A stretch of 64,000 nucleotides of DNA, from positions 124,001 to 188,000 of the forward strand of contig JAAZZQ010000088.1 of the NCBI GenBank assembly GCA_014239155.1, in the 5' to 3' direction. Below, in pieces: positions 1 to 64,000 of the stretch. Origin of the DNA: Lachnospiraceae bacterium (GTDB lineage Bacteria > Bacillota > Clostridia > Lachnospirales > Lachnospiraceae). Below the pieces are notes generated by a model, which ran no database searches, was not told the origin of the DNA, and saw only the letters and a program-made list of their open reading frames with translations. How positions within the stretch are numbered: position 1 is the stretch's first letter; every line of letters starts with the position of its first letter. The translations under genes and the position numbers were made by a program.

Positions 1-478
1 TATCCACAATCCTTAATTCAATTCCAAATTCACTACACTTTGATTGCAGTTTTGCCCTAAATTCATAAAGCTTTTGCCCAGCAACTGCTTTGGATAAATG
101 CCTGTTCTTCATCATTCCTGATACATTCAAATCTTCAGTGGTTATATAAGATGGTTTGGCTTTCACTATCTTACTTACACATTTATTAATGTAATCTGTA
201 CGAATATTATCTATCCGTTGATGAAGTTTCTGTACCTTTAGCACTTGTTTTTGGATATTCTGTCGAGTAGCTTCTCCTTTCTTTTTATTGCGCTTTTTTA
301 AGTCTTCGTATTTCCTCGAAAGACAACGCTGTTCTCTTTTTAATTGTTTCTCTAACTTTTTTAATTTCTGTGTTTTGTTCATGTTTTTATAAATATCGCC
401 ATTACTTAACACAGCAAATTCTTTTTGCTTAGGAGTTGGACTTATTTCCGTTTTGTAACTCTTTAGCAATTTCTTCAT
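1..478 (-). pseudogene. tnpB: IS607-type tnpB, internally deleted and cut by window edge
   Basis: This frame is open from an ATG at 478-476, overlapping the end of tnpA by 50 nt as is normal in IS607 elements, to beyond the left edge. The first 20 residues are a normal TnpB start (KSYKTEISPTPKQKE at residues 6-20). Residue 21 onward (FAVLSNGD) is the stretch that normally follows the first RuvC aspartate, about 170 residues further on. The N-terminal wedge/REC-like region and the RuvC-I Asp are therefore missing, with the frame kept. A basic helical stretch follows, then ITTEDL with the RuvC-II Glu at residue 115. The zinc-ribbon region lies off the window. TnpB is an RNA-guided nuclease, and this copy should be nuclease-dead. 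Called from my own translation; it continues past position 1. Confidence 0.85.
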
Positions 479-1079
479 CCTTCTTTATCTGATTTTTGTA
501 TTTCCTTAATCCATATAATCTAAAAGAAAATATATGTAAGATTGATATAATATCTTGTACAAGTTCTTCATTTGGAGATAGTGTTTCATTATTTACAATA
601 ATAATATTTGTACTAAATTTCATACAAAATTTTTCAAACCAGTCATATCCAAAACGAATAAATCTGTCTTTACTAGAGATTATTATTGTTTTTATTTTAT
701 TTTCCATCACTTCTTCAAGAAGTTTGTTCCATTTTTTACGGTTATAATTCAGTCCGCTACCAAAATCTTCAATACACTGATTTACAATAATGCCTTTTGC
801 ATTGCAAAATGTTTTTAAAAATTCCACTTGATTCTGTAAGTCATCTTTTTGATTTCTTGTAGATACTCTTGCATATATAACCGTATCTCTTATATCATTC
901 TCTGTTTGTATCCCTTTAAATTGTAGATACTGGTCATAAGTATAATACCTTCTGTCAGTAGGAGTGCGATTTGCTTTTAAAATCCCATCTCTGTCCCATC
1001 GTTGCAAAGTCTTTACCGAAACTCCAAGAAGTTCAGCAAAGTCTTTTGGTTTGTAATTTGTGATATTTGATGTGTTCAT
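429..1079 (-). CDS. tnpA: IS607-family serine recombinase transposase TnpA
   Basis: This is the transposase of an IS607-like element, a serine recombinase that cuts and joins DNA through a phosphoserine link. Residues 8-56 form a MerR-type helix-turn-helix (SVKTLQRWDRDGIL), and residues 66-195 the resolvase catalytic domain. The motif YARVST places the nucleophile at Ser73, and the DRFIRFG motif (138-144) supplies the catalytic arginines. The 216-residue length is normal for the family, so the gene looks intact. An AAGGAGG ribosome binding site lies at 1091-1097. It overlaps the downstream tnpB. Since tnpB is broken but TnpA is whole, the element may still move or be moved. Confidence 0.93.
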   Translation of the reverse strand: MNTSNITNYKPKDFAELLGVSVKTLQRWDRDGILKANRTPTDRRYYTYDQYLQFKGIQTENDIRDTVIYARVSTRNQKDDLQNQVEFLKTFCNAKGIIVNQCIEDFGSGLNYNRKKWNKLLEEVMENKIKTIIISSKDRFIRFGYDWFEKFCMKFSTNIIIVNNETLSPNEELVQDIISILHIFSFRLYGLRKYKNQIKKDEEIAKELQNGNKSNS

Positions 1080-1472
1080 GTAATTATATTCCTCCTTGTA
1101 AACACACTATACCACATTTGAGTATATTTATCTATATTGTTGTTATCTTAAGACATTCTTCTTTATATGTTACCACAGCATCAGATACAAAAAACTTTCA
1201 AAAATTTATATTATTGTTATTTAAAATTTTTTCCATATCTATTAAGGAAATTTCAAAGACAACCTATAAAAAGCAAACTGCCGGGAAATTCATTTTTGGA
1301 GGAAAATGAATACCCCAGCAACTTATAGAGTAGTTATTGAATGAAATTGTCGCGACAATTCAAAGATCATTATACCTATTACCTTGCTGAAAGAAAATAC
1401 TTCTGGTATATATTGCATTTTTTGCGGTATGGTTTGCATTTCAAAGCCATTAAACTATTGTGGAATGCATAA
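1080..1472. other. intergenic flank of IS607, with one perfect palindrome
   Basis: I see no gene in these 393 bases. The stretch holds the tnpA ribosome binding site and, at 1345-1360, a perfect 16-bp palindrome (AATTGTCG and its complement, no spacer) with no T-tract, so it is more like a protein site than a terminator. The outer end of the IS607 element must lie here but I cannot fix it, because these elements lack terminal inverted repeats. Confidence 0.4.
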
Positions 1473-3041
1473 TTAGACACATTCCAAAGCAGATCGTAAA
1501 AACCGCGCCGACTGCTCAATACTTTCCATCTGATTAAGTTTTCCAAAATGTTCAATTGACAGATATCCGCTATATCCTGCTTGCTTAAGTTTTCTGACAA
1601 GCTGTGTAACTGGAATGTAACCACTTCCTGTCGGAACAGACTTCAGACCATTTCCCTCGCTTCCCCTGTCCTTACAATGCACATGTACAATATATCGTTT
1701 TAGCAACTCATATGCCTCCATCACATTCTCATAGCTAAACGCAAAATTTCCCATATCAAATGTACATTTTAAGTCAGGCACATTGCGCAAAAACCAGAGG
1801 AGTTCATTCATTCGTGAACACGGGGATCCAACTGCATCAAAATCCTCAAGTGTTATCTGTATCCCCAATGGCTTTGCATACTGTGTCAGTTCTGTCAGTG
1901 CTGTCCTCATTGCCTGTACGCGCAAATTCTGCTCCATAAGTCGTGCAACTGCAAAATAATCGTTACTCACGCTATGCAGCGCTCTTGCCTCTTCCTCATC
2001 CAGAAATCCCGGCACAATCAAAACCCTTTTAACACCCAATCGGTATGCCATATCAATCTGGTCTTTTCCAACACAAATATCTGATTTTTGCTGAAAATCA
2101 TAAAAATGATAGATACTTGCAATTTCTATATAATGATACCGCAGCGCTTTACATATTTGGTCATAGTTTGCACAGAGCTGATCATAATCAATGTCAATAC
2201 CGCGTATTCCAAAATCGCTGCAGCGCCGCATCACTTCGTCTATCGTAATAGTGCCCTCTGACTGAGCAGCTGCCTGTAGAATATGATCATAAAAAACAGA
2301 AATTTTCATTGGATTTGCATATTCCTGTTCCAATGTTACTTTCACTGCTGTGCAGACCATAGGTCCTGTCTGGCGCTTTATCTCTGCGCACCAGTATACC
2401 GCATTGGAGAGAATCCGTTGAATCTCTGGCATATGATAAATAGGATACTCCTCATGTCCCGGCTGGAAATAAAATATCCTGCCTCGCCCACGCTGAAAAG
2501 TACAACCGCTGCGAAAAACTTCGCCTCCTGCAAACCAGCCTGTAAATACCACATCATCTGGCTTTGGAATATCAAAGTATTCCCCGTACATCTCCTCCAC
2601 TGGAATATCGAACTGCGCAGGAATCCCCTGCGCAATGGGATGATATGGCGCAGTAACAAACAATCGTTCGCGATCTCCATGCTTCCAGCGAAGTGTCATA
2701 CTTGTCCCCATAAGCAGTCCCATAATTTTAGAAAAATGCGCGGAATGTAATACAATCAACCCCATGCCACCCATCACATGATTCTGCACGCGCTTTGCTA
2801 CTTCATCAGAAAAGTCGTCATGCGCCATATGTCCCCAATAAATCAACACATCGGTATCTGCAAGAACCTCCTCTGTCAGTCCATGTTCTGGCTCCTCTAA
2901 TGTCGCCGTACGAACAAATATATTCTTGTCCTTTTTCAAAAATTCTGCAATGCAGCCGTGGATTCCTACTGGATAGACAGCTCTTACTGCATCCTGTCGC
3001 TGTTCATGCAAATACTCATTCCATACAGTTACTTTAATCAT
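1473..3041 (-). CDS. ThuA-domain / sugar isomerase-type TIM-barrel fusion protein
   Basis: The protein has 522 residues from the chosen start. Residues 1-222 form a ThuA-like (glutamine amidotransferase-fold) domain starting MIKVTVWNEYLHE, the usual ThuA opening. Residues 245-520 form an AP-endonuclease-2/xylose-isomerase-type TIM barrel. A plausible metal site is visible: E399 (LEDF), D429 (TFDMGN), H455 (HVHCKD) and E497 (SIEHFG). ThuA proteins act in disaccharide use, for example keto-trehalose, and the barrel family isomerises or epimerises sugars, so a role in handling an oxidised or unusual sugar is inferred. Upstream ATGs would add 48 residues, but a GGGGGA ribosome site and family alignment favour 3041. 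The two domains are usually separate genes. The exact reaction is unknown. Confidence 0.8.
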   Translation of the reverse strand: MIKVTVWNEYLHEQRQDAVRAVYPVGIHGCIAEFLKKDKNIFVRTATLEEPEHGLTEEVLADTDVLIYWGHMAHDDFSDEVAKRVQNHVMGGMGLIVLHSAHFSKIMGLLMGTSMTLRWKHGDRERLFVTAPYHPIAQGIPAQFDIPVEEMYGEYFDIPKPDDVVFTGWFAGGEVFRSGCTFQRGRGRIFYFQPGHEEYPIYHMPEIQRILSNAVYWCAEIKRQTGPMVCTAVKVTLEQEYANPMKISVFYDHILQAAAQSEGTITIDEVMRRCSDFGIRGIDIDYDQLCANYDQICKALRYHYIEIASIYHFYDFQQKSDICVGKDQIDMAYRLGVKRVLIVPGFLDEEEARALHSVSNDYFAVARLMEQNLRVQAMRTALTELTQYAKPLGIQITLEDFDAVGSPCSRMNELLWFLRNVPDLKCTFDMGNFAFSYENVMEAYELLKRYIVHVHCKDRGSEGNGLKSVPTGSGYIPVTQLVRKLKQAGYSGYLSIEHFGKLNQMESIEQSARFLRSALECV

Positions 3042-3203
3042 ACTTTCCCCCATAATATTTGCCTTGACAAACATCTCTGTGCTACAATTTTCTGAAATTA
3101 TTTTATCACTGATTCGTTTACGGTTCAACTGTAATCCACTTATTATTAAAGCATTCTTACAAACATTTGTTCCATATATTGGCAAAGAGCTATTAAAGCA
3201 GCT

Positions 3204-3632
3204 TTAAGTATGTCTTAAAGAAAAATACAGAACAATTAGAGCTGCTCCAACCCATGCTCCAAACATATTTAATATCAAATCATCCAACTCTGAAAATCCA
3301 GTTCCAAACACAAACTGCAATGTCTCAATCAATAAAGAAAAAAGAAAACCGCAAACTGCCGCATGAAACAGTGTCTTGTTTTTCCCCATATATTGCAAGT
3401 ACATACCAAATGGAATAAACCAAACAATATTTCCAAAAAACAGATAACTAAAAGAAAAATAGCTTTCCTGTCGAAGAAGCACAATATATTCCTCAAATAA
3501 AGTTAAATTTATCTTTCCATTTTGGCACAACTGCTGTAAAGTAAATGTAGAACGAAACACTGTTATCCGCAGCACAATTACAAGATATAGAAAAAATAAA
3601 AATGTTATCACCCTTTTATGTTTCTGCGACAT
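3204..3632 (-). CDS. VanZ-like membrane protein
   Basis: This small integral membrane protein has about 142 residues and four predicted membrane segments. It starts with a basic cytoplasmic end (MSQKHKR) and carries the VanZ-family pattern: a first hydrophobic helix ending in RITVFRST, a central NIVWFIPFGMYL helix, and FSLLIETLQFVFGTGFSELDD towards the C-terminus. VanZ gives low-level teicoplanin resistance in enterococci, but most family members have no known role. A TTG codon would add 11 residues; AAAGGA spaced 8 nt from the ATG at 3632 favours the shorter form. It lies upstream of the ThuA fusion on the same strand with 162 nt between them, so co-transcription is possible but not shown. 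Confidence 0.85.
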   Translation of the reverse strand: MSQKHKRVITFLFFLYLVIVLRITVFRSTFTLQQLCQNGKINLTLFEEYIVLLRQESYFSFSYLFFGNIVWFIPFGMYLQYMGKNKTLFHAAVCGFLFSLLIETLQFVFGTGFSELDDLILNMFGAWVGAALIVLYFSLRHT

Positions 3633-3868
3633 CTTTTGTCCTTTCTTTGGCTTTGGAACTGTCAAAAATAATTAAATCAAAACGAAAAAATCCAGCAATG
3701 TGATGGCATTGAAAACCAATAATTATATAGCCTCAATTTCCAGTAAATGGAATATTTGCTAGAAATTGGAGTGCTCGTTATATGTGAATATTATAGTTGT
3801 CATAATATCTTGTGTCAATTGCCCTGTTCCTTAAACGAATATAAATAGGCGATGCTTATCGTTTTTTG

Positions 3869-3897
3869 TTGACTTTTCGTTTCTTTTTTTATATATT
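3869..3897 (+). promoter_or_regulatory. sigma-A type promoter for the Cof-type phosphatase
   Basis: TTGACT at 3869-3874 and TATATT at 3892-3897 are separated by exactly 17 bp, about 90 nt before the start codon at 3987. The rest of the 354-bp gap between 3633 and 3986 is AT-rich, and I see no gene in it. Confidence 0.6.
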
Positions 3898-3986
3898 TAT
3901 ATGAAAGTTGGCGAAAATACAACTGCTAATACAAAGATTTAAGAATTTATGCTAAAATAGCTGATACAGATAGGGAGAGACAGCAC

Positions 3987-4784
3987 ATGGCAACAAAAAT
4001 TGCTTTTTTCGATATTGATGGCACATTGACCTCGGAGCTAGACGGCAGTATTCCAAAAGACGCTGCAACTGCTATTGCTAAGGCACGCAAAAATGGAAAT
4101 CTAATGTTTATCAACACAGGGCGCTGTTTCCAAAATGTGGGACGCCGCTTCCGGGAAATTGGCTGGGACGGTTATGTGTGTGGCTGCGGCACTAATATCT
4201 ATTGTGATGGCAGCGATGTTCTTCATGTCGCTCAGACTCATTCCACAATTATGCAGCTTTTGCACGTTGCGCGTCAGACAGATGTAGATATTTTATTTGA
4301 ATCACGCACTCTTGTCGCATTCGACCTGTCCCGCCCATTGCATCACCCAGATGCGATACGCCAGTACAATTCCTTTTTAAATCATCAGTATAAGATGCCA
4401 GAAGATTTAGAAAATCCAAATTTTTTTGCTGACAAATTTGTTATCTGGTATCAGGAAGAATCTCAACTTCAAACATTTCGCCGTGTCAGTGACAAATGGT
4501 TTGACTGTATTGATCGGGGTGGCACATTTCGAGAATTTGTTCCTTACAACTATTCTAAAGCAACCGGAATTGAATATGTGTTAAACCATTATCACTTGGA
4601 CTTAACTGATGCTTATGCATTTGGAGACAGCAATAATGATCTGTCTATGCTCTCCTATGTCCCTCATAGCATTGCGATGGGAAATGCATCTCCTGAGAGC
4701 CTTTTTGCGCAGGTAGAATATGTCACTGCCAAATCTAGCTGTGGCGGAATCCAGCAGGCACTAGAACATTACGGTTTTCTTTAG
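3987..4784 (+). CDS. Cof-type HAD-family sugar-phosphate phosphatase
   Basis: This cytoplasmic haloacid dehalogenase-superfamily hydrolase of 265 residues belongs to the Cof/YidA branch, which removes phosphate from sugar phosphates or flavin nucleotides. The nucleophile motif FFDIDGTLT puts the catalytic aspartates at 9 and 11. The C-terminal metal motif GDSNNDLSML has Asp214 and Asp218. The insert between them matches the C2 cap, which sets substrate choice. The length is normal and no residue is missing. The ribosome site GGGAGAGA precedes the ATG. It stands alone on the plus strand between minus-strand genes, with its own promoter and a weak terminator-like hairpin after it. The substrate cannot be told from sequence. 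Confidence 0.9.
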   Translation: MATKIAFFDIDGTLTSELDGSIPKDAATAIAKARKNGNLMFINTGRCFQNVGRRFREIGWDGYVCGCGTNIYCDGSDVLHVAQTHSTIMQLLHVARQTDVDILFESRTLVAFDLSRPLHHPDAIRQYNSFLNHQYKMPEDLENPNFFADKFVIWYQEESQLQTFRRVSDKWFDCIDRGGTFREFVPYNYSKATGIEYVLNHYHLDLTDAYAFGDSNNDLSMLSYVPHSIAMGNASPESLFAQVEYVTAKSSCGGIQQALEHYGFL

Positions 4785-4799
4785 CAAAAAGGCAAGTAT

Positions 4800-4827
4800 T
4801 TAATGCTGGCAAGATAGACAGCATTAA
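4800..4827 (+). terminator. hairpin after the Cof-type phosphatase
   Basis: A perfect 9-bp stem, TTAATGCTG (4800-4808) and CAGCATTAA (4819-4827), has a 10-nt loop and is followed by ATATTTATCTT. The T-tract is poor, so it may be a weak or partial terminator. Confidence 0.45.
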
Positions 4828-4861
4828 TATTTATCTTAAACTTGTAGTCGGAAGAAAATCA

Positions 4862-5350
4862 ATGAAAAAAGATGGAAACTACTTTTATTAACACTTTATT
4901 CAGCTGTATTTTTAACAGCTTGCGGCAGCAAAAAAGCATTAGAAAAAAAGAGATAATTATTCCTTTGCAATTGATGGATATGTGACAGTCCAAACTTCTG
5001 TCTATGAAATACTATCTAATATAAAATCTGGACTGGTAGATTGTGAGACCGATTCTAGCAATTCAATTGAAGTAATGGACGGACGATGCTTTGAATGTTT
5101 TGAAACCAATGAGGGCAAACATATCGTTATTTCTTTCAAAAGCTCTTCATCTGATGGTTTAATATGTGTCATTAATGAGAAACACTATATACCTGTTTCT
5201 TTCATAGCCGCTATAGATGGATATGTGGGCTATCCAATTGATAACGCTGAGTCGCATATTATTGTCTCGTTAAAACCAAATGGCGATTTAGAATTTGTTA
5301 GTTCAGGTCCATATGAGGCATATTGTGGTACATATATAGAGCAATACTGA
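4862..5350 (+). pseudogene. lipoprotein gene broken by two poly-A frameshifts
   Basis: Starting at the ATG at 4862-4864, a run of six A (4865-4870) must gain one A to read into a clear lipoprotein signal (RWKLLLLTLY, then LTACGS with the lipobox cysteine). A second run of seven A (4943-4949) must lose one A to join NYSFAIDGY and the 122-codon frame at 4982-5350. The two shifts compensate. The downstream part has a GTG at 4982 but no ribosome site of its own. The rebuilt product would be a secreted lipoprotein of about 163 residues with no family I recognise. It is either a real pseudogene, a phase-variable gene, or a gene damaged by homopolymer sequencing errors. Confidence 0.65.
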
Positions 5351-5435
5351 CATGTTTTAGAGCACTAATACTCTATTTTGCAAATAACACAGACTATTTT
5401 TTTCGGAGATACATGACAAAAAACAAATTATTTTC

Positions 5436-6812
5436 CTACAATTCCTTTGCTCTAGTCAAGTCCTGCACCCACTTATATTTCCGAAAACGTGCCATCACCC
5501 AAGGAATTTTTCCTACCTCATCCAAGCAAGTACAAGCATAGACTGCAAGAGGAGACCAATGCAGAACAAATGCCCCAGCAAGCGCGAGCGGAATTGCAAT
5601 GAACCACATACAAACTATTAGACTGTACATATCAAATAAAGTATCACCTCCACCGTCTAACACTCCATTTATTGTGACAGTATTGACACAACGTCCAATC
5701 ATATAGACAGCCATAATTACCATCATTCCTGTCAAATATTCTTTCGCTTCATTTGTCAGAATTACCATTTGCAAAACAAGCGGCGTCACAGCAAGCACAA
5801 GTACAGTCGATATGATTCCAATAATATAAGAAATATTTTTTAGCTTGATTCCATATGCTCTTCCTCGATCGAGGCGCCCTGCACCAAGTTCATTTCCTAC
5901 CATAATGCCTGCTGCACTGCCAATACCATTACACATACAACAGATTAAATCCCGCACAACTGCCGCCACAGAATTTGCCGCAGCTGCGTCAGTCCCCATA
6001 TGCCCCATAATTGCTGTATAAGATGTAAACCCAATTCCCCAACACAGGCAGCCGCCCATAAGCGGCAGACACTGTTTTATAAAATCTGATTTTAATTGTT
6101 TTGACTGTTTTATAAAGCGACCAAGTGCTGGACGGATATAGGAGGCTCTCGCAGATACCACTACACACAATACAAGCTCAATCATACGGGAAAGCGTGGT
6201 TGCGAGCGCAGCCCCTCTTGCCTGCATCCGCGGTGCCCCCAACAGTCCAAATATAAAAACCGCATTCAAACAAATGTTTAAAATCACTGCACAGCAGCTA
6301 ATGAATGCCCCCGGTTTAATATGTTCTGACACTTTCATTGTCGTCAAATAGCATTGGGAAATCCCTGTAAACAGATACGACCAGCCTGCAATGCGCAGAT
6401 AAGAACCACCAATAGCGATTAATGAAACATCCTTTGTAAAAATGCGCATAAGCAACTCTGGAATCAACTCGCACGCCAAAAAGAAAAGAACGGATACAAC
6501 ACCACAAAATCGAAGCATCAAATTAAAAATATCCTCAAGTGTATATCTATCGCCTTTTCCCCAGTACTGTGCTCCAAGAATGGCGCCCGCCGCTGTGGCA
6601 GCCGAGAGAAACATATTCTGAACAAACTGAATCTGGGTTGCCAGAGATACTGCTGTCATCTCATCTTGAGCGACCTTTCCCAACATCAACGCATCTCCAG
6701 CCGCAACCGACGCAAGCATCAAGCTCTGAAGTGCAATTGGAAGCGCAAGCCTTGTTAGATTTCTATAAAATTCTTTTTTGTTAATCAATATCTCTTGTCT
6801 CTTCTCACTCAT
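5436..6812 (-). CDS. MATE-family multidrug/sodium antiporter
   Basis: This integral membrane exporter of 458 residues has the twelve-helix layout of the MATE family. It starts with a short basic tail (MSEKRQEILINKKEF) and helix 1 LALPIALQSLMLASVAAGDALMLG, which is typical of the DinF/NorM fold. The second half repeats the pattern from about residue 240. These proteins push out cationic drugs or metabolites using a sodium or proton gradient. The length is full and no break is seen. It is driven by a perfect consensus promoter at 6941-6969, and there is no neighbour in the same operon. The substrate is unknown. Confidence 0.92.
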   Translation of the reverse strand: MSEKRQEILINKKEFYRNLTRLALPIALQSLMLASVAAGDALMLGKVAQDEMTAVSLATQIQFVQNMFLSAATAAGAILGAQYWGKGDRYTLEDIFNLMLRFCGVVSVLFFLACELIPELLMRIFTKDVSLIAIGGSYLRIAGWSYLFTGISQCYLTTMKVSEHIKPGAFISCCAVILNICLNAVFIFGLLGAPRMQARGAALATTLSRMIELVLCVVVSARASYIRPALGRFIKQSKQLKSDFIKQCLPLMGGCLCWGIGFTSYTAIMGHMGTDAAAANSVAAVVRDLICCMCNGIGSAAGIMVGNELGAGRLDRGRAYGIKLKNISYIIGIISTVLVLAVTPLVLQMVILTNEAKEYLTGMMVIMAVYMIGRCVNTVTINGVLDGGGDTLFDMYSLIVCMWFIAIPLALAGAFVLHWSPLAVYACTCLDEVGKIPWVMARFRKYKWVQDLTRAKEL

Positions 6813-6940
6813 TTGTTATCCCCTATAGACTTTTCATTTGTAACTGCCACGTTCTTAGTGCACTCTAACTTGATAAAATCTATTCCCCCACTATCACCAA
6901 TTTACCCACTAGATTTGAAACAAATAATACATAGAAATAA

Positions 6941-6969
6941 ATTATATAAATTGTACCATTTCTTGTCAA
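6941..6969 (-). promoter_or_regulatory. perfect consensus promoter for the MATE gene
   Basis: Read on the minus strand, TTGACA (6969-6964), a 17-bp spacer and TATAAT (6946-6941) match the vegetative sigma factor consensus at every position. It lies about 130 nt before the MATE start codon and directly after the OPT transporter stop codon. Confidence 0.85.
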
Positions 6970-6989
6970 CCATTTTTATACCAATTCTT

Positions 6990-8906
6990 TTATTTTCGCA
7001 GCACTGCAAACCGTGCCACTGCAAATATTGCAAACACAAACGCTACAAGTCCGCCCACAATACCTGTATCCGCCATCGCAGACAAATCAATTGCATCTGC
7101 CACGCCAGCAACCGCAAGAATTGCAAGCAATATCCCCACAAGTTCTTCTCCTGCAATTAGCCCGGAACAGAACAAAATACCACTTCCCACCTCACTGTCC
7201 ATATCTGAATTGGCTGTCCTTTTTGACACTACATACCGCACCAAACCGCCTGCCATAATTGGCACAGAAAGTTTTAATGGCAGATAGAGTCCGATTGCCA
7301 CTGGAAGCACCGGAATGCCAAAAATTTCAATGACAACTGCAATAAACACTCCGATCCACACAAGCGTCCACGGAAGGTTTCCATCCATCACACCCTCCAC
7401 AATCATTTTCATCAAAGTTGCCTGTGGCGCAGAAAGCTCTGCAGATCCAAACCCCCAAGCCGCATCGAGAAGAAGCATCACTCCGCCGATTGTAATTGCA
7501 GACACTGCTGCACCAATCAATTCACCAAGTTGCTGCCGCCGTGGCGTCGCACCCAAAAGATATCCAGTTTTTAAGTCCTGCGATGTATCACCGGACATTG
7601 CCGCAATGATGCAGATGACAGAACCAATTGCAATTGCGCCTGTCATGCCATGAGCACCACCGTCTCCTGTAGATTTGAGCACCATTGTTGCGAATAGAAG
7701 TGTCGCAATTGCCATACCAGACACCGGATTATTGCTGCCTCCCACAAGCCCTACCATCCTTGAGGACACCGCAGAAAAGAAAAAGCCAAAAATTGCAATT
7801 AGAAACGCACCCAAAAAAGAAACAGGAATATCGGGAAATACCGCAATCGCCAAAATAATCAGAACAATTGCACCAAGTACAATTTTCATATTTAGGTCAA
7901 GCGCTGTTCTTTCTATTTTAATGCCTTTCGTGTTGCCATCTGCACTGCCCACATGAAGTCCTTTTATAGCCTCATGAAAAGTCGCAGCAATCAGTGGGAG
8001 TGACTTCACAAGGCTTATAATACCACCTGCAGCGACAGCACCTGCACCAATATATCGAATATAACTGCTCCAAACGGCATTGGCTCCCCCCTCTAAAAAC
8101 ATCTGCGCAATTGGATCCGTCCCGGGATAAAGGATTGTCTCACCACCAAATGCTGCAATCGCAGGAATCAGCACAAACCAGCCTAAAATACCACCTGCAA
8201 AAAGATAGGAAGAAATTTTTGCTCCACAAATATATCCCACTCCCACAAGTGCCGGATAAATCTCCGTAGAAAATTCCGTTTTAAGTGTTTGAACCCGCAT
8301 TGTAATTGTACTTGGTACCACTTTCAAGCCATCCACAACAAATTTTATTAAAGCTGCAATCCCCATTCCAGCAAAGACAGCGCGCGCCGAAGTGCCTCCC
8401 TTCTCCCCTGCAAGCAATACTTCCGCACACGCAGTTCCCTCAGGATAAGGAAGAACACCATGCTCTTTGACAATCAGTGCATTCCGCAGCGGAACCATAA
8501 ACAAAACACCCAGAAGTCCACCTAGAAGCGCTGTCAATGAGATAGAAAGCATTCCCGGACGATTGCTAACTCCTTCCTTTGCCCATAGAAAAAATACTGG
8601 CATGGTAAAAATTGCTCCTGCTGCCAGAGATTCGCCTGCAGAACCAATTGTTTGTACCATATTACTTTCCAAAATAGATTTTCTGTGAAGTATAATCCGC
8701 AACACTCCCATTGAGACAACTGCCGCTGGAATTGATGCAGATACAGTCATTCCCACGCGCAATCCAAGATAGGCGTTTGCAGCGCCAAATACTACCGCCA
8801 GTAAAATCCCTGTGACTACTGATGTCACAGTCAACTCTGGAGGAGTCTGATCTGACGGAATATAGGGTTGAAATATCGCTTCTTTGTTTTCATTATTCTT
8901 GTCCAT
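6990..8906 (-). CDS. OPT-family oligopeptide/metal-chelate transporter
   Basis: This 638-residue polytopic membrane protein of the oligopeptide transporter (OPT) superfamily has about sixteen hydrophobic segments. Family signs are the opening PPELTVTSVVTGILLAVVFGAANAYLG followed by TVSASIPAAVVSMG, and the central SVICIIAAMSGDTSQDLKTGYLLGATPRRQQ block, the conserved OPT loop. Bacterial members take up oligopeptides or iron-siderophore-type chelates by proton coupling. The length is normal and it starts after a good AGGAG site. It is monocistronic: a strong hairpin at 8997-9042 separates it from the two-component system upstream, and the MATE promoter begins right after it. The substrate is not predictable. 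Confidence 0.92.
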   Translation of the reverse strand: MDKNNENKEAIFQPYIPSDQTPPELTVTSVVTGILLAVVFGAANAYLGLRVGMTVSASIPAAVVSMGVLRIILHRKSILESNMVQTIGSAGESLAAGAIFTMPVFFLWAKEGVSNRPGMLSISLTALLGGLLGVLFMVPLRNALIVKEHGVLPYPEGTACAEVLLAGEKGGTSARAVFAGMGIAALIKFVVDGLKVVPSTITMRVQTLKTEFSTEIYPALVGVGYICGAKISSYLFAGGILGWFVLIPAIAAFGGETILYPGTDPIAQMFLEGGANAVWSSYIRYIGAGAVAAGGIISLVKSLPLIAATFHEAIKGLHVGSADGNTKGIKIERTALDLNMKIVLGAIVLIILAIAVFPDIPVSFLGAFLIAIFGFFFSAVSSRMVGLVGGSNNPVSGMAIATLLFATMVLKSTGDGGAHGMTGAIAIGSVICIIAAMSGDTSQDLKTGYLLGATPRRQQLGELIGAAVSAITIGGVMLLLDAAWGFGSAELSAPQATLMKMIVEGVMDGNLPWTLVWIGVFIAVVIEIFGIPVLPVAIGLYLPLKLSVPIMAGGLVRYVVSKRTANSDMDSEVGSGILFCSGLIAGEELVGILLAILAVAGVADAIDLSAMADTGIVGGLVAFVFAIFAVARFAVLRK

Positions 8907-8996
8907 CCAAATTCACTCCTTTTTGCTTCCTATTTACGCCTATCAGTTTTTAGCAAAATTAATTTCTTATTTCTTGCACACACAAGTTTGCACATA

Positions 8997-9042
8997 AAAA
9001 GAGTTTAGCCACTATCTTAATTTGATACTGCTAAACTCTTTT
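8997..9042 (-). terminator. terminator of the histidine kinase operon
   Basis: A perfect 13-bp inverted repeat, AAAAGAGTTTAGC (8997-9009) and GCTAAACTCTTTT (9030-9042), encloses a 20-nt loop that can pair further (TATC/GATA). On the minus strand the second arm ends in a T-run, and it follows the kinase stop codon by about 30 nt. Confidence 0.85.
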
Positions 9043-9074
9043 CTTAAATATAGGGTTGACACTTTTCTTAAATA

Positions 9075-11351
9075 TTATGTGTCCCACTCCAACACTGCCT
9101 TAAACAAGTCTCCATCAATTTCAACGTAAAATCTGCCCCCTTGCAGCTCTGAAAAACTCTTGGCGATTGCAAGTCCAAGTCCACTTCCTTCCGTGTTGCG
9201 CGATGCGTCTCCGCGCACAAACCGCTCAGTCAAATCTGTAGGCGTGACCATCAACTCCTGTGCCGAAATATTTTTCATCTCAATATGGATTGTTCGTTGC
9301 CCCTCTTTGATAACAATCACTCTCGCCAGCACATAAACGCGCGTATTTGGCAAAGCATATTTTATCACATTAATATACAAGTTTTCAAAAATCCGATACG
9401 TTTTCTGACTGTCAAGCTGTAAAATAATTTTCTCCTCGGGCAAATCAAAACGCACATCAAGACCATTTTTTGTCATTTCATTTTCATGTTCTAGATACAC
9501 TTGACGCATCAAATTACAGATATCTACTGCAACTGGCTCCAACCGCACATTGCCGCTGCTCGCCTTGCTAATCTCAAACAAATCTTCTATCAACACTTTT
9601 AAGCGCAACGACTTGCGTTCCAGCGTATTTAGATATGATTTTCGTTGCTCTGGAGTAACATTTTCTTCTTTTAATAAATCAACATAAGTAATAATCGCTG
9701 TAAGTGGTGTCTTTAAATCATGTGAGACATTTGTGATAAGCTCCGTCTTCATGCGCTGACTGCGCACTTCCTCCTCAACCGCCTTTCCAAAGCCATTTTG
9801 TATCTGATACAGCTCATTTTTATAACTCTCAAAGATTCCAAAATCCTCAGCAAGTTTATTGTCAAACTGCCCTTGTGCAATCGCGTTTGTGGCCTTTAGC
9901 AAGTTATCATACTGCATTTTTATTTTGCCAAGATATCGTTTTAACCCCAGATAGAGCAATACTGAATACAACATCAATGCAAAAATTCCAATAAACCAAA
10001 AGCAACACACCAAAGAAATAAAAATAAACTGCACTATCACCAACCGTTTTAAAGGATTGTCCACATCTTTGTCTAGCCCCTCAATTGTCAATGCCGCTTT
10101 CCACCTATCTAAAATACGTCGACAAACTTCCTTTATTTCATTCCAGTATCGATAAATTAGGCTTCTTTTTCTAAAAAATGGGACAAATCCCGAAAATAGC
10201 TCTCTCACGCTTAAAAGCCCCCAATACCATGCGCCAAACAAAATAACCATCGCAACCAATATTACAAAAAAGATACTTCCTCTTGGTAGCCTAACTACTT
10301 CACTGACATAATACACCAGTTCGACCACTGTCATATTTAGCCCAACCGACAGAATCCAAAAAATTAAGAAAATCAGCTCTGCCGAAAACTTAGAACCTGC
10401 CGTGTCCGCGGTCAACTGTGGTCTGCATCGTACAATTATTAAAAAAAGAATTGTTATAACCCCCAAAATGGTAAGATACAGATTGCCAATACCAAGCATA
10501 TCATATACATACGTTCTGTCATAATCGCCAATATACCACTCTGACTCAGACGTAAACACCTGTATCCACGGAAATTGTTCTAACTGCTCCGCAGTCATGG
10601 CGTATATAAACACCACCTCCTGCGGACTTTTCTGTGTGACTGTCATTTTCCCAGTTGCCATATCGTCTTCATCTACCAACACATAATGACTCACTTTCTC
10701 GTAGTCATTTAGCAAAAGAGCGTCCTTTGAATTTGCGACGAGCTGCACATTTTTTAAAAACTGTTCCACATTGCTGCCACCAACCTTCATATTGGAAATT
10801 CTACCATTTTTATCATAATAGAGCACCAAATAATAGTCATAGATTGAGTTTTCGCCATCTTTTAACAACTCAGGCTCTCTGGCTGTATTTTTCAAAATTG
10901 TTTGTGTCGTTTCATCAATAACACAATAGTCCAAATTCATTACAAGATTTGACACATAATGGTCGTTTACCCTTGACACAGTCCTATTTAATTTTTCAAT
11001 CATATATGTTTTGAGTTGTTCTCCATTTCCAATATATACCTCCTCATTTCCAAAATAATTATCCCGTTCCACTTTCTCTATTGGCTCCTGCGAAAATGTG
11101 AAATACAGCTCCTCAACCTGTGCATCGTTTCCGCTCTTTTCCAACACTTCAGGGTAGAGCACATAATTACTCTGAAACAGTATTTCTATAAAATCCTCCT
11201 GTTCAAATCCATTGCCTGTCTCCGCATAATAATTGTCCACTCTATCCTTGTAAATCGCCGCAAAACAAGCCAAACAAGTTGCTGCCATCACTACCACAAG
11301 CACTGCTGTACGCAGCGCCCTTTTATTGCTTTTCAATCTTGTATCCAACAC
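9075..11351 (-). CDS. membrane sensor histidine kinase (large extracellular domain)
   Basis: This 758-residue sensor has a first membrane helix at 14-34 and an extracellular sensing region at about 35-285. Membrane helices follow near 287-308, 325-348, 358-380 and 435-470. A HAMP-like linker at 470-530 precedes a HisKA domain with His544 (NVSHDLKTPLTA) and an ATPase domain with N-box Asn661 and G-box GSGLGLAIA (722-730). The usual DxGxG box is replaced by MKNIS, a variant seen in a clostridial kinase subfamily. It partners the OmpR-type regulator upstream, whose gene overlaps it by 29 nt. No peptide transporter or other target is next to it, so the signal is unknown. Confidence 0.9.
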   Translation of the reverse strand: MLDTRLKSNKRALRTAVLVVVMAATCLACFAAIYKDRVDNYYAETGNGFEQEDFIEILFQSNYVLYPEVLEKSGNDAQVEELYFTFSQEPIEKVERDNYFGNEEVYIGNGEQLKTYMIEKLNRTVSRVNDHYVSNLVMNLDYCVIDETTQTILKNTAREPELLKDGENSIYDYYLVLYYDKNGRISNMKVGGSNVEQFLKNVQLVANSKDALLLNDYEKVSHYVLVDEDDMATGKMTVTQKSPQEVVFIYAMTAEQLEQFPWIQVFTSESEWYIGDYDRTYVYDMLGIGNLYLTILGVITILFLIIVRCRPQLTADTAGSKFSAELIFLIFWILSVGLNMTVVELVYYVSEVVRLPRGSIFFVILVAMVILFGAWYWGLLSVRELFSGFVPFFRKRSLIYRYWNEIKEVCRRILDRWKAALTIEGLDKDVDNPLKRLVIVQFIFISLVCCFWFIGIFALMLYSVLLYLGLKRYLGKIKMQYDNLLKATNAIAQGQFDNKLAEDFGIFESYKNELYQIQNGFGKAVEEEVRSQRMKTELITNVSHDLKTPLTAIITYVDLLKEENVTPEQRKSYLNTLERKSLRLKVLIEDLFEISKASSGNVRLEPVAVDICNLMRQVYLEHENEMTKNGLDVRFDLPEEKIILQLDSQKTYRIFENLYINVIKYALPNTRVYVLARVIVIKEGQRTIHIEMKNISAQELMVTPTDLTERFVRGDASRNTEGSGLGLAIAKSFSELQGGRFYVEIDGDLFKAVLEWDT

Positions 11352-12030
11352 CCCACACCACCTTTAAATATTTCGGATCATTTGGATTAATCTCAATCTT
11401 TTCTCGAATTTTTCTCACATGTACCATAATTGTATTGGTGTTAATTGCCTGCTCGTTCCATACTCGTTCATAAATTTCATCGGCGCTGAACACCCTCCCA
11501 GGATTTTTCATCAGCAACAATAAAATTTTAAACTCAATGGGAGTCAACTTAACCAGATTGCCATCAACACTGACTTCGACAGTATCCTCATTCAACTCTA
11601 AACCTCCAATAATATGGATTCTGTCCTGATTTTCCTGACCTGTCACCGCGTCAAGATATCGTTGGTAACGCCGCAAATGGGAATTGACTCGCGCAAGTAG
11701 TTCCATTGTTGTGAACGGTTTTGTCACATAATCATCTGCCCCCATATTAAGTCCCATAATTTTGTCAACTTCCTCCGACTTTGCTGAGAGCATTATTACC
11801 GGAAACTCATATCCCTTCTCTCGCACCTTCATCATCATTGTAATGCCATCCATACGCGGCATCATAATATCCACAATCGCAAGATGAAACTCTTCTGACT
11901 CAATTTTCTGTAGTCCCTCAAAGCCATCTGCTGCCTGTGTTACACTATAACCCTGATTTTTCAGATAAATCTCTATCCCCTCCCGAATCTCCTTGTCGTC
12001 CTCGACAATCAAAATATGATATGCCTCCAT
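11323..12030 (-). CDS. OmpR/PhoB-family response regulator
   Basis: This 235-residue cytoplasmic transcription regulator has a receiver domain at 1-120, with the phospho-acceptor Asp54 in VDIMMPRMDG, the acidic pair DD at 11-12 and the TKPF lysine near 104. A winged-helix DNA-binding domain occupies 140-233 and ends in VWGVGYKIE, typical of the family. It is translated first, and its end overlaps the kinase gene by 29 nt, so the two are coupled. No paired direct repeats that would show its target are obvious nearby. Confidence 0.95.
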   Translation of the reverse strand: MEAYHILIVEDDKEIREGIEIYLKNQGYSVTQAADGFEGLQKIESEEFHLAIVDIMMPRMDGITMMMKVREKGYEFPVIMLSAKSEEVDKIMGLNMGADDYVTKPFTTMELLARVNSHLRRYQRYLDAVTGQENQDRIHIIGGLELNEDTVEVSVDGNLVKLTPIEFKILLLLMKNPGRVFSADEIYERVWNEQAINTNTIMVHVRKIREKIEINPNDPKYLKVVWGVGYKIEKQ

Positions 12031-12188
12031 GTTTTTATCCCCCTTTTCATCCTATAGCCTCTCAAAATCTCTCTTGCAATATTAGACACAAAAAACTCTA
12101 AGAGTCTATTTCTTAAATGTTACCTTTCCAATATTGCCGTCGATCACAGTATATCATAAATCTTGCAAAATAGGAAATTGCCAGCTTT

Positions 12189-12701
12189 TTATGCACCAGT
12201 AAACTGAAAAACAACATCCCCCAGAAGATAACCTGCACCGACAAAAATCAAATTCCATATAAATACGCCAAGTGCAGAGCTGATGGTATATTTTACAAAA
12301 TGAATTTTAAGTACCCCTGCTGGTATCGAAATCAGCGTCCGCACCACTGGAATCAATTTCCCTATAAAAATTCCAAAACAGCCTCTTTCCTGTATGATTC
12401 TAAAATTTTTCTCAACCACAGGACGTTGTTTCGGAAATTTCGTTAGATACTTATCCAATATCAAACGACCTCCAGCATACCCTACAAAGTACAAAATCCA
12501 GCTTCCAAGCACACCCGCTAAAAGTGTGATTACCATCACCCAGAAAAAGCCAATATTCCCTCGCGCTGCCCATATTCCTGACAACGGCATAATAATACCC
12601 GATGGAAATCCCGGCAGATTCATATACTCCAACAAGACAACAATAAAAATTGCAATTGCTCCATATTGGGTAAAGTAACATGTAAGCGTGTCCAGATCCA
12701 T
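12189..12701 (-). CDS. DedA-family membrane protein (VTT domain)
   Basis: This 170-residue DedA/SNARE-associated (VTT) family protein is a short member with about five hydrophobic segments. Family marks are the re-entrant EYMNLPGFPSGIIMPLSG loop near residues 25-42, GSWILYFVGYAGGR in the middle, and the conserved GKLIPVVRTLISIPAG motif near 120, with its charged G-x-x-x-P-x-x-R. DedA proteins help keep membrane potential and recycle the undecaprenyl or phospholipid carrier. An upstream in-frame ATG adds 13 residues, but GAGGAAGGTG before 12701 is the better ribosome site. It is on the same strand as the two-component pair, 158 nt upstream; co-transcription is uncertain. Confidence 0.9.
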   Translation of the reverse strand: MDLDTLTCYFTQYGAIAIFIVVLLEYMNLPGFPSGIIMPLSGIWAARGNIGFFWVMVITLLAGVLGSWILYFVGYAGGRLILDKYLTKFPKQRPVVEKNFRIIQERGCFGIFIGKLIPVVRTLISIPAGVLKIHFVKYTISSALGVFIWNLIFVGAGYLLGDVVFQFTGA

Positions 12702-12899
12702 AAAAACACCTTCCTCTTTTGTTTTCCTTTCAATAGTCATAGACTATCAGCGAAAACGAAAAAAGAAGGTGTATCAAATCGAAAGATTTTCTTAAAATTA
12801 TTGATTTTTTTACTACAGTTTAAAAATAATATTTCTCTGCATTTTAAATTGTGATAGAATAAAAGAAATAAAAAAGTTGATTTAGGAGGTGCTATTTGT

Positions 12900-13391
12900 A
12901 TGAAAAAAGTTATTTGTTTTCATAATCCTGAAGAGATAAATGGATATCTGAGCAATTGGTATCCATCAGACTTTTGTGTGAATGGGATTCAATATTCTTC
13001 TATGGAACAGTACATGATGTATCAGAAAGCAGTACTCTTCCATGATATGGACATTGCAAGTCAAATATTAAATACCTCTAATGTAGGAAAAATAAAAGCA
13101 TTGGGTCGATCCGTTCAAAATTATGAGGATATTATCTGGAATGGTATGCGGCAAATTATAGTCTATCAAGGCTTGCTCCAAAAATTTCAGCAAAATACTG
13201 CGCTAGAAGAAAAACTTCTTGCCACGCAAAATCATCTGCTGGCAGAGTGCGCTGTACAGGATAAAATTTGGGGGATTGGACTCTCTATGAAGGATGAGCG
13301 GCGGCTATCTCCAAAAGAATGGAAAGGTCAAAATTTATTGGGGTTTTCTCTAATGAGCGTGCGTTCTACATTAAAACAGTTCACCTTATAA
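12900..13391 (+). CDS. NADAR/YbiA-like N-glycosidase
   Basis: This 163-residue protein belongs to the NADAR (YbiA/COG3236) family. Known members hydrolyse the N-glycosidic bond of reactive riboflavin-pathway intermediates or remove ADP-ribose from guanine. The signature runs LSNWYPSDFCVNGIQYSSMEQ near residues 17-37, with YMMYQKA following and the C-terminal IWGIGLSMKDE and NLLGFSLMSVR blocks. AGGAGGT lies 10 nt before the ATG, so the start is firm. The length matches the family. The next gene, a zinc-ribbon protein, is 56 nt downstream on the same strand. NADAR domains also occur in toxin-antitoxin and phage-defence settings, but nothing here points to a partner toxin. Confidence 0.88.
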   Translation: MKKVICFHNPEEINGYLSNWYPSDFCVNGIQYSSMEQYMMYQKAVLFHDMDIASQILNTSNVGKIKALGRSVQNYEDIIWNGMRQIIVYQGLLQKFQQNTALEEKLLATQNHLLAECAVQDKIWGIGLSMKDERRLSPKEWKGQNLLGFSLMSVRSTLKQFTL

Positions 13392-13447
13392 AACCTTTTA
13401 GAAATCATTGAAAACTATAAAAAATAATATAATGTTGAGAGGCATTT

Positions 13448-13834
13448 ATGAAAAACAGAAAAAACTACTTAAAAGCGCGCAAAAAACAGTTAAAATGGTT
13501 CCAGCTTGGCTGGGTTGTAAAGGATTCTATCTGTCCAATTTGTGGCGAAAAACCGCTGATACAGTTCGATCGATATGACTCGTGGGGCTGTATCTCCTGC
13601 AATGAATGGCTGGACGAGGCGTGCGATGACCTTAACTGCCCCTATTGCAGCATTCGGCCAAAAACTCCTTATGAAGCGTATTTTATAATTGATACAGAAA
13701 TTGGAAGTGCTGGCTTACGAAAACGCTGGCGTTGTGACAACTACCAGCACAAAACAAACGGCATGAAAAAACATATGCGGCGCAGATTGCTTGCCGAACA
13801 GCGTCAAGCTTTATGTTTACCTTCTAAGTACTGA
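13448..13834 (+). CDS. small zinc-ribbon protein of unknown function
   Basis: This basic protein of 128 residues has three cysteine knuckles: CPIC near 27, CISC near 47, and CDDLNCPYC near 58-66. They are spaced as in treble-clef or double zinc-ribbon proteins. The start and end are rich in Lys and Arg (KNRKNYLKARKKQLKW, KKHMRRRLL), which suggests nucleic-acid or ribosome contact. I do not recognise the family. It may share a transcript with the NADAR gene. Its last 31 nt overlap, tail to tail, with the small minus-strand gene that follows. Confidence 0.7.
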   Translation: MKNRKNYLKARKKQLKWFQLGWVVKDSICPICGEKPLIQFDRYDSWGCISCNEWLDEACDDLNCPYCSIRPKTPYEAYFIIDTEIGSAGLRKRWRCDNYQHKTNGMKKHMRRRLLAEQRQALCLPSKY

Positions 13835-14004
13835 TTCACAATCCTTTCTATTGACTCCCGTGAAATCGGATACTTAAATTCTTTTATAATACGGTCCACT
13901 GTGTATCCATGATCCACCAGATGCCTAATGGCGCCGCCATAGGCAAAATCTTGTGTAAAGTTTGACAGTGCTTCCTCAAAATATCCATGATTTAACTCTT
14001 CCAT
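13804..14004 (-). CDS. small acidic helical protein, unknown
   Basis: This is a 66-residue protein from ATG 14004, chosen because GGGAGGGTG stands just before it; an upstream codon would add 10 residues. It is predicted to be mostly helical with no membrane segment, cysteine or known motif (FAYGGAIRHLVDHGYTVDRI and SRESIERIVNQYL are the best-defined stretches). The gene overlaps the zinc-ribbon gene tail to tail by 31 nt, so transcripts of the two would be antisense to each other. MgtC lies 51 nt upstream on the same strand's reverse side. The good ribosome site supports it as a real gene; its function is unknown. Confidence 0.6.
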   Translation of the reverse strand: MEELNHGYFEEALSNFTQDFAYGGAIRHLVDHGYTVDRIIKEFKYPISRESIERIVNQYLEGKHKA

Positions 14005-14054
14005 AACACCCTCCCCAGAGTGTGCTTTTAACACGCCCTAAAATAATTTTTATT

Positions 14055-14735
14055 CTATATTTCATCCACATATAAAACACCCTTTAGCTTCTGCAAGATT
14101 CCAAGGTATACTTCCCTGCCCACTTTCCGCGGTAATCGGAAAGTCATAACAATCCGAAAATGTTGCCCCTTCGCCTTAGGCTTATCCACGTGAAAACTAT
14201 CCACAAAGCAATTGTCTTCCTTGAGCTGCCTTGAAACATTGGTGATTGCCTTCCCATCTTCAACCTCCACATAGAGCGTTAAATAACGAGAGTACTGATA
14301 CACTCTGCCTTCAATATAGGGTACTAGATGAACGCCCACAAGCCACACTGCTGTGAGAATCACCGCACCATCAAGAAATCCAATCCCCACCGCAAGCCCA
14401 ACACAAGCACAGGTCCAAATACTCGCCGCAGAAGTCAACCCCTTAATCTGATGCCCTGATACCAGAATGGAACCCGCCCCCAAAAAGCCAACGCCGCTAA
14501 TCACTTGCGCTGCAATTCTTGAAATGTCGAGCCGCCCTGGATAAAGCACTTCCAAATACTGTTCCATCAACATAACCATTGTCGCGCCTAAGCAGACAGT
14601 AATGGTAGTGCGGGCACCACCACCACGCCGCTTTGCCCCTCTATCAATGCCAATTACAATACCAATTACCAGAGACAGAAATATTCTTACCAAAATATTC
14701 TGCCATGTCCATTCAGAAAATCTTGTTGTAAACAT
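14055..14735 (-). CDS. MgtC/SapB-family membrane protein
   Basis: This 226-residue inner-membrane protein has four to five N-terminal helices holding the MgtC signature (VIGIVIGIDRGAKRRGGGARTTI near residues 19-41, then VISGVGFLGAGSILV near 88-102). A soluble ACT-like C-terminal domain of about 80 residues follows (TLYVEVEDGKAITNVSRQLK). MgtC proteins restrain ATP synthase and are linked to magnesium starvation and survival in acid; many gut Firmicutes carry such a gene without a virulence role. The length is full. It stands between Dtd and the small helical gene, all on the minus strand, with separate spacing and no visible terminator between them. Confidence 0.92.
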   Translation of the reverse strand: MFTTRFSEWTWQNILVRIFLSLVIGIVIGIDRGAKRRGGGARTTITVCLGATMVMLMEQYLEVLYPGRLDISRIAAQVISGVGFLGAGSILVSGHQIKGLTSAASIWTCACVGLAVGIGFLDGAVILTAVWLVGVHLVPYIEGRVYQYSRYLTLYVEVEDGKAITNVSRQLKEDNCFVDSFHVDKPKAKGQHFRIVMTFRLPRKVGREVYLGILQKLKGVLYVDEI

Positions 14736-14808
14736 AATTTCTGCCCCCTCTCCTAAAACTGCCTTCTTATCATGTTAGCAGCTAGCAACACACTCTTTTA
14801 TAATTCCC

Positions 14809-15261
14809 TTACTTGACAATCTCATCAGAATCCAATACGATAGTAAACGGTCCATCGTTTTGTAATGACACTTTCATTTCTGCCCCAAAAGAGCCATGTG
14901 CCACAGAAAATCCCTTCTTGCCAATTTCGGCAATCATATATTCATATAATGTATTTGCCAAATCAGGCTTGCCTGCCAGAGTAAAGGAAGGTCTATTCCC
15001 CTTCCTGCAATCCGCATACAAGGTAAACTGTGAAATAATTAAAAATTCGCCACCCACATCAGCAATGGACAGATTTGTCTTTCCATCTGCATCATCAAAA
15101 ATCCGTAGCTTTGTCAATTTATCAATCATTTTGTCTGCAATCTGCTTGTCATCCCTGTCAGATACGCCCACAAACACCAAAAGCCCATGACCAATCTGCC
15201 CAATCAATTTTCCCTCTACACAAACATTTGCCTCGCACACTCTCTGAATTACAAAACGCAT
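14809..15261 (-). CDS. dtd: D-aminoacyl-tRNA deacylase
   Basis: This housekeeping enzyme removes D-amino acids wrongly loaded on tRNA (and glycine from tRNA-Ala). The 150-residue protein shows both active-site motifs: [17 protein letters not shown] around residues 77-93 and [11 protein letters not shown] around 135-145, which carries the cis Gly-Pro pair. It begins MRFVIQRV, the usual Dtd start. It needs no partner. It is on the minus strand upstream of mgtC with a gap of 73 nt. Confidence 0.97.
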
Positions 15262-15314
15262 AAATTTTCTCCCCTTTTTTCCTTAATCTACAAAGAACCA
15301 TTCATTATCTATTA

Positions 15315-15455
15315 TCATATATATTTTAATTTTAAAAAATCGAAAACGCGTTTATTAAAATCTTTTGCCTCTTCATATGCACCATAACCAAGACCATGAT
15401 AAATAAACAATTCACTTCCATCAATTTTAGCAAATGCCGATGGTATTCTTAAAAC
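15315..15455 (-). pseudogene. C-terminal scar of an unknown enzyme
   Basis: Read on the minus strand, about 44 codons are open with a protein-like composition (IPSAFAKIDGSELFIYHGLG, then AYEEAKDFNKRVFDFLK) and end in TGA at 15317-15315. A stop lies just upstream and there is no start codon. The stretch looks like the tail of an alpha/beta-hydrolase-type enzyme whose body has been lost, but the family guess is weak. Confidence 0.4.
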
Positions 15456-15495
15456 TCAGTATAGCAAAAATTATATTATTTGTGAAGAACGAAAG

Positions 15496-15567
15496 TTATA
15501 CATTGATGTCCTTTATCAATTCATGTGCAAAAATATTGCTGTTTACGCCAACAATGATTAAAATTCT
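15496..15567 (+). repeat. dispersed repeat, copy 1
   Basis: This 72-bp unit with the core CAAAAATATTGCTGTTTACG, followed by CCAACA and TAAAATTCT, recurs inverted at 16034-16104 and directly at 19431-19496. The copies agree at roughly 70 percent of positions by eye. Confidence 0.6.
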
Positions 15568-15778
15568 GCTAAAACTGATGGGATATAATTGGTAATGTTT
15601 CTTTTAAGTACTAAGATTATTTTGCAGAAAAGTAAATTGTAATCTTCGTCTTTTTATGATAAACTATACAAAACTTACTGCAAATAATATAGATTCAAAT
15701 AGAAATAATAAGACAGCGATATCTACATAGAATATGAAACTGCGAAAAGACTGTGCAAAAGAGGAAATTCTATAGATT

Positions 15779-15955
15779 CAAGAATGTCATTGGCATTCTT
15801 GCTGCGGCGTACAAGTCAGCTTTGCTGACAGATTACAGATTCGCACGCCTGCAATCCTGCCGGATGCTTATCTCAGTGGGAGATTGCACTCACACTGAGA
15901 CAAAATTGTATTTTACTCACCACTTATAGAAGTGGGCGTCTTCTCCGGCTGAGAG
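15779..15955. other. hairpin-rich core, candidate structured RNA or MITE-like element
   Basis: Hairpins follow one another: CAAGAATG/CATTCTTG (15779-15801), GTCAGC/GCTGAC (15815-15829), TCTCAGTG/CACTGAGA (15871-15900), CCACTT/AAGTGG (15920-15935) and TTCTC/GAGAA (about 15940-15957). The GC content is higher than in the flanks. A frame is open on the plus strand through the second half, ending at 16002, but it has no start codon. No known riboswitch matches. Confidence 0.45.
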
Positions 15956-16033
15956 AAATTGCAGATATTCTTGATGCTTTGCTAAAGATTTTGGAACAAT
16001 AGATTGCAAATCGTATACTTATTAAGAATAATT

Positions 16034-16104
16034 AGAATTTTAGGCATTGCTGGCATAAACAACAATTTTGTATGCAAAATGCGGAAAGACAAATGGTGTT
16101 ATAC
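16034..16104 (-). repeat. dispersed repeat, copy 2 (inverted)
   Basis: On the minus strand this reads GTATAAC, CAAAATTGTTGTTTATG, CCAGCA and TAAAATTCT, matching copy 1 in order and spacing. Together the two copies bound a segment of about 610 bp. Confidence 0.6.
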
Positions 16105-16187
16105 CAAGAAACTGTTTTGATTTATTTTGCTATTATCTTATTAAATATTATTAGAATATATGTTTCCAACCAAAGGAGAAAACAAAA

Positions 16188-17225
16188 ATGAAAAAAGAAA
16201 TCTACATAATTACAAAGCCAGTTTTAACCCAAATATGGAATATTATTATCCTACTTTTTCTCTGTGGTAATATTGTTGGTTGTGCATCTAACGACACAGC
16301 AAATCAAAAGCAGGAAAATACTATGTCGAACACAGTGTTATCGGACAACACTACAAAAGGCAAGACAAATTACACGACTGATGAAAACCAGAATTCCAAC
16401 CCCACTGACGAGTCAGAAACATCTTTAGAGGCAGCTGTCGACACAGAAAATGCCGCATGGAATGAGACACAAAATGAGGAAGGAATCATGTACAACAATA
16501 TCCCTCTGTACTGCGCCGAAAAGGAAAAACAAGTTTGTATTGAAATACAACCATCGGTTCTCCGCCCTTCTATTTCCTATTATTTTATTCCTACCGAAGA
16601 AGTGCAAGAGCGATTGATAGCGCTTACTTGTAATCTAAATCTGGAAGCAAAACCGTTTGACTACCGCTGGCAGGGAATGAAAGAGAGTGGTTGGAAACTG
16701 TGCTATCAAGACTTGAAACTAACTGCATTTGATGGAGGGTATTTTTACTCTTGTTGGGAAGATTTTGAGACAAACAGCTCTATGGAATATTTAATTCAAG
16801 ACACGGCATTGTATGATGAAATACAAAATATGTTGGAAAACTCTCTGAATTACCAACCGTTTGATCCTGCAGATATCAAAAATATCACCTCTGCAAAATT
16901 AGAAATGCAAAACATGTATACAGACTATGAGCTTCGCAGTCAAACGATTACAGATCAAAAAATCCTTCAAATATTAGAAGACTTATTTAACAATGCATCT
17001 TATATTTATGGCGGGGCAGAATGCGGAAACCAAGGTGCCTGCTTGGAACTGACAATGGCAGATGGTAAGACTGTCAAATTATCTATGGCAATGGACAGTT
17101 GTACAAACTGTGGCATTAATGGTGTCTACTATGACTACAGACCAGCACAATACCGCAAAAAAGGCGGTTGGTATAGCACTGACTTCTTTCAGTACTTTGA
17201 CCAAATCCAACCTTTTTTGCCATAA
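16188..17225 (+). CDS. secreted lipoprotein of unknown function
   Basis: The 345-residue protein has a basic start, a hydrophobic stretch at 14-31 and the lipobox NIVGC with Cys32 as the lipid anchor. It should therefore sit on the outer face of the membrane. Residues 33-100 are a low-complexity linker rich in Asn, Thr, Asp and Glu. The rest is a globular region with no motif I know, holding four cysteines near 280-310 (AECGNQGAC, DSCTNCG) that may form disulfides. The AAAGGAG site is well placed. It stands alone on the plus strand, and a 15-bp hairpin follows 90 nt downstream. Confidence 0.8.
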   Translation: MKKEIYIITKPVLTQIWNIIILLFLCGNIVGCASNDTANQKQENTMSNTVLSDNTTKGKTNYTTDENQNSNPTDESETSLEAAVDTENAAWNETQNEEGIMYNNIPLYCAEKEKQVCIEIQPSVLRPSISYYFIPTEEVQERLIALTCNLNLEAKPFDYRWQGMKESGWKLCYQDLKLTAFDGGYFYSCWEDFETNSSMEYLIQDTALYDEIQNMLENSLNYQPFDPADIKNITSAKLEMQNMYTDYELRSQTITDQKILQILEDLFNNASYIYGGAECGNQGACLELTMADGKTVKLSMAMDSCTNCGINGVYYDYRPAQYRKKGGWYSTDFFQYFDQIQPFLP

Positions 17226-17317
17226 AGTATATCGAGTGGAACAAGGAAGATTTATCTTCCCTATTCGCCGTCCTAGCAGCTTATTTCCTCTGCATGGATC
17301 TGCACATAAAAATACAC

Positions 17318-17359
17318 TATAGCTAGGAACAACCCTCACTATTCTTGTTCCTAGCTATA
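17318..17359 (-). terminator. terminator between converging genes
   Basis: A perfect 15-bp stem, TATAGCTAGGAACAA (17318-17332) and TTGTTCCTAGCTATA (17345-17359), has a 12-nt loop. On the minus strand a T-rich run follows, so it ends the HAD/uridylyltransferase transcript. It may also stop the lipoprotein transcript from the other side. Confidence 0.85.
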
Positions 17360-17362
17360 TCC

Positions 17363-17974
17363 TTATACATCTGCAAGCAACCGTTCTAGCTCCCTGTGTG
17401 CCTGTTCATAGCACTCAAATACAATTCCTTTCATACCAAGCGTACGCGCAGCCTCAACATTTTCCTCTCGGTCGTCAATAAATACACATTCGTCGGCACA
17501 AAGGCTATATTCCTTTAAAAGATATTTATAGATGTCCGCATTTGGCTTAATCATCTTCACAAAACCGGAGACCACTTTTCCGTCAACCTTTTCAAGAAAT
17601 GGAAAGCTCCCGCATTCCGTATGAAGCGCAAAAACTTCCCGTGGATAATTAGAAAGTAAATACACCTTCAAACCAGCCTCTTTCAACTGCACAATCCAGT
17701 CCACCGCATAGGTATAAGGCTCAACCAACTTATCGCGGTTCTCCCATACCAAATTAAACTCGTCAAGGTGTTCCTTGTTGTCCTCACGGAAATTTTTTAG
17801 TATTTCAGCTTCCTCATAAATACCTTGGTCGAGTTCTCCCCACCAGTGACTGCCAAACACTGTGTGTTCAAATATTTTTTGTGTCTCTTCTGCAAGCTCC
17901 AAATCGATCATTAACGCGCGCCATCGAAAATCTACCAACACATTTCCAATATCAAAAACCACATTTTTTATCAT
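17363..17974 (-). CDS. HAD-family phosphatase (YihX-type)
   Basis: This 203-residue haloacid dehalogenase-like hydrolase has nucleophile motif FDIGNVLVDF (catalytic Asp8 and the variant Asn12 position), motif II LLSNYP near 110, and motif III/IV ADECVFIDDREENVEAA near 158-175. The helical cap between motifs I and II fits subfamily IA and the YihX group, which dephosphorylates alpha-glucose-1-phosphate. Its start overlaps the upstream uridylyltransferase gene by 4 nt (ATGA), so the two are translationally coupled. Pairing with a UTP-sugar-1-phosphate uridylyltransferase makes a sugar-1-phosphate substrate plausible, but this is inference. Confidence 0.88.
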   Translation of the reverse strand: MIKNVVFDIGNVLVDFRWRALMIDLELAEETQKIFEHTVFGSHWWGELDQGIYEEAEILKNFREDNKEHLDEFNLVWENRDKLVEPYTYAVDWIVQLKEAGLKVYLLSNYPREVFALHTECGSFPFLEKVDGKVVSGFVKMIKPNADIYKYLLKEYSLCADECVFIDDREENVEAARTLGMKGIVFECYEQAHRELERLLADV

Positions 17975-19197
17975 AATTCCACACCATTCTTTTGTAACAG
18001 CGCACGCGCACTCTCCACAGAATCCACACCCGTTTTGTTCTTAATTGGCGCAAATTCATAGTCGCGTACCACCTCATACGACAGACAGTTTTCAAACAAA
18101 TGAATCATGTCAAGTACCAATAGTTCAAATTTATAGCCATTTGGAGATTCCGGTTTTATCAGCGCTCCGTTTTCATCAAGATACGGAATTTTTTTCTCCA
18201 CGACATGCACTGGCATTTTCTTGCTTGAAATTTCTTCAAGCTGATCCACGCGGAACAGATAGTTGAGAATCACACCAAAATTATAAGAAAGTTCTCCATT
18301 TGCCTCTCTGGAATTAATAATTTCGTCTGTCATTTCATAGTATTCAACAATAGATGGCCTACCATCCTCAAGACAGAGCACACCGATTTTTTCCTCTGGG
18401 TCTGCCTTTCTGACCACCTTCGCACCGCTAACACATCCCGAATCTAAAGTCGCACCGACAAACACAGGATCTGCAATGCGCTGCAACACATTATCCACTG
18501 CAAAAATATTGAACCATTCCACACCCCGCGCCTTGACATCATTTAAAATGCCTGTCACTGTCATGGAGTAAAACCAACCACCGTTTCCATTGGGTGAAAG
18601 CGAGAGCGAGTCTGGAGCTTCCATATAAAGCTTTCCATTATAATCAACAGATGGCGCCATTTCCTGTTTAAAAAATTTAACAAAATCTTTAGGATAGCCA
18701 AAATAATCTTTTTCCTCAAAAAATGCAACGGTTTCGTCATGATTTTTATCGCTTGTCATAATATACAAGGGCACAAAACAGCCAGCCTTGTCTGTGACGT
18801 CCTGCAAATTCCGAATCAGACATTCAAAAATATATATCTCCTTTGTGAGACCAATATTGTACTTGCCCTTTGGTCCATCGAAACCAAGTCGTGTTCCCTG
18901 ACCACCTGCAAGAAGGACTGCCCCAACTTTTCCCGCCTTAATTGCCTCGAGTCCAATTCTCTCATAGTTTGCTCTATTTCTCTCAATTTCCGACACTTCA
19001 AGCGCGGACAATGGCACAAGCTTCCCCCGCTCCTGCGCAAGTTCTTCTTGTCCTACCATCGCTAAGATTGACCAGTCAATTCTCTCAATCTGTGCGGTAA
19101 GTCTCTTTTTGCTCGCCTCATCAAGCTTTTTGTATGTCTCAAAAATATGCTCCTGCCCATGCTCCTTTAGTACATTTTCCAGTTCTTTTTCATTCAT
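17971..19197 (-). CDS. UTP-sugar-1-phosphate uridylyltransferase (UDPGP family)
   Basis: This 408-residue enzyme belongs to the eukaryotic-type UDPGP/UDP-GlcNAc pyrophosphorylase family. The nucleotide-binding loop is LLAGGQGTRLGFDGPKGKYN near residues 95-114. MTSDKNHDETVAFFEE and the PNGNGGWF substrate loop (near 205-215) follow. It makes UDP-GlcNAc, UDP-GalNAc or UDP-glucose from the sugar 1-phosphate and UTP; which one cannot be told. The length is slightly short of human AGX but normal for clostridial homologues. The following HAD phosphatase overlaps by 4 nt. Confidence 0.9.
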   Translation of the reverse strand: MNEKELENVLKEHGQEHIFETYKKLDEASKKRLTAQIERIDWSILAMVGQEELAQERGKLVPLSALEVSEIERNRANYERIGLEAIKAGKVGAVLLAGGQGTRLGFDGPKGKYNIGLTKEIYIFECLIRNLQDVTDKAGCFVPLYIMTSDKNHDETVAFFEEKDYFGYPKDFVKFFKQEMAPSVDYNGKLYMEAPDSLSLSPNGNGGWFYSMTVTGILNDVKARGVEWFNIFAVDNVLQRIADPVFVGATLDSGCVSGAKVVRKADPEEKIGVLCLEDGRPSIVEYYEMTDEIINSREANGELSYNFGVILNYLFRVDQLEEISSKKMPVHVVEKKIPYLDENGALIKPESPNGYKFELLVLDMIHLFENCLSYEVVRDYEFAPIKNKTGVDSVESARALLQKNGVEL

Positions 19198-19625
19198 GGC
19201 GAATATTTTCCTAACCTTTCTATCAATTTTTATTAATTACTATTAAAAACTGCAAGCAATATATTCTGTTGAAAATCAAATAAACACATTATTTTCTAAC
19301 AGCTCCTAAGTTATAATTAACCATACTATATTTTTACATACCTTGTAAACAGTTATTTGTATTTATTTTATAATACAAAGAAGGGTTACTGTTTACTGAT
19401 ATGCAATCGTAGCAAAAAGCGTATTTCAAACTGATGTTTCTTATCAATCCATGCACAAAATTTGTTGCTGTTTATGACAACACTGCTAAAAACTGACGAA
19501 ACGTGAACAGGAACCTATCAATTATATTTTTTTACGAAAATAATGAACTCATATAGACAAAGATAAAAAAATTTTGTAAAATGATATTATTAAACCCATT
19601 GTAGCTTTCAAGAAGGAGTCTTTCT
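19198..19625. other. 428-bp divergent gap with repeat copy 3
   Basis: AT-rich sequence between two divergent genes. Apart from the dispersed repeat at 19431-19496 and the AAGAAGGAG ribosome site of the CheC gene near 19610, I see no gene and no clear sigma-28 (motility) promoter. Confidence 0.5.
19431..19496 (+). repeat. dispersed repeat, copy 3
   Basis: It matches copy 1 through TTATCAAT, CATG, CAAAA, TTGCTGTTTA, CAACA and CTGCTAAAA, with an internal deletion of about 10 bp. It lies about 130 bp upstream of the CheC gene, alone and without an inverted partner. Confidence 0.55.
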
Positions 19626-20219
19626 ATGGATTTTTTTTCAAAAGAAGAGGCTGATGTAATTGGTGAAATTTCCAATATATCAATTGGTTCATCTGCCACT
19701 GCGATGAATCTGATGCTTGGACAGCCAATTCTCATTACAACGCCACATGTTACTCTTGCACACAAAAATGAAATATTAGATGATTATGAAAATTCTTGCA
19801 TTCTGGTCCGCGTTCAATACACACAAGGATTATTTGGTACTAATATGCTTGTCCTTAAAGACGACGACGCCAAAATTATAACAGACCTTATGATGGGAAA
19901 TGGTGGAACAGGAGAATATTCCCGAGGCGATATTTCACCATTACATATCAGTGCTGTATCAGAAGCCATGAATCAAATGACAGCAAGTTCCGCCACAGCG
20001 ATGAGCAAGATGTTCAACAAAAAAATTGACATCTCCCCACCCTCTGTACAGCAGATTGTGGTCGAGAATTTTGAATTTCCGGATGATATACCGGATGATC
20101 TTTTTGTAAAAATCAATTTCAGACTGAATATCGGAAAGTTGATTGACAGTACAATTATGCAATTGTACCCTTTTGATCTTGCAAATTCCATTTATAATTT
20201 ATTCCAGAGGAGGAACTAA
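19626..20219 (+). CDS. CheC-like CheY-phosphate phosphatase
   Basis: This 197-residue protein of the CheC/CheX/FliY phosphatase family dephosphorylates CheY-P to reset chemotaxis signalling. Both active-site helices keep the D/S-x3-E-x2-N pattern: Asp10, Glu14, Asn17 in the first half and Ser109, Glu113, Asn116 in the second. It has the CheC-type doubled fold and should have two active sites. It lacks a FliN domain, so it is not a full FliY. A CheY-like gene follows after 2 nt. No other che, fla or mcp gene lies within the window, so the main motility operon must be elsewhere, or the pair serves another signal. Confidence 0.85.
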   Translation: MDFFSKEEADVIGEISNISIGSSATAMNLMLGQPILITTPHVTLAHKNEILDDYENSCILVRVQYTQGLFGTNMLVLKDDDAKIITDLMMGNGGTGEYSRGDISPLHISAVSEAMNQMTASSATAMSKMFNKKIDISPPSVQQIVVENFEFPDDIPDDLFVKINFRLNIGKLIDSTIMQLYPFDLANSIYNLFQRRN

Positions 20220-20221
20220 AA

Positions 20222-20584
20222 ATGGCAAAAAATATATTGATTGTAGATGATGCGGCTTTTATGAGAATGATGATCAAAGATATCCTGACAAAAAATGGAT
20301 ACACCATCGCTGCAGAAGCAGAAAACGGAAAAATAGCTGTTGACAAATACAACGAAACAAAACCAGATCTCGTACTTATGGATATCACAATGCCAGAGAT
20401 GGATGGAATCCAAGCATTGAAGGCAATCAAGGGAAATGATCCTGGTGCGTCTGTTATTATGTGTTCTGCTATGGGGCAGCAGGCTATGGTTATTGAGGCA
20501 ATTCAGTCTGGCGCAAAAGATTTTATTGTCAAGCCATTTCAGGCGGAACGCGTGTTGGAAGCCGTCAAAAAAGTAATCGGTTAA
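20222..20584 (+). CDS. cheY: CheY-like single-domain response regulator
   Basis: This is a 120-residue stand-alone receiver domain. The acidic pair is at 9-10, the phospho-acceptor Asp54 sits in VLMDITMPEMDG, the conserved Ser82 in IMCSAMG, and Lys104 in VKPF. There is no output domain, so it must act by binding a partner such as the FliM/FliN/FliY switch. It follows the CheC-like gene by 2 nt, with AGAGGAGG overlapping that gene's end, so the two are one transcript: a regulator paired with its own phosphatase. A terminator hairpin follows. Confidence 0.93.
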   Translation: MAKNILIVDDAAFMRMMIKDILTKNGYTIAAEAENGKIAVDKYNETKPDLVLMDITMPEMDGIQALKAIKGNDPGASVIMCSAMGQQAMVIEAIQSGAKDFIVKPFQAERVLEAVKKVIG

Positions 20585-20600
20585 AAAAGTTTGGACATTG

Positions 20601-20627
20601 AGGCACCTTCCTTATAGGAAGGCGCCT
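20601..20627 (+). terminator. terminator of the cheC-cheY operon
   Basis: A 12-bp stem with one mismatch, AGGCACCTTCCT (20601-20612) and AGGAAGGCGCCT (20616-20627), has a 3-nt loop and is followed by TAATTGT. It lies 17 nt after the cheY stop codon. Confidence 0.75.
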
Positions 20628-20655
20628 TAATTGTACCTGTGACCCTCTAAAGATA

Positions 20656-21111
20656 TCATGATCTATGCATATACATTCTTGTCATTTTAGATTCACCAGA
20701 TTCTTGCACCATACAAAGGAATTCCCAATTATAGCGTTCATAAAAACAAGTGTGGTCTGTGACGAGATACAGCGTATCAATTCCTTTCTTTTTCATATCA
20801 ATACACACATACTTCAATAAGGCGCCGGCTATGCCGTTGCACCGCTTATCTTCTTCTGTATATACTGCGCAGACATTTGGAGCAAGGTCTTTTCTATCAT
20901 GGAAGTCATTTTCTATCACTCCCAAACCACCAATAATTCTATCCTCTATCATTGCCATATACCATTGTGGAACTGGTTTTATCCCTTGCAGGCAATCTTC
21001 CATGCTTTCCATATACGCCTCCAGCGGAATATCCCATTTCTCGTGAAACCATTTTGCTGCTTGTTCTTTCATTTCTGGTCTATCCACCAAGCGTATTATT
21101 CCATAATCCAT
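20656..21111 (-). CDS. GNAT-family N-acetyltransferase
   Basis: This 151-residue GNAT-fold protein transfers an acetyl group from acetyl-CoA to an unknown amine. The acetyl-CoA loop appears as VYTEEDKRCNGIAGALLKY near residues 86-104, a slightly altered form of the usual R/Q-x-x-G-x-G/A signature, followed by GIDTLYLVTDHTCFYERYNWEF, the typical end of the fold. The ATG at 21111 has GGAGGG before it. A longer frame adds 31 residues that are outside the family and contain no ribosome site, so I rejected it. The substrate is unknown. The gene is monocistronic. Confidence 0.88.
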   Translation of the reverse strand: MDYGIIRLVDRPEMKEQAAKWFHEKWDIPLEAYMESMEDCLQGIKPVPQWYMAMIEDRIIGGLGVIENDFHDRKDLAPNVCAVYTEEDKRCNGIAGALLKYVCIDMKKKGIDTLYLVTDHTCFYERYNWEFLCMVQESGESKMTRMYMHRS

Positions 21112-21440
21112 ATCAATAATCCCTCCTTTTACTCCTGCTTTTGTTTTTTCATATTTCCATACTGATACGATAATACTATAGCACAAAAATCTACGCTTGA
21201 CCACTTTAACCCACCATCTATATAATTGCCCTCACCTTATGAGGCAGGAAAACCACAAAACGGATGGTTGCCAAAGCATGGATTTTTTGTTATTATTTAT
21301 CCATATAGGCACCCATGCATAGAAGAACCACATAAAAGAGCAAGGGCAATGCCAAAAAAATTATAGAAACACAAGGTTAAGAAAGGAGTTGGCTGCCCCC
21401 GCCACGCAAGCGAAGTGGGTTTTTGCAGCCTAAAAAATTT
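21112..21440. other. 329-bp gap with hairpin between ribosome site and start codon
   Basis: There is no gene. AAGAAAGGAG (21380-21389) looks like a ribosome site but lies over 50 nt from the ATG at 21441. Between them is a hairpin whose outer arms are GGCTGC (21391-21396) and GCAGCC (21425-21430), with an inner CCAC/GTGG pair. ATGGAT/ATCCAT further left can also pair. No riboswitch class I know fits. Confidence 0.5.
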
Positions 21441-22643
21441 ATGAAACAAAATCATTCTAAACAATTATATTTTTCATATAAAGTAAGTGCTCACGCACTT
21501 CTTGCATACATTTTGGCTGTCATTATGCTGCTGACTACCTCACCTGTTATGGAACTCCACGCAAAAAGCGCACACGTTTTGCAGACAGCTTCCACTTCTG
21601 TCAATGCAGAAAAAAAAGCCTGCTGGATTTCTTTTCTGGACATTGAGCAATTACTGCAGGACAAAAATGAAAAAGATTTTACAAAGCAGGTTTCTGCAAT
21701 GTATGACAAAGTTATACAATATGGTATGAACACTGTGATTGTACATGTACGTGCTTTAGGTGATGCCATGTATCCTTCCAATTATTATCCTTGGGCTACC
21801 TTTTTCTCTAGTGACAGAAGCAATCGCGGCTACGACCCACTAGAGATTATGGTTCAGCTTGCACATACAAAGAAATTGCAATTTGAGGCGTGGATTAACC
21901 CATATCGCCTATCGCGCGACAGCAAATCAACAGCGAGCTTTAAGGCAACGCCTTACCACGCACGATTTCTTCCTTTCACTATTGAGTACAAGGCACCCGG
22001 CGGACAGACCTGTTTGGCGCTTGACCCAGCAAGACAGGAGACAATTGATTTGATTGTCAATGGTGTACGGGAAATTGTGAGCACCTATGATGTTGATGGA
22101 ATCCACTTTGATGACTATTTTTATGTGTCCGGCATGGCAGATCAAGTGGATGTCGCCTCTCGAAAGACCAATGTTAACGCTTTAATTTCGCAAGTATATC
22201 AGACAATCAAATCTATAAACCCTAACTGTACTTTTGGTATTAGTCCTGCGGGCAATCCTGACAATGCACGCACCCAGGGTGCCGACATTGATACTTGGCT
22301 TTCCACACAAGGATTTATTGATTATATTATGCCACAGATTTACTGGACAGATATTTATATGACAAACGGCACAGCTAAGCATATGTTTACAGACCGCTGT
22401 AAAGCATGGACTGCCCTCAACAAACAGGATTTACCAATCTATGTTGGTCTTGCTTTATATCAAGTTGGCACCAATTCCAAGACAGATTTAGGGTGGGCCT
22501 CCAGTGACAATAACCTTGCTTATCAATATATTACCGCAAAACAGCTTGGGTGCGATGGCTATGCATTGTTCCGTTATCAGTGGCTTGAAAAAGAGATTGC
22601 TGCCAAAGAACTAAATCATTTGCTTTATTATGTCTCTAACTAA
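21441..22643 (+). CDS. secreted GH10-like (GHL10/DUF187) glycosyl hydrolase-like protein
   Basis: The 400-residue protein has an N-terminal membrane or signal segment (about residues 15-36, ALLAYILAVIMLLTTSPVM). A TIM-barrel domain of the COG1649 type (YngK/GHL10) follows: WISFLDIEQLL, NTVIVHVRALGDAMYPSNYY, GYDPLEIMVQLAH, FEAWINPYRLS, DGIHFDDYFY near 225, and IMPQIYW near 300. The acidic HFDDY motif fits a catalytic carboxylate pair. Family members may act on cell-wall or exopolysaccharide glycans. A TTG six codons upstream could also start it, but ATG 21441 is preferred. Its usual ribosome site is displaced by a hairpin. Confidence 0.85.
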   Translation: MKQNHSKQLYFSYKVSAHALLAYILAVIMLLTTSPVMELHAKSAHVLQTASTSVNAEKKACWISFLDIEQLLQDKNEKDFTKQVSAMYDKVIQYGMNTVIVHVRALGDAMYPSNYYPWATFFSSDRSNRGYDPLEIMVQLAHTKKLQFEAWINPYRLSRDSKSTASFKATPYHARFLPFTIEYKAPGGQTCLALDPARQETIDLIVNGVREIVSTYDVDGIHFDDYFYVSGMADQVDVASRKTNVNALISQVYQTIKSINPNCTFGISPAGNPDNARTQGADIDTWLSTQGFIDYIMPQIYWTDIYMTNGTAKHMFTDRCKAWTALNKQDLPIYVGLALYQVGTNSKTDLGWASSDNNLAYQYITAKQLGCDGYALFRYQWLEKEIAAKELNHLLYYVSN

Positions 22644-22665
22644 AACCGGAAAAGGAGAAGATTTT

Positions 22666-23373
22666 ATGCAGACAATTATTATCAAACTAGATGCGCAGAA
22701 ACTTGCCAACCCTAATCTGGATATGCGATATACCATACCAGACTATATTGAAACATATACGAATCAAAATGTGACAGATAACGGCTACGACTATGTGAAT
22801 GAAAGTGGCACAGAGCTTGCAATATGGCTTGATACAGCGGATGCTGCCGCACAAGTTCAAACTGTCATACACTGTCTAAAGACCAAGCGTTTTTGCGGAA
22901 ACGATTTATCCCTGACAGCACAAGTTTATATGTCAGAACAGGACTGTGCAGAAATTGATAAATGCACAGAGGTTTCCTTTACGCCGAATCCATCTGGAAA
23001 ACTGCATTTGCCAGATTATCTCAAGGTTCTAACATTGGAAGAACAAAATATTGTCGAAGTGTATTTTTTTGTTGAAGCACTCAAACCATATGCTGTAGGG
23101 CAAAAGCTAAATGCAATCACGGAACAAGCATATATGAATGGCTACAATTGGGAAGCGCTCCTTGTGTATTGTCTGGAACGGAATCTTCCTGATTTGCTGG
23201 AAGAAATGAAAACAGACTGCGAGGCTGAAAGCTATGTTGCTTATTATAAAGATACCCCAGAAAACAGAGAAAAAGCCAATCGTCTCGCGGACTTTATCGG
23301 ATATCTCGTTGAGGACGAAGAAGACTTATGCCAGATTGTAAATAATAATGGCGATGAGATTGCGTGGGATTAA
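22666..23373 (+). CDS. uncharacterised acidic cytoplasmic protein
   Basis: This protein of 235 residues starts from ATG 22666, supported by AAAGGAGAAG. It lies 22 nt after the GH10-like gene and is probably co-transcribed. It is strongly acidic, with no signal peptide or membrane segment. The first half (TIIIKLDAQKLANPNLD, then IPDYIETYTNQ) looks like an alpha/beta fold. The C-terminus ends in an acidic helical part (ANRLADFIGYLVEDEEDL) and DEIAWD, loosely reminding me of immunity-protein folds such as Imm51, but I cannot confirm this and no toxin is nearby. Its stop codon overlaps the stop of the convergent gene at 23370-23373. Confidence 0.7.
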   Translation: MQTIIIKLDAQKLANPNLDMRYTIPDYIETYTNQNVTDNGYDYVNESGTELAIWLDTADAAAQVQTVIHCLKTKRFCGNDLSLTAQVYMSEQDCAEIDKCTEVSFTPNPSGKLHLPDYLKVLTLEEQNIVEVYFFVEALKPYAVGQKLNAITEQAYMNGYNWEALLVYCLERNLPDLLEEMKTDCEAESYVAYYKDTPENREKANRLADFIGYLVEDEEDLCQIVNNNGDEIAWD

Positions 23374-24209
23374 TACACAAACATCTTATCTAAATTTCCA
23401 TAGGCAGCAGCATTCGCAATTCGTGTGCAGATATCCGGCAACCCCATCACTATATACTGCCGCATTAGCTCCTCCTCAGCAAAATGCTGCTGCAAGAACG
23501 CTATCGCCAATTCGCTGACCTGTTCCTGAAAATAGCCCTTTTTCTCCTTTTCAAAAAAAGTATACTGCGTAGAAATCTTCTGTAAGTCTGCCTCGCAAAG
23601 CCTATCTGTCAGTTTCTTTTCAACAAGGAGATGTCCAATTGCATTTCCAAAGACAATCCCTGCAATATTCTCTGGCAGCTCTGTATAATTGGCACAATAT
23701 GCATACAATACCATTTTCACATAAGATTCTCCAAACTTTGCCAGAAACCGCTGCTCCTCCACAATACTTCTCACATACAAATCAACGCAATCAATTCCCT
23801 GATATTGTGTCAAATCCGTAAAAATAGGATAATCCAGTGTTACAACCATATTGTATGGCGCAAACTGCGCGTCATAGTGCTGAAAAAAAGCAGGCAGTTC
23901 TTTTTCCCAAAACGCCGTAAGATAAATATTTCCATATGCGCAGAACTCTTTTTTATAACACTCATAATAGGCAAGCAACTCCTCTGTCTTTCTGCGCACC
24001 AGCAACACCCCTGTCTGATATGCCTGCATTGCATTTTGCTGTCGGTTCACCAGTGAAGTTTCTGTGCCTGTCTCCACTTCCTGAATGCAGTACAGCACTG
24101 CCTCCATTAGCTGATTTGCCTTTTCATAAGACACTGAACTGCTTTCAATTCCTGTGTACTTTCTGGTAAGCATCGCTACAATAGGAAGTAATTCTTCTAT
24201 ATCATACAT
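23370..24209 (-). CDS. DUF6179-like protein
   Basis: This soluble protein of 279 residues is mostly helical, with no signal or catalytic motif that I know. I place it with the clostridial DUF6179 family from its general look (YDIEELLPIVAMLTRKYTG start, VVTLDYPIFTD and GLPDICTRIANAA near the end) and from its partner: the gene just upstream looks like DUF6323, and the two families commonly sit together. A GTG seven codons upstream overlaps the ribosome site AAGGAG, so the ATG at 24209 is taken. Its function is unknown. It probably works as a pair with the upstream gene. Confidence 0.7.
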   Translation of the reverse strand: MYDIEELLPIVAMLTRKYTGIESSSVSYEKANQLMEAVLYCIQEVETGTETSLVNRQQNAMQAYQTGVLLVRRKTEELLAYYECYKKEFCAYGNIYLTAFWEKELPAFFQHYDAQFAPYNMVVTLDYPIFTDLTQYQGIDCVDLYVRSIVEEQRFLAKFGESYVKMVLYAYCANYTELPENIAGIVFGNAIGHLLVEKKLTDRLCEADLQKISTQYTFFEKEKKGYFQEQVSELAIAFLQQHFAEEELMRQYIVMGLPDICTRIANAAAYGNLDKMFVY

Positions 24210-24252
24210 TTTATTCTTCTCCTTCTTCACAATACCCTACATGCCAGTATCT

Positions 24253-24786
24253 CTATTTCCAGCACAAATCACGCAATGTTTCTAGATACAGCTCTTTATC
24301 CCAGCGCACAACCTCGTCAAACTTTCCAAATTCGCCCCGCCCACCCGTATTTTGATAGCCACGATAACCAGCTCTAACCGCCTGTGCAAAAAGGTCAAGA
24401 CAAGTGCTCTCGAGATAATCAAAATCCCCAAAACACACTGTCTCAAACTGTTCCTTCATAAAATTAAGAAGTTCCTCGTCCGAAATCTCATCAAGCATCT
24501 CATTTTTGTACAAAAAGAAAATTTCCTGCAATCGAACTAACGACTCCACATAATTGCTTTGACTAATAAACGCCGAATCACAAAATTCATAAATAATGCG
24601 CGGCAAAATACTCTCGCCAAACTCAATACGTTTCTGTTCCATCAATGTACTTTTACGCTCCTGCGCCAGAATCTGTGCATCCTGTGCACTCAGCGTCAGT
24701 CCATACTGCTCTGTGTACTGATTTGACTCCATCACCTTCTGTATCTGAGTTTGCTCCAAAAGTGCTAACCAATTTGTACTTTCCAT
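24253..24786 (-). CDS. DUF6323-like protein
   Basis: This helical protein of 177 residues resembles the DUF6323 family: an N-terminal YGLTLSAQDAQILAQERK block, RIEFGESILPRIIYEFCDS, then FLYKNEMLDEISDEELLNFM and a distinctive acidic DYLESTCLDLFAQAVR segment. No enzyme motif is seen. It is the first gene of a two-gene minus-strand unit with the DUF6179-like gene, 43 nt apart, so the products probably act together. The function of both families is unknown. Confidence 0.7.
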   Translation of the reverse strand: MESTNWLALLEQTQIQKVMESNQYTEQYGLTLSAQDAQILAQERKSTLMEQKRIEFGESILPRIIYEFCDSAFISQSNYVESLVRLQEIFFLYKNEMLDEISDEELLNFMKEQFETVCFGDFDYLESTCLDLFAQAVRAGYRGYQNTGGRGEFGKFDEVVRWDKELYLETLRDLCWK

Positions 24787-25316
24787 ATATTACCCTCCAC
24801 TATTTACCAAAATACACTTGAAAGTTCTATATGCCTGAATAAAATTTGCCTAAGCATAAATATATTCCATAATGTAACTGATTTCCAGTCTTTTATTTTA
24901 ATAAATTTCGTGCTATAATATTATTAGACATTATATCGGACCAAACAGCATCTATTGACTTGTCTGATTGTTTCTCTACTGTGTTGTCACCAATTATGAC
25001 AAACACCGTCACGTCCTATTTATCCGCCATACGTAAAGTCTATTAAGACACAAAAATATCATTCAACAAAAAATATTTCCATACAAAACACCATGACTTT
25101 TTATTGAAAATTTCTATCAAATGAATTATAGTTAAATTGCGCAATAATGCGAAAAAATCCGACTGTGCATTGTCTATATGATAACGCACTTGCAAACGCA
25201 CAGATGGAAAAACTTAATTACTAATACAGCATTGCATCCATAATTGAGCAATACACACCTATTGCATCAATTAATGCAATACTGTACTATGCACTGTAAA
25301 AGGAGGAATACACAAT
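24787..25316. promoter_or_regulatory. 530-bp divergent control region before malQ, with ATTGCAT sites
   Basis: No gene is seen. Near malQ, ATTGCAT occurs at 25231-25237 and 25261-25267 and inverted at 25274-25280. The last two form an 8-bp inverted repeat with a 6-bp spacer (25260-25281), the shape of a dimeric operator, about 36 nt before the malQ start. A catabolite-repression-like half site (TGCAAACG, about 25191) is present but too weak to call. A clear -35/-10 pair is not evident. Confidence 0.45.
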
Positions 25317-26819
25317 ATGAACAGAGCAGCGGGTATCTTACTGCCCATCACAAGCCTACCGTCAAAATACGGCATTGGCTGTTTTTCCCAAAGCGCTTAC
25401 GACTTTGTGGACTGGCTGAAAGAAGCCGGACAGACCTACTGGCAAATCCTACCACTTGGTCCTACAAGCTATGGGGATTCTCCATACCAGTCCTTTTCCA
25501 CATTTGCTGGAAACCCATACTTTATCAGTCTGGAAGCATTGATTGAAGAAGGTGTTCTGACAAAGGCAGAGTGTGACAAAGCAGATTTTGGTAAACTGGA
25601 AAATGACATTGATTATGAAAAACTATACATAAACCGTTATCCACTTCTGCGCAAAGCATACGAGCGCAGCGATATTAGCAAGAATGCCGCGTATCAGAAA
25701 TTTGTGGAAGAAAACAATTGGTGGCTGTCAGACTACGCTTTATTTATGGCAGTAAAGGAACGCTTTGAGGGAAAACCTTGGACAGAATGGGCAGAAGATA
25801 TTCGTCTACGTTGGGCAAACGCTATGGATTATTATCGCAGAGAACTCTATTTTGACATTGAATTTCAGCAGTATCTGCAATTCCTGTTTTTTAGTCAATG
25901 GAAAAAACTCCGGAAATACGCCAATGACAAAGGCATTCAGATTGTTGGTGATATCCCTATTTATGTGGCGATGGACAGTGCTGATGCATGGGCACACCCT
26001 GAACTTTTCCAACTAGATAAAGAAAATGTACCAATTGCCGTTGCAGGCTGCCCACCCGACGGCTTTTCGGCAGATGGCCAACTATGGGGAAATCCACTTT
26101 ATCGTTGGGAGTATCACAAACAGACAGGATATGATTGGTGGATTACACGGCTCTGGTACTGCTTCCAGATGTACGATGTTGTTCGGATTGACCATTTCCG
26201 CGGATTTGATGAGTATTATTCGATTCCTTATGGGGAGGAAACAGCAATAAACGGACAGTGGGAAAAGGGTCCCGGAATCGAACTCTTCCGCACGATGGAA
26301 CGGCGGCTTGGCAGACATGAAGTCATTGCGGAAGACTTAGGTTATGTGACAGACTCTGTTCGCCAATTGGTTCGTGACAGCGGATTCCCGGGAATGAAAG
26401 TGTTAGAATTTGCATTTGACTCAAGGGATTCTGGTTCCGCTAGCGACTATTTCCCACACAATTTTATAGAAAACAGTGTTGCTTACACAGGAACCCACGA
26501 TAACGAAACTCTTGTAGGGTGGTTCCACAGCATTCCCAAAAAAGACTTACAGATGGTGCGAGATTATCTATGTGACCAATATACACCTGAAAAATCACTT
26601 TACAAACCACTGATTTCTCTGGTGATGCGCAGCGTTGCAAAGACATGTATTATTCCAATTCAGGATTATCTTGGATATGATAATAGCTGCCGTATAAACA
26701 AGCCTTCCACCTTGGGAACAAACTGGCGTTGGCGCATACAGAAAAAGGAGCTGAACAGCACACTTCAAAAGGAAATCCTAGCAGTTACCAAACGCTATGG
26801 ACGTATGAACTGGGATTAA
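25317..26819 (+). CDS. malQ: 4-alpha-glucanotransferase (amylomaltase, GH77)
   Basis: This cytoplasmic 500-residue GH77 enzyme moves alpha-1,4-glucan segments between maltodextrins and releases glucose. The three catalytic acids are in place: nucleophile Asp292 (VVRIDHFRGF), acid/base Glu339 (VIAEDLGYV) and Asp395 (TGTHDNET). It opens MNRAAGILLPITSLPSKYG, the standard MalQ start, after an AAAGGAGG site. It leads a plus-strand row in which a YesM/YesN pair follows after 23 nt, so it may report on or feed into that locus, though its own substrate (maltodextrin) differs from the beta-linked sugars of the GH43/GH3 enzymes downstream. Confidence 0.97.
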   Translation: MNRAAGILLPITSLPSKYGIGCFSQSAYDFVDWLKEAGQTYWQILPLGPTSYGDSPYQSFSTFAGNPYFISLEALIEEGVLTKAECDKADFGKLENDIDYEKLYINRYPLLRKAYERSDISKNAAYQKFVEENNWWLSDYALFMAVKERFEGKPWTEWAEDIRLRWANAMDYYRRELYFDIEFQQYLQFLFFSQWKKLRKYANDKGIQIVGDIPIYVAMDSADAWAHPELFQLDKENVPIAVAGCPPDGFSADGQLWGNPLYRWEYHKQTGYDWWITRLWYCFQMYDVVRIDHFRGFDEYYSIPYGEETAINGQWEKGPGIELFRTMERRLGRHEVIAEDLGYVTDSVRQLVRDSGFPGMKVLEFAFDSRDSGSASDYFPHNFIENSVAYTGTHDNETLVGWFHSIPKKDLQMVRDYLCDQYTPEKSLYKPLISLVMRSVAKTCIIPIQDYLGYDNSCRINKPSTLGTNWRWRIQKKELNSTLQKEILAVTKRYGRMNWD

Positions 26820-26842
26820 GAAACTGTTAATTTTGCGGAGGT

Positions 26843-28591
26843 ATGAACATGCATAACAGAAGATTGTATTCAGTAAAAACATTTTTCCTGATATCAGGTG
26901 TCATACTTCTGCTTCCCTTTGCAGCACTTAGCATCTATTTTGCTTTGCATACCATTCAGAGTTCAAAAGAGATGGTTGCCTCTGCAAACCGAAACGCACT
27001 TTATCTCTATCAACAAGAGCTTTCATCCAGCTTAGAGCAATTGGAGTTGTTAATTGCCCAAAGCTGGGCACAAGACTGGGATTATAAGAAACTGCAGTTT
27101 CAGCAGGAGGCGATTGACGCGCATGAAAGTACACGGAAAATCTTAGAATCCTACAAAACAATCCAATCTGTCTATTCTTGTGTTGGTTCTATGGCTATTT
27201 ACTCAAGAGAAAACGACCTATGCAGGTGTGTTTATTACAATAACTATTCCCATGACTTGCGTGAGGATATCAAAAAGTATGTAGAAAATATTGATTTTTC
27301 TAAAGATTCTAGGGCATGGTATACACAAAAAATAAGAGATAAATGGTTTTTGGTGCGCATCCTTGGAACTGCAAACGCATACAGCGCCTGCCTTGTCGAT
27401 ATTGACCTTGGTCCTGCTTTCACTTATGGAGAACAACTGCCAGCGCCAGCTTACCTAATTTATTTTAATCAGCAGATGGAACCAATGAACGAGGCGGAAC
27501 GCTTGGGGGATACTCGCCTGACATTTGATGACAAAAACTATTACTACGCAGAACGGATATCCGGCAATAATTATATGGTAGTGCATATCCCTCTAGGTTA
27601 TGCAAAAGTAACGATGGCATATATTGCCCAATACAGCGGCTTCCGCCATATGACATTCTTCCAAATGTTTGCCGTTTTGCTAACTTTTTTAATGTTACTT
27701 CTAATTCCATTTGTGTACTATATTGTAATCCGAATCTTTTTCCAACCGCTCTCCAATTTTATTTATACCATGCGTGAAAGTCAGCAGGATAACCTGCATC
27801 CCAGACTATCCTATGACGGTCTGCTTGTGGAATTGGGTGAATTTAGCTGTACATTCAACCGTATGATGGACGAGATTGAACAGCTAAAAATTGATTCCTA
27901 TGAACGAGAAATGGCAAAACAGAAGGCGGAATTTCAATATCTGCAGCAGCAACTAAAACCGCACTTTTATCTAAACTGTCTGAAAATGCTTTATGGCATT
28001 ATTCAATTGAAACATACTGACAAAGCACAGCAAATGATTCTAGGTATATCAGAATACATTCGCTATACCTTCCGCAATAACAGTATTCTGGTGCCTTTGG
28101 AGCAAGAAGTCCGGCAGGTTGAAAATTATGTCCATATTCAACAGGAAAGTATTGCCACAAAAGTATTATTGAGTATGGACATTCCATCGGAGGTTAGGCA
28201 GGCGCATGTGCCGATTATGTGCATCCAAACCTTTGTGGAAAATTCTTTTAAATATGGTGTCTGTTCAAATCGCAATTTGGAAATTCGCATTTCTGCAAAT
28301 ATAATTAATGCCGATCAGGAATCCTATCTGGATATCAGCATACAAGATAACGGATGTGGATTTCCCGATGAAATGTTAGAAAACTATGGGCGAAATCGAA
28401 GCTGTGATGACGGAACTGCCACTGGCATTCGGAATCTTCGACAACGTCTGGAAATTTTCTATCAGTCGAAGGCAGGTATTACCTGCATGAATAATTACCA
28501 AGGCGCCTTGTGTGAACTAATTATACCACTGCACAAGGAACCACTCACAGAACAAATACGAGAGGTAGCCAATGAATGTATTGATCATTGA
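26843..28591 (+). CDS. YesM-type sensor histidine kinase
   Basis: This 582-residue membrane kinase pairs with the AraC-type regulator that overlaps its end by 20 nt. Membrane helices at about 12-34 and 270-297 enclose an extracellular sensing domain. A HAMP linker follows, then a His_kinase (PF06580) domain with His374 in QLKPHFYLNCLKM, and an ATPase domain with N-box QTFVENSFKYG and DNGCGF near 505-515. Kinases of this type in gut Firmicutes sense oligosaccharides or the loaded binding protein and switch on the neighbouring transporter. Here the genes after the pair encode a binding protein, two permeases, GH43 and GH3, the likely regulon. Confidence 0.94.
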   Translation: MNMHNRRLYSVKTFFLISGVILLLPFAALSIYFALHTIQSSKEMVASANRNALYLYQQELSSSLEQLELLIAQSWAQDWDYKKLQFQQEAIDAHESTRKILESYKTIQSVYSCVGSMAIYSRENDLCRCVYYNNYSHDLREDIKKYVENIDFSKDSRAWYTQKIRDKWFLVRILGTANAYSACLVDIDLGPAFTYGEQLPAPAYLIYFNQQMEPMNEAERLGDTRLTFDDKNYYYAERISGNNYMVVHIPLGYAKVTMAYIAQYSGFRHMTFFQMFAVLLTFLMLLLIPFVYYIVIRIFFQPLSNFIYTMRESQQDNLHPRLSYDGLLVELGEFSCTFNRMMDEIEQLKIDSYEREMAKQKAEFQYLQQQLKPHFYLNCLKMLYGIIQLKHTDKAQQMILGISEYIRYTFRNNSILVPLEQEVRQVENYVHIQQESIATKVLLSMDIPSEVRQAHVPIMCIQTFVENSFKYGVCSNRNLEIRISANIINADQESYLDISIQDNGCGFPDEMLENYGRNRSCDDGTATGIRNLRQRLEIFYQSKAGITCMNNYQGALCELIIPLHKEPLTEQIREVANECIDH

Positions 28592-30161
28592 TGATCAGCC
28601 CGATGTGGTTGAAGGTATCAAACAGGGAATTGATTGGAACTTTTTAGGAATTCATAATGTTTTTCACGCCTATAATAGCGAAGCTGCCAAGACAGTTATG
28701 ATGCAGCAGACTGTTCATATTGCGCTGTGCGATATTGAAATGCCCAATGGAAGCGGTCTCGAGCTGTTTGAATGGGCGTGCGGAAACTATCCTGACATAA
28801 AATTTATCTTTCTGACCGCCCATGCAGATTTTGCCTATGCGCAACAGGCTTTGAAACTGGGCGGTTTTGACTATCTCGTCCAACCAGCTCCTTATGAATT
28901 AGTGGAGAGCACTCTACAAAGAGCACTTCTCCAATTACAGAAAGAACAGAAACAACAGCAAGTTCTTGTGTACGGCAATTATGTCAGCAAGCATGAAAAA
29001 GAACTCCTAGACGTAATTCTAAGAGAATATCTTTCTGGTCAACAAAAGTCTGTAAACACAGTAATACAATACTTAAAAACATTATCTATTGATATTGAGC
29101 CAGAGGAGAAAAGCTGGATGGTATGTATTCAAATTTTAAATCGTAACGAGCTATCAGAAAAGTTTGACAGAGAACTTTTGTATTTTGTCATGGAAAATGT
29201 TTTTATGGAAATGATGGAAGACTATTCTCATCGTCTACTTTTTTGTGATGTTAACGAAGAGACTTATGTAGGTGTCTTTTATGGTACATCTACGTGGAAT
29301 CAAAGTGATATGTGCCAAAAACTAGAACATTTTGTAAGTCTGGCAGAGGAAAAACTTCACTTGTCCGCAGCGTGCTATGTGGGCAAAGAAACTGGACTCA
29401 TACAGCTATCTGACTGCTTAAAACAAATGATGGAACTAGCAGAAAGCAATCTTGTACGAAAAGTCGGTGTCTTTCATATGGAACTCGAAGATATTGTTAC
29501 AGAAACTGAGTACGATGCACCAAATTTTGAGCAGATGAAACATTATTTCCTGCTAGGGCAATATCAAATTGTTGGCGATATTGTACAGGAATATTTTGGA
29601 AGAATGGAAAGAAAAGGAAGCATTAGCAAAAAGACGTTAGCCTATTTCCAGCAAGATTTTCTTCAGATGTTTTTTGAACTTCTAAGCACGCGCAGCGTGA
29701 AAGCACATGAAGCATTTCAGCAAGAATATGATGTTATGGCACTGAAAAAGTCAACGGAATCTTTAAGCCAGATGTATCATCTGGTAGATTTTGTAATTAC
29801 TTATTTGAAAGAACTTGAAGAAGAAAACAGCAGAGAAACTGCCCCCGTAGACAAAGCCATTGCCTATATCAGAAAAAATATCCATCAAAACATTAGCCGC
29901 ACAGATATTGCGGACAATATTTATATGAACCCAGATTATTTGTCTCGATTATTTAAGAAAGAAAAAAACATTTCTTTGACCGATTACATTGTACAGGAAA
30001 AACTAAAAATGGCTGCTGCCATGCTCAAAAGTACCAATCTTCCAATCAGTGTAATCGCTTCTAATATTGGATATACAAATTTCTCTTACTTTACACAAGT
30101 CTTTCGCAAAAGTTATGGGATGTCTCCCACTGAATACAGGCAAAATAACCAAAAACAGTAG
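28572..30161 (+). CDS. YesN-type AraC-family response regulator
   Basis: The 529-residue regulator has a receiver domain at 1-120 with phospho-acceptor Asp54 (ALCDIEMPNGSG). The TKP position reads VQPA at the lysine site: the usual invariant Lys is replaced by Gln, an oddity. A long middle region (130-410) of unknown role follows. The C-terminal AraC double helix-turn-helix (430-527) contains ISRTDIADNIYMNPDYLSRLF and SYFTQVFRKSYGMSPTEYR. It overlaps the kinase gene by 20 nt. It likely activates the sugar-uptake genes that begin 118 nt downstream. Because the receiver Lys helps the active-state switch, signalling here may be atypical. Confidence 0.93.
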   Translation: MNVLIIDDQPDVVEGIKQGIDWNFLGIHNVFHAYNSEAAKTVMMQQTVHIALCDIEMPNGSGLELFEWACGNYPDIKFIFLTAHADFAYAQQALKLGGFDYLVQPAPYELVESTLQRALLQLQKEQKQQQVLVYGNYVSKHEKELLDVILREYLSGQQKSVNTVIQYLKTLSIDIEPEEKSWMVCIQILNRNELSEKFDRELLYFVMENVFMEMMEDYSHRLLFCDVNEETYVGVFYGTSTWNQSDMCQKLEHFVSLAEEKLHLSAACYVGKETGLIQLSDCLKQMMELAESNLVRKVGVFHMELEDIVTETEYDAPNFEQMKHYFLLGQYQIVGDIVQEYFGRMERKGSISKKTLAYFQQDFLQMFFELLSTRSVKAHEAFQQEYDVMALKKSTESLSQMYHLVDFVITYLKELEEENSRETAPVDKAIAYIRKNIHQNISRTDIADNIYMNPDYLSRLFKKEKNISLTDYIVQEKLKMAAAMLKSTNLPISVIASNIGYTNFSYFTQVFRKSYGMSPTEYRQNNQKQ

Positions 30162-30279
30162 TACTTTTGTGCTGTAAAAAGTCATAATATATAAAGTTTA
30201 GGTCAAAATATTTATAGCTTACATCAACTGTTTTCAGATAAAATTTTTATGTAAAACAGGCGAAAGGAAGGTATATATT

Positions 30280-31812
30280 ATGAAACGAAAAAAGTTTACA
30301 GCACTGAGTCTAGGACTGATATTGTCCATTAGTATGCTGGCTGGATGCAGCTCCAACAAACAGGCAGATACCACAGATAATACGCAGTCCTCCACAACAA
30401 CACAGGGAACTGCATCTGGGGAAAATACCAGTGGACAAGATGCCTATACGGTAAAAATTCTAGCGCCCGGAGACGCTTCTACGGAGGACTGTCAGAAAGT
30501 CTCCGCGGCGGCCAGCGCAATCACCAAAGAGAAATTTAACACGGAAATTGAAGTGACCCGAGTTGGATTTGGAAGCTATGATCAGCAAGTAAATCTTATG
30601 CTTGCTTCCAATGAAAAGTTGGATCTCATGTACCAATACTGTGGAAATGTGACAACAGCAATCAGCAGTGGTCAGATTCTTCCGCTTGACAATTATTTGG
30701 AAGGTTATGGAAAAGACTTAAAAGAACAAATCAGCTTAGATGACTGGCGTTGTGTAACATTTAATGGAAATATCTATGGTGTGCCGTCCAACAAGGAAAA
30801 AGCAACCGGATGGGGATTTGCCTTCAATAAAGAAATGGCAGATGCTACAGGAATTGACTACACCACAATCAAAACACAAGAGGAACTAGAACCGCTATTG
30901 ACAAAAGTAAAAGAGTTATACCCAGATGTATATCCAATTGTATCCAACACTGGCTACTGTAGCAGTATGACAAAACAAGACGATCTTGGCGGAGATATTG
31001 GTTCACTCCTCAGCGTAGATTCTGACAATACAGAAGTCATCAACTACTATGCTTCCGATGCCTATCTTGACGAGGTAAAACTTCGTTATGACTGGGCGCA
31101 GAAGGGGTTAATTATGCCAGATGCCTCCACCAGCACAGAGAATGCAAACAGCCTGCTTGGCGCAGGGAAAGCCTTTGGTAGATTTTCTAACACAAAGCCC
31201 GGAATTGAACAGGAAATTGCAAAAGAGTCCGGCAAAGAAATTGCAGTAATTGAGCTGATTCCTCCCTATACAACAACGACCCGTGTCGACATTGTATGGT
31301 ATGTACCACACAACAGCAAACAGCCAGAAAGAGCTGTTCAAATACTAAATGAAATTTATACAAACCCTGAACTTGCTAATATCTTGATTAATGGTATTGA
31401 AGGCCAGCACTATGAAATCGTTGACGCCGAAAAAGGCATTGTGGATTATCCAGAGGGAATTAATGGCGCAAATACTGGCTATTTAAGTCTTCCGTGGGCA
31501 TGGCCAAATGAGATGATTTCCTACGTATGGAAGGGTAATCCAGAGGATATCTGGACACAGACAGAAAGTTTTAACAAAAATGCCATTGTATCGCCCGCAA
31601 AAGGGTTTGCTTGGGATAATACTGAGATTCAAAGTGAAGTGGCAGCATGTGCCAATGTAGTAGCAAAATATGACCATGCACTAATGGCAGGTTCACTGGA
31701 CCCAGAAACTACCATTCCAAAGTTTATCGCAGAGCTTGAGAGTGCTGGAGCAAATGCTATTATCGCAGAAAAACAAAGACAGTTGGATGCATGGCTAGAA
31801 GCAAATCAGTAA
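30280..31812 (+). CDS. extracellular sugar-binding lipoprotein of ABC importer
   Basis: This 510-residue lipoprotein has a signal peptide ending in the lipobox MLAGC with Cys23 as the anchor and a Ser/Thr-rich linker to about residue 60. The rest is a family 1 solute-binding domain of the LplA/YtcQ kind, with a DUF3502-like C-terminal part (ANVVAKYDHALMAGSLD). It captures an oligosaccharide, inferred from the GH43 and GH3 genes to be xylo- or gluco-configured beta-linked sugars, and hands it to the two permeases that follow. The gap to the first permease holds a stable hairpin, as expected when the binding protein must be made in excess. Confidence 0.94.
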   Translation: MKRKKFTALSLGLILSISMLAGCSSNKQADTTDNTQSSTTTQGTASGENTSGQDAYTVKILAPGDASTEDCQKVSAAASAITKEKFNTEIEVTRVGFGSYDQQVNLMLASNEKLDLMYQYCGNVTTAISSGQILPLDNYLEGYGKDLKEQISLDDWRCVTFNGNIYGVPSNKEKATGWGFAFNKEMADATGIDYTTIKTQEELEPLLTKVKELYPDVYPIVSNTGYCSSMTKQDDLGGDIGSLLSVDSDNTEVINYYASDAYLDEVKLRYDWAQKGLIMPDASTSTENANSLLGAGKAFGRFSNTKPGIEQEIAKESGKEIAVIELIPPYTTTTRVDIVWYVPHNSKQPERAVQILNEIYTNPELANILINGIEGQHYEIVDAEKGIVDYPEGINGANTGYLSLPWAWPNEMISYVWKGNPEDIWTQTESFNKNAIVSPAKGFAWDNTEIQSEVAACANVVAKYDHALMAGSLDPETTIPKFIAELESAGANAIIAEKQRQLDAWLEANQ

Positions 31813-31852
31813 GGAACTACTTTAAATCGTTCCTACGCAGCAACCGATTTAT

Positions 31853-31879
31853 TATGGCGGCGGGAGAACTGCCGCCATA
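31853..31879 (+). other. GC-rich hairpin between binding protein and permease genes
   Basis: A perfect 9-bp stem, TATGGCGGC (31853-31861) and GCCGCCATA (31871-31879), has a 9-nt loop and only a weak T-run after it. It probably acts as an RNA stabiliser or partial terminator that raises binding-protein output over permease output. Confidence 0.7.
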
Positions 31880-31939
31880 TTCACTTTATGCGCGGGCTAA
31901 GGAGCAAATCACTCCTAACGCCTGAGATTGGAGTCTGGT

Positions 31940-32857
31940 ATGTCAAAAAAACTAAAAAAATACAAACGATATCTGCCGCTCTATTTTATGATGGTTCCCG
32001 GATTGGTGTATTTGATTATTAACAATTATATTCCTATGGGTGGCATTATCATTGCATTTAAAAAATTTAACTATGCAAAGGGAATTCTTGGCAGTCCTTG
32101 GACTGGAATGGATAACTTTGAATTCTTATTTAAGACAAAAGAGGCGTGGACAATCACCCGCAACACCTTAGTCTACAATATGTTGTTTATTGTGATTGGG
32201 ACAATACTTGCCGTCGCAGTAGCAATCCTACTGAATGAGCTGAAATCCGTTATGGCAAAAAAAGTATACCAGACGGTAATTCTAGTCCCCTTCCTAATCT
32301 CCATTGTTGTAGTCAGCTATCTGGTCTATGGATTTCTAAGTACGGACACCGGATTTATCAACAGAAGCATTTTGCAGCCAATGGGAAAAGACTCTGTTTC
32401 TTGGTACTCAGATCCCACCTACTGGCCAATTATTCTTGTCATTGTAAATGTGTGGAAAAACCTTGGCTATAACTGTATTATTTACTATGCCACTGTGGTT
32501 GGTCTCGATACTAGCCTGTATGAATCCGCTGCAATTGACGGCGCTGGAAGATGGAAAAGAATCTGGCATATCACACTGCCCGGTCTAAAAACAACAATTA
32601 TTACGCTTGTGTTAATGTCAGTTGGACGTGTCTTCTATTCTGATTTTGGTCTCTTTTATCAAGTGCCAATGAATAGTGGTCCTTTAATCGATGTCACAAA
32701 TACAATTGATACATATGTATATCGTGGTCTGATGGAACTCAACAATATTGGCATGGCATCCGCAGCGGCAGTCTACCAGTCCTTGGTTGGCTTTATTCTA
32801 GTGCTATCTGCAAATATGCTTGTGCGGAAAATCGATCAGGAAAGCGCATTATTTTAA
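31940..32857 (+). CDS. sugar ABC importer permease (LplB type)
   Basis: This inner-membrane permease of 305 residues has six membrane helices. The cytoplasmic coupling loop near residues 195-215 reads YESAAIDGAGRWKRIWHITLPG, the EAA motif of MalF-type proteins. It pairs with the next gene to form the channel. The ATG at 31940 is preferred over a TTG four codons upstream because GGAG lies between them. No ATPase gene is in the locus, so a shared MsmX-like ATPase is presumed. Confidence 0.95.
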   Translation: MSKKLKKYKRYLPLYFMMVPGLVYLIINNYIPMGGIIIAFKKFNYAKGILGSPWTGMDNFEFLFKTKEAWTITRNTLVYNMLFIVIGTILAVAVAILLNELKSVMAKKVYQTVILVPFLISIVVVSYLVYGFLSTDTGFINRSILQPMGKDSVSWYSDPTYWPIILVIVNVWKNLGYNCIIYYATVVGLDTSLYESAAIDGAGRWKRIWHITLPGLKTTIITLVLMSVGRVFYSDFGLFYQVPMNSGPLIDVTNTIDTYVYRGLMELNNIGMASAAAVYQSLVGFILVLSANMLVRKIDQESALF

Positions 32858-32875
32858 CATGCGGAGGTGAAAGAA

Positions 32876-33757
32876 ATGGTTGAAAAAAGTAAAGTTTTCC
32901 AAATTGGAGTACATTGTTTTATGATTTTATTGATGCTGTTTTGTCTGATTCCATTTCTGCTTCTGGTGGTCTCCTCCTTTACAGCAGAATCAGCTCTTTT
33001 AAAAAATGGCTATTCTTTTTTCCCATCGGAGATTAGTTTTGACGCCTACAAAGCATTGCTTATTGATTCTAGCAGCATCTTGCGGGGATATTTTCTATCT
33101 TTTGTTGTGACTATTGTAGGTACGCTCAGCAATATTATTTTAACTCTTTTATTTGCCTATCCACTGTCCAGAAAAGATTTGCCCGGAAAAGGATTTTTCT
33201 CTTTTATGGTATTTTTCACAATGCTGTTCAACGGTGGTCTTGTTCCTACTTATATGATGTGGACTGGCGTATTCAACATTAAAAATACATTGTGGGCACT
33301 AATTGTGCCAAATCTAATGATGGGTGCCTTTTATGTAATTATGATGCGAACTTACTTTACCACCAATATTCCAGAGGCAGTTCTAGAAGCTGCCCGGATT
33401 GACGGCGCAGGAGAACTCAAAATGCTCATTCAGATTGTACTGCCCATGTCCAAACCAATCATTGCCACAATTATTCTCTTGGTTGGACTAAACTATTGGA
33501 ATGACTGGCTAAACGGTTTATATTATGTAAACGATGACCGTTTGTATAGTATTCAAGTATTGCTCAATAAAATGCTGATGGATGTCCAGTACTTAATGAC
33601 CAACGCCGCCAGCTCTATGGGTCAGAGCATCCAATTACCTGCCACTGGAATCAAAATGGCTGTGGCAGTTATGGGTGCACTCCCTATGTTTATTATTTAT
33701 CCATTTTTCCAGAAGTACTTTGTACAAGGTATTGTAATCGGTGCAGTGAAAGGTTAA
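32876..33757 (+). CDS. sugar ABC importer permease (LplC type)
   Basis: This is the second channel subunit, 293 residues, with six membrane helices and the EAA loop VLEAARIDGAGELKMLIQIVLPMSKP near residues 180-205. It belongs to the MalG/LplC branch, which ends in a conserved FFQKYFVQGIVIGAVKG. A GTG three codons upstream is in frame, but the ribosome site GGAGGT abuts it, so the ATG at 32876 is the real start. It follows the LplB-type gene after 18 nt. Confidence 0.95.
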   Translation: MVEKSKVFQIGVHCFMILLMLFCLIPFLLLVVSSFTAESALLKNGYSFFPSEISFDAYKALLIDSSSILRGYFLSFVVTIVGTLSNIILTLLFAYPLSRKDLPGKGFFSFMVFFTMLFNGGLVPTYMMWTGVFNIKNTLWALIVPNLMMGAFYVIMMRTYFTTNIPEAVLEAARIDGAGELKMLIQIVLPMSKPIIATIILLVGLNYWNDWLNGLYYVNDDRLYSIQVLLNKMLMDVQYLMTNAASSMGQSIQLPATGIKMAVAVMGALPMFIIYPFFQKYFVQGIVIGAVKG

Positions 33758-33763
33758 TAAAAA

Positions 33764-35368
33764 ATGACAATTGTAAAAAATCCAATCCTAACAGGGATGC
33801 ATCCTGACCCATGTCTAATCAGAGTGGGGAGCGATTATTATATTGCAGTTTCCACATTTGAGTGGTTTCCCGGTGTGGAGATTTATCACTCCAAAAATCT
33901 CATAAATTGGAAATTGGTGAGCAGACCCCTAAACCGGGTCAGCCAATTGGATATGGCAGGCATACCAGATTCTGGGGGCGTATGGGCGCCCTGTCTGTCA
34001 TACTGTGAAGGAATCTTTTATCTCGTCTACTCAAATGTAAAAAGTCTTTTCGGATTTTTTAAGGATACCCCCAACTATCTTGTCACCTGTGATCAGATTG
34101 ACGGGGAATGGAGCGATCCAATTTATCTAAATGCAAGCGGTTTTGATGCATCGCTGTTCCATGACACAGATGGACGAAAATGGCTGGTGAACATGGTAAA
34201 CGATTTTCGTCCGTGGAAGGGTACAAGTGGATTCGGCGGAATTGAACTACAAGAATACTCCTATAAAAAGAAAAAACTCATCGGTAAAAAACAGATTATT
34301 TTTCGTGGAAGCAACTTAGGTGTGACCGAAGGTCCTCATTTGTATCATATTGGAGAGTATTATTATCTAATGACAGCGGAAGGAGGTACTGGATACAATC
34401 ATGCAGTGACAGTGGCAAGGTCCAAAGAAATTACAGGACCTTATACACTAAGCCCTTTTCATCCACTTCTTACAAGCGCTGGGCACCAGGAACTGGCTTT
34501 ACAGAAGGCTGGGCATGCGAGTTTGGTTGACACGGGCGATGGTCAATGGTATATCGCACACCTGTGCGGCAGACCAATTACAAAACACTCCTATTGTGTC
34601 TTAGGACGAGAAACCTGCCTGCAAGAAATCGTTTGGACAAAAGATCGCTGGCCAAAACTCAAAGGAAAGGGCAACTACCCCAGAGATACGATTGAAATTG
34701 CGTCAGATACTGCCCAGAAACGCAGCCGTAACGTATATTATGATTTTCAAGAAAAAGTACTTCCATCTGAATTGCGGACATTGCGTGTACCACTTACAGA
34801 GAAAGATTACTCCTTGACAGAGCGTCCTGGATACCTGCGTCTTTACGGTGGAGAATCACTCTGTTCCCGCTTCCGGCAGAGTCTGATAGCATTTCGGCAA
34901 GAGGACTTTCATTTTACTGCGAAAACAGCATTGGAATTCTATCCAGACAATTTCCAAAAAACAGCAGGAATTGTACACTACTATGATACCATTAACCATC
35001 TGTATCTTTTCCTGTCATGGGACGAAGACAGAGGTCGTATCCTCAACGTACTTAGAAACCGCCTAAAAGAACAATCTTATCCACTGGAAAGCGGAATTGA
35101 ACTCCCGCCGGAAGGAAAAGTATACTTGAAGATAGACGTTCATATGGAACACAGTACGCTCTCCTACTCATTGGACAATCAAACATATTTTGCAGTTTAC
35201 ACAGATGATATCTCATACTTGTCAGATGATGCATATAGCGAAATTGGAGAATATCGTTTTACTGGAGCACATATTGCGCTGTGCTGTCAGGATACCACTG
35301 GTGAAAGAACTCCAGCAGATTTTAAAATGTTTTGCTATGAGGGTCTTAAAAATCAACGAACTATTTAA
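33764..35368 (+). CDS. GH43 beta-xylosidase/arabinofuranosidase
   Basis: This cytoplasmic glycosidase of 534 residues has no signal peptide. The five-bladed propeller spans about 1-310 with the three GH43 acids: base Asp15 (HPDPCLIRV), pKa-modulating Asp128 (SGFDASLFHD) and acid Glu189 (VTEGPHLY). A C-terminal beta-sandwich (about 330-530), as in GH43 subfamily 11 or 12 xylosidases, follows. It probably trims xylose from imported xylo-oligosaccharides; arabinofuranosidase activity cannot be excluded. It starts 6 nt after the second permease, so it belongs to the same transcript. Confidence 0.94.
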   Translation: MTIVKNPILTGMHPDPCLIRVGSDYYIAVSTFEWFPGVEIYHSKNLINWKLVSRPLNRVSQLDMAGIPDSGGVWAPCLSYCEGIFYLVYSNVKSLFGFFKDTPNYLVTCDQIDGEWSDPIYLNASGFDASLFHDTDGRKWLVNMVNDFRPWKGTSGFGGIELQEYSYKKKKLIGKKQIIFRGSNLGVTEGPHLYHIGEYYYLMTAEGGTGYNHAVTVARSKEITGPYTLSPFHPLLTSAGHQELALQKAGHASLVDTGDGQWYIAHLCGRPITKHSYCVLGRETCLQEIVWTKDRWPKLKGKGNYPRDTIEIASDTAQKRSRNVYYDFQEKVLPSELRTLRVPLTEKDYSLTERPGYLRLYGGESLCSRFRQSLIAFRQEDFHFTAKTALEFYPDNFQKTAGIVHYYDTINHLYLFLSWDEDRGRILNVLRNRLKEQSYPLESGIELPPEGKVYLKIDVHMEHSTLSYSLDNQTYFAVYTDDISYLSDDAYSEIGEYRFTGAHIALCCQDTTGERTPADFKMFCYEGLKNQRTI

Positions 35369-35386
35369 AAATAAGAGGAATACACA

Positions 35387-38161
35387 ATGGAAGTGATAAA
35401 AAACCAAGTTATGGCAAGCCAAATTACAGCACTGTGCCGAAAAACAGCCGCGCAGGGCGCAGTGCTTCTAAAAAATGAAGATGCAGTGCTTCCGCTCACT
35501 GAGACCGATCATGTTGCAGTATTTGGAAGATGTCAAAAAGATTATTACAGAAGTGGGACTGGCTCAGGAGGCGCAGTAAACGTCCTTTATACAACAAATT
35601 TACTGGATGGTCTTAGAGACAATCATATCACAGTCAATGATACATTAGCAGATCGTTATCAATTGTGGCTTTTAGAACACCCATTTGATAATGGTGGCGG
35701 CGGCTGGGCATGTGAACCGTGGTGTCAACCTGAAATGCCAGTATCACAGGCACTTGCGGCTAATGCTGCCGCCGTTTCTAACAAGGCAATTGTAGTTATT
35801 GGACGGACAGCCGGAGAGGACAAAGACAACGCAACAGAAGAAGGAAGCTATTTTCTAACTAGTATAGAAAAGGAGATGCTACACAGCGTATGCAGCCATT
35901 TTCAGCATGTAATTGTAGTGCTCAATGTATCCAATATTATTGATATGGAATTTATACAAGAGAATCCCCATATCAAGGCAATTGTGTACGCATGGCAAGG
36001 TGGCATGGAAGGCGGAAATGGCATTGCAGATGTACTTGCAGGCAAGGAAGTATTTCAGGGAAAACTTACAGATACAATTGCAAAAAAAATCACAGATTAT
36101 CCATCTGACAAAAATCATGGCGGAAAAGAGAAAAATATCTATCAGGAAGATATCTATGTTGGCTATCGATATTTTGAGACCTTCGCGCAAGATGCAGTAC
36201 TCTATCCTTTCGGCTATGGGCTCTCATACACAAACTTTTCAATATCTAACAGTACAGTTGAACTACATGGTAGCGGTACCCAGATAATGCTTCATTTTAC
36301 CTGTCATGTAAAAAATACTGGAACCATGTACAGAGGACGTGAGATCGTCCAACTGTATGTGGAAAAGCCTATAAACGGAATGGGAAGACCTGCGCGAGAA
36401 TTAATTGGATTTGCCAAAACGCCAGAACTCAACTGTCTCGAGGAAACAAAAATTGAATTAGATATTCCTGTGTACAGGCTCGCTTCCTTTGACGACAGTG
36501 GTGTCAGTGGATACAAAGATGCCTATGTGCTTGAGGCAGGAATATACCACTTTCATGCAGGCACAAATGTGCGAACTACAGTAGAGGCACCAGTAAATGG
36601 AACTCTTGGCTGGAAACTAGATAACACCCTCTTGCTCACACAATGCGAAGAGGCAATGGCACCCACAGAATCATTTGTGCGCATGCATATGCTTGTTACA
36701 GACGATGGTACACAAACTTTAGGATACGAATCTGTTCCAACGAGAACTATCAATATCAAAGAACGAATCGCCTCCTCTCTGCCCGTGCCAATACCATACA
36801 CAGGAAATCAAAGTTTGTCACTAAAAGATGTCGCCGCTGGAAAATGCACTATGGAAGCGTTTATTGCCCAACTTTCCTTGGAAGATCTCGCCGCGATTGT
36901 AAGAGGCGAGGGTATGTGCAGTTTAAAAGTAACCCCAGGAACTGCCGCTGCGTTTGGTGGCGTATCTGACAATCTGCTTCGTTTTGGTATACCAGTAGGT
37001 TGCTGTGCGGACGGACCATCGGGAATCCGCATGGACAATGGGGCACATGCCACACAGGTTCCAATTGGAACACTAATTGCGTGCACGTGGGACGAGGAAC
37101 TTATAGAAGAATTATTTGCTTGTGTCGGTGAAGAACTCATACACAATCAGATTGATACACTTCTAGGACCGGGGATCAATATCCATCGGCATCCACTCAA
37201 CGGTCGAAATTTTGAATACTTTTCAGAAGATCCTTTGCTAACCGGAAAAATAGCGGCAGCAATTGTCCGCGGAATTGCAGGCAAAGGTGTACATGCTACA
37301 ATCAAACATTTTGCATGCAACTCACAGGAGGCGGGAAGACATATTGTCAATGCAGTTGTTTCTCAGAGAGCACTGCGCGAAATTTACCTCAAAGCATTTG
37401 AGATTGCTGTAAAAGAAGGAAATGCACAGTCCGTCATGACTTCCTACAATCCCGTAAATGGTTACTGGACTGCATCAGCATATGATTTAAACACAACCTT
37501 ACTGCGAAAAGAATGGGGATTCACAGGCATTGTTATGACAGATTGGGGCGCAAAAATCAATGATGTTATAGAAGGCGGAGAAGGTTCTAATCAGCGCACC
37601 GCTGACATGATTCGATCCCAAAATGATATTTATATGGTGGTAAATAATAATGGCGCTGAAATTAATTCTTACAATGACGATACCCTTGAAGCACTTGAAA
37701 CGGGAAGACTCACACTTGGAGAACTGCAAAGAAGCGCAATGAATATTTGTCGTTTTCTTATGAAAACTCCTGCGTTTCACAATGAAAGAAATGGTTTTTT
37801 GAATGTTCCGTTGATACAACCACTTGACATAGAACTACAGGCTGAAAATGCCTTGGATAGCCATTATCGGATTGTATGGAACACTTCTATAGCAACTAGC
37901 AAGTACTTTATCATTCAGAACACAGCCACATATGATATTATTGTGCGTCTAATGTCACCGCAGACATTTATGGCGCAGACTGTATGCAAAGCACTCTTAA
38001 ATGGCAAGGAACTTGTCACATTCCAGACCAACGGCACCGATGGCAAATGGAATCTGCAAAAACTTCTGCGTGTCAATTTAAAAGCCGGTTGCTATCAGAT
38101 TTCGTTGCAATTTCCCAAACCCGGTATGGAAATTGATTATATGGAATTTCGAAAGCTGTAA
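35387..38161 (+). CDS. GH3 beta-glucosidase/xylosidase with swapped domains
   Basis: The 924-residue cytoplasmic GH3 enzyme has its domains in reverse order. The usual C-terminal alpha/beta domain comes first (about 15-270: GAVLLKNEDAVLPL, HVIVVLNVSN). The fibronectin-like domain follows (about 300-400: IVQLYVEKP, GRPARELIGF). The (beta/alpha)8 catalytic domain comes last (about 470-800), with the nucleophile Asp719 in GIVMTDWG and the KHFACNSQE substrate motif. A carbohydrate-module-like stretch of 110 residues ends it. This order is known from Ruminococcus albus and Butyrivibrio beta-glucosidases. It likely cleaves cello- or xylo-oligosaccharides and is last in the operon; a terminator follows. 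Confidence 0.93.
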   Translation: MEVIKNQVMASQITALCRKTAAQGAVLLKNEDAVLPLTETDHVAVFGRCQKDYYRSGTGSGGAVNVLYTTNLLDGLRDNHITVNDTLADRYQLWLLEHPFDNGGGGWACEPWCQPEMPVSQALAANAAAVSNKAIVVIGRTAGEDKDNATEEGSYFLTSIEKEMLHSVCSHFQHVIVVLNVSNIIDMEFIQENPHIKAIVYAWQGGMEGGNGIADVLAGKEVFQGKLTDTIAKKITDYPSDKNHGGKEKNIYQEDIYVGYRYFETFAQDAVLYPFGYGLSYTNFSISNSTVELHGSGTQIMLHFTCHVKNTGTMYRGREIVQLYVEKPINGMGRPARELIGFAKTPELNCLEETKIELDIPVYRLASFDDSGVSGYKDAYVLEAGIYHFHAGTNVRTTVEAPVNGTLGWKLDNTLLLTQCEEAMAPTESFVRMHMLVTDDGTQTLGYESVPTRTINIKERIASSLPVPIPYTGNQSLSLKDVAAGKCTMEAFIAQLSLEDLAAIVRGEGMCSLKVTPGTAAAFGGVSDNLLRFGIPVGCCADGPSGIRMDNGAHATQVPIGTLIACTWDEELIEELFACVGEELIHNQIDTLLGPGINIHRHPLNGRNFEYFSEDPLLTGKIAAAIVRGIAGKGVHATIKHFACNSQEAGRHIVNAVVSQRALREIYLKAFEIAVKEGNAQSVMTSYNPVNGYWTASAYDLNTTLLRKEWGFTGIVMTDWGAKINDVIEGGEGSNQRTADMIRSQNDIYMVVNNNGAEINSYNDDTLEALETGRLTLGELQRSAMNICRFLMKTPAFHNERNGFLNVPLIQPLDIELQAENALDSHYRIVWNTSIATSKYFIIQNTATYDIIVRLMSPQTFMAQTVCKALLNGKELVTFQTNGTDGKWNLQKLLRVNLKAGCYQISLQFPKPGMEIDYMEFRKL

Positions 38162-38825
38162 ATTCTTCTGGTTTTTTGTCAAGCATGCTCCTACACCAGC
38201 TTGCTTCATTCAATTTACATTTTTTCTCAAGATTGACTAATCCGCTTCTACCATACACAATACGTTTGAGAACCTTGAATTTATTGTTGTTTCCTTCAAC
38301 AAATTTAGGACTTACCTAAAAGGATATCGCATTCTTGACCAGAGTGATATCCTTTTTTATTCCATTATAAAAGATTCAATATCACTTTTTTCATACCTTT
38401 CCAGATAATTATTCAGTTTTTTATTATTTCCCATTAACAAAGAATAAAAAAGTCTGTTTACAGTGAATAAGCGTATCCTGAAATTTTCTTTTGTAAGTGG
38501 CAGGAAGTGTATTGCTCATATAAGAAATGCTAATTTAAGGAAAAAGCAGATACTTTCATATCTACTTTTTCCGAAATACCCGAAGTTTAGTAAGAACTAA
38601 ATTTGGTTAATGGTTCTTTATTCTCGATTATCTCTTCTAAATAAGTAATGAGCAATTTGACATAAAAATTATGTGTTTACCGTGCCCACAGCGGTGCAAT
38701 GCATTATTAACAAAAGCGGACAACCTTAATAGCTTTCCGACAACATCCAATAAATTTTTAGTCATAAGTATTATAAAAGATGTTGACTATTACAGTTTTT
38801 AACTTTATCAATGCACATCTCCTTG
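38162..38825. other. 664-bp gap between converging loci, terminator and decayed sequence
   Basis: The left part contains the GH3 operon terminator at 38318-38356. A second hairpin (GGAAAAAG-type arms, 38539-38572, one mismatch) has no T-run. From 38590 to 38700, the minus strand has a short coding-like patch (FYVKLLITYLEEIIENKEPL) with stops around it, perhaps the scar of a lost gene. I see nothing else. Confidence 0.45.
38318..38356 (+). terminator. terminator after the GH3 gene
   Basis: A perfect 11-bp stem, AAAAGGATATC (38318-38328) and GATATCCTTTT (38346-38356), has a 17-nt loop and runs into TTTTTTA on the plus strand. It lies 157 nt beyond the GH3 stop codon. The A-run before it would let it work on the minus strand too. 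Confidence 0.8.
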
Positions 38826-40769
38826 TTAAACCTCTTTCAACAATACTGCATCACATCCTTGCACCCTCCAGCTAATAATGCCATCCACATCCCACATCTC
38901 CTCTCCACTCCACAATTCCCGGTAGCGGACACCTGAGCGGATTCCGGCATGCCTGCAATCCACCTGCACTGTCTCTATGCCTCCTTTCCAATGAAACAGT
39001 GCTAGACACTGCTTTCCGTCTATTACAGCCGTGAATACCGCAGATGCAGAGGCATCTGATGACTCCACCGGGCAGAAAGACACCATAGATGCCGCCAGAG
39101 CATTCACTTCACGGTTTGTCGCCAGAAGTTCTGCCCGCGTGCGCGCCTCTGGTCTCTCGTAATCGTCACTGAGCATCATCACCGTACCGCTGATTACCGC
39201 CGAGGTATACCGTGCTCGGGCTTCTCCTTCCAGACTATCCCGATCTGTGAACACTCCCTTTAACAAGCAAACATGGTCTGGATCATTGAACTGATATAGC
39301 CTTTTGTTCTGCCACCATGCATAGGTCTGAGCATTGAGCACATATTCCACATCCTCATTTGTCCCAAATGCATCGCAGGAAATCCGCCTTGAATGACTAA
39401 AACCATACGGAAACAGTGGCGCAATAGAAAAACTGATAAAAAACGGCTTTCCAATTCGTTCCTGTGATAAATACTGAGAAATAAAAATATATCCCTCCAT
39501 AATAGCCTGTCTTCCAGTCCGGATCGATCTGTCATAATGACAGCCCTCCATACCACCATGCGTAAGGAAGTCTAACTTGACATAGTCAAAATCCCACTCC
39601 ACAAAGCGTGACAGTTTCCATTCCATCTGTTGTTTCCAAACTGGATGTGTCACATCAAACGGAATTGCCCCATCTACCTTTGCAAGCGGTACTCCATCAA
39701 CATCTCTTAACAACATCTCCTCAAAATAATGCCCTGGTGCACCCGGAATTTCCTGTTTTGCATCATCGCCAAAAAAGGCAAATGGCGAATCATAAATACC
39801 TGCTTTCTGCCCGTGTTCATGTAGCTCTTTAACCATGGATGCAAGTGTGTCTTCTGGAATTGCACTCCACCCGGCATCTAGGTTCATATAAGTACGGTTA
39901 TTATTCACATACCCTGCTGGCTGCAACACTTCTCTCAGAAACTGCCCTGTTTTCTGATAATTGTCGGCATTTAACCGAAATGCCAGTCCTGCCCAGCTAT
40001 TAAAACCAAAGGGCACCCCTTCTGTCCATGTCAGGCACTTCCGCTCCTCAGCCAACAAATCACCATAAGTCTCCAAAATTCTTCTGTAATCCCGACCATA
40101 TAAGATATAAAAGCGTGAAGATTTCACAGATTTTCCTATCACACTCCCATGCGAAATACTGTCGTGTGTTCCCTCATCGGCAATGCCACTCTGTACCCAG
40201 AAGCTTTTTGCATCTGTGCCTGAACAGATAATTGCATTCTTCCAGACAGAAAAATCTGCTGCACCAATCAGCAAACCTTCTCTGCTGTCTTCTTGGAATA
40301 ACACTGTCAAATCATAACTTCTTCTTCCCGCACGCAGCGGTTGTGCCTCGTAACGCAGCCACATTGTGTTGTCATATGGCACTAACAACATCTTACTCCA
40401 AATGCTTTTCCATATTTTAGGAGCATGATCTCCCAATCCTTCTGCAACAAGCGGAATCAAGCGGTTCGTCTCTACTTCCTGCCCATCTTGCTGAGAAAGA
40501 GAGCAAGAGACCATAGGCGCACCTGACTCAGAGACCATCAAATACTCTGTCAATATCAAACCGTTTTCTGCCTCAAATATAAGAGTTTGTCCCTTTTCAT
40601 CCGAAGTCATCTCCTGCTTTTTCAATACCGCTGTCCTAGTGTCAATCATCCTCCCATCCACATGATATGCTCTTGCATACGCGGACAAAACAACAATATC
40701 TCCCCATGACAACTCAAACACTCCGTCTTTTTTGTACTGCCATTTCACTATTGCACTCGTTTCTTCCAT
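38826..40769 (-). CDS. clan GH-D alpha-galactosidase-like glycosidase
   Basis: This 647-residue cytoplasmic enzyme has a beta-rich N-terminal domain and a central TIM barrel. The nucleophile is Asp400 in DYVKLDFLTHGG, and the NDPD motif at 495-498 resembles the acid/base-bearing loop of GH27/GH36 enzymes. It is a GH36-like sequence distinct from its neighbour. Its likely task is to cleave alpha-galactosides or a related alpha-linked sugar. Start choice is open: ATG 40769 (GAGGAGG) or ATG 40838 (CGGAGG), which lies in a tandemly duplicated 5' region and would add 23 residues. I prefer 40769 because the extra residues are only the repeat's translation. Confidence 0.87.
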   Translation of the reverse strand: MEETSAIVKWQYKKDGVFELSWGDIVVLSAYARAYHVDGRMIDTRTAVLKKQEMTSDEKGQTLIFEAENGLILTEYLMVSESGAPMVSCSLSQQDGQEVETNRLIPLVAEGLGDHAPKIWKSIWSKMLLVPYDNTMWLRYEAQPLRAGRRSYDLTVLFQEDSREGLLIGAADFSVWKNAIICSGTDAKSFWVQSGIADEGTHDSISHGSVIGKSVKSSRFYILYGRDYRRILETYGDLLAEERKCLTWTEGVPFGFNSWAGLAFRLNADNYQKTGQFLREVLQPAGYVNNNRTYMNLDAGWSAIPEDTLASMVKELHEHGQKAGIYDSPFAFFGDDAKQEIPGAPGHYFEEMLLRDVDGVPLAKVDGAIPFDVTHPVWKQQMEWKLSRFVEWDFDYVKLDFLTHGGMEGCHYDRSIRTGRQAIMEGYIFISQYLSQERIGKPFFISFSIAPLFPYGFSHSRRISCDAFGTNEDVEYVLNAQTYAWWQNKRLYQFNDPDHVCLLKGVFTDRDSLEGEARARYTSAVISGTVMMLSDDYERPEARTRAELLATNREVNALAASMVSFCPVESSDASASAVFTAVIDGKQCLALFHWKGGIETVQVDCRHAGIRSGVRYRELWSGEEMWDVDGIISWRVQGCDAVLLKEV

Positions 40770-40775
40770 AATGAT

Positions 40776-40880
40776 CCTCCTCTGTTTTTTCTCTTGTCTA
40801 TTCTTTTCCGTCGAAATAGAGTGTTCCAAACCTTTCATACACAACCTCCGTTCTTTCTCTTGTCTATTTTTTTCCCATCG
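40776..40880 (-). repeat. tandem repeat of a ribosome-site region
   Basis: Two copies, 40776-40813 and 40845-40880, share CTCTTGTCTATT, CTCC and TTTTCC blocks and lie 69 nt apart. Each copy, read on the minus strand, holds AATAGACAAGAGAAA followed by a GGAGG ribosome site and then an ATG. The right copy overlaps the stop codon of the GH36 gene. The 69-nt offset is 23 codons, so both ATGs share one frame. Confidence 0.75.
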
Positions 40881-43062
40881 CATTCCATTCAATAAGAACG
40901 CTCTCATATTCTCCTGGTATCGCACTCAATGTAAGACCCGCACCCATCCACGTTCTTCCACTGTGTATCTGATTGTTCGCTGAGCAGTGATAATCTTTAT
41001 CTGGCGAAAGTCCTTTAACAATAGTATGCACCGGAAGCGGATTCCCCTCTGCTGATGTCATGACCAGTGTCTGCAGTGCGTGATCTTTTTTCTCATCCAC
41101 AAACTCCCACGCACAGAATCTTCCTCCCGGCGGCGTAATCCTGTAATATGTCCCTTCATGTATAAGGGAATGATATTTATGAAATTCCGCAATCTGCTCC
41201 TTCACCATCTCTCTTTCCTCATCTGTGATCTTATTCAAATCCAACTCATATCCAAAGCTTCCAGAAAGGGCTACATGACCTCTTGTGCGGAAAGATGTGA
41301 TCCGCGCTGTCTGATGATTTGGCACAGCAGATACATGAGCTCCCATACTGCTTATGGGATAAAAGAAAGATGTTCCATACTGAATATACAGCCTGTTCAC
41401 CGCGTCTGTATTGTCGCTACACCAAATCTGTGGAGAATAATACAACATAGCAGCGTCAAAACGTCCACCGCCTCCGCTGCAGCCTTCTAGTAAAATATCT
41501 GGAAATCTCTCAAGGAGATGCTCCAGTAAATCATATACACCCAGAATAAAACGGTGATATACTTCCCCGTTCCGATTTCCTGCATATTTGTGACTGTAAA
41601 TATCACAGAGACTTCTGTTCACATCCCATTTCACATAGTCAATTGGCGCATGTTCCAAAATGTCCGTCATTCGCTCAAGAAGATATTCCCGCACATCATC
41701 ACGGCTCATATCCAACACCAACTGATTCCTAGCGCGATTAGGCTCTCTACCTGGTATCATAAATGCCCAATCCGGATGTGTCCTGTATAGATTGCTGTTC
41801 TCTGAAATCATTTCAGGCTCAAACCACAGACCAAACTTCATACCCAAAGCATGTATCCTGTCCCCTAATTCCTTCAAACTGCTGCCTAATTTCTTTTCAT
41901 TGGCAAACCAGTCTCCCAGACCACTGTTATCATCATCCCGTTTACCAAACCAGCCATCATCTAGCACCAGCATCTCAATTCCCAGCTCCGCAGCCTGCTC
42001 CCCAAGAGAGATCAGCTTTTCTTTGTTGAAATCAAAGTACGTTGCCTCCCAATTGTTCAACAGCACAGGGCGCTTTGCACATTGATACTTACCCCGGCAC
42101 ATATGTTCCCTCAAAATCTTATGGTATTGATGGGACAACTTGGCAAGTCCCGAATCAGAATAGCTCAATATAACCTGCGGTGCATCGAAAACCTCCCCTT
42201 TTTTCAACAAAAATGAAAAATGATTCGGCTGGATTCCCATCAGCACCCTTGTCTGCCCCCTCTGATCTTTCTGGGCACAGGCTGTGAAATTACTGCTGTA
42301 CACCAGGCACAGACCATAACAGTCTCCAAAATCCTCTGTCGCCTCTGGGGCACACAGAATCATAGCTGGATTATACTGATGACTGGAGGTTCCCCGCAGA
42401 CTTCCTATTTCTAGCTTTGTGCGCCCTACTCTATTTCTCTCGGGACTCCGCTCCAATGTATGCCTGCCCACAAAGGTGATCAGATCATACTCCCCGTACT
42501 GGAAATCCAAACAACAAGAAAGGCACTTGCTAAGCACGATTTCGTTCTCTCCATAGTTTTCCACTTGAACTGACCTAGTTATCACATTTTCCTGTTCAAA
42601 GACACCATACAATAAACGTACCACAACATGGGAAACCTTTTCCCGCATGGTAATCACCAATGTTTCCCCTTTTTCCTCTTCATTGTCATAAAGAGATGGC
42701 ATCCCCGCCACTTTATAAGAAGAATCCATCAGTTCATATCCCTCAAACCGATAATCTGCCGCCATACTGCCGTCTTTATGCAAAAGTGCCACACAGCTCT
42801 CGCGATAATCCCCAACACCATCAGAGGGCAACTCCTGCGGCAGACAATCCAAAGAATATGTCCGGTCCCCCACAGCCTCTGGTGGATTTCCTGAGAATCC
42901 CACATCTGCATGGAAAATCAAGTCAGACAGATTTTCCTCATCAATTCTCCTGCCATAATAGGTATGTAGCAAAATGCCGTATTCATCTGCATACATCTGA
43001 TAGGTACTGTCTTTTGTGTGCAGATTAAATAATCTGCCTCCTTTTCCCACACCAATCGCCAT
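40864..43062 (-). CDS. GH36 alpha-galactosidase
   Basis: This cytoplasmic enzyme of 732 residues removes alpha-1,6-linked galactose from melibiose, raffinose and stachyose. The sequence has an N-terminal supersandwich (1-320), a TIM barrel (330-640) and a short C-terminal beta domain. The nucleophile is Asp480 (YVKWDVNRSL) and the acid/base Asp550 (IWCSDNTDAVN), with LLEGCSGGGGRFD just before it. All are typical of the bacterial tetrameric GH36 AgaA/RafA kind. The length is normal. It follows the permease genes on the minus strand, after a long hairpin in the gap. Confidence 0.95.
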   Translation of the reverse strand: MAIGVGKGGRLFNLHTKDSTYQMYADEYGILLHTYYGRRIDEENLSDLIFHADVGFSGNPPEAVGDRTYSLDCLPQELPSDGVGDYRESCVALLHKDGSMAADYRFEGYELMDSSYKVAGMPSLYDNEEEKGETLVITMREKVSHVVVRLLYGVFEQENVITRSVQVENYGENEIVLSKCLSCCLDFQYGEYDLITFVGRHTLERSPERNRVGRTKLEIGSLRGTSSHQYNPAMILCAPEATEDFGDCYGLCLVYSSNFTACAQKDQRGQTRVLMGIQPNHFSFLLKKGEVFDAPQVILSYSDSGLAKLSHQYHKILREHMCRGKYQCAKRPVLLNNWEATYFDFNKEKLISLGEQAAELGIEMLVLDDGWFGKRDDDNSGLGDWFANEKKLGSSLKELGDRIHALGMKFGLWFEPEMISENSNLYRTHPDWAFMIPGREPNRARNQLVLDMSRDDVREYLLERMTDILEHAPIDYVKWDVNRSLCDIYSHKYAGNRNGEVYHRFILGVYDLLEHLLERFPDILLEGCSGGGGRFDAAMLYYSPQIWCSDNTDAVNRLYIQYGTSFFYPISSMGAHVSAVPNHQTARITSFRTRGHVALSGSFGYELDLNKITDEEREMVKEQIAEFHKYHSLIHEGTYYRITPPGGRFCAWEFVDEKKDHALQTLVMTSAEGNPLPVHTIVKGLSPDKDYHCSANNQIHSGRTWMGAGLTLSAIPGEYESVLIEWNAMGKK

Positions 43063-43101
43063 ATTCCAATATCTCCTTTATTCTAAAAATAATTTCCTTA
43101 C

Positions 43102-43141
43102 ATGAGAAAAGCCCCCGTCCGATCACGGAAGCCTTTCTCAT
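43102..43141 (-). other. 17-bp RNA hairpin between permease and GH36 genes
   Basis: Arms 43102-43118 and 43125-43141 pair over 17 positions, three of them G-U on the minus-strand RNA, around a 6-nt loop. The following sequence has only a weak T-run. It may stabilise or partly end the transport transcript before the enzyme genes. Confidence 0.75.
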
Positions 43142-43174
43142 TCCAGCCGCCACATAATGTAGTCACAAAATATT

Positions 43175-44056
43175 TTACTCTTTAACCGCACCAATGACCA
43201 TACCAGACACAAAGTATTTCTGTAAGAACGGATAGATCACCAACAGTGGGATCGTAGATACCACAATCTTTGTTGCATTGAAAGTGCGGTTATTCATGGA
43301 AGCCATCTGTTTTAACTGTTCTGCATCCGTCACCTGTGTTATATCCACTGTGAGCTGCTGAATGTATGTCTGCAGGGGATACATAGCTGATTTACTCATA
43401 TAGATCAAACCGGAAAAATAATCATTCCAGTGATTTACAATTGAGAACAATGCTACTGTAGCCAGTGCCGGCAGGGATACTGGCAGATATATTTTTACCA
43501 ATATCTCAATCGGACTCGCGCCATCGATACGTGCCGCTTCATCCAGAGACTCCGGAACACCCTTGAAGAAATTAATCAGAAGAATCACATTGAATACCGG
43601 AACTGCACCTGGAAGAACCAGCGCCCAGATAGTATTCGTCAAATGAAGATTGCTCACAACCATAAACAACGGGATAATACCGCCGGAAAACAGCATGGCA
43701 AAAATAACGAACTTAATATACACCTCACGCGCCGGAAAACGCTTCTTGCTCTTAGAGAGCGGATAAGCCATACTCACAGTAAAAAACATATTGATCAACA
43801 ATCCTAAGATGACTCTCTCCACAGAAATCAGAAAAGATTTCCAGAACTGTGAATCTTCTAGTAGCTTCTTGTAAGTAACAACCGTAAAATCCTTGGGAAT
43901 AAATCCCACTTCGTTGGCAGCAACCGCATCACTACCACTGAGAGAGATCGCAAGCATATTGATCAAAGGAAGTAGGCAGCTTAATGTCAAAATAATCACC
44001 ACAGCCCATACGATTGCCTTGAAAAATAATTTTTTGTAATTTACTTTTTTTGTCAT
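43175..44056 (-). CDS. sugar ABC importer permease (LplC type), second locus
   Basis: This 293-residue channel subunit has six membrane helices, the EAA loop SLDEAARIDGASPIEILVKIYLP near residues 185-207 and the C-terminal PFLQKYFVSGMVIGAVKE of the LplC branch. The ATG at 44056 with AAGGGGATG is chosen; an upstream codon would add 16 residues and overlap the preceding gene. It pairs with the LplB-type permease that ends 13 nt before it. Confidence 0.95.
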   Translation of the reverse strand: MTKKVNYKKLFFKAIVWAVVIILTLSCLLPLINMLAISLSGSDAVAANEVGFIPKDFTVVTYKKLLEDSQFWKSFLISVERVILGLLINMFFTVSMAYPLSKSKKRFPAREVYIKFVIFAMLFSGGIIPLFMVVSNLHLTNTIWALVLPGAVPVFNVILLINFFKGVPESLDEAARIDGASPIEILVKIYLPVSLPALATVALFSIVNHWNDYFSGLIYMSKSAMYPLQTYIQQLTVDITQVTDAEQLKQMASMNNRTFNATKIVVSTIPLLVIYPFLQKYFVSGMVIGAVKE

Positions 44057-44069
44057 GATGCCATCCCCC

Positions 44070-45002
44070 TTAAAATATACCGCTGCCAGTAAGCTTCTTT
44101 GCACCCTTATTGGCGCCCATGATCAACAGGAAACTGATAATAGACTTAAACAGTCCCACTGCAGTACCAATACTGTATTGTCTCTCGACCATACCAATTC
44201 TGTATACATATGTATCAATAATATCCCCTGTCTCATACACAATCGGATTATAGAGATTAAATACTTGATCGAAACCTGCATTCAGAATATTTCCAAGATT
44301 TAGAGCAGTCATCAATATAATGGTCGGTAGGAGGCTTGGCAGGGTAATGTGAAGTGTCTGCTCAAAACGGTTGGCCCCGTCGATAGATGCCGCCTCATAA
44401 AGACCTAAGTCGATCCCTGTCAATGCTGCCAGATAAACTACAGAATTATAGCCAAACTCCTTCCACACATCAGTCGCCACGATCACTTTGCGAAACCAGT
44501 TATTATCCGCCAGAAACTGAACAGCATCTCCTCCAAACGTTGTGAGCACGGAATTAAAAGGTCCGGAAAGCGAAAACATATTTGTAACTACTGTTGCAAG
44601 CACAACCCATGACAAAAAGTGTGGAAGATATACAACTGTCTGAAAGAATTTCTTGCATATACTGACAGTGATTTCATTCAATAAAATTGCAAATGTCACT
44701 GGGACAATAATATTGAAAATCAACTTTGCAAAGGCAATCACCAACGTGTTGACAAATACCTGACGGCTGTCGGGAAGACTGAAAATAAATTTGAAATTAT
44801 CAAATCCTACCCATTTAGAACCAAAAATCCCCTTCGCCGGAACATAATTCTGAAATGCCATCAAAGAACCAAATAACGGCACAAACACAAACAGGAACAG
44901 CATAATCATACCAGGCAGCATCATCAGATGGAACATCCTCTTCTCACGTCCTGCAAATTCTGTCTTTCCCCCGCCAGCCACTGCTTTATTCCCCTGTCTC
45001 AT
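44070..45002 (-). CDS. sugar ABC importer permease (LplB type), second locus
   Basis: This is a 310-residue channel subunit with six membrane helices and the EAA loop LYEAASIDGANRFEQTLHITLPS near residues 200-222. It starts with a Gly/Lys-rich cytoplasmic tail. The LplB branch is shown by VAVPLFGSLMAFQNY-like text near residue 45 and the FKSIISFLLIMGANKGAKK end. It is co-transcribed with the binding protein 50 nt upstream. No ATPase gene is nearby. Confidence 0.95.
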   Translation of the reverse strand: MRQGNKAVAGGGKTEFAGREKRMFHLMMLPGMIMLFLFVFVPLFGSLMAFQNYVPAKGIFGSKWVGFDNFKFIFSLPDSRQVFVNTLVIAFAKLIFNIIVPVTFAILLNEITVSICKKFFQTVVYLPHFLSWVVLATVVTNMFSLSGPFNSVLTTFGGDAVQFLADNNWFRKVIVATDVWKEFGYNSVVYLAALTGIDLGLYEAASIDGANRFEQTLHITLPSLLPTIILMTALNLGNILNAGFDQVFNLYNPIVYETGDIIDTYVYRIGMVERQYSIGTAVGLFKSIISFLLIMGANKGAKKLTGSGIF

Positions 45003-45052
45003 ATAACCCCTCCATTTCTATACTTGTTTATTCCCTTCTATATTTACACAAT

Positions 45053-46762
45053 CTATTTTGCAGAAAGTTCTTCATTGATCTCATCTGTGATCGTCTGACC
45101 ACCTGCAGAAGTCCAGTTTTCCACAAATTCATCGAAGGATGACATATCTGCCTCACCCACAATAATTTTTAATATTGTCTGCTGCTCTAACTTCTCAAGT
45201 GATGCCCATTTGGTCTTCATGGTTTCAGACGTCTCAAAATAGGAAGGCGTCATAAAGTTCGCTGGCTCTTCACTGAACTTATTGATCGCCACCATACGAG
45301 ATATATACTGGGAGTAATCCGCAGAATCTGCCTTCTGACCTGCTGTCACAGCATTCTGGTAACGAACTGCTGCCTCATAATAACCAATCTCCTCTGTATC
45401 TAACGTGGAGACATCCGCACTGCCATCTATAACTGCTTTCACATGCGCAGTCATGATCTCTGCGTTATTTCCGGGCTGTACCTGACAGTACAGAGGCCAG
45501 TTAAAGTATGCGATTGTCTGATTCTCAATGATTTCATTGGCTGTATCAGAAGTATCCTGTTTCGCATATTCAGAATTGATATTTACAATCTTCATGGCAA
45601 TTTCAGGGTGATCATACCCCTTTCTTACCACTACGAATCCAGCGTAAGGCTTGGTGTTAATCGCGTTAATCTTTCCGTCAGAACCTATCGGTGCACTGAC
45701 ATTCACCCACTCCGCATCCTTGTTTGCATAGGATGCTGTCTGTGCCGGATTAAACGGAGACCACCATGGACCAATATATGCACCACACTGTCCACCAGAA
45801 ATCAGTGCGACAATATCGTCCGTCGTGCGCGTTGTGAATTCCTTGTCGATCAGCCCTTCCTGATACCAATCCGCCAGAAGCTGCAGAGCCTTCTTCATCT
45901 CGGGCTGTACAGAGCCATATGCTGCCTTTCCATCACTGTCGGTAATCCACACTTCGGGGTATGCATCAAATGCCGTAAAAATATTATCCACAGCAAAGTG
46001 GTTATTGGGATAACCACCATATACAGTAGGCAAAACTGCGAGTCCCACAGTATCTGCCTGACCATTACCGTCGGGGTCGTTGTCGATGAAGGCACGAAGC
46101 ACCTCTGCAACCTCATCCAGTGTGGAGGGTTCTTCCAATCCAAGGTTATCCAACCAATCCTTACGCAGCCACAGGAAATCTTGACCATCGCTCAACTGTG
46201 TCTTGGGAATTGCCATAATTTTGCCATCAAAAGTAGCTGCATTTAACGGATTATTGGCACCATAGCTCTCATAAGATGATTTGACTGTATCACATGCCAG
46301 ATTATTGTAAATATCCGTCAAATCTGCAACCATATCATTCTCCACTAGCTCTACCAGTGTAGAATACTCAGCAACATGCATAATGTCCGGAATATCCTGG
46401 GCTGCAATTGCCAGGGAAACCTTTTGGTCATAATCATCACCTGCCTGTGCTTCAAACACATTTTCATTTTGAACATTGATAACTTCCTTCACATACCGTG
46501 TGTATGCATTATCCGTTGGCGTATCATTTTCATAGGATGTTCCTGAAAGTGTATCTGCTCCCTGGGAAGTCAACACATAGCCGGTGGTATAGGTCACAAG
46601 CTCAGGATATTTACCGTATGGATCATTTGCCGCTGCCTCCCACGCTGCCTTCTCGTCATCGCTCATATTTGCCGTAAAATCTCCCTCCGACTTGCTGCAT
46701 CCTGCCATACATGTCATGACCATTGCAGCTGCCAACATCAAACTAATAGTTTTCTTTTTCAT
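45053..46762 (-). CDS. extracellular sugar-binding lipoprotein, second locus
   Basis: This 569-residue family 1 solute-binding lipoprotein has lipobox MAGC with Cys22. It is larger than the first locus's protein and of the LplA type that binds long oligosaccharides. Acidic calcium-site-like text (DNDPDGNGQADT near 210-222) is present, as in several clostridial members. It feeds the LplB/LplC permeases downstream. With GH36, a GH-D enzyme and a GH13 alpha-glucosidase around it, the cargo is probably raffinose-family or isomalto-type oligosaccharide. It is transcribed away from the YesN/YesM pair across a 232-bp shared control region. Confidence 0.94.
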   Translation of the reverse strand: MKKKTISLMLAAAMVMTCMAGCSKSEGDFTANMSDDEKAAWEAAANDPYGKYPELVTYTTGYVLTSQGADTLSGTSYENDTPTDNAYTRYVKEVINVQNENVFEAQAGDDYDQKVSLAIAAQDIPDIMHVAEYSTLVELVENDMVADLTDIYNNLACDTVKSSYESYGANNPLNAATFDGKIMAIPKTQLSDGQDFLWLRKDWLDNLGLEEPSTLDEVAEVLRAFIDNDPDGNGQADTVGLAVLPTVYGGYPNNHFAVDNIFTAFDAYPEVWITDSDGKAAYGSVQPEMKKALQLLADWYQEGLIDKEFTTRTTDDIVALISGGQCGAYIGPWWSPFNPAQTASYANKDAEWVNVSAPIGSDGKINAINTKPYAGFVVVRKGYDHPEIAMKIVNINSEYAKQDTSDTANEIIENQTIAYFNWPLYCQVQPGNNAEIMTAHVKAVIDGSADVSTLDTEEIGYYEAAVRYQNAVTAGQKADSADYSQYISRMVAINKFSEEPANFMTPSYFETSETMKTKWASLEKLEQQTILKIIVGEADMSSFDEFVENWTSAGGQTITDEINEELSAK

Positions 46763-46930
46763 TTGATTTCCTCCAAATTCTGTAATTTACTAATGACTCA
46801 CTGAAAATAATAACAAACATGCATGTATTGCGTTACTTTAACAATAACAAAATTCTTATTTCTATCAAATATAAAATTTCCGAAAAACATATCAATTTTC
46901 CGTCTTTTTCTATATAAAATGATTCAAAAT

Positions 46931-46956
46931 ATAAAGAATAGTGATATATTCTTTAT
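46931..46956. promoter_or_regulatory. 10-bp inverted repeat in the divergent YesN/binding-protein region
   Basis: ATAAAGAATA (46931-46940) and TATTCTTTAT (46947-46956) are perfectly complementary with a 6-bp spacer. The site lies 38 bp before the YesN start codon and about 170 bp before the binding-protein start, in the only shared control region of the locus. It may be an operator or, less likely, a hairpin in the YesN leader. Confidence 0.5.
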
Positions 46957-46994
46957 AGATATACATACTTTTCCACAGATGAAGGAGTGAAATT

Positions 46995-48503
46995 ATGTAC
47001 AAAATGCTTATTGTAGACGATGAGAGCACCGAGCGGCAATGTATCAGTTACCTTATCAAGTCGTCCGATCTGCCACTGGAACTAAAAGAAGCGGAAAGCG
47101 CTTCCACAGCTTTGAAACTCTTAAAAACATGGCACGCAGATATTCTGTTCACAGATATCCGAATGCCTGCTACCTCTGGTCTAGAACTGGCAAAACAAGT
47201 CTCAGAACTATGCCCGGGAATCAAGACAATCATATTTAGCAGTTATGCGGAATTTGAATACGCACGAGCTGCCATGACACTTGGTGCTGTGAGCTATATC
47301 TTAAAGCCCGTGGTACCTAATGAACTAGAATCCACTTTACGGGACGTGATCCATCTGTTAACTGAGGAAGAGGATTCAAGACTTCGACAGGATACCCAAC
47401 AATCTTACATGCTTCAATATGCCTTACAGGGTTGCATCAATGGAACCCTATCCGCTGAGATCTCACCGGAATTAATCTATCTGCTGAATGAATTTCGCCA
47501 GGTTGTGCTGTTGGATATGCCACCCCATTTTTTGGAAAAAAACTATGCCGTTTTTTATGAAAGTCTCCGTCATGAAATGCATTTGGATATGGAGACACTA
47601 AATCTTTCCTCCACACAGTCTGTACTCTTTCTGCGTACAGAACACAAAGATGCCCACAATTTTGGCTGTCGACTCCACACCTATATTACTGAAAACTTCC
47701 AGACACAATGCTATCTCTCCATCAGCCCCCTTGTAACTGAATACGCCAACCTGCAGGATGCTTATACTTTTACAGAGCAACAGATGGAACAACGTTTCTG
47801 GAATCCAGAAGTACATGTTTTCTCCTTTGATTGCACTGACCTTCCTGAAAAGCCAATTGAGTCACTAGACGACAATTCCATTCTGTCTATGATTAAGCGG
47901 AACCTCTACGACAAAGACGCTGAAAGCCTCTTAGAAAACCTGAACCTGCTGTTTCAGAAATACCGACAACCTGCAAAACAGTCGCAGATTTTTGTAAAAT
48001 TTGTATTTTCAAACCTGATCACTACGATTTATCCTTTCCTGCCGGATGGAAATGATAAATCATTAGATACCCTGATCACAGAACTTTACGTCCAACAGGA
48101 CATCCTAGAAATTATCAACACCATTCAAACCATGACAGACCAGATTACCAAAAGCTATGAATCTGAGCAGACCATAGACATCCGCCAAGAAATTGTCTCA
48201 ACGCAGGAATACATTAACAAAAATTACAGCCGCGACCTTTCTGTGGAAATACTGGCCTCTATGGTCTATCTGACCCCTGATTATTTGAGCAGGCTTTTTA
48301 AAAAGAGCACTGGAAAAAGTATTTCACAGTATATACGTCAAATACGCATGGAAAGCGCCAGCACTCTACTGAGAACTACAAACCGCAAAGTAATTGATAT
48401 CGGAACCAGTGTTGGTTATGCCAATTACTCATATTTTTGCCAGAGTTTCCGGGAATACTTTGGTAAATCACCGGAAAAATACCGGCAGGAGGAAACTCTA
48501 TGA
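46995..48503 (+). CDS. YesN-type AraC-family response regulator, second locus
   Basis: The 502-residue regulator has a receiver domain with the acidic pair at 8-9, phospho-acceptor Asp54 (ILFTDIRMPATSG) and the usual Lys in LKPV near 105, so it looks fully functional, unlike the first locus's regulator. The AraC DNA-binding domain is at 400-500 (LSVEILASMVYLTPDYLSRLF, SYFCQSFREYFGKSPEKYR). It overlaps the kinase gene by 4 nt and is read before it, the reverse of the first locus. It likely controls the divergent uptake genes and the GH13 gene. Confidence 0.95.
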   Translation: MYKMLIVDDESTERQCISYLIKSSDLPLELKEAESASTALKLLKTWHADILFTDIRMPATSGLELAKQVSELCPGIKTIIFSSYAEFEYARAAMTLGAVSYILKPVVPNELESTLRDVIHLLTEEEDSRLRQDTQQSYMLQYALQGCINGTLSAEISPELIYLLNEFRQVVLLDMPPHFLEKNYAVFYESLRHEMHLDMETLNLSSTQSVLFLRTEHKDAHNFGCRLHTYITENFQTQCYLSISPLVTEYANLQDAYTFTEQQMEQRFWNPEVHVFSFDCTDLPEKPIESLDDNSILSMIKRNLYDKDAESLLENLNLLFQKYRQPAKQSQIFVKFVFSNLITTIYPFLPDGNDKSLDTLITELYVQQDILEIINTIQTMTDQITKSYESEQTIDIRQEIVSTQEYINKNYSRDLSVEILASMVYLTPDYLSRLFKKSTGKSISQYIRQIRMESASTLLRTTNRKVIDIGTSVGYANYSYFCQSFREYFGKSPEKYRQEETL

Positions 48504-50203
48504 AACACTTACTCATCCCATATTTAAATCTTAAATATAGAAACAAACTAATTTTAACCAGTATTCTAGTTGGTGTCATACCTCTGATCACATTAGGAAT
48601 ATTTTGTTATTACCAGACGCGCAGCCTCCTATTAGAAAAGGAACAGGACGCACTCTCCTCCTCCATTGATACTGCATATAATTCCCTTGATTACCAGATT
48701 CAGCTCTATGAAAATCTGGTCACTTACCTTGTTCTTTCTGATACGATTGTCAACGTCTCCTCGTTGGAAAATCAAAGTATAATTGATAGATTTGAGATGC
48801 TCAACTACGAATATGATATTCTGCTCGACAATATTTATATACAGCATCCTGAAATCGTCCAGATCACTTTGTATGTGGATAGAACAGATCTCTTTCATGG
48901 GCGACAGCTCCGTCCTCTCTCCGACCTAGAATCGGAAAGCTGGTATGATTCCATAGAAAATACGGCTGCACCGGTCTGGCATTTGGATAAAGATGGCTAT
49001 CTGTGTCTATTTCGGCGAGTTCCTACACCCTACATCAAATATGTCACCTCCTTCTCCAGACACTGTCTGTGCATTCGGCTACAACCGGAAAAGGTGTTCA
49101 ATGTTCTTACTGATATCTCTAATGACTACCACCTGCAGATTGCAGACAGCAATGAAATCTTTTATGATTATATAGACGATTCTATTGCCGGAAAATCCTA
49201 TTCCGACAATAACTGGACAACCAAGATCAGCCCCCCCCTTGTCAATGATTGGGTAATTACATTGGAAAAACCATCTAACCTGTTGGCTGCACCCGCAGAC
49301 AAGATGGCTGTTACTATCCTCATTATCCTGTTTCTATGCTTTGTTCTGATCTATGCGGTCAGCGGTCTGCTATCCAACTTTTTTGCCCAAAAAGTAAACT
49401 TGCTGCTCTCAGCTATGCATAAAGTACAGGAAGGGGATTTAACTGTCCATATACACGACGACTGCCCTGACGAAATCGGCGAACTGACTAATAGTTTCCA
49501 ACACATGATTCGCAAACTCAACCGTCTGGTTGTAGAAGACTACAAAAATAAGATCACTTTAAAAGAAACCCAACTTATGGCACTGCAGGCACAGATCAAC
49601 CCACACTTTCTCTACAACTGTCTCTCTGTTATAAATAGTAAAGCTCTAGTAAACGGTCAGGTGGAGATCAGCCAGATGGCTCAGCTTTTGTCCACCTTTT
49701 ACCGGACTACCTTGAATAAAGGTAAATCCGAGATCATGCTCCTAAACGAGATCAAAAATGTGAAATCTTATATTGAAATCCAGCTCATTTTAAATGATAA
49801 TTTATTTGACGTTGTCTACCAGATTGACGATCCTGTTCCAGAGCGGGAAATTCCTAACCTGTTACTACAGCCTCTGGTAGAAAATGCAATTATACATGGA
49901 ATACTTCCCAACAAAATTAGACGCGGCGTTTTATTTGTCACAATCACCCAAGTCAATGACCTGATTCACTTTACCATCATGGACAACGGACTTGGCATTC
50001 CGCCGGAAAAACTTCCACTGCTGACACAGACACAGTCTGAGGGATATGGACTCAAGAATGTCCACGAACGGTTGCAGCTCACTTATGGGGCAGCATATGG
50101 ACTTAAAATAAACAGTATCTTAAATCAAAGTACTATGATCACCTTTTCCATCCCAACACAAGAAAGACAAATCAAAGAACAACAAAATGAAGGAGGACTA
50201 TAA
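48500..50203 (+). CDS. YesM-type sensor histidine kinase, second locus
   Basis: The 567-residue kinase has membrane helices near 16-36 and 270-292, an extracellular sensor domain between them, a HAMP linker (about 293-345) and a His_kinase domain with His369 in QINPHFLYNCLSV. The ATPase N-box reads QPLVENAIIHG, and the G-box DNGLGI lies near 495. It is intact. It presumably senses the sugar or the loaded binding protein and phosphorylates its overlapping YesN partner. The GH13 gene follows after 2 nt. Confidence 0.95.
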   Translation: MKHLLIPYLNLKYRNKLILTSILVGVIPLITLGIFCYYQTRSLLLEKEQDALSSSIDTAYNSLDYQIQLYENLVTYLVLSDTIVNVSSLENQSIIDRFEMLNYEYDILLDNIYIQHPEIVQITLYVDRTDLFHGRQLRPLSDLESESWYDSIENTAAPVWHLDKDGYLCLFRRVPTPYIKYVTSFSRHCLCIRLQPEKVFNVLTDISNDYHLQIADSNEIFYDYIDDSIAGKSYSDNNWTTKISPPLVNDWVITLEKPSNLLAAPADKMAVTILIILFLCFVLIYAVSGLLSNFFAQKVNLLLSAMHKVQEGDLTVHIHDDCPDEIGELTNSFQHMIRKLNRLVVEDYKNKITLKETQLMALQAQINPHFLYNCLSVINSKALVNGQVEISQMAQLLSTFYRTTLNKGKSEIMLLNEIKNVKSYIEIQLILNDNLFDVVYQIDDPVPEREIPNLLLQPLVENAIIHGILPNKIRRGVLFVTITQVNDLIHFTIMDNGLGIPPEKLPLLTQTQSEGYGLKNVHERLQLTYGAAYGLKINSILNQSTMITFSIPTQERQIKEQQNEGGL

Positions 50204-50205
50204 AA

Positions 50206-51885
50206 ATGGTAAAAAAATGGTGGCACAATACAATCGGATATCAGATTTATCCCAAAAGTTTTCAAGACACGAACGGCGACGGAATCGGCGATTTAAAGGG
50301 TGTCACTGCACATCTGGACGACCTTGCCGATCTGGGAATCAATGTCATTTGGCTCTGCCCTATCAACAAATCACCAATGAAAGATCACGGGTACGATATT
50401 TCAGATTATGAAGAGATTGATCCCATGTTTGGTTGTAAGGACGACCTTGTAGAATTAATTCAAGAGGCCGACAAACACGGTATTAAGATCCTTATGGATC
50501 TGGTTGTAAACCATACATCTGTGGAACACCCGTGGTTTCAGAAAGCTCTGGCAGAACCTAACGGAAAGTATGGAAAATACTATATCATCAAGGAGGGAAA
50601 AGACGGGCGGGAACCCAACAACTGGCGCTCTATCTTTGGTGGCAGCGCATGGGAACAGATCGAAAATACCAATCTCTATTACCTCCATCTTTTTACCAAA
50701 TGGCAGCCGGATCTAAATTGGGAAAATCCCATTCTACGCGAAAAAATTTATGAAATGGTAAATGGATGGCTTGACCTTGGCATCAAAGGTTTTCGTATTG
50801 ATGCGATCAGCCATCTAAAAAAGGACTTTACATATCAGGACCTCCCTTCAGATGGCATAGATGGATACGTGGACGGATTTCCATACTTCAGCAATGTCAA
50901 CGGTATTGGCGACTTTCTGGCAGAACTACGGGAAAGAACATTTGCCCGCTATGATGCAATGACAATCGGTGAAGTTGACGAAGGACTGCCGCCTGATATT
51001 CTATTAGATTTTATTGGAGAAAACGGTTACTTCTCAACGATTTTTGACTTTTGCCATGCAAAGTTCCTTATCAATTCCGCTCAATGGAAAGGCAGCCTGA
51101 CAGAAATGATCGACGCGCTGAAAAAATGTCTATTTGCAAAACAAAATACTATCAACGGAAAAGGAATGTTGTGCAACTATCTGGAAAATCATGATCTTCC
51201 TCGCATTGTAGAACGATTTATACCAGAAGAAGAGATTGATTTCTACAGCAAATCCATGACAGGCAGCATCAACTTCTTCATGCCCGGAATCGTCTTTCTA
51301 TATCAAGGACAAGCAATTGGCATGATGAATTACAAGAAGGAAAGTATCACAGCATTTCAGGATCCTACGACATTTACACAATACGCTGAATACCTCAAAA
51401 ACGGGATGACTGAGGCGGAAGCGCTCGCTCAGATTAATCTAGAAACGCGGGAGCACGCAAGAACTCCTATGCAATGGACTAGCGAGCCGTATGCCGGATT
51501 TTCCAAATCAAAACCATGGTTTGCCGTCAATCCCAATTATAAACAGATAAATTATGAATCCCAGAAAAATGACCCAGATTCCCTGTACTCATTCTACAAA
51601 AAGATGGTAGCACTCAGAAAATCAGAGACATATCAGGATTTGTTTATTTATGGCGATATCGTCCCAATGTATGAAACAGAATCAGGCATTATTGGATATG
51701 AGCGCAGACTCAACAATAAAAGCGTACTGATTGTCATCAATGCAAAACCGAATGAAACAGTACTTCTATTATCTAGAAAAATAAAAGGTGTTCTGTTATC
51801 CAACTACAAAAAAATAATGCTGCAAGACGATGTGCTCCGATTACAAAGATTTCAGATACTTGTACTCGATTCAGATAAAAACTAA
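50206..51885 (+). CDS. GH13 alpha-glucosidase / oligo-1,6-glucosidase
   Basis: This cytoplasmic enzyme of 559 residues belongs to GH13 subfamily 31. The catalytic triad is complete: nucleophile Asp199 (GFRIDAISH), acid/base Glu256 (IGEVDEG) and Asp330 (ENHDLPR). QPDLNWENP and HGYDISDYEEIDPMFG are typical of oligo-1,6-glucosidase and dextran glucosidase. Position 200 after the nucleophile is Ala, where Val marks strict 1,6 specificity, so linkage preference is open. It likely frees glucose from isomaltose- or sucrose-type ends left by the alpha-galactosidases. It is coupled to the kinase gene (2-nt gap). Its last codons touch an insertion-sequence repeat. Confidence 0.93.
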   Translation: MVKKWWHNTIGYQIYPKSFQDTNGDGIGDLKGVTAHLDDLADLGINVIWLCPINKSPMKDHGYDISDYEEIDPMFGCKDDLVELIQEADKHGIKILMDLVVNHTSVEHPWFQKALAEPNGKYGKYYIIKEGKDGREPNNWRSIFGGSAWEQIENTNLYYLHLFTKWQPDLNWENPILREKIYEMVNGWLDLGIKGFRIDAISHLKKDFTYQDLPSDGIDGYVDGFPYFSNVNGIGDFLAELRERTFARYDAMTIGEVDEGLPPDILLDFIGENGYFSTIFDFCHAKFLINSAQWKGSLTEMIDALKKCLFAKQNTINGKGMLCNYLENHDLPRIVERFIPEEEIDFYSKSMTGSINFFMPGIVFLYQGQAIGMMNYKKESITAFQDPTTFTQYAEYLKNGMTEAEALAQINLETREHARTPMQWTSEPYAGFSKSKPWFAVNPNYKQINYESQKNDPDSLYSFYKKMVALRKSETYQDLFIYGDIVPMYETESGIIGYERRLNNKSVLIVINAKPNETVLLLSRKIKGVLLSNYKKIMLQDDVLRLQRFQILVLDSDKN

Positions 51886-51990
51886 AATTGCAGATAGTAT
51901 GCTTCGTACCAGCGCAAGCCAAATATAGACAGTGATGCAATAGTGTTAAACAGATAATCATTGCTCCAATTTCCAGAATGCTTACTGCCA
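51878..51990. repeat. insertion-sequence fragment, copy A
   Basis: It shares AAAATTG, TACCAGCGC-like and GTGATG blocks, in order, with copy B (52725-52862) but lacks about 30 bp in the middle. It begins at the very end of the GH13 gene, so the last codons of that gene may come from it. Confidence 0.5.
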
Positions 51991-52166
51991 GATGTACGAC
52001 ATAGTTTGGAGACACAAAAGGCAAAAATATGCCATGACTACCAAATTTTTCTTATGTTCTGGCAATACGCATTCAGTTATCATAAAATGACAAAGCCATT
52101 ACTCCAATTGTCAGAAGTCATAAAAACAGGAAAAACAATCTCTTTTATATTACAATTGACAAGTGC

Positions 52167-52207
52167 GTGAAAAATTTCTTTGGTAACCCATATCAGAAAT
52201 TTTTCAC
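52167..52207. repeat. 13-bp perfect inverted repeat in the IS graveyard
   Basis: GTGAAAAATTTCT (52167-52179) and AGAAATTTTTCAC (52195-52207) have a 15-bp spacer. It could be a leftover of an insertion-sequence end or a hairpin of a lost transcript. Confidence 0.55.
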
Positions 52208-52399
52208 ATATCGCTGTCATTCTGTGCTATATCTCCACAGATGTGTGCCTTTATTGCACCTTGCACAAAAGAGCAACTGCTACACTTCTGCTTTTTACTC
52301 TATTCAAATAACAATGGTTAGTACTCCCTTCCTGCTATCCTCATTAATACCGAACACAACGTAAACAACCAGTTGCCATATAACGCCATCTTCCCGGTG

Positions 52400-53049
52400 A
52401 AAAAATAGATTGCATCTATAAGCACAATCGGGTAAATTTCTGCTAAAGGACGATTGCGTCATTCTTCAATCTGTGAAAGAAACCTGTCTGTTACGACCGA
52501 CACCATACTCTCACTAACTTCAAATGCATAAATATTGTCTATAGTCTCAGATATTTGACGTGTGGTCATTCCTTTTGTATACTAGAGATGCTCTTGTCAT
52601 CAATAACAAAGATATTCTTCTTACATTTTAGGATTATCTGCAGTGCAAAAACTCTGACAATCATAAGGAACCTCCACTTCAAATTTACTATATTTATTAT
52701 GTATATATTTCAGTCTAGTGTTCTATCCAGTCAAAAATTAAAATTGTGGGTTGCATGTTTTGTGCCAGTGCTAACCGAACTTTTGATAGTGATGTGGTGG
52801 CACTGTCTAGAAATTTTAACAATGCAATGGTGCAGAACAGGTAGTTCATGGGTCTAATTTCTGACCGGATAGGGTACTCATTCATGTAATTTGTCTCTTC
52901 AAAACACTCATATTTCCCATAGCCAAGATAATCGTCCATCTCTGCCTCAAGCGTTTCCTGTATTGCACCTGAGAACAGATCTTTGAGGATATCTTGGATA
53001 TTCTCTGCAGTTTCAATGTTATACTCCTGCAGTAATCCTTGTATAAGGT
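52400..53049 (-). pseudogene. decayed IS256-family transposase
   Basis: On the minus strand, pieces of an IS256-type mutator transposase appear in the right order. They are an N-terminal part (52862-53049: IQDILKDLFSGAIQETLEAE and MDDYLGYGKYE), a FEVEVP patch near 52670-52687, GMTTRQISETIDNIYAFEVS near 52515-52575, and PLAEIYPIVLIDAIYF (52401-52449), which should carry the first catalytic Asp. Stops and frameshifts break it, and a segment related to copy A (52725-52862) interrupts it. The C-terminal third is missing. It is clearly inactive. Confidence 0.75.
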
Positions 53050-53194
53050 TTTACTTTCCTACAGTTATTGGTTTTGGGTTTTAATGTTCTTTTTTTGTTT
53101 ACCATATTTAAGACCTCTTATAATTTAGATTTTATCATAAAAGACATTATTCTTACAAAATATTTACAAACTTTTTTACAGTCTCAATAGCACA

Positions 53195-54163
53195 TTAAAT
53201 TGATTTACTATTAATTATTGATATCCTTTTTCCAATATTCTGTATTCTTTTAAACAATGTCCCTACAGTATCAAAATCTTTATATCTTACATTACAATAG
53301 TCTATCAAATAAGAAGATTCTTTTTCAATTTGTTCCAGTATATTATAGTAATCAGAAGGGGTTAAAAAATCATGTAAATTCCTTTTCTTGGACAACCCCT
53401 TTGTATGTTGATCTAATACATAACATATTTGCCCAAACAATTGATCGGAATACTCTTTATATTCATTTGCTGCAACGATATACTTTTTTTTCGCTAAAAG
53501 TTCCTCATCTGTCCAAATTCTATCACTTCTATTTTGCTGCAAAAATACTTTAAGATTTTGTGAGTGCTTTGCAATTATTCCACATACATATGCAGTTGCT
53601 TTACTATTTCCTCCAAACATGACATATTGTTTACCATCTTTTGAAGGCACCATAACGGGAAGAACATCTGCAACAATCTGAATAGAACGCTCAGGCATAT
53701 ACCAAAGTTCATCTGAATTGTCTAAAACAATTCCTTCTACCCCTATTACATTATCAAATTCTGCAGGATAACTTTTTTTTCCCGAATTTGCTTTTGAAGC
53801 AACAAGTATTTTCCCTTGACGCCTCAACTGCTGACATAGAAAATACATTTTTTCATTTTTACAATCCAAACAGGTAGAAAAACTCATACATATATAATCA
53901 ATTGACAATTGTAACAGATATTCTAAGGCATCATTAATAACAGAAATTTTACTGACGGCATTTTTATCCAAAACTTTTATAATAATAAATTCTGCATTTG
54001 GTTGTATTCTTGCAAGTATCTCAAAAATTGCTGTTCCATGACCATTATCATCCAAACATAACGCATCATTAGAAATAAAATTCTTAAACATAGTAATATT
54101 ATATTTTTCTCTTTGAGAACAATTACAACCCGAATCTAAAATAGCAATTTTATAACTCTTCAT
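53195..54163 (-). CDS. cytoplasmic subtilisin-like (S8) protease of the peptide island
   Basis: The 322-residue serine protease has no signal peptide or propeptide. The triad is Asp10 (AILDSG), His42 (NGHGTAI) and Ser187 (GGNSKATAYVCG), with Asn126 as a likely oxyanion residue. The serine motif reads GNSKAT where subtilases usually have GTSMAT. A helical extension of about 110 residues follows the domain. It is last in the island, about 226 nt beyond the precursor gene and after a hairpin. Similar S8 proteases remove leaders in some peptide pathways, and neither exporter of the island has a C39 peptidase domain, so leader removal inside the cell is the best guess. A regulatory protease is the alternative. 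Confidence 0.82.
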   Translation of the reverse strand: MKSYKIAILDSGCNCSQREKYNITMFKNFISNDALCLDDNGHGTAIFEILARIQPNAEFIIIKVLDKNAVSKISVINDALEYLLQLSIDYICMSFSTCLDCKNEKMYFLCQQLRRQGKILVASKANSGKKSYPAEFDNVIGVEGIVLDNSDELWYMPERSIQIVADVLPVMVPSKDGKQYVMFGGNSKATAYVCGIIAKHSQNLKVFLQQNRSDRIWTDEELLAKKKYIVAANEYKEYSDQLFGQICYVLDQHTKGLSKKRNLHDFLTPSDYYNILEQIEKESSYLIDYCNVRYKDFDTVGTLFKRIQNIGKRISIINSKSI

Positions 54164-54282
54164 ATATATTCTTCCTTTTATTCCTCTTCGCGTGTGTATA
54201 CAGCAGGGAAAAACTTTCCCCTACTCGCCGCGCAATTCCCATATTAGAGTATATTCTCTCTACATGGATCTCGTACATATAA

Positions 54283-54308
54283 AGAATGGGGACATTTGTC
54301 CCCATTCT
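54283..54308 (-). terminator. hairpin after the precursor peptide gene
   Basis: A perfect 11-bp stem, AGAATGGGGAC (54283-54293) and GTCCCCATTCT (54298-54308), has a 4-nt loop. On the minus strand it is followed by TTTATATG, a modest T-run. It lies about 80 nt after the precursor stop and before the protease. It likely stabilises the precursor message and lets only part of transcription through to the protease. Confidence 0.8.
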
Positions 54309-54389
54309 ATAATAACAGTAAGTAGAATCCTTCTATAAACTTCTAATTAATATGTAACGATAGCTTGAAACTTATTGGTATAAACTTTA

Positions 54390-54563
54390 TTACCACAATA
54401 TTGTTAAATTCGGCGTAAACTGTACTCTACAGCCACTTGTGCTTGGATTTGCTGTCACCCACTCAGCACAATCATCTGAACAACCCTGTCCCATTACCTC
54501 AGTTGTTTCAACCTTGTCCTCGATCTTCCTAACTTCTAACATTTCACTCTGCTTTGTCATCAT
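54390..54563 (-). CDS. three-cysteine RiPP precursor peptide (candidate)
   Basis: This 57-codon gene was found by translating the gap. The start ATG is at 54563 (a second ATG is at 54560) after AGAGGTG, and TAA ends at 54390. Residues 1-24 are a charged leader (EVRKIEDKVETTEV at 10-23). From residue 25 comes MGQGCSDDC, then a Thr/Asn/Ser/Pro-rich stretch, and a hydrophobic end TPNLTILW. Cysteines are at 28, 32 and 45, and Trp at 35 and 57. It lies 18 nt after a radical SAM gene, the normal setting for a sactipeptide or ranthipeptide substrate. Size, position, leader and cysteines all fit, but I know no named family for it. Confidence 0.75.
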   Translation of the reverse strand: MMTKQSEMLEVRKIEDKVETTEVMGQGCSDDCAEWVTANPSTSGCRVQFTPNLTILW

Positions 54564-54581
54564 ATGCACCTCTTTCTAACT

Positions 54582-55601
54582 CTACTTACTATTATTTTCC
54601 CAAAAATTTTGCTTTACGTGCTCTATCGCACAAACTACAGGTATAGGTTCATAATAATCACCCTGTACCATCTTATTAATTATCTTACATCTGGAACAAA
54701 GACATGCTGAATATACTGTACATCCTTGACACTTATGTATCGGGGAAGTATTAATTTTCTCAAGTCTTTGTATATTATCTTCCAATAAGGTTCCTTTTAC
54801 TACATTCCCTATCAGTAATTCCCTTTCACCCACCCCATAACTGCACGGATACAAATCTCCATTTGGGAGCACATGGAAATTTGTCTTCCCCCCTTGGCAA
54901 AATCCTTTATTTTGAAATCGATCTTCCAAAATAGAAATTCTCACCGACTTTAGTTCATCAATATTTTCCCTATAATACTTTCTTACTATTTTCATCTGTT
55001 CTAATAAAACTTGCATTTTTTTAACAGACCAATTAGGTGAAAAATAATCAGGCGCAGAAACAATATTTTTAAAACCACAATTAATTAGATGAATAATATT
55101 ATGACCCAATCTTTCTACTGTTTCTGAAGTGTAAGTCATCCTAACTCGTATATCAGATTTTTGTTTTAATAACTCTGGAACTATTTTCATAATTCGCGTA
55201 TAGGTTCCATTTCCATTAGAATCAACTCTATTTTTATCATTTGTTAGCATATCTCCATCTAAACTTAATGAAACTCCATAATTCATTTTTTCACAAAGAT
55301 AGTCTACTATTTGTTTTGTTAGCAAAAGTCCATTTGTTGTAATTCCAAAGAGAGGTTTTAAAGAACTCTTTTCTAATTCTGAAATAATATACTGAATCAT
55401 TGAAAAATTAATTAACGGTTCCCCGCCATGAAATTCTACTATTAATGGTTCTTGATATTTTGGTTTATAGACAGTTTTAATAAATTTAATAACACTATCA
55501 GCAACATCTTGTGTCATATTTTCACATTGCTTTTCTAATCCTTCATAACAATATCTACACATTAAATTACATCCTGTTGTAACCCATATTCCAATAAGCA
55601 T
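54582..55601 (-). CDS. radical SAM/SPASM peptide-modifying enzyme (2)
   Basis: The 339-residue iron-sulfur enzyme begins almost directly with the radical SAM domain. Its CX3CX2C motif binds the SAM cluster at Cys11, Cys15 and Cys18 (TGCNLMCRYCYE), and HGGEPL near 59 is the SAM-binding glycine motif. A SPASM domain with many cysteines (CQGG, PCSYG, CQGC, ACLCSRC, VVCAIEH) from about residue 230 should hold auxiliary clusters. It has no leader-binding domain of its own, so it may rely on the first enzyme's PqqD-like domain. It is 4 nt after the first radical SAM gene and 18 nt before the precursor. Confidence 0.92.
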   Translation of the reverse strand: MLIGIWVTTGCNLMCRYCYEGLEKQCENMTQDVADSVIKFIKTVYKPKYQEPLIVEFHGGEPLINFSMIQYIISELEKSSLKPLFGITTNGLLLTKQIVDYLCEKMNYGVSLSLDGDMLTNDKNRVDSNGNGTYTRIMKIVPELLKQKSDIRVRMTYTSETVERLGHNIIHLINCGFKNIVSAPDYFSPNWSVKKMQVLLEQMKIVRKYYRENIDELKSVRISILEDRFQNKGFCQGGKTNFHVLPNGDLYPCSYGVGERELLIGNVVKGTLLEDNIQRLEKINTSPIHKCQGCTVYSACLCSRCKIINKMVQGDYYEPIPVVCAIEHVKQNFWENNSK

Positions 55602-55605
55602 ATCC

Positions 55606-56868
55606 CTACTCTTCTTCCCATATTATATTCTGCAGCTCTTTCTTTCTCTTCTCACAATGGATATCTTTACTGATTATTCCCTTTTGCAGCATATCAATAT
55701 GATGCAGGCAACTCCAACAGAATAAATTTACATCGCAATCCTTACATTCCGAATAGTTTTGAGGATACAGTTGAAGAAAATTATTATATGCGTTTGTTTT
55801 TTTAACTTCTCCATCTGTAAAAAAATGTAATAATTCTTTCTGTTCGAGAATATTTCCTAAAAAATATTTTTTGTCAAATAAAATTGGACAAGGAAACATA
55901 TTTCCAAAATAATCAATATACATTGTCCTTTTAAGTGCTCCACAGGAACACACTTTCATGCCTGAACTATTGGTCCGAATCTGTTCCTTTCCATCCATAG
56001 TTTCTTTATTTTTATTATTCCTATTTACTTCCAATTCAGCCCTATTTGCTTCCCCTCTTCCTATTGGACTAAAGGTTCTAAGCATAGGCTTTGTTCCCAA
56101 CTGATTATTCAGTTCAAAAAATTGTTGTATATGTGGTTGGTTTTGTTTCGTAACCACCATAGATAACGAAATTTTTTTAAATCCTGCTTCATGAAGCATT
56201 TTAACAGAATCCATTACTTTAGAAAAAACACCTTTTCCGCGTATTCTGGCACATGTCACCTCATCAACACCATCAATACTTATATCAATTGAATCAACCA
56301 ACTTTACTATTATGGATATATTTTCTTTGGTAAACAATGTACCATTTGTCATAATTCCAATATGCCCTTTAAACCGTTTCCTAGTATACTCTAATAAATC
56401 AACAAAACCTTCTTTTAATAATGGCTCCCCACCCGTAAAAATAATCTGTTCTGGGCTTAAAGTAATAATTTTTTCTATTATCCTTTCACACTCTTCCAAA
56501 GTTAACACATCTGGTACATTACCAGCCTTTACACTGCAATGTTTACACTTTAAATTACATCTCTCTGTAATGGCAAATGTGATATACTTAGGTATCTCTT
56601 TCTGCTTCTGTTTATTTTGTGTTATAACCTCTATCTCAAGTAACTGATTTAGAAGCTGCTTCATATATATTTTATCACTCTCATCTTTCAGAGCACTTAT
56701 AAAATCTCGGACTGTATAGTGCTTCTGTATCACTGTTTGAATAAGCTGATAACATTCTTGACTTATTTTTATCCATTCGCCGGAATTTGTATTTCCTAGA
56801 ATAACCCTTTTTTTATGCGAAAGAATCCCTGTGTGCTCTGTCAATTTAATCGACATTTCTTCGTTCAT
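55606..56868 (-). CDS. radical SAM/SPASM peptide-modifying enzyme (1) with PqqD-like domain
   Basis: The 420-residue enzyme has a PqqD-like leader-recognition domain at about 1-88 (ISQECYQLIQTVIQKHYTVR) and a radical SAM domain from about 92, with Cys104, Cys108 and Cys111 (ERCNLKCKHC) and TGGEPLLKEG near 143. A C-terminal SPASM domain (CSCGAL, PCPILF, CKDCDVNLFCWSC) from about 305 should bind two extra iron-sulfur clusters. This order is that of AlbA/SkfB-type sactisynthases and ranthipeptide synthases, which link a cysteine sulfur to a carbon of another residue. The target is inferred to be the three-cysteine peptide 1 kb downstream. It starts 19 nt after the ABC permease gene. Confidence 0.93.
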   Translation of the reverse strand: MNEEMSIKLTEHTGILSHKKRVILGNTNSGEWIKISQECYQLIQTVIQKHYTVRDFISALKDESDKIYMKQLLNQLLEIEVITQNKQKQKEIPKYITFAITERCNLKCKHCSVKAGNVPDVLTLEECERIIEKIITLSPEQIIFTGGEPLLKEGFVDLLEYTRKRFKGHIGIMTNGTLFTKENISIIVKLVDSIDISIDGVDEVTCARIRGKGVFSKVMDSVKMLHEAGFKKISLSMVVTKQNQPHIQQFFELNNQLGTKPMLRTFSPIGRGEANRAELEVNRNNKNKETMDGKEQIRTNSSGMKVCSCGALKRTMYIDYFGNMFPCPILFDKKYFLGNILEQKELLHFFTDGEVKKTNAYNNFLQLYPQNYSECKDCDVNLFCWSCLHHIDMLQKGIISKDIHCEKRKKELQNIIWEEE

Positions 56869-56887
56869 AATCTCTTCCCCTAACGCT

Positions 56888-59440
56888 TCATTCTGTTCTT
56901 AACCTAACAATAATACTCTCTTTCTCTAAACCTCTGCATAAAAAGTAAGGAACCATTATAGCAATAATAATAAATATAGGACTGAGAACCATTATTGGCA
57001 GCAATGTGAACCGAAATGTAAAAAACCAAATGCTATGAGATACTATTTTTACTATTGTGAGTGATACAACTGTCCCAAAAAGTATAGATAACAAAATTGT
57101 AGCAATTGCATATATCAATCCTTCTGTAATAAGCATCGACTTTAACTGCTGGTCTGTCATTCCAACACTTTGCAACATAGCAAATTCTCCTTTTCTAGTA
57201 AGTACACTTGTAAACATCGCATTAAAAAAGTTTACAATACCTATAAAGGCAATAATCCCTCCAAAAACACTCCCAATAATCACAAACGTATTTTTTACTC
57301 CTGAAAATTCATCCAAATATTTTTTTTTGGAATCAAAATTCAAGAGGCTATTTGATTTAACATAATATTCTAACTTTTCCTGCATTTGTTGTATATTTTT
57401 TTCTCCTTCTTTACAATTAAATATATAAGAAACTGTTACAGGATTTTTTATATATTCAAGAAATACGTCTGAAGGAATATATATATTTGTATTACCAGTA
57501 TGTCTATCTGTATATGTGTTTTCTTTTATCAAAACCTTTGCTATTACCTCAAATTCACGGACAGCGGTTTCGTGAAGATTTATCTCATCTGTTACATCAT
57601 AAAAATGAATCTTAATTTTGTCACCAACCTGAATAGGAATGTTTGCTTCTGCATTTCCAAATCCACTATCTGAAATTCCTATAATAATACCTGCACCAGC
57701 TTTTAACTTATCAAAATCCAATACTCCTTCTAACAAATCCATAGATTGCAGTAAATAATCATCTGCTCCATATAAGTCAATCATTGGATATCCATTAACA
57801 TCCCTATTCGGTGAGGGCAATAAATCACTTTCGGCAAAAAACTGTTCTTGAAGCACTTTTGTCCTTATCAGCCTTCCCCCTTCACCAAACTCTGGCTGAC
57901 TTTTTACATAATCGATATAACTTTGTGGAATTCTATATTCAGATTTATCAAACGCATAATTAAAATATTCTGCCGTGGAAATAATAAAATCCTTATCTAA
58001 AAAGTTATTTACATATGCTTCTTCATCAAATCCATTTACAAATGTAAATACAGAATTGAACAAAACTGCTGCCAATCCTAAGGAAAAAACCACAAGCAAT
58101 GTCCTTTTTCTATTTCTCCCCAGATTTGCAATTGCCATACGATAAATTTTTCCACCGTTTACAGATTGTTTTTCTTTCTTTAATTTTTTGCTCTTTGTAT
58201 CTACAAATCGTAAAGCTTCCAATGGCGATACCTTAGAAGCAACCTTTCTCGGTATACTGACACTAATATAAATCGTTATGAACGAAAAAAATGCTGCGCC
58301 CAAGAAAATAATTGGTATTACTGTTATTTGCACACTGTCTGCAGTTTTGTATGTTGTTGATTGCATCAGCGCTGGAACCAGCAAAACCCCTAAAAAATAC
58401 CCCAAAATCAAACCAATTGGAATACCGATTGCTGCTAATCTATTCGCCTGCTTTTGCAATAGTTGTTTTAGTTGCCCCTCTGTTGTTCCAAGTGTTTTAA
58501 GCTGTCCAAAAAAGCGAATATCCTGCATCACTGATATCTGAAAAATATTGTAAATTATTAAATATCCTGTAACAAATATAAGTAGGGTTGCCCCAATCAA
58601 TCCCATTATCACACTCGAATTGTCCAAGGATGCTGTAAATAAATATGCTGGAGAAATTCTGGCAATTACAAAATTTGACGCATTCTTATCTGCTCCCATA
58701 CCTTCCCACACATATCCAGATTCCTCAAGCATCATTGTAATCTGTTCTGACAATTTCTTATCATCTTTAAAATTGATATAAACTACTACACTTCCTGAGT
58801 AATTCATATCTATATCATAGGTATATGGAATATCATTTTGGATCGCATTTAAATAGTCTTTTGAAACAATAATTCTATGAACATCTGAAAATTCCTCCGC
58901 ATTCCAATATCCAGCCAAAATAAACTCCTCTGTTCTGAATTTGTCTTTCACACGGTAATTTAACTTAATTGATGTACCAATCTTTTTTTCAATTCCAAGC
59001 CCTTCTAAAAGTTTGGAATCCGTAATAATCTCCTGTTGCGTCTGTGGGAAATGACCATCTTCCAGCTTGTATCCAGCAAATTCTATCGCAGTGTTATCCA
59101 TATACCACATTTCGGACTTTAAACCACGCAAAGAGTCCTCCAATATTTCATCCGCAACCAGCTTTGTATATGCAATTTTATCTATTCTTGGATTATCCTT
59201 TACCTTCTTATAAACTTCATCCGTTATATTACTTAAGACAATCTGACCATCCCCACCTGCTTTTCGGATATTTTCCTGCTTTACTGTATTTAGCAGCTCA
59301 AATCCCATAGTAAAAATCGTCGTAAATAAAACTGTAGTCAAAACAATTGCTACTATCGCGATAAAATTTCTATTTCTGTTTGCCCGATATGTTTTATTTG
59401 CTATCTTGTTGATCACTGGTCTATTGTTATTACTGATCAT
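56888..59440 (-). CDS. FtsX/MacB-type ABC permease, two-repeat form
   Basis: The 850-residue membrane protein is built of two FtsX-like repeats. Membrane helices lie near 25-48, 285-315, 340-370 and 380-405 in the first half and near 455-475, 730-755, 780-810 and 815-840 in the second, with large extracellular loops between them. It pairs with the ATPase gene just before it. Such systems move or expel peptides and lipid-targeting antibiotics, so immunity, or peptide release, is likely. The ATG at 59440 (GGGGAGGG) is preferred to a start 14 codons upstream that would overlap the ATPase gene. The radical SAM gene follows by 19 nt. Confidence 0.92.
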   Translation of the reverse strand: MISNNNRPVINKIANKTYRANRNRNFIAIVAIVLTTVLFTTIFTMGFELLNTVKQENIRKAGGDGQIVLSNITDEVYKKVKDNPRIDKIAYTKLVADEILEDSLRGLKSEMWYMDNTAIEFAGYKLEDGHFPQTQQEIITDSKLLEGLGIEKKIGTSIKLNYRVKDKFRTEEFILAGYWNAEEFSDVHRIIVSKDYLNAIQNDIPYTYDIDMNYSGSVVVYINFKDDKKLSEQITMMLEESGYVWEGMGADKNASNFVIARISPAYLFTASLDNSSVIMGLIGATLLIFVTGYLIIYNIFQISVMQDIRFFGQLKTLGTTEGQLKQLLQKQANRLAAIGIPIGLILGYFLGVLLVPALMQSTTYKTADSVQITVIPIIFLGAAFFSFITIYISVSIPRKVASKVSPLEALRFVDTKSKKLKKEKQSVNGGKIYRMAIANLGRNRKRTLLVVFSLGLAAVLFNSVFTFVNGFDEEAYVNNFLDKDFIISTAEYFNYAFDKSEYRIPQSYIDYVKSQPEFGEGGRLIRTKVLQEQFFAESDLLPSPNRDVNGYPMIDLYGADDYLLQSMDLLEGVLDFDKLKAGAGIIIGISDSGFGNAEANIPIQVGDKIKIHFYDVTDEINLHETAVREFEVIAKVLIKENTYTDRHTGNTNIYIPSDVFLEYIKNPVTVSYIFNCKEGEKNIQQMQEKLEYYVKSNSLLNFDSKKKYLDEFSGVKNTFVIIGSVFGGIIAFIGIVNFFNAMFTSVLTRKGEFAMLQSVGMTDQQLKSMLITEGLIYAIATILLSILFGTVVSLTIVKIVSHSIWFFTFRFTLLPIMVLSPIFIIIAIMVPYFLCRGLEKESIIVRLRTE

Positions 59441-59453
59441 TGCTGCCCTCCCC

Positions 59454-60125
59454 TTAATGCTCCACAATTTTACCATCCTCAATATAAATAATGCGATCTG
59501 CCATCTGTGCTATTTGCATATTGTGTGTTATCATAATTAAGGTCTGGTTCAGTATATGAACAGATTCCACCATTAAACCTAATACTTCTTGACTTGTATT
59601 ACTATCTAAATTTCCTGTAGGTTCATCAGCTAAAATAATGGAAGGATTACTTGCTAATGCTCTAGCAATGGCAACTCTCTGTTGCTGCCCACCAGATAAT
59701 TGCGATGGCAATGCAAATTTTTTTTCAGATAAATGCATAATTTTCAATATTTTTGTTATATATTCCTGATTTGGTTGTCGTCCATCCAACTCAAGTGGTA
59801 AAATTATATTTTCATAAGAATTTAAAACAGGCACTAAATTATAATTTTGAAAAATAAATCCAATCTGCCTTCTTCTAAAAACCGTTAGCTCATCCCTATT
59901 TAAAGTTCCAAGCTCACTCCCTTCTACAATGACTTTCCCACTTGTTGGATTATCCAATCCTCCCAGCATATGTAACAGTGTAGATTTTCCACTTCCAGAA
60001 GCACCCACCACTGCCACAAACTCACCTTTTTTTACTGTTAAATCAATTCCGTCTAGTGCTTTTGTTAGAGTGTTTCCCTCTCCATAATATTTTTTTAACT
60101 CTCTTGTCACTAAAATATCTTCCAT
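59454..60125 (-). CDS. MacB/LolD-type ABC ATPase
   Basis: The 223-residue nucleotide-binding subunit has a Walker A motif GASGSGKST near 42-50, signature LSGGQQQRVAIARAL near 140-154 and Walker B with ILADEPTGNLD near 163-173. It is of the LolD/MacB family, which powers FtsX-type permeases, here the 850-residue one 13 nt downstream. As first gene of the ABC-radical SAM-precursor operon it has its own promoter region, which includes the 35-bp palindromic site at 60177-60211. Peptide immunity is the likely task. Confidence 0.94.
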   Translation of the reverse strand: MEDILVTRELKKYYGEGNTLTKALDGIDLTVKKGEFVAVVGASGSGKSTLLHMLGGLDNPTSGKVIVEGSELGTLNRDELTVFRRRQIGFIFQNYNLVPVLNSYENIILPLELDGRQPNQEYITKILKIMHLSEKKFALPSQLSGGQQQRVAIARALASNPSIILADEPTGNLDSNTSQEVLGLMVESVHILNQTLIMITHNMQIAQMADRIIYIEDGKIVEH

Positions 60126-60176
60126 AGTTTCCCTCTCTCTTTTTTATATCTATAGTGTAAAACAAAAATGTCACCT

Positions 60177-60211
60177 AAACCTCTCCAAAAAATATCATTT
60201 TTGTGAGATTT
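60177..60211 (-). promoter_or_regulatory. 35-bp palindromic operator, copy 1
   Basis: Read on the minus strand it is AAATCTCAC, a 17-bp spacer starting AAAAAT, then GAGAGGTTT. It lies about 52 nt before the ATPase start codon. The sequence after it (GTGACA, then a TATAGAT -10 candidate) aligns with that after copy 2. The RNA could also form a 13-bp hairpin (60171-60217), so a terminator or attenuator role is the alternative. It is the only matching site between the kinase and ABC genes. Confidence 0.7.
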
Positions 60212-60220
60212 AAGTGATTT

Positions 60221-61249
60221 TCAATAATTTGACAAATAAATAGAGAATTTACTTCCTTTGCCGCATACAGATTGTACGCTAATAAACCCTTTTTCCATAC
60301 TGAGTATCTGTCTTGCTAAATATAAACCAATACCAACTCCAGCCTTATCCCTCACGTTTTTTCCTCTATAAAATCTTTGAAATATTTTTGGTATTTCCTC
60401 CTGCGGAATCCCTATTCCTGTGTCCGAAATCTCTATCAGTGTATATATTTCATATCGTTTCACTGAAACAGTAATATTCCCATGTTCTGGCGTATATTTC
60501 ACAGCGTTATCCAATACATTTTCCAGAACTTCGTCTGTCCATTTCCGATCATGCAAAGCAGTGAGTTCTTCCTCACATTCCACATAAATTGTAATATCTT
60601 TTTCTGCGGCTTTCATTGCAACACTTCCCAACACTCCAGCCAACGTTTCCTGAACAGAGAGCACTTGAGGTGACAATAAAAATATTCCCACCTCTAACCT
60701 AGACATTTTTAATAAATTATCCATCAGAAAATCCAACTTATCAATCTGCTCTGATAAAATTTTTAAATAACAGGTTCTCTTTTCAACTGATAAATCTTTT
60801 TTCTGAAGTGCTGTAGTATAAAGTACTGCGTTTGCAATTGGCGTCTTAACTTGATGTGCTATATCTGATACTAAACTCTGTAGAATTTCCTTGTCCTGTT
60901 TTGCTTCTCCTACCACCCTCTCTATATGATCACACAATCTTGCCAATTGCATTTGGCTTTTGCTTAATAAAGAATCCTGATATCTGAAAAATTCCTGCAT
61001 TTTACCGTCCTGTATTATTTGAGTAATATTTTTTTCCAAAATATCAGAATATGTTTCAATTTCTCGAATCAACTGCCTGCTAATCAAACCATTTAATAAA
61101 ATAGTTAATATACATAGTCCATATAAAATAAAATTCACTTTGCTTTGTAGAATAAAGGATATTCCCCCTGACACTATAATAAATACACCATTGCCATAAT
61201 TCCTTATTCTTATTAATGTATCTGTTGAAATCCTATTTTTAGTCCCCAC
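60221..61249 (-). CDS. sensor histidine kinase of the peptide island
   Basis: The 342-residue kinase has two close N-terminal membrane helices (about 19-34 and 37-55) and hardly any extracellular loop. The HisKA box is VSDIAHQVKTPIAN near residue 133, the N-box ENVLDNAVKYTP near 242 and the G1 box DTGIGI near 274. The short loop fits the intramembrane-sensing kinases that detect peptides through a neighbouring ABC permease, as with BceS, though the permease here is not BceB. It overlaps the regulator gene by 11 nt. Likely job: to sense the island's own peptide or a related antibiotic. Confidence 0.92.
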   Translation of the reverse strand: MGTKNRISTDTLIRIRNYGNGVFIIVSGGISFILQSKVNFILYGLCILTILLNGLISRQLIREIETYSDILEKNITQIIQDGKMQEFFRYQDSLLSKSQMQLARLCDHIERVVGEAKQDKEILQSLVSDIAHQVKTPIANAVLYTTALQKKDLSVEKRTCYLKILSEQIDKLDFLMDNLLKMSRLEVGIFLLSPQVLSVQETLAGVLGSVAMKAAEKDITIYVECEEELTALHDRKWTDEVLENVLDNAVKYTPEHGNITVSVKRYEIYTLIEISDTGIGIPQEEIPKIFQRFYRGKNVRDKAGVGIGLYLARQILSMEKGFISVQSVCGKGSKFSIYLSNY

Positions 61250-61940
61250 TATTTCCCTCTCCTATCCATGTATATCCCATTCCATAGATTGTTTTTATAT
61301 ATCGATGCTCCGAATCCTCAAGTTTACTTCTCAATCTATTAATGCTCACTGTCAACGCATGTTCATCTACATAATTTTCGCTTTCGTTATCCCATAATTT
61401 TTCTAAAAACATACGTCTTGTTAAAACTAAATTTCTATTATTAATTAACAATTTTAATAGTTTAAACTCAAAAGAAGTCATTACTATTTTTTGATCTTCT
61501 TTAATAATTTGTAAACTTTCAAAATCAATGGTAATAAATCCGTCTGTCCAAATATCCTTTTTAATATCTTTTCCATAGCGTTGCAACACTACTGCAATAC
61601 GGCATTGAAGTACAGAGACACTAAAAGGTTTTTTAATATAGTCATCTGCCCCTGAAGCAAAACCTCTTACTTCATCTATTTCCATATCTCTTGCTGTCAA
61701 AAATAAAATTGGAATACTTTTTATACTTTTCATTTTCTGACAAACTTCAAATCCATCCATATCTGGTAAATTTATGTCTAACAAAATCAAATCAATTTTT
61801 AATCTTTTTAGTTTATCAATCGCTTCTAATCCTGTTTGGACGCTCTCAATCTCATACCCACAATTCTCTAAATTAACCGCAAGCCCACTTGACAATACTG
61901 GGTCATCCTCAACAATTAAGATTTTATTCATTTCAAACAC
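61239..61940 (-). CDS. OmpR-family response regulator of the peptide island
   Basis: The 233-residue regulator has a receiver domain with phospho-acceptor Asp near 56 (LILLDINLPDMDG), the KKPF lysine near 106 and a winged-helix DNA-binding domain at 135-228. GTG at 61940 (AGGA 6 nt before it) or ATG at 61931 could be the start; the spacing favours GTG. The inferred target is the palindromic site found before both transport operons of the island. The kinase gene follows with an 11-nt overlap. Confidence 0.93.
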   Translation of the reverse strand: MFEMNKILIVEDDPVLSSGLAVNLENCGYEIESVQTGLEAIDKLKRLKIDLILLDINLPDMDGFEVCQKMKSIKSIPILFLTARDMEIDEVRGFASGADDYIKKPFSVSVLQCRIAVVLQRYGKDIKKDIWTDGFITIDFESLQIIKEDQKIVMTSFEFKLLKLLINNRNLVLTRRMFLEKLWDNESENYVDEHALTVSINRLRSKLEDSEHRYIKTIYGMGYTWIGEGNSGD

Positions 61941-61967
61941 TCACTTTCCTAGAATTCTTTGCTGTCA

Positions 61968-61976
61968 ATTATAACA
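61968..61976 (-). promoter_or_regulatory. extended -10 promoter for the island regulator
   Basis: On the minus strand TGTTATAAT gives a consensus TATAAT with the TG extension and no good -35 box. It lies about 28 nt before the regulator start codon. No palindromic operator is nearby, so the two-component genes appear to be expressed on their own. Confidence 0.55.
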
Positions 61977-62004
61977 AATCTTAACTTTTCTGGATAGATT
62001 CAAG

Positions 62005-63636
62005 TTAAAATGTAATAATCTTATCGCAGACTGTCAATAATTCTCTTCGATGTGTAACAATAATAACAGTTTTATTTGTCAAATATTCTCTCACTATATT
62101 ACAAAAATTTCTCTCACTTTCCAAATCCATAGCTGCAGTTGGTTCGTCTAAAATATATATACTTTTATTTTGTAAAAGACCACGTATTAATGCTAATTTT
62201 TGTGCCTCTCCTCCGGACAAATTTCCCCTGTTTTCAGTAAGCTCTGTCTCTAATCCATCTGGAAACTTTTCCAATGATACTCCTAATTTCTCCATAAACT
62301 CAAACATCTTATTTTCTTTCTCTTTTGAATCAATTTCCATAATATCTCTTAGTGTTCCATAGGGCAAAAAGCATTCTTGAGGGATAACTGTTACATTTCT
62401 TTTTATGCTCTCATACGTAATATTGTCTATTGAAATTCCATCAAAATAAAGCATTCCCGATTGGGGTATACATAATTTAGAAAGCAACTTTATTAATGTA
62501 GATTTGCCACTGCCATTTTCACCAATAATCCCAATTGTTGCCTTTTCTGGAATTTCCATTGTTAAATTTTGCAATATCCATTTTTCTTTGTACTTAAAAC
62601 TTACATCATCAAAATTTATCTCTCCTTTTGTGCATATCCAATCTATTTTTCCAGCTAATATAGAATCTTCATTTTCTAAAATTTCAAGAATCTTTTCTAT
62701 CATTGGCTTTGTATTTTTTATATTAATATATTCTGTTCCCAATACCACAATTGGTCCATAAAGTCTCTGTATATAAATAGTCAAAGAAAATAATACCCCA
62801 ATACTCAATCTTCCCTTTAAAACTTCAATCGCCCCTACTACCAATACTGCAAGTATTCCAAAAACATTAAATGACATACCAATTAACTGTGCAATCGTTA
62901 CCCTCTTCGTCTGTAAAATAAATTGCTGTATTACATTTCTATTCTTTGTATCAAAACGCCTTCTTTCCAATGCAGTCAGATCTGCCATTTGAATTGTAGC
63001 AATATGATTGAGGGTTTCATTTATAATACTCGAAAGTTCTCCCATCTGTAATCTTAATACAGACATACCATCCTGAATCTTATCTCCACATTTTTTTTGT
63101 ATACTTGCAAATAAAAACGCCATAAGCAGAATAATCAATCCTAATATTGGGTTAATAATTAAAAACACTATCGTAATTCCAACAGCAACAAAAAAATTGA
63201 TAATTAAATTACTTATTGTACCAGTCAATAAATTTTGTATACTATCAATATCATTCTCTAGCACTCTTAATACATCGCCAATTTGATAATTCATCCAAAA
63301 TTTTAGATTTCTCTCTAATAATTTTTCAAACATAGTACGTTTGATGTTATATACTATTTGTTGTGCCAACTTATAAAAACTAACCTTCTGTAAATACTGA
63401 AATAAAATCATTAGTAATCCACATACTAACATTGCACTGCAATAAAACAATATCTTTTCTATATCGCAACTTTTAATTCCCTCATCAATAATCAAACTAA
63501 TAAACCCCGGGAAAGCAAGGGAAAATATGGTATATAATACCATAAAAATAAGGCACTTTATTTGCTTAAATATGTATAACTTTATTGGCATCTGAAGTAT
63601 AGTATTGATTTTTTTAATATAATTTTTCATTTTCAT
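62005..63636 (-). CDS. ABC exporter, fused membrane and ATPase domains
   Basis: The 543-residue half-transporter has a six-helix membrane domain (about 20-310) followed by an ATPase domain with Walker A GENGSGKST near 360, signature NLSGGEAQKLALIRG near 455 and Walker B YILDEPTAAMD near 475. It has the layout of peptide and lipid exporters but no N-terminal C39 peptidase, so it would export an already processed peptide. It works as a homodimer. It has its own control region with a second copy of the 35-bp palindrome. The gap to the regulator gene is 64 nt. Confidence 0.92.
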   Translation of the reverse strand: MKMKNYIKKINTILQMPIKLYIFKQIKCLIFMVLYTIFSLAFPGFISLIIDEGIKSCDIEKILFYCSAMLVCGLLMILFQYLQKVSFYKLAQQIVYNIKRTMFEKLLERNLKFWMNYQIGDVLRVLENDIDSIQNLLTGTISNLIINFFVAVGITIVFLIINPILGLIILLMAFLFASIQKKCGDKIQDGMSVLRLQMGELSSIINETLNHIATIQMADLTALERRRFDTKNRNVIQQFILQTKRVTIAQLIGMSFNVFGILAVLVVGAIEVLKGRLSIGVLFSLTIYIQRLYGPIVVLGTEYINIKNTKPMIEKILEILENEDSILAGKIDWICTKGEINFDDVSFKYKEKWILQNLTMEIPEKATIGIIGENGSGKSTLIKLLSKLCIPQSGMLYFDGISIDNITYESIKRNVTVIPQECFLPYGTLRDIMEIDSKEKENKMFEFMEKLGVSLEKFPDGLETELTENRGNLSGGEAQKLALIRGLLQNKSIYILDEPTAAMDLESERNFCNIVREYLTNKTVIIVTHRRELLTVCDKIITF

Positions 63637-63792
63637 TCCTTAAAAGTATTTATATTTGTATCGTTAATCTATTTAAAAATGTCTTTAATTTGGATACATT
63701 AATTTTTATGTACAAAAAGATAATCACAAAATTAGTATAAACACAACATTATAATCCCATTTTATTAATACAATACCATATAATTATCACTA

Positions 63793-63827
63793 AAATCTCT
63801 CTTAATTATAATATTTTTGAGAGATTT
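63793..63827 (-). promoter_or_regulatory. 35-bp palindromic operator, copy 2
   Basis: AAATCTCTC and GAGAGATTT form a perfect 9-bp inverted repeat with a 17-bp spacer. Read on the minus strand it matches copy 1 at 28 of 38 aligned positions, and AGTGA follows in this copy where copy 1 has GGTGA. It lies about 157 nt before the exporter start codon. Confidence 0.7.
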
Positions 63828-63848
63828 TTAAATTGTCTCAAAAATATT
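63810..63848. repeat. second inverted repeat overlapping operator copy 2
   Basis: AATATTTTTGAGA (63810-63822) and TCTCAAAAATATT (63836-63848) are perfectly complementary over 13 bp with a 13-bp spacer. The first arm shares its GAGA with one half of the operator, so two hairpins, or two protein-bound forms, exclude each other. Confidence 0.65.
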
Positions 63849-63897
63849 AACCATATATTAATAAAAAGCACATCACTCAAAAAAATTTCTAAATTAC

Positions 63898-63938
63898 AAA
63901 AAAAGAACCCTTAACCAAATATGTTAGGGTTCTTTTTT
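63898..63938. terminator. bidirectional terminator at the right edge of the island
   Basis: AAAAGAACCCTTAAC (63901-63915) pairs with GTTAGGGTTCTTTT (63923-63936), one bulged T, with an A-run before and a T-run after. It would end transcription from either side, so it marks a clean border for the exporter unit. Confidence 0.8.
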
Positions 63939-64000
63939 AATGATATGTTTGATTTGCCCATCTACTCTTTATCTTTCGTTTACATACTTTCTTCTATTGA

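What the first reader, a model, noticed from the sequence alone, without database searches (positions are those of the whole stretch)
53195..63938. Self-contained radical-SAM peptide system with sensor, exporter, protease and precursor
Seen: a 57-residue three-cysteine peptide directly after two radical SAM/SPASM enzymes, preceded by an ABC pair, a two-component system and a separate exporter, and followed by an S8 protease. Known: such sets make sactipeptides or ranthipeptides, some of them antibacterial. Inference: a peptide antibiotic or signal with its own immunity and autoregulation. I do not recognise the precursor from any named class.
Basis: partly seen in the sequence, partly recalled or inferred. 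Interest (0 to 1): 0.88.

Follow-up and report, generated by a model that had tools for sequence, protein, structure and literature searches.

The report
Two-enzyme cross-linked peptide gene cluster
A gut-type bacterium carries an intact nine-gene set that probably makes, trims, exports and resists a small sulfur-bridged peptide, and similar sets with a shared Cys-x-x-Asp-Cys motif turn up in scattered relatives and on a few plasmids.

Summary
In detail: nine intact same-strand genes (exporter, response regulator, kinase, ABC ATPase, FtsX permease, two radical SAM/SPASM enzymes, a 57-residue three-Cys peptide, an S8 protease). I found 18 further loci with both radical SAM enzymes: in the own family, in four other families of the class, and on plasmids of Paraclostridium sordellii and Clostridioides difficile. 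All 19 pair loci inspected encode a short peptide with C-x-x-D-C plus at least one more Cys (for 12 of them the peptide was picked by this motif or by eye). Protease and exporter are in 18 of 19 (one contig ends early); the ABC/FtsX pair in 13 of 19. The small enzymes form one group in a tree (89/79 support), and in one genome the two enzymes are fused. No NCBIfam, Pfam or PHROG model matched the precursors tested; both enzymes and the protease fall well below every curated cut-off. The protease starts at its catalytic Asp and is nearest to QhpE, a cytoplasmic leader protease. Best reading: a thioether RiPP, probably a bacteriocin, cross-linked by two dissimilar enzymes working together, trimmed in the cytoplasm, then exported. 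Chemistry and activity are inferred, not shown. New variant of a known kind.

The parts
62005..63636 (-). ABC exporter, membrane + ATPase, 543 aa, no C39 peptidase
   Evidence: Pfam ABC_membrane 4e-33, ABC_tran 2e-29, no peptidase domain listed
61239..61940 (-). response regulator (receiver + Trans_reg_C), 233 aa
   Evidence: Pfam Response_reg 2e-28, Trans_reg_C 3e-20
60221..61249 (-). sensor histidine kinase, 342 aa
   Evidence: Pfam HATPase_c 4e-25, HisKA 3e-9
59454..60125 (-). ABC ATPase of the presumed sensing/immunity pair, 223 aa
   Evidence: Pfam ABC_tran 8e-34; NCBIfam LolD 2e-67, below cut-off
56888..59482 (-). FtsX-type permease, two FtsX stretches, up to 864 aa (start codon uncertain)
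   Evidence: Pfam FtsX 3e-20, two stretches
55606..56868 (-). rSAM1: N-terminal RRE-like region + radical SAM + SPASM, 420 aa
   Evidence: Pfam Radical_SAM 3e-29, SPASM 6e-6; profile aligns to CteB 5wgg over 21-417; NCBIfam StsB 2e-38 over 8-401, below cut-off
54582..55601 (-). rSAM2: radical SAM + SPASM without N-terminal domain, 339 aa
   Evidence: Pfam Radical_SAM 3e-11, SPASM 5e-5; NCBIfam PapB 7e-57, 193 of 340 bits needed; profile to CteB 6e-63
54390..54563 (-). precursor peptide, 57 aa; conserved C28, D31, C32 and third Cys C45
   Evidence: alignments A3 and A8
54283..54308 (-). hairpin between precursor and protease genes (11-bp stem, 4-nt loop), possible attenuator
   Evidence: kept in L043
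53195..54163 (-). QhpE-like S8 protease, 322 aa, no signal peptide, weakly acyl-carrier-like C-terminus
   Evidence: NCBIfam QhpE 4e-29, 101.6 of 165 bits needed; Pfam S8 1.5e-9; D10, H42, S187 invariant in 12 members; tail

Best explanation
A RiPP operon of a family for which I found no name. Shown by sequence: a 57-aa precursor; a pair of dissimilar radical SAM/SPASM enzymes; a cytoplasmic-type S8 protease; a peptidase-less exporter; an ABC/FtsX pair and a two-component system. Inferred: the precursor has a leader of about 27 residues ending in GQG and a 30-residue core CSDDCAEWVTANPSTSGCRVQFTPNLTILW; the N-terminal domain of rSAM1 holds the leader for both enzymes, which work as a complex; they turn the three Cys into intramolecular thioethers (up to -6 Da), one probably a Cys-Asp side-chain link within the C-x-x-D-C turn made by the PapB-like rSAM2, the others made by rSAM1; the QhpE-like protease then removes the leader inside the cell, near GQG; the exporter releases the product; the ABC pair and kinase/regulator sense it and protect the producer. 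The product is most likely a narrow-spectrum antibacterial peptide.
For: A C-x-x-D-C peptide accompanies the enzyme pair in 19 of 19 inspected pair loci. Six precursors found by BLASTP with the window's peptide, without using the motif (L079, L083, L118, L122, L143, L152), and the 88% identical L043, all have C-x-x-D-C and a downstream Cys. rSAM1 and rSAM2 are one 753-aa frame in L045 and 14 bases apart in its tree neighbour L120. The 20 rSAM2 rows with such peptides are one side of a branch, 89/79, in 86% of 200 bootstrap trees. Nearest solved relative of both enzymes is CteB. QhpE cleaves the leader of Cys-Asp/Glu cross-linked QhpC in the cytoplasm before ABC export (PMC7876137, passages). 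PapB makes Cys-Asp thioethers (PMC9413430, abstract). TrnC and TrnD act as a complex, TrnC with a canonical RRE (PMC12093266, passages). Scattered distribution, plasmid copies (3 of 72,556 records), two beside agr genes, and a decayed copy in a near relative fit a bacteriocin.
Against: No chemistry or activity was measured. L083 keeps precursor, rSAM2, protease, exporter, sensor and ABC pair but no rSAM1 was found in its 18.9 kb. In L144, L145, L150 and L151 the extra Cys lies upstream of C-x-x-D-C; L081, L082 and L150 have more than three Cys. For 12 of 19 pair loci the precursor was picked by the motif or by eye, so its invariance there is partly circular; a leader-only profile clearly recovered only 2 of 11 test loci, and one background ORF outranked the third. 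The ABC/FtsX pair was seen in only 13 of 19 pair loci and a response-regulator match in 8 of 19 stretches, so the sensing/immunity part is not constant. Spacing C-x2-D is not PapB's C-x3-D; a review says PapB mostly fails on C-x2-D (PMC8172795, passages) while the 2022 abstract says n = 0-6 is accepted. The second-best curated match of rSAM1 is the mycofactocin maturase, not a thioether enzyme. No Pfam RRE match in 11 rSAM1 members and AlphaFold models were too poor to use (pLDDT 36 and 42).
Confidence: 0.7

Rival explanations
1. The modified peptide is mainly a signal: the two-component system is its receptor and the ABC pair a sensing transporter, so the operon is an autoinducing pheromone system without killing activity.
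For: Response regulator and kinase sit inside the operon; two plasmid relatives lie beside agr autoinducer genes.
Against: The regulators are not a constant part: a response-regulator match at 1e-4 in 8 of 19 pair stretches, none in L118, L120, L121, L122, L143-L146 or L152, while peptide and enzyme pair stay. FtsX/ABC pairs of this kind are often resistance genes (established knowledge, not tested).
Confidence: 0.25
2. The enzymes do something other than thioether formation, for example C-C or ether cross-links to C-terminal aromatic residues, or epimerisation, and the Cys form disulfides or other links.
For: Many radical SAM/SPASM maturases match these enzymes, cyclophane-forming ones and the mycofactocin maturase among them; many precursors end in or near aromatic residues.
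Against: Best curated and solved relatives are thioether-forming: PapB and SCIFF maturase for rSAM2, StsB for rSAM1, CteB for both; the invariant residues of the aligned precursors are two Cys and an Asp.
Confidence: 0.15
3. The peptide is a redox or metal-binding cofactor or carrier rather than a secreted effector.
For: C-x-x-D-C could bind metal; QhpE, the nearest curated protease, and QhpD mature an enzyme subunit.
Against: An exporter recurs in 18 of 19 pair loci and I saw no partner enzyme recurring; cores vary widely outside the motif. Genes unrelated to the window's nine were not systematically compared.
Confidence: 0.05

Closest known systems
CLI_3235 / CcpM Cys-rich peptide system (TIGR04065, TIGR04066, TIGR04068, TIGR04069)
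   Same: Short Cys-rich precursor, radical SAM/SPASM maturase, QhpE-like S8 protease, ABC exporter, FtsX-type ABC pair and an acyl-carrier-related protein; a copy lies on the same contig as one of the new loci (L082 3262-11154; its TIGR04065 precursor is above cut-off, the maturase 493.9 of 500 bits).
   Different: One maturase there, two dissimilar ones here; its precursor has no C-x-x-D-C; the acyl-carrier-like part is a separate protein there, possibly the protease C-terminus here; the window's rSAM2 scores 106.5 of the 500 bits needed for CcpM.
PapB / freyrasin ranthipeptides (NF047865)
   Same: rSAM2 is closest to PapB among curated models (193.2 bits); both substrates place Asp near Cys.
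   Different: Below the PapB cut-off of 340; freyrasin has six C-x3-D motifs (abstract), here one C-x-x-D-C, a further Cys and a second enzyme.
SCIFF peptides and maturase (TIGR03974; CteB, PDB 5wgg)
   Same: CteB is the best solved relative of both rSAM1 and rSAM2.
   Different: Three, not six, Cys; two enzymes; 125.7 of 425 bits; separate group in the tree from ten enzymes that I presume to be SCIFF maturases by length and ubiquity.
Two-enzyme sactipeptides: thuricin CD (TrnC/TrnD)
   Same: Two radical SAM/SPASM enzymes per operon that act as one complex (PMC12093266, passages); three thioethers per peptide.
   Different: There TrnC has a canonical and TrnD a non-canonical RRE region and the two are called functionally similar; here rSAM2 has no N-terminal domain at all, and a QhpE-like protease belongs to the set.
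QhpD/QhpE/QhpF maturation of quinohemoprotein amine dehydrogenase
   Same: Same order of work proposed: radical SAM cross-linking, cytoplasmic subtilisin-like leader removal, ABC export; QhpE is the nearest curated match of the protease.
   Different: QhpC is an enzyme subunit; the protease scores 101.6 of 165 bits and has about 100 further residues at its C-terminus.

Membership tests
PapB-type ranthipeptide | maturase above curated NF047865 cut-off (340 bits) | tested here: not met
   rSAM2 193.2 bits
PapB-type ranthipeptide | thioether to a non-alpha carbon of Asp/Glu | not testable with these tools
   needs MS/NMR
SCIFF peptide system | maturase above TIGR03974 cut-off (425 bits) and six-Cys precursor | tested here: not met
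   rSAM2 125.7 bits; precursor has three Cys
CcpM / CLI_3235 system | TIGR04068 maturase and TIGR04065 precursor | tested here: not met
   rSAM2 106.5 of 500 bits; no TIGR04065 hit for 10 precursors at E up to 1 or 3 plasmid ones at 0.1
CcpM / CLI_3235 system | acyl-carrier-related protein (TIGR04069) | tested here: inconclusive
   protease C-termini against three own-genome ACPs: hhalign E 2.5e-4, probability 43%; TIGR00517 E 0.0037 in L118, no ACP hit in L122 or L078; PF00550 in 2 of 12 members, best E 0.05
Sactipeptide (StsB/AlbA type) | maturase above NF045574 or NF012164 cut-off | tested here: not met
   rSAM1 132.3 of 625 and 76.9 of 850 bits
Sactipeptide | sulfur-to-alpha-carbon links | not testable with these tools
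   needs MS/NMR
QhpE protease | above NF049966 cut-off (165 bits) | tested here: not met
   101.6 bits; catalytic Asp, His, Ser present
RiPP in general | short precursor recurring beside dedicated maturases | tested here: met
   19 of 19 pair loci, 7 of them (window included) without use of the motif
RiPP in general | RRE domain binding the leader | tested here: inconclusive
   rSAM1 profile aligns with CteB from position 21 and rSAM1 with StsB from residue 8; no Pfam RRE/PqqD match in 11 members; structure model too poor

The most novel reading that the evidence does not exclude
The two enzymes form one obligate machine with divided labour: rSAM1 supplies the leader-binding domain and makes one kind of sulfur link, while the domain-less rSAM2 makes a Cys-Asp side-chain link in the C-x-x-D-C turn, so that one small peptide carries two different classes of thioether (sacti-type and ranthi-type); I met no such mixture in the papers seen, though no search was made for it as such. 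The C. difficile plasmid copy, beside an extra murJ gene, would further suggest the lipid II flippase step as a target.
Probability: 0.25. Interest if true: 0.8.

Novelty: new variant of a known kind. Interest (0 to 1): 0.6.

Why it matters
It outlines a coherent RiPP family with an easy signature (two dissimilar radical SAM enzymes, a C-x-x-D-C peptide, a QhpE-like protease) spread thinly over the class and present on plasmids, where the deposited annotation says only radical SAM protein, hypothetical protein and S8 family serine peptidase. A naturally fused two-enzyme version offers a tractable way to ask how two radical enzymes share one substrate. If antibacterial, the plasmid copies in P. 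sordellii and C. difficile point to competition among gut clostridia.

Tried and rejected
Precursor alone as query: of 299 family genomes (own included) only the own one matched meaningfully; two weak matches (E 0.002 and 0.005) were not followed. No plasmid match at E 0.1, although a plasmid precursor exists (L152, found later), so such nulls say little.

Protease as query: 46 of 299 genomes matched at 1e-6. Of the loci it brought, I annotated four (L044-L047): only L045 is a radical SAM locus; L044 has protease and ABC genes near a contig start but no radical SAM match in the 15 kb read. L048-L053 and L055 were fetched but used only as background. The protease is not specific.

Lower rSAM2-profile hits (about 1e-76 to 1e-64): L123-L128 and L147-L149 (9 loci) carry a related enzyme of 364-456 aa, no rSAM1 match beside it, and no convincing precursor, though three of them hold a C-x-x-D-C ORF that I count as chance (L123, L125, L128). 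L127 even has an S8-like protease and ABC genes beside its enzyme, so protease plus such an enzyme does not by itself mean this family. L119 is a distant three-radical-SAM relative with two C-x-x-D-C peptides, left out of the 19. G686 and the hits of 450-540 aa were not inspected as loci.

First tree used wrong frames for some of the long rows and was discarded; the repeat picks frames by the radical SAM motif and trims to the core. PapB, QhpD and CteB themselves were not in the tree. The ten rows named SCIFF there were not scanned against NCBIfam.

Phages: no rSAM2 match in 50,697 records at 1e-40.

Literature: nine searches of an open-access library; only listed papers were seen (40 of 129, 32 of 34, 15 of 29), and none of the titles or abstracts listed describes this set. 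Passages only were read of PMC7876137, PMC12093266, PMC10885120, PMC9576775 and PMC8172795, and the abstract and section list of PMC9413430. Many subscription papers are not held, so absence from print is not shown.
Full report
OBSERVATION. Gaps between FtsX, rSAM1, rSAM2 and the precursor are 4-19 bases. Pfam and NCBIfam confirm the domains. Precursors matched nothing: the window's in NCBIfam and Pfam at 0.01, 10 precursors in NCBIfam at E up to 1, 4 in PHROGs at 0.1, 3 plasmid ones in NCBIfam at 0.1.

A NAMED INTACT RELATIVE. The one scan of genome contigs, with rSAM2, returned two loci, both 92% identical. L043 (BLMC01000040.1, titled Lachnospiraceae bacterium IMSAGC_011) has all nine genes in the same order. 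Its peptide core differs from the window's at two of 30 positions (S to N, R to K). The shared block runs from the exporter's start to the protease's end (L043 1952-11326 and 11487-12470 against window 63640-54279 and 54181-53199; 89.7% and 88.7%) and stops abruptly upstream of the exporter, apart from a 63-base match. L042 (CASJPF010000060.1) is a decayed copy: the first part of rSAM1 is replaced, at the contig's end, by an ORF that I recognise by eye as TnpB-like (no search), and a deletion joins the first 34 or so residues of the precursor to the middle of the protease.

THE FAMILY. In one search (60 genomes: 36 of the own genus, own included, and 24 of the same order) pair loci were found in 7 of the 36 genus members, one of them the decayed copy. 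In one search (397 genomes drawn from the family, rSAM2 profile) 358 matched at 1e-45; the six genomes with hits at 8.3e-85 or better all have pair loci on inspection, and most lower rows listed are frames of 450-540 residues that I take for SCIFF-type maturases without having scanned them. In one search (391 genomes of the class) 9 matched at 1e-72; the five at 2.9e-102 or better (the own genome and four from four other families) have pair loci. In one search, 3 of 72,556 plasmid records matched at 1e-40, two of Paraclostridium sordellii and one of Clostridioides difficile, and all three are pair loci. In one search, 0 of 50,697 phage records matched. The genus is thus richer than the family at large, and the rest is scattered.

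Pair loci inspected, rSAM1 and rSAM2 both present: the window, L043, L045, L078, L079, L080, L081, L082, L118, L120, L121, L122, L143, L144, L145, L146, L150, L151, L152 = 19 (L076 and L077 are the same contigs as L042 and L043 and are not counted). L045 was first met through the protease search and again. Left out: decayed L042, L083 (rSAM2 without rSAM1) and the distant L119. A short ORF with C-x-x-D-C and at least three Cys lies in 19 of 19; the S8 protease in 18 of 19 and the exporter in 18 of 19 (L079's contig ends; in L081 and L082 the exporter is two half-size genes); a relative of the ABC ATPase (42% identity or more) with an FtsX match in 13 of 19 (not in L078, L122, L143, L144, L146, L152); a response-regulator match at 1e-4 in 8 of 19 stretches. 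So peptide, enzyme pair, protease and exporter are the constant part; sensing and immunity genes come and go.

IS THE MOTIF REAL? For 12 of the 19 the precursor was picked by the motif or by eye, which is partly circular. Checks: six were found by BLASTP with the window's peptide alone (L079 1e-7, L083 2e-6, L118 7e-9, L122 3e-10, L143 6e-10, L152 3e-6), and with the 88% identical L043 all seven carry C-x-x-D-C and a downstream Cys. In the plasmid records the peptides are annotated genes, named hypothetical protein. Background: 7 such short ORFs on both strands of 412,625 bases (23 other loci and the first 53 kb of the window), against at least one in 17 of 18 foreground stretches by the same script (16 of the pair loci, L083 and L119); the eighteenth, L122, was missed because its frame opens at an earlier start codon. 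A leader-only profile from seven members (window, L043, L079, L083, L118, L122, L143) put the motif-bearing ORFs of L144 (3.9e-6) and L145 (0.007) first among 2,947 short ORFs; then came a background ORF (0.5), and the other nine of 11 foreground loci scored above 1 or not at all. So the leader is not one conserved block. In the alignment of 18 precursors from 17 loci (16 pair loci and L083) only C28, D31 and C32 are invariant. Where the extra Cys is downstream it lies 6 to 20 residues away; in L144, L145, L150 and L151 it is upstream.

THE ENZYMES. rSAM1 has an N-terminal stretch of about 95 residues before the radical SAM domain; its profile aligns with CteB (5wgg) from position 21 and it matches StsB from residue 8, which suggests an RRE; Pfam shows none and the AlphaFold model is too poor to use. 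rSAM2 starts directly at the radical SAM domain. Both have CX3CX2C and conserved SPASM cysteines. Nearest curated names are StsB, then the mycofactocin maturase, for rSAM1 and PapB for rSAM2, each far below its cut-off. In a tree of 40 enzymes the 20 rSAM2 rows, L083 included, form one side of a branch (89/79; 86% of 200 bootstrap trees), away from ten presumed SCIFF maturases, CcpM and nine others; PapB and QhpD were not available for it. The fused rSAM1-rSAM2 of L045 (753 aa), beside the split pair of its tree neighbour L120, is direct evidence that the two belong together. The precedent is thuricin CD, where TrnC and TrnD act as a complex and TrnC has the canonical RRE (PMC12093266, passages).

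THE PROTEASE. It begins MKSYKIAILDSG with the catalytic Asp at residue 10, so there is no room for a signal or propeptide; Asp, His and Ser are invariant in 12 members. The best curated match is QhpE and the two best solved ones are intracellular serine proteases. QhpE removes the 28-residue leader of cross-linked QhpC before export, as a single-turnover cytoplasmic enzyme (PMC7876137, passages). The window's exporter has no peptidase domain, which fits leader removal before export. The last ~100 residues look weakly like an acyl carrier protein whose Ser is not kept (hhalign of 10 members with three ACPs of the own genome, E 2.5e-4, probability 43%; L118's protease hits TIGR00517 at 0.0037 but L122's and L078's hit no ACP model; PF00550 in 2 of 12, best 0.05). 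This is suggestive only. It is of interest because the CLI_3235/CcpM system, present in L082 near the new one, has a separate acyl-carrier-related protein (TIGR04069) and a QhpE-like protease.

A HAIRPIN BETWEEN PRECURSOR AND PROTEASE. The window has an 11-bp hairpin at 54283-54308 (z -3.05 for the surrounding 130 bases, 1 of 200 shuffles as stable), kept in L043. My scan, which allowed G-T pairs and had no shuffled control, found stems of 9-18 bp in 6 of 8 scanned gaps where the protease follows the precursor (not L143, L152), one of 20 bp in L150 where a radical SAM gene follows, and none in 4 gaps where a permease or ABC gene follows; L080 and L122 were not scanned. A brake that lowers protease relative to precursor is a plausible reading.

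SETTING. LytTR and agr genes lie beside the two P. sordellii copies. The C. difficile copy is on a plasmid typed as mobilizable and has a divergent gene for a full MurJ beside rSAM1 (TIGR01695, 340.7 bits, cut-off 235.55). Scattered distribution, plasmids and a decayed copy fit a bacteriocin better than a household function, but no activity was tested.

VERDICT. The operon is a real, intact RiPP locus of a family I could not name, a new variant of the thioether RiPPs. How the sulfur links run and what the peptide does are inferred.

Noticed in passing
L152 5895-7418 (C. difficile plasmid p_TW11, NZ_CP045225.1): A full-length MurJ gene lies divergently next to rSAM1 on a plasmid typed as mobilizable; a possible immunity gene or hint at the target.
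   Followed up: partly
L150 3193-5992 and L151 1629-4447 (P. sordellii plasmids): agr-type genes (LytTR regulator, kinase, AgrB, cyclic lactone peptide) upstream of the loci, and a second rSAM1-like enzyme in each locus.
   Followed up: no
L082 3262-8795 and 11404-17711: A CcpM/CLI_3235-type system and a member of the new family with two precursors lie within 15 kb of each other.
   Followed up: partly
L119 6344-13106 (G404): A more distant kind: three radical SAM genes, protease, exporter and two peptides with an upstream Cys plus C-x-x-D-C; the same genome also has a regular pair locus, L118.
   Followed up: no
L083 9352-18935 (G320): Full set but no rSAM1 found nearby; a natural test of whether rSAM2 alone suffices, though the same genome has rSAM1 genes in two other loci.
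   Followed up: partly
L127 3454-9985 (G115): A radical SAM enzyme related to rSAM2 beside an S8-like protease (608 aa) and two ABC genes, without rSAM1 or a clear C-x-x-D-C peptide.
   Followed up: no
window 38152-53198: About 15 kb present in the window but absent at the same place in L043, where the locus directly borders the region matching window 38151-29799.
   Followed up: no
L044 5420-6379 (G131): A QhpE-like protease with ABC genes near a contig start but no radical SAM match in the 15 kb read.
   Followed up: no
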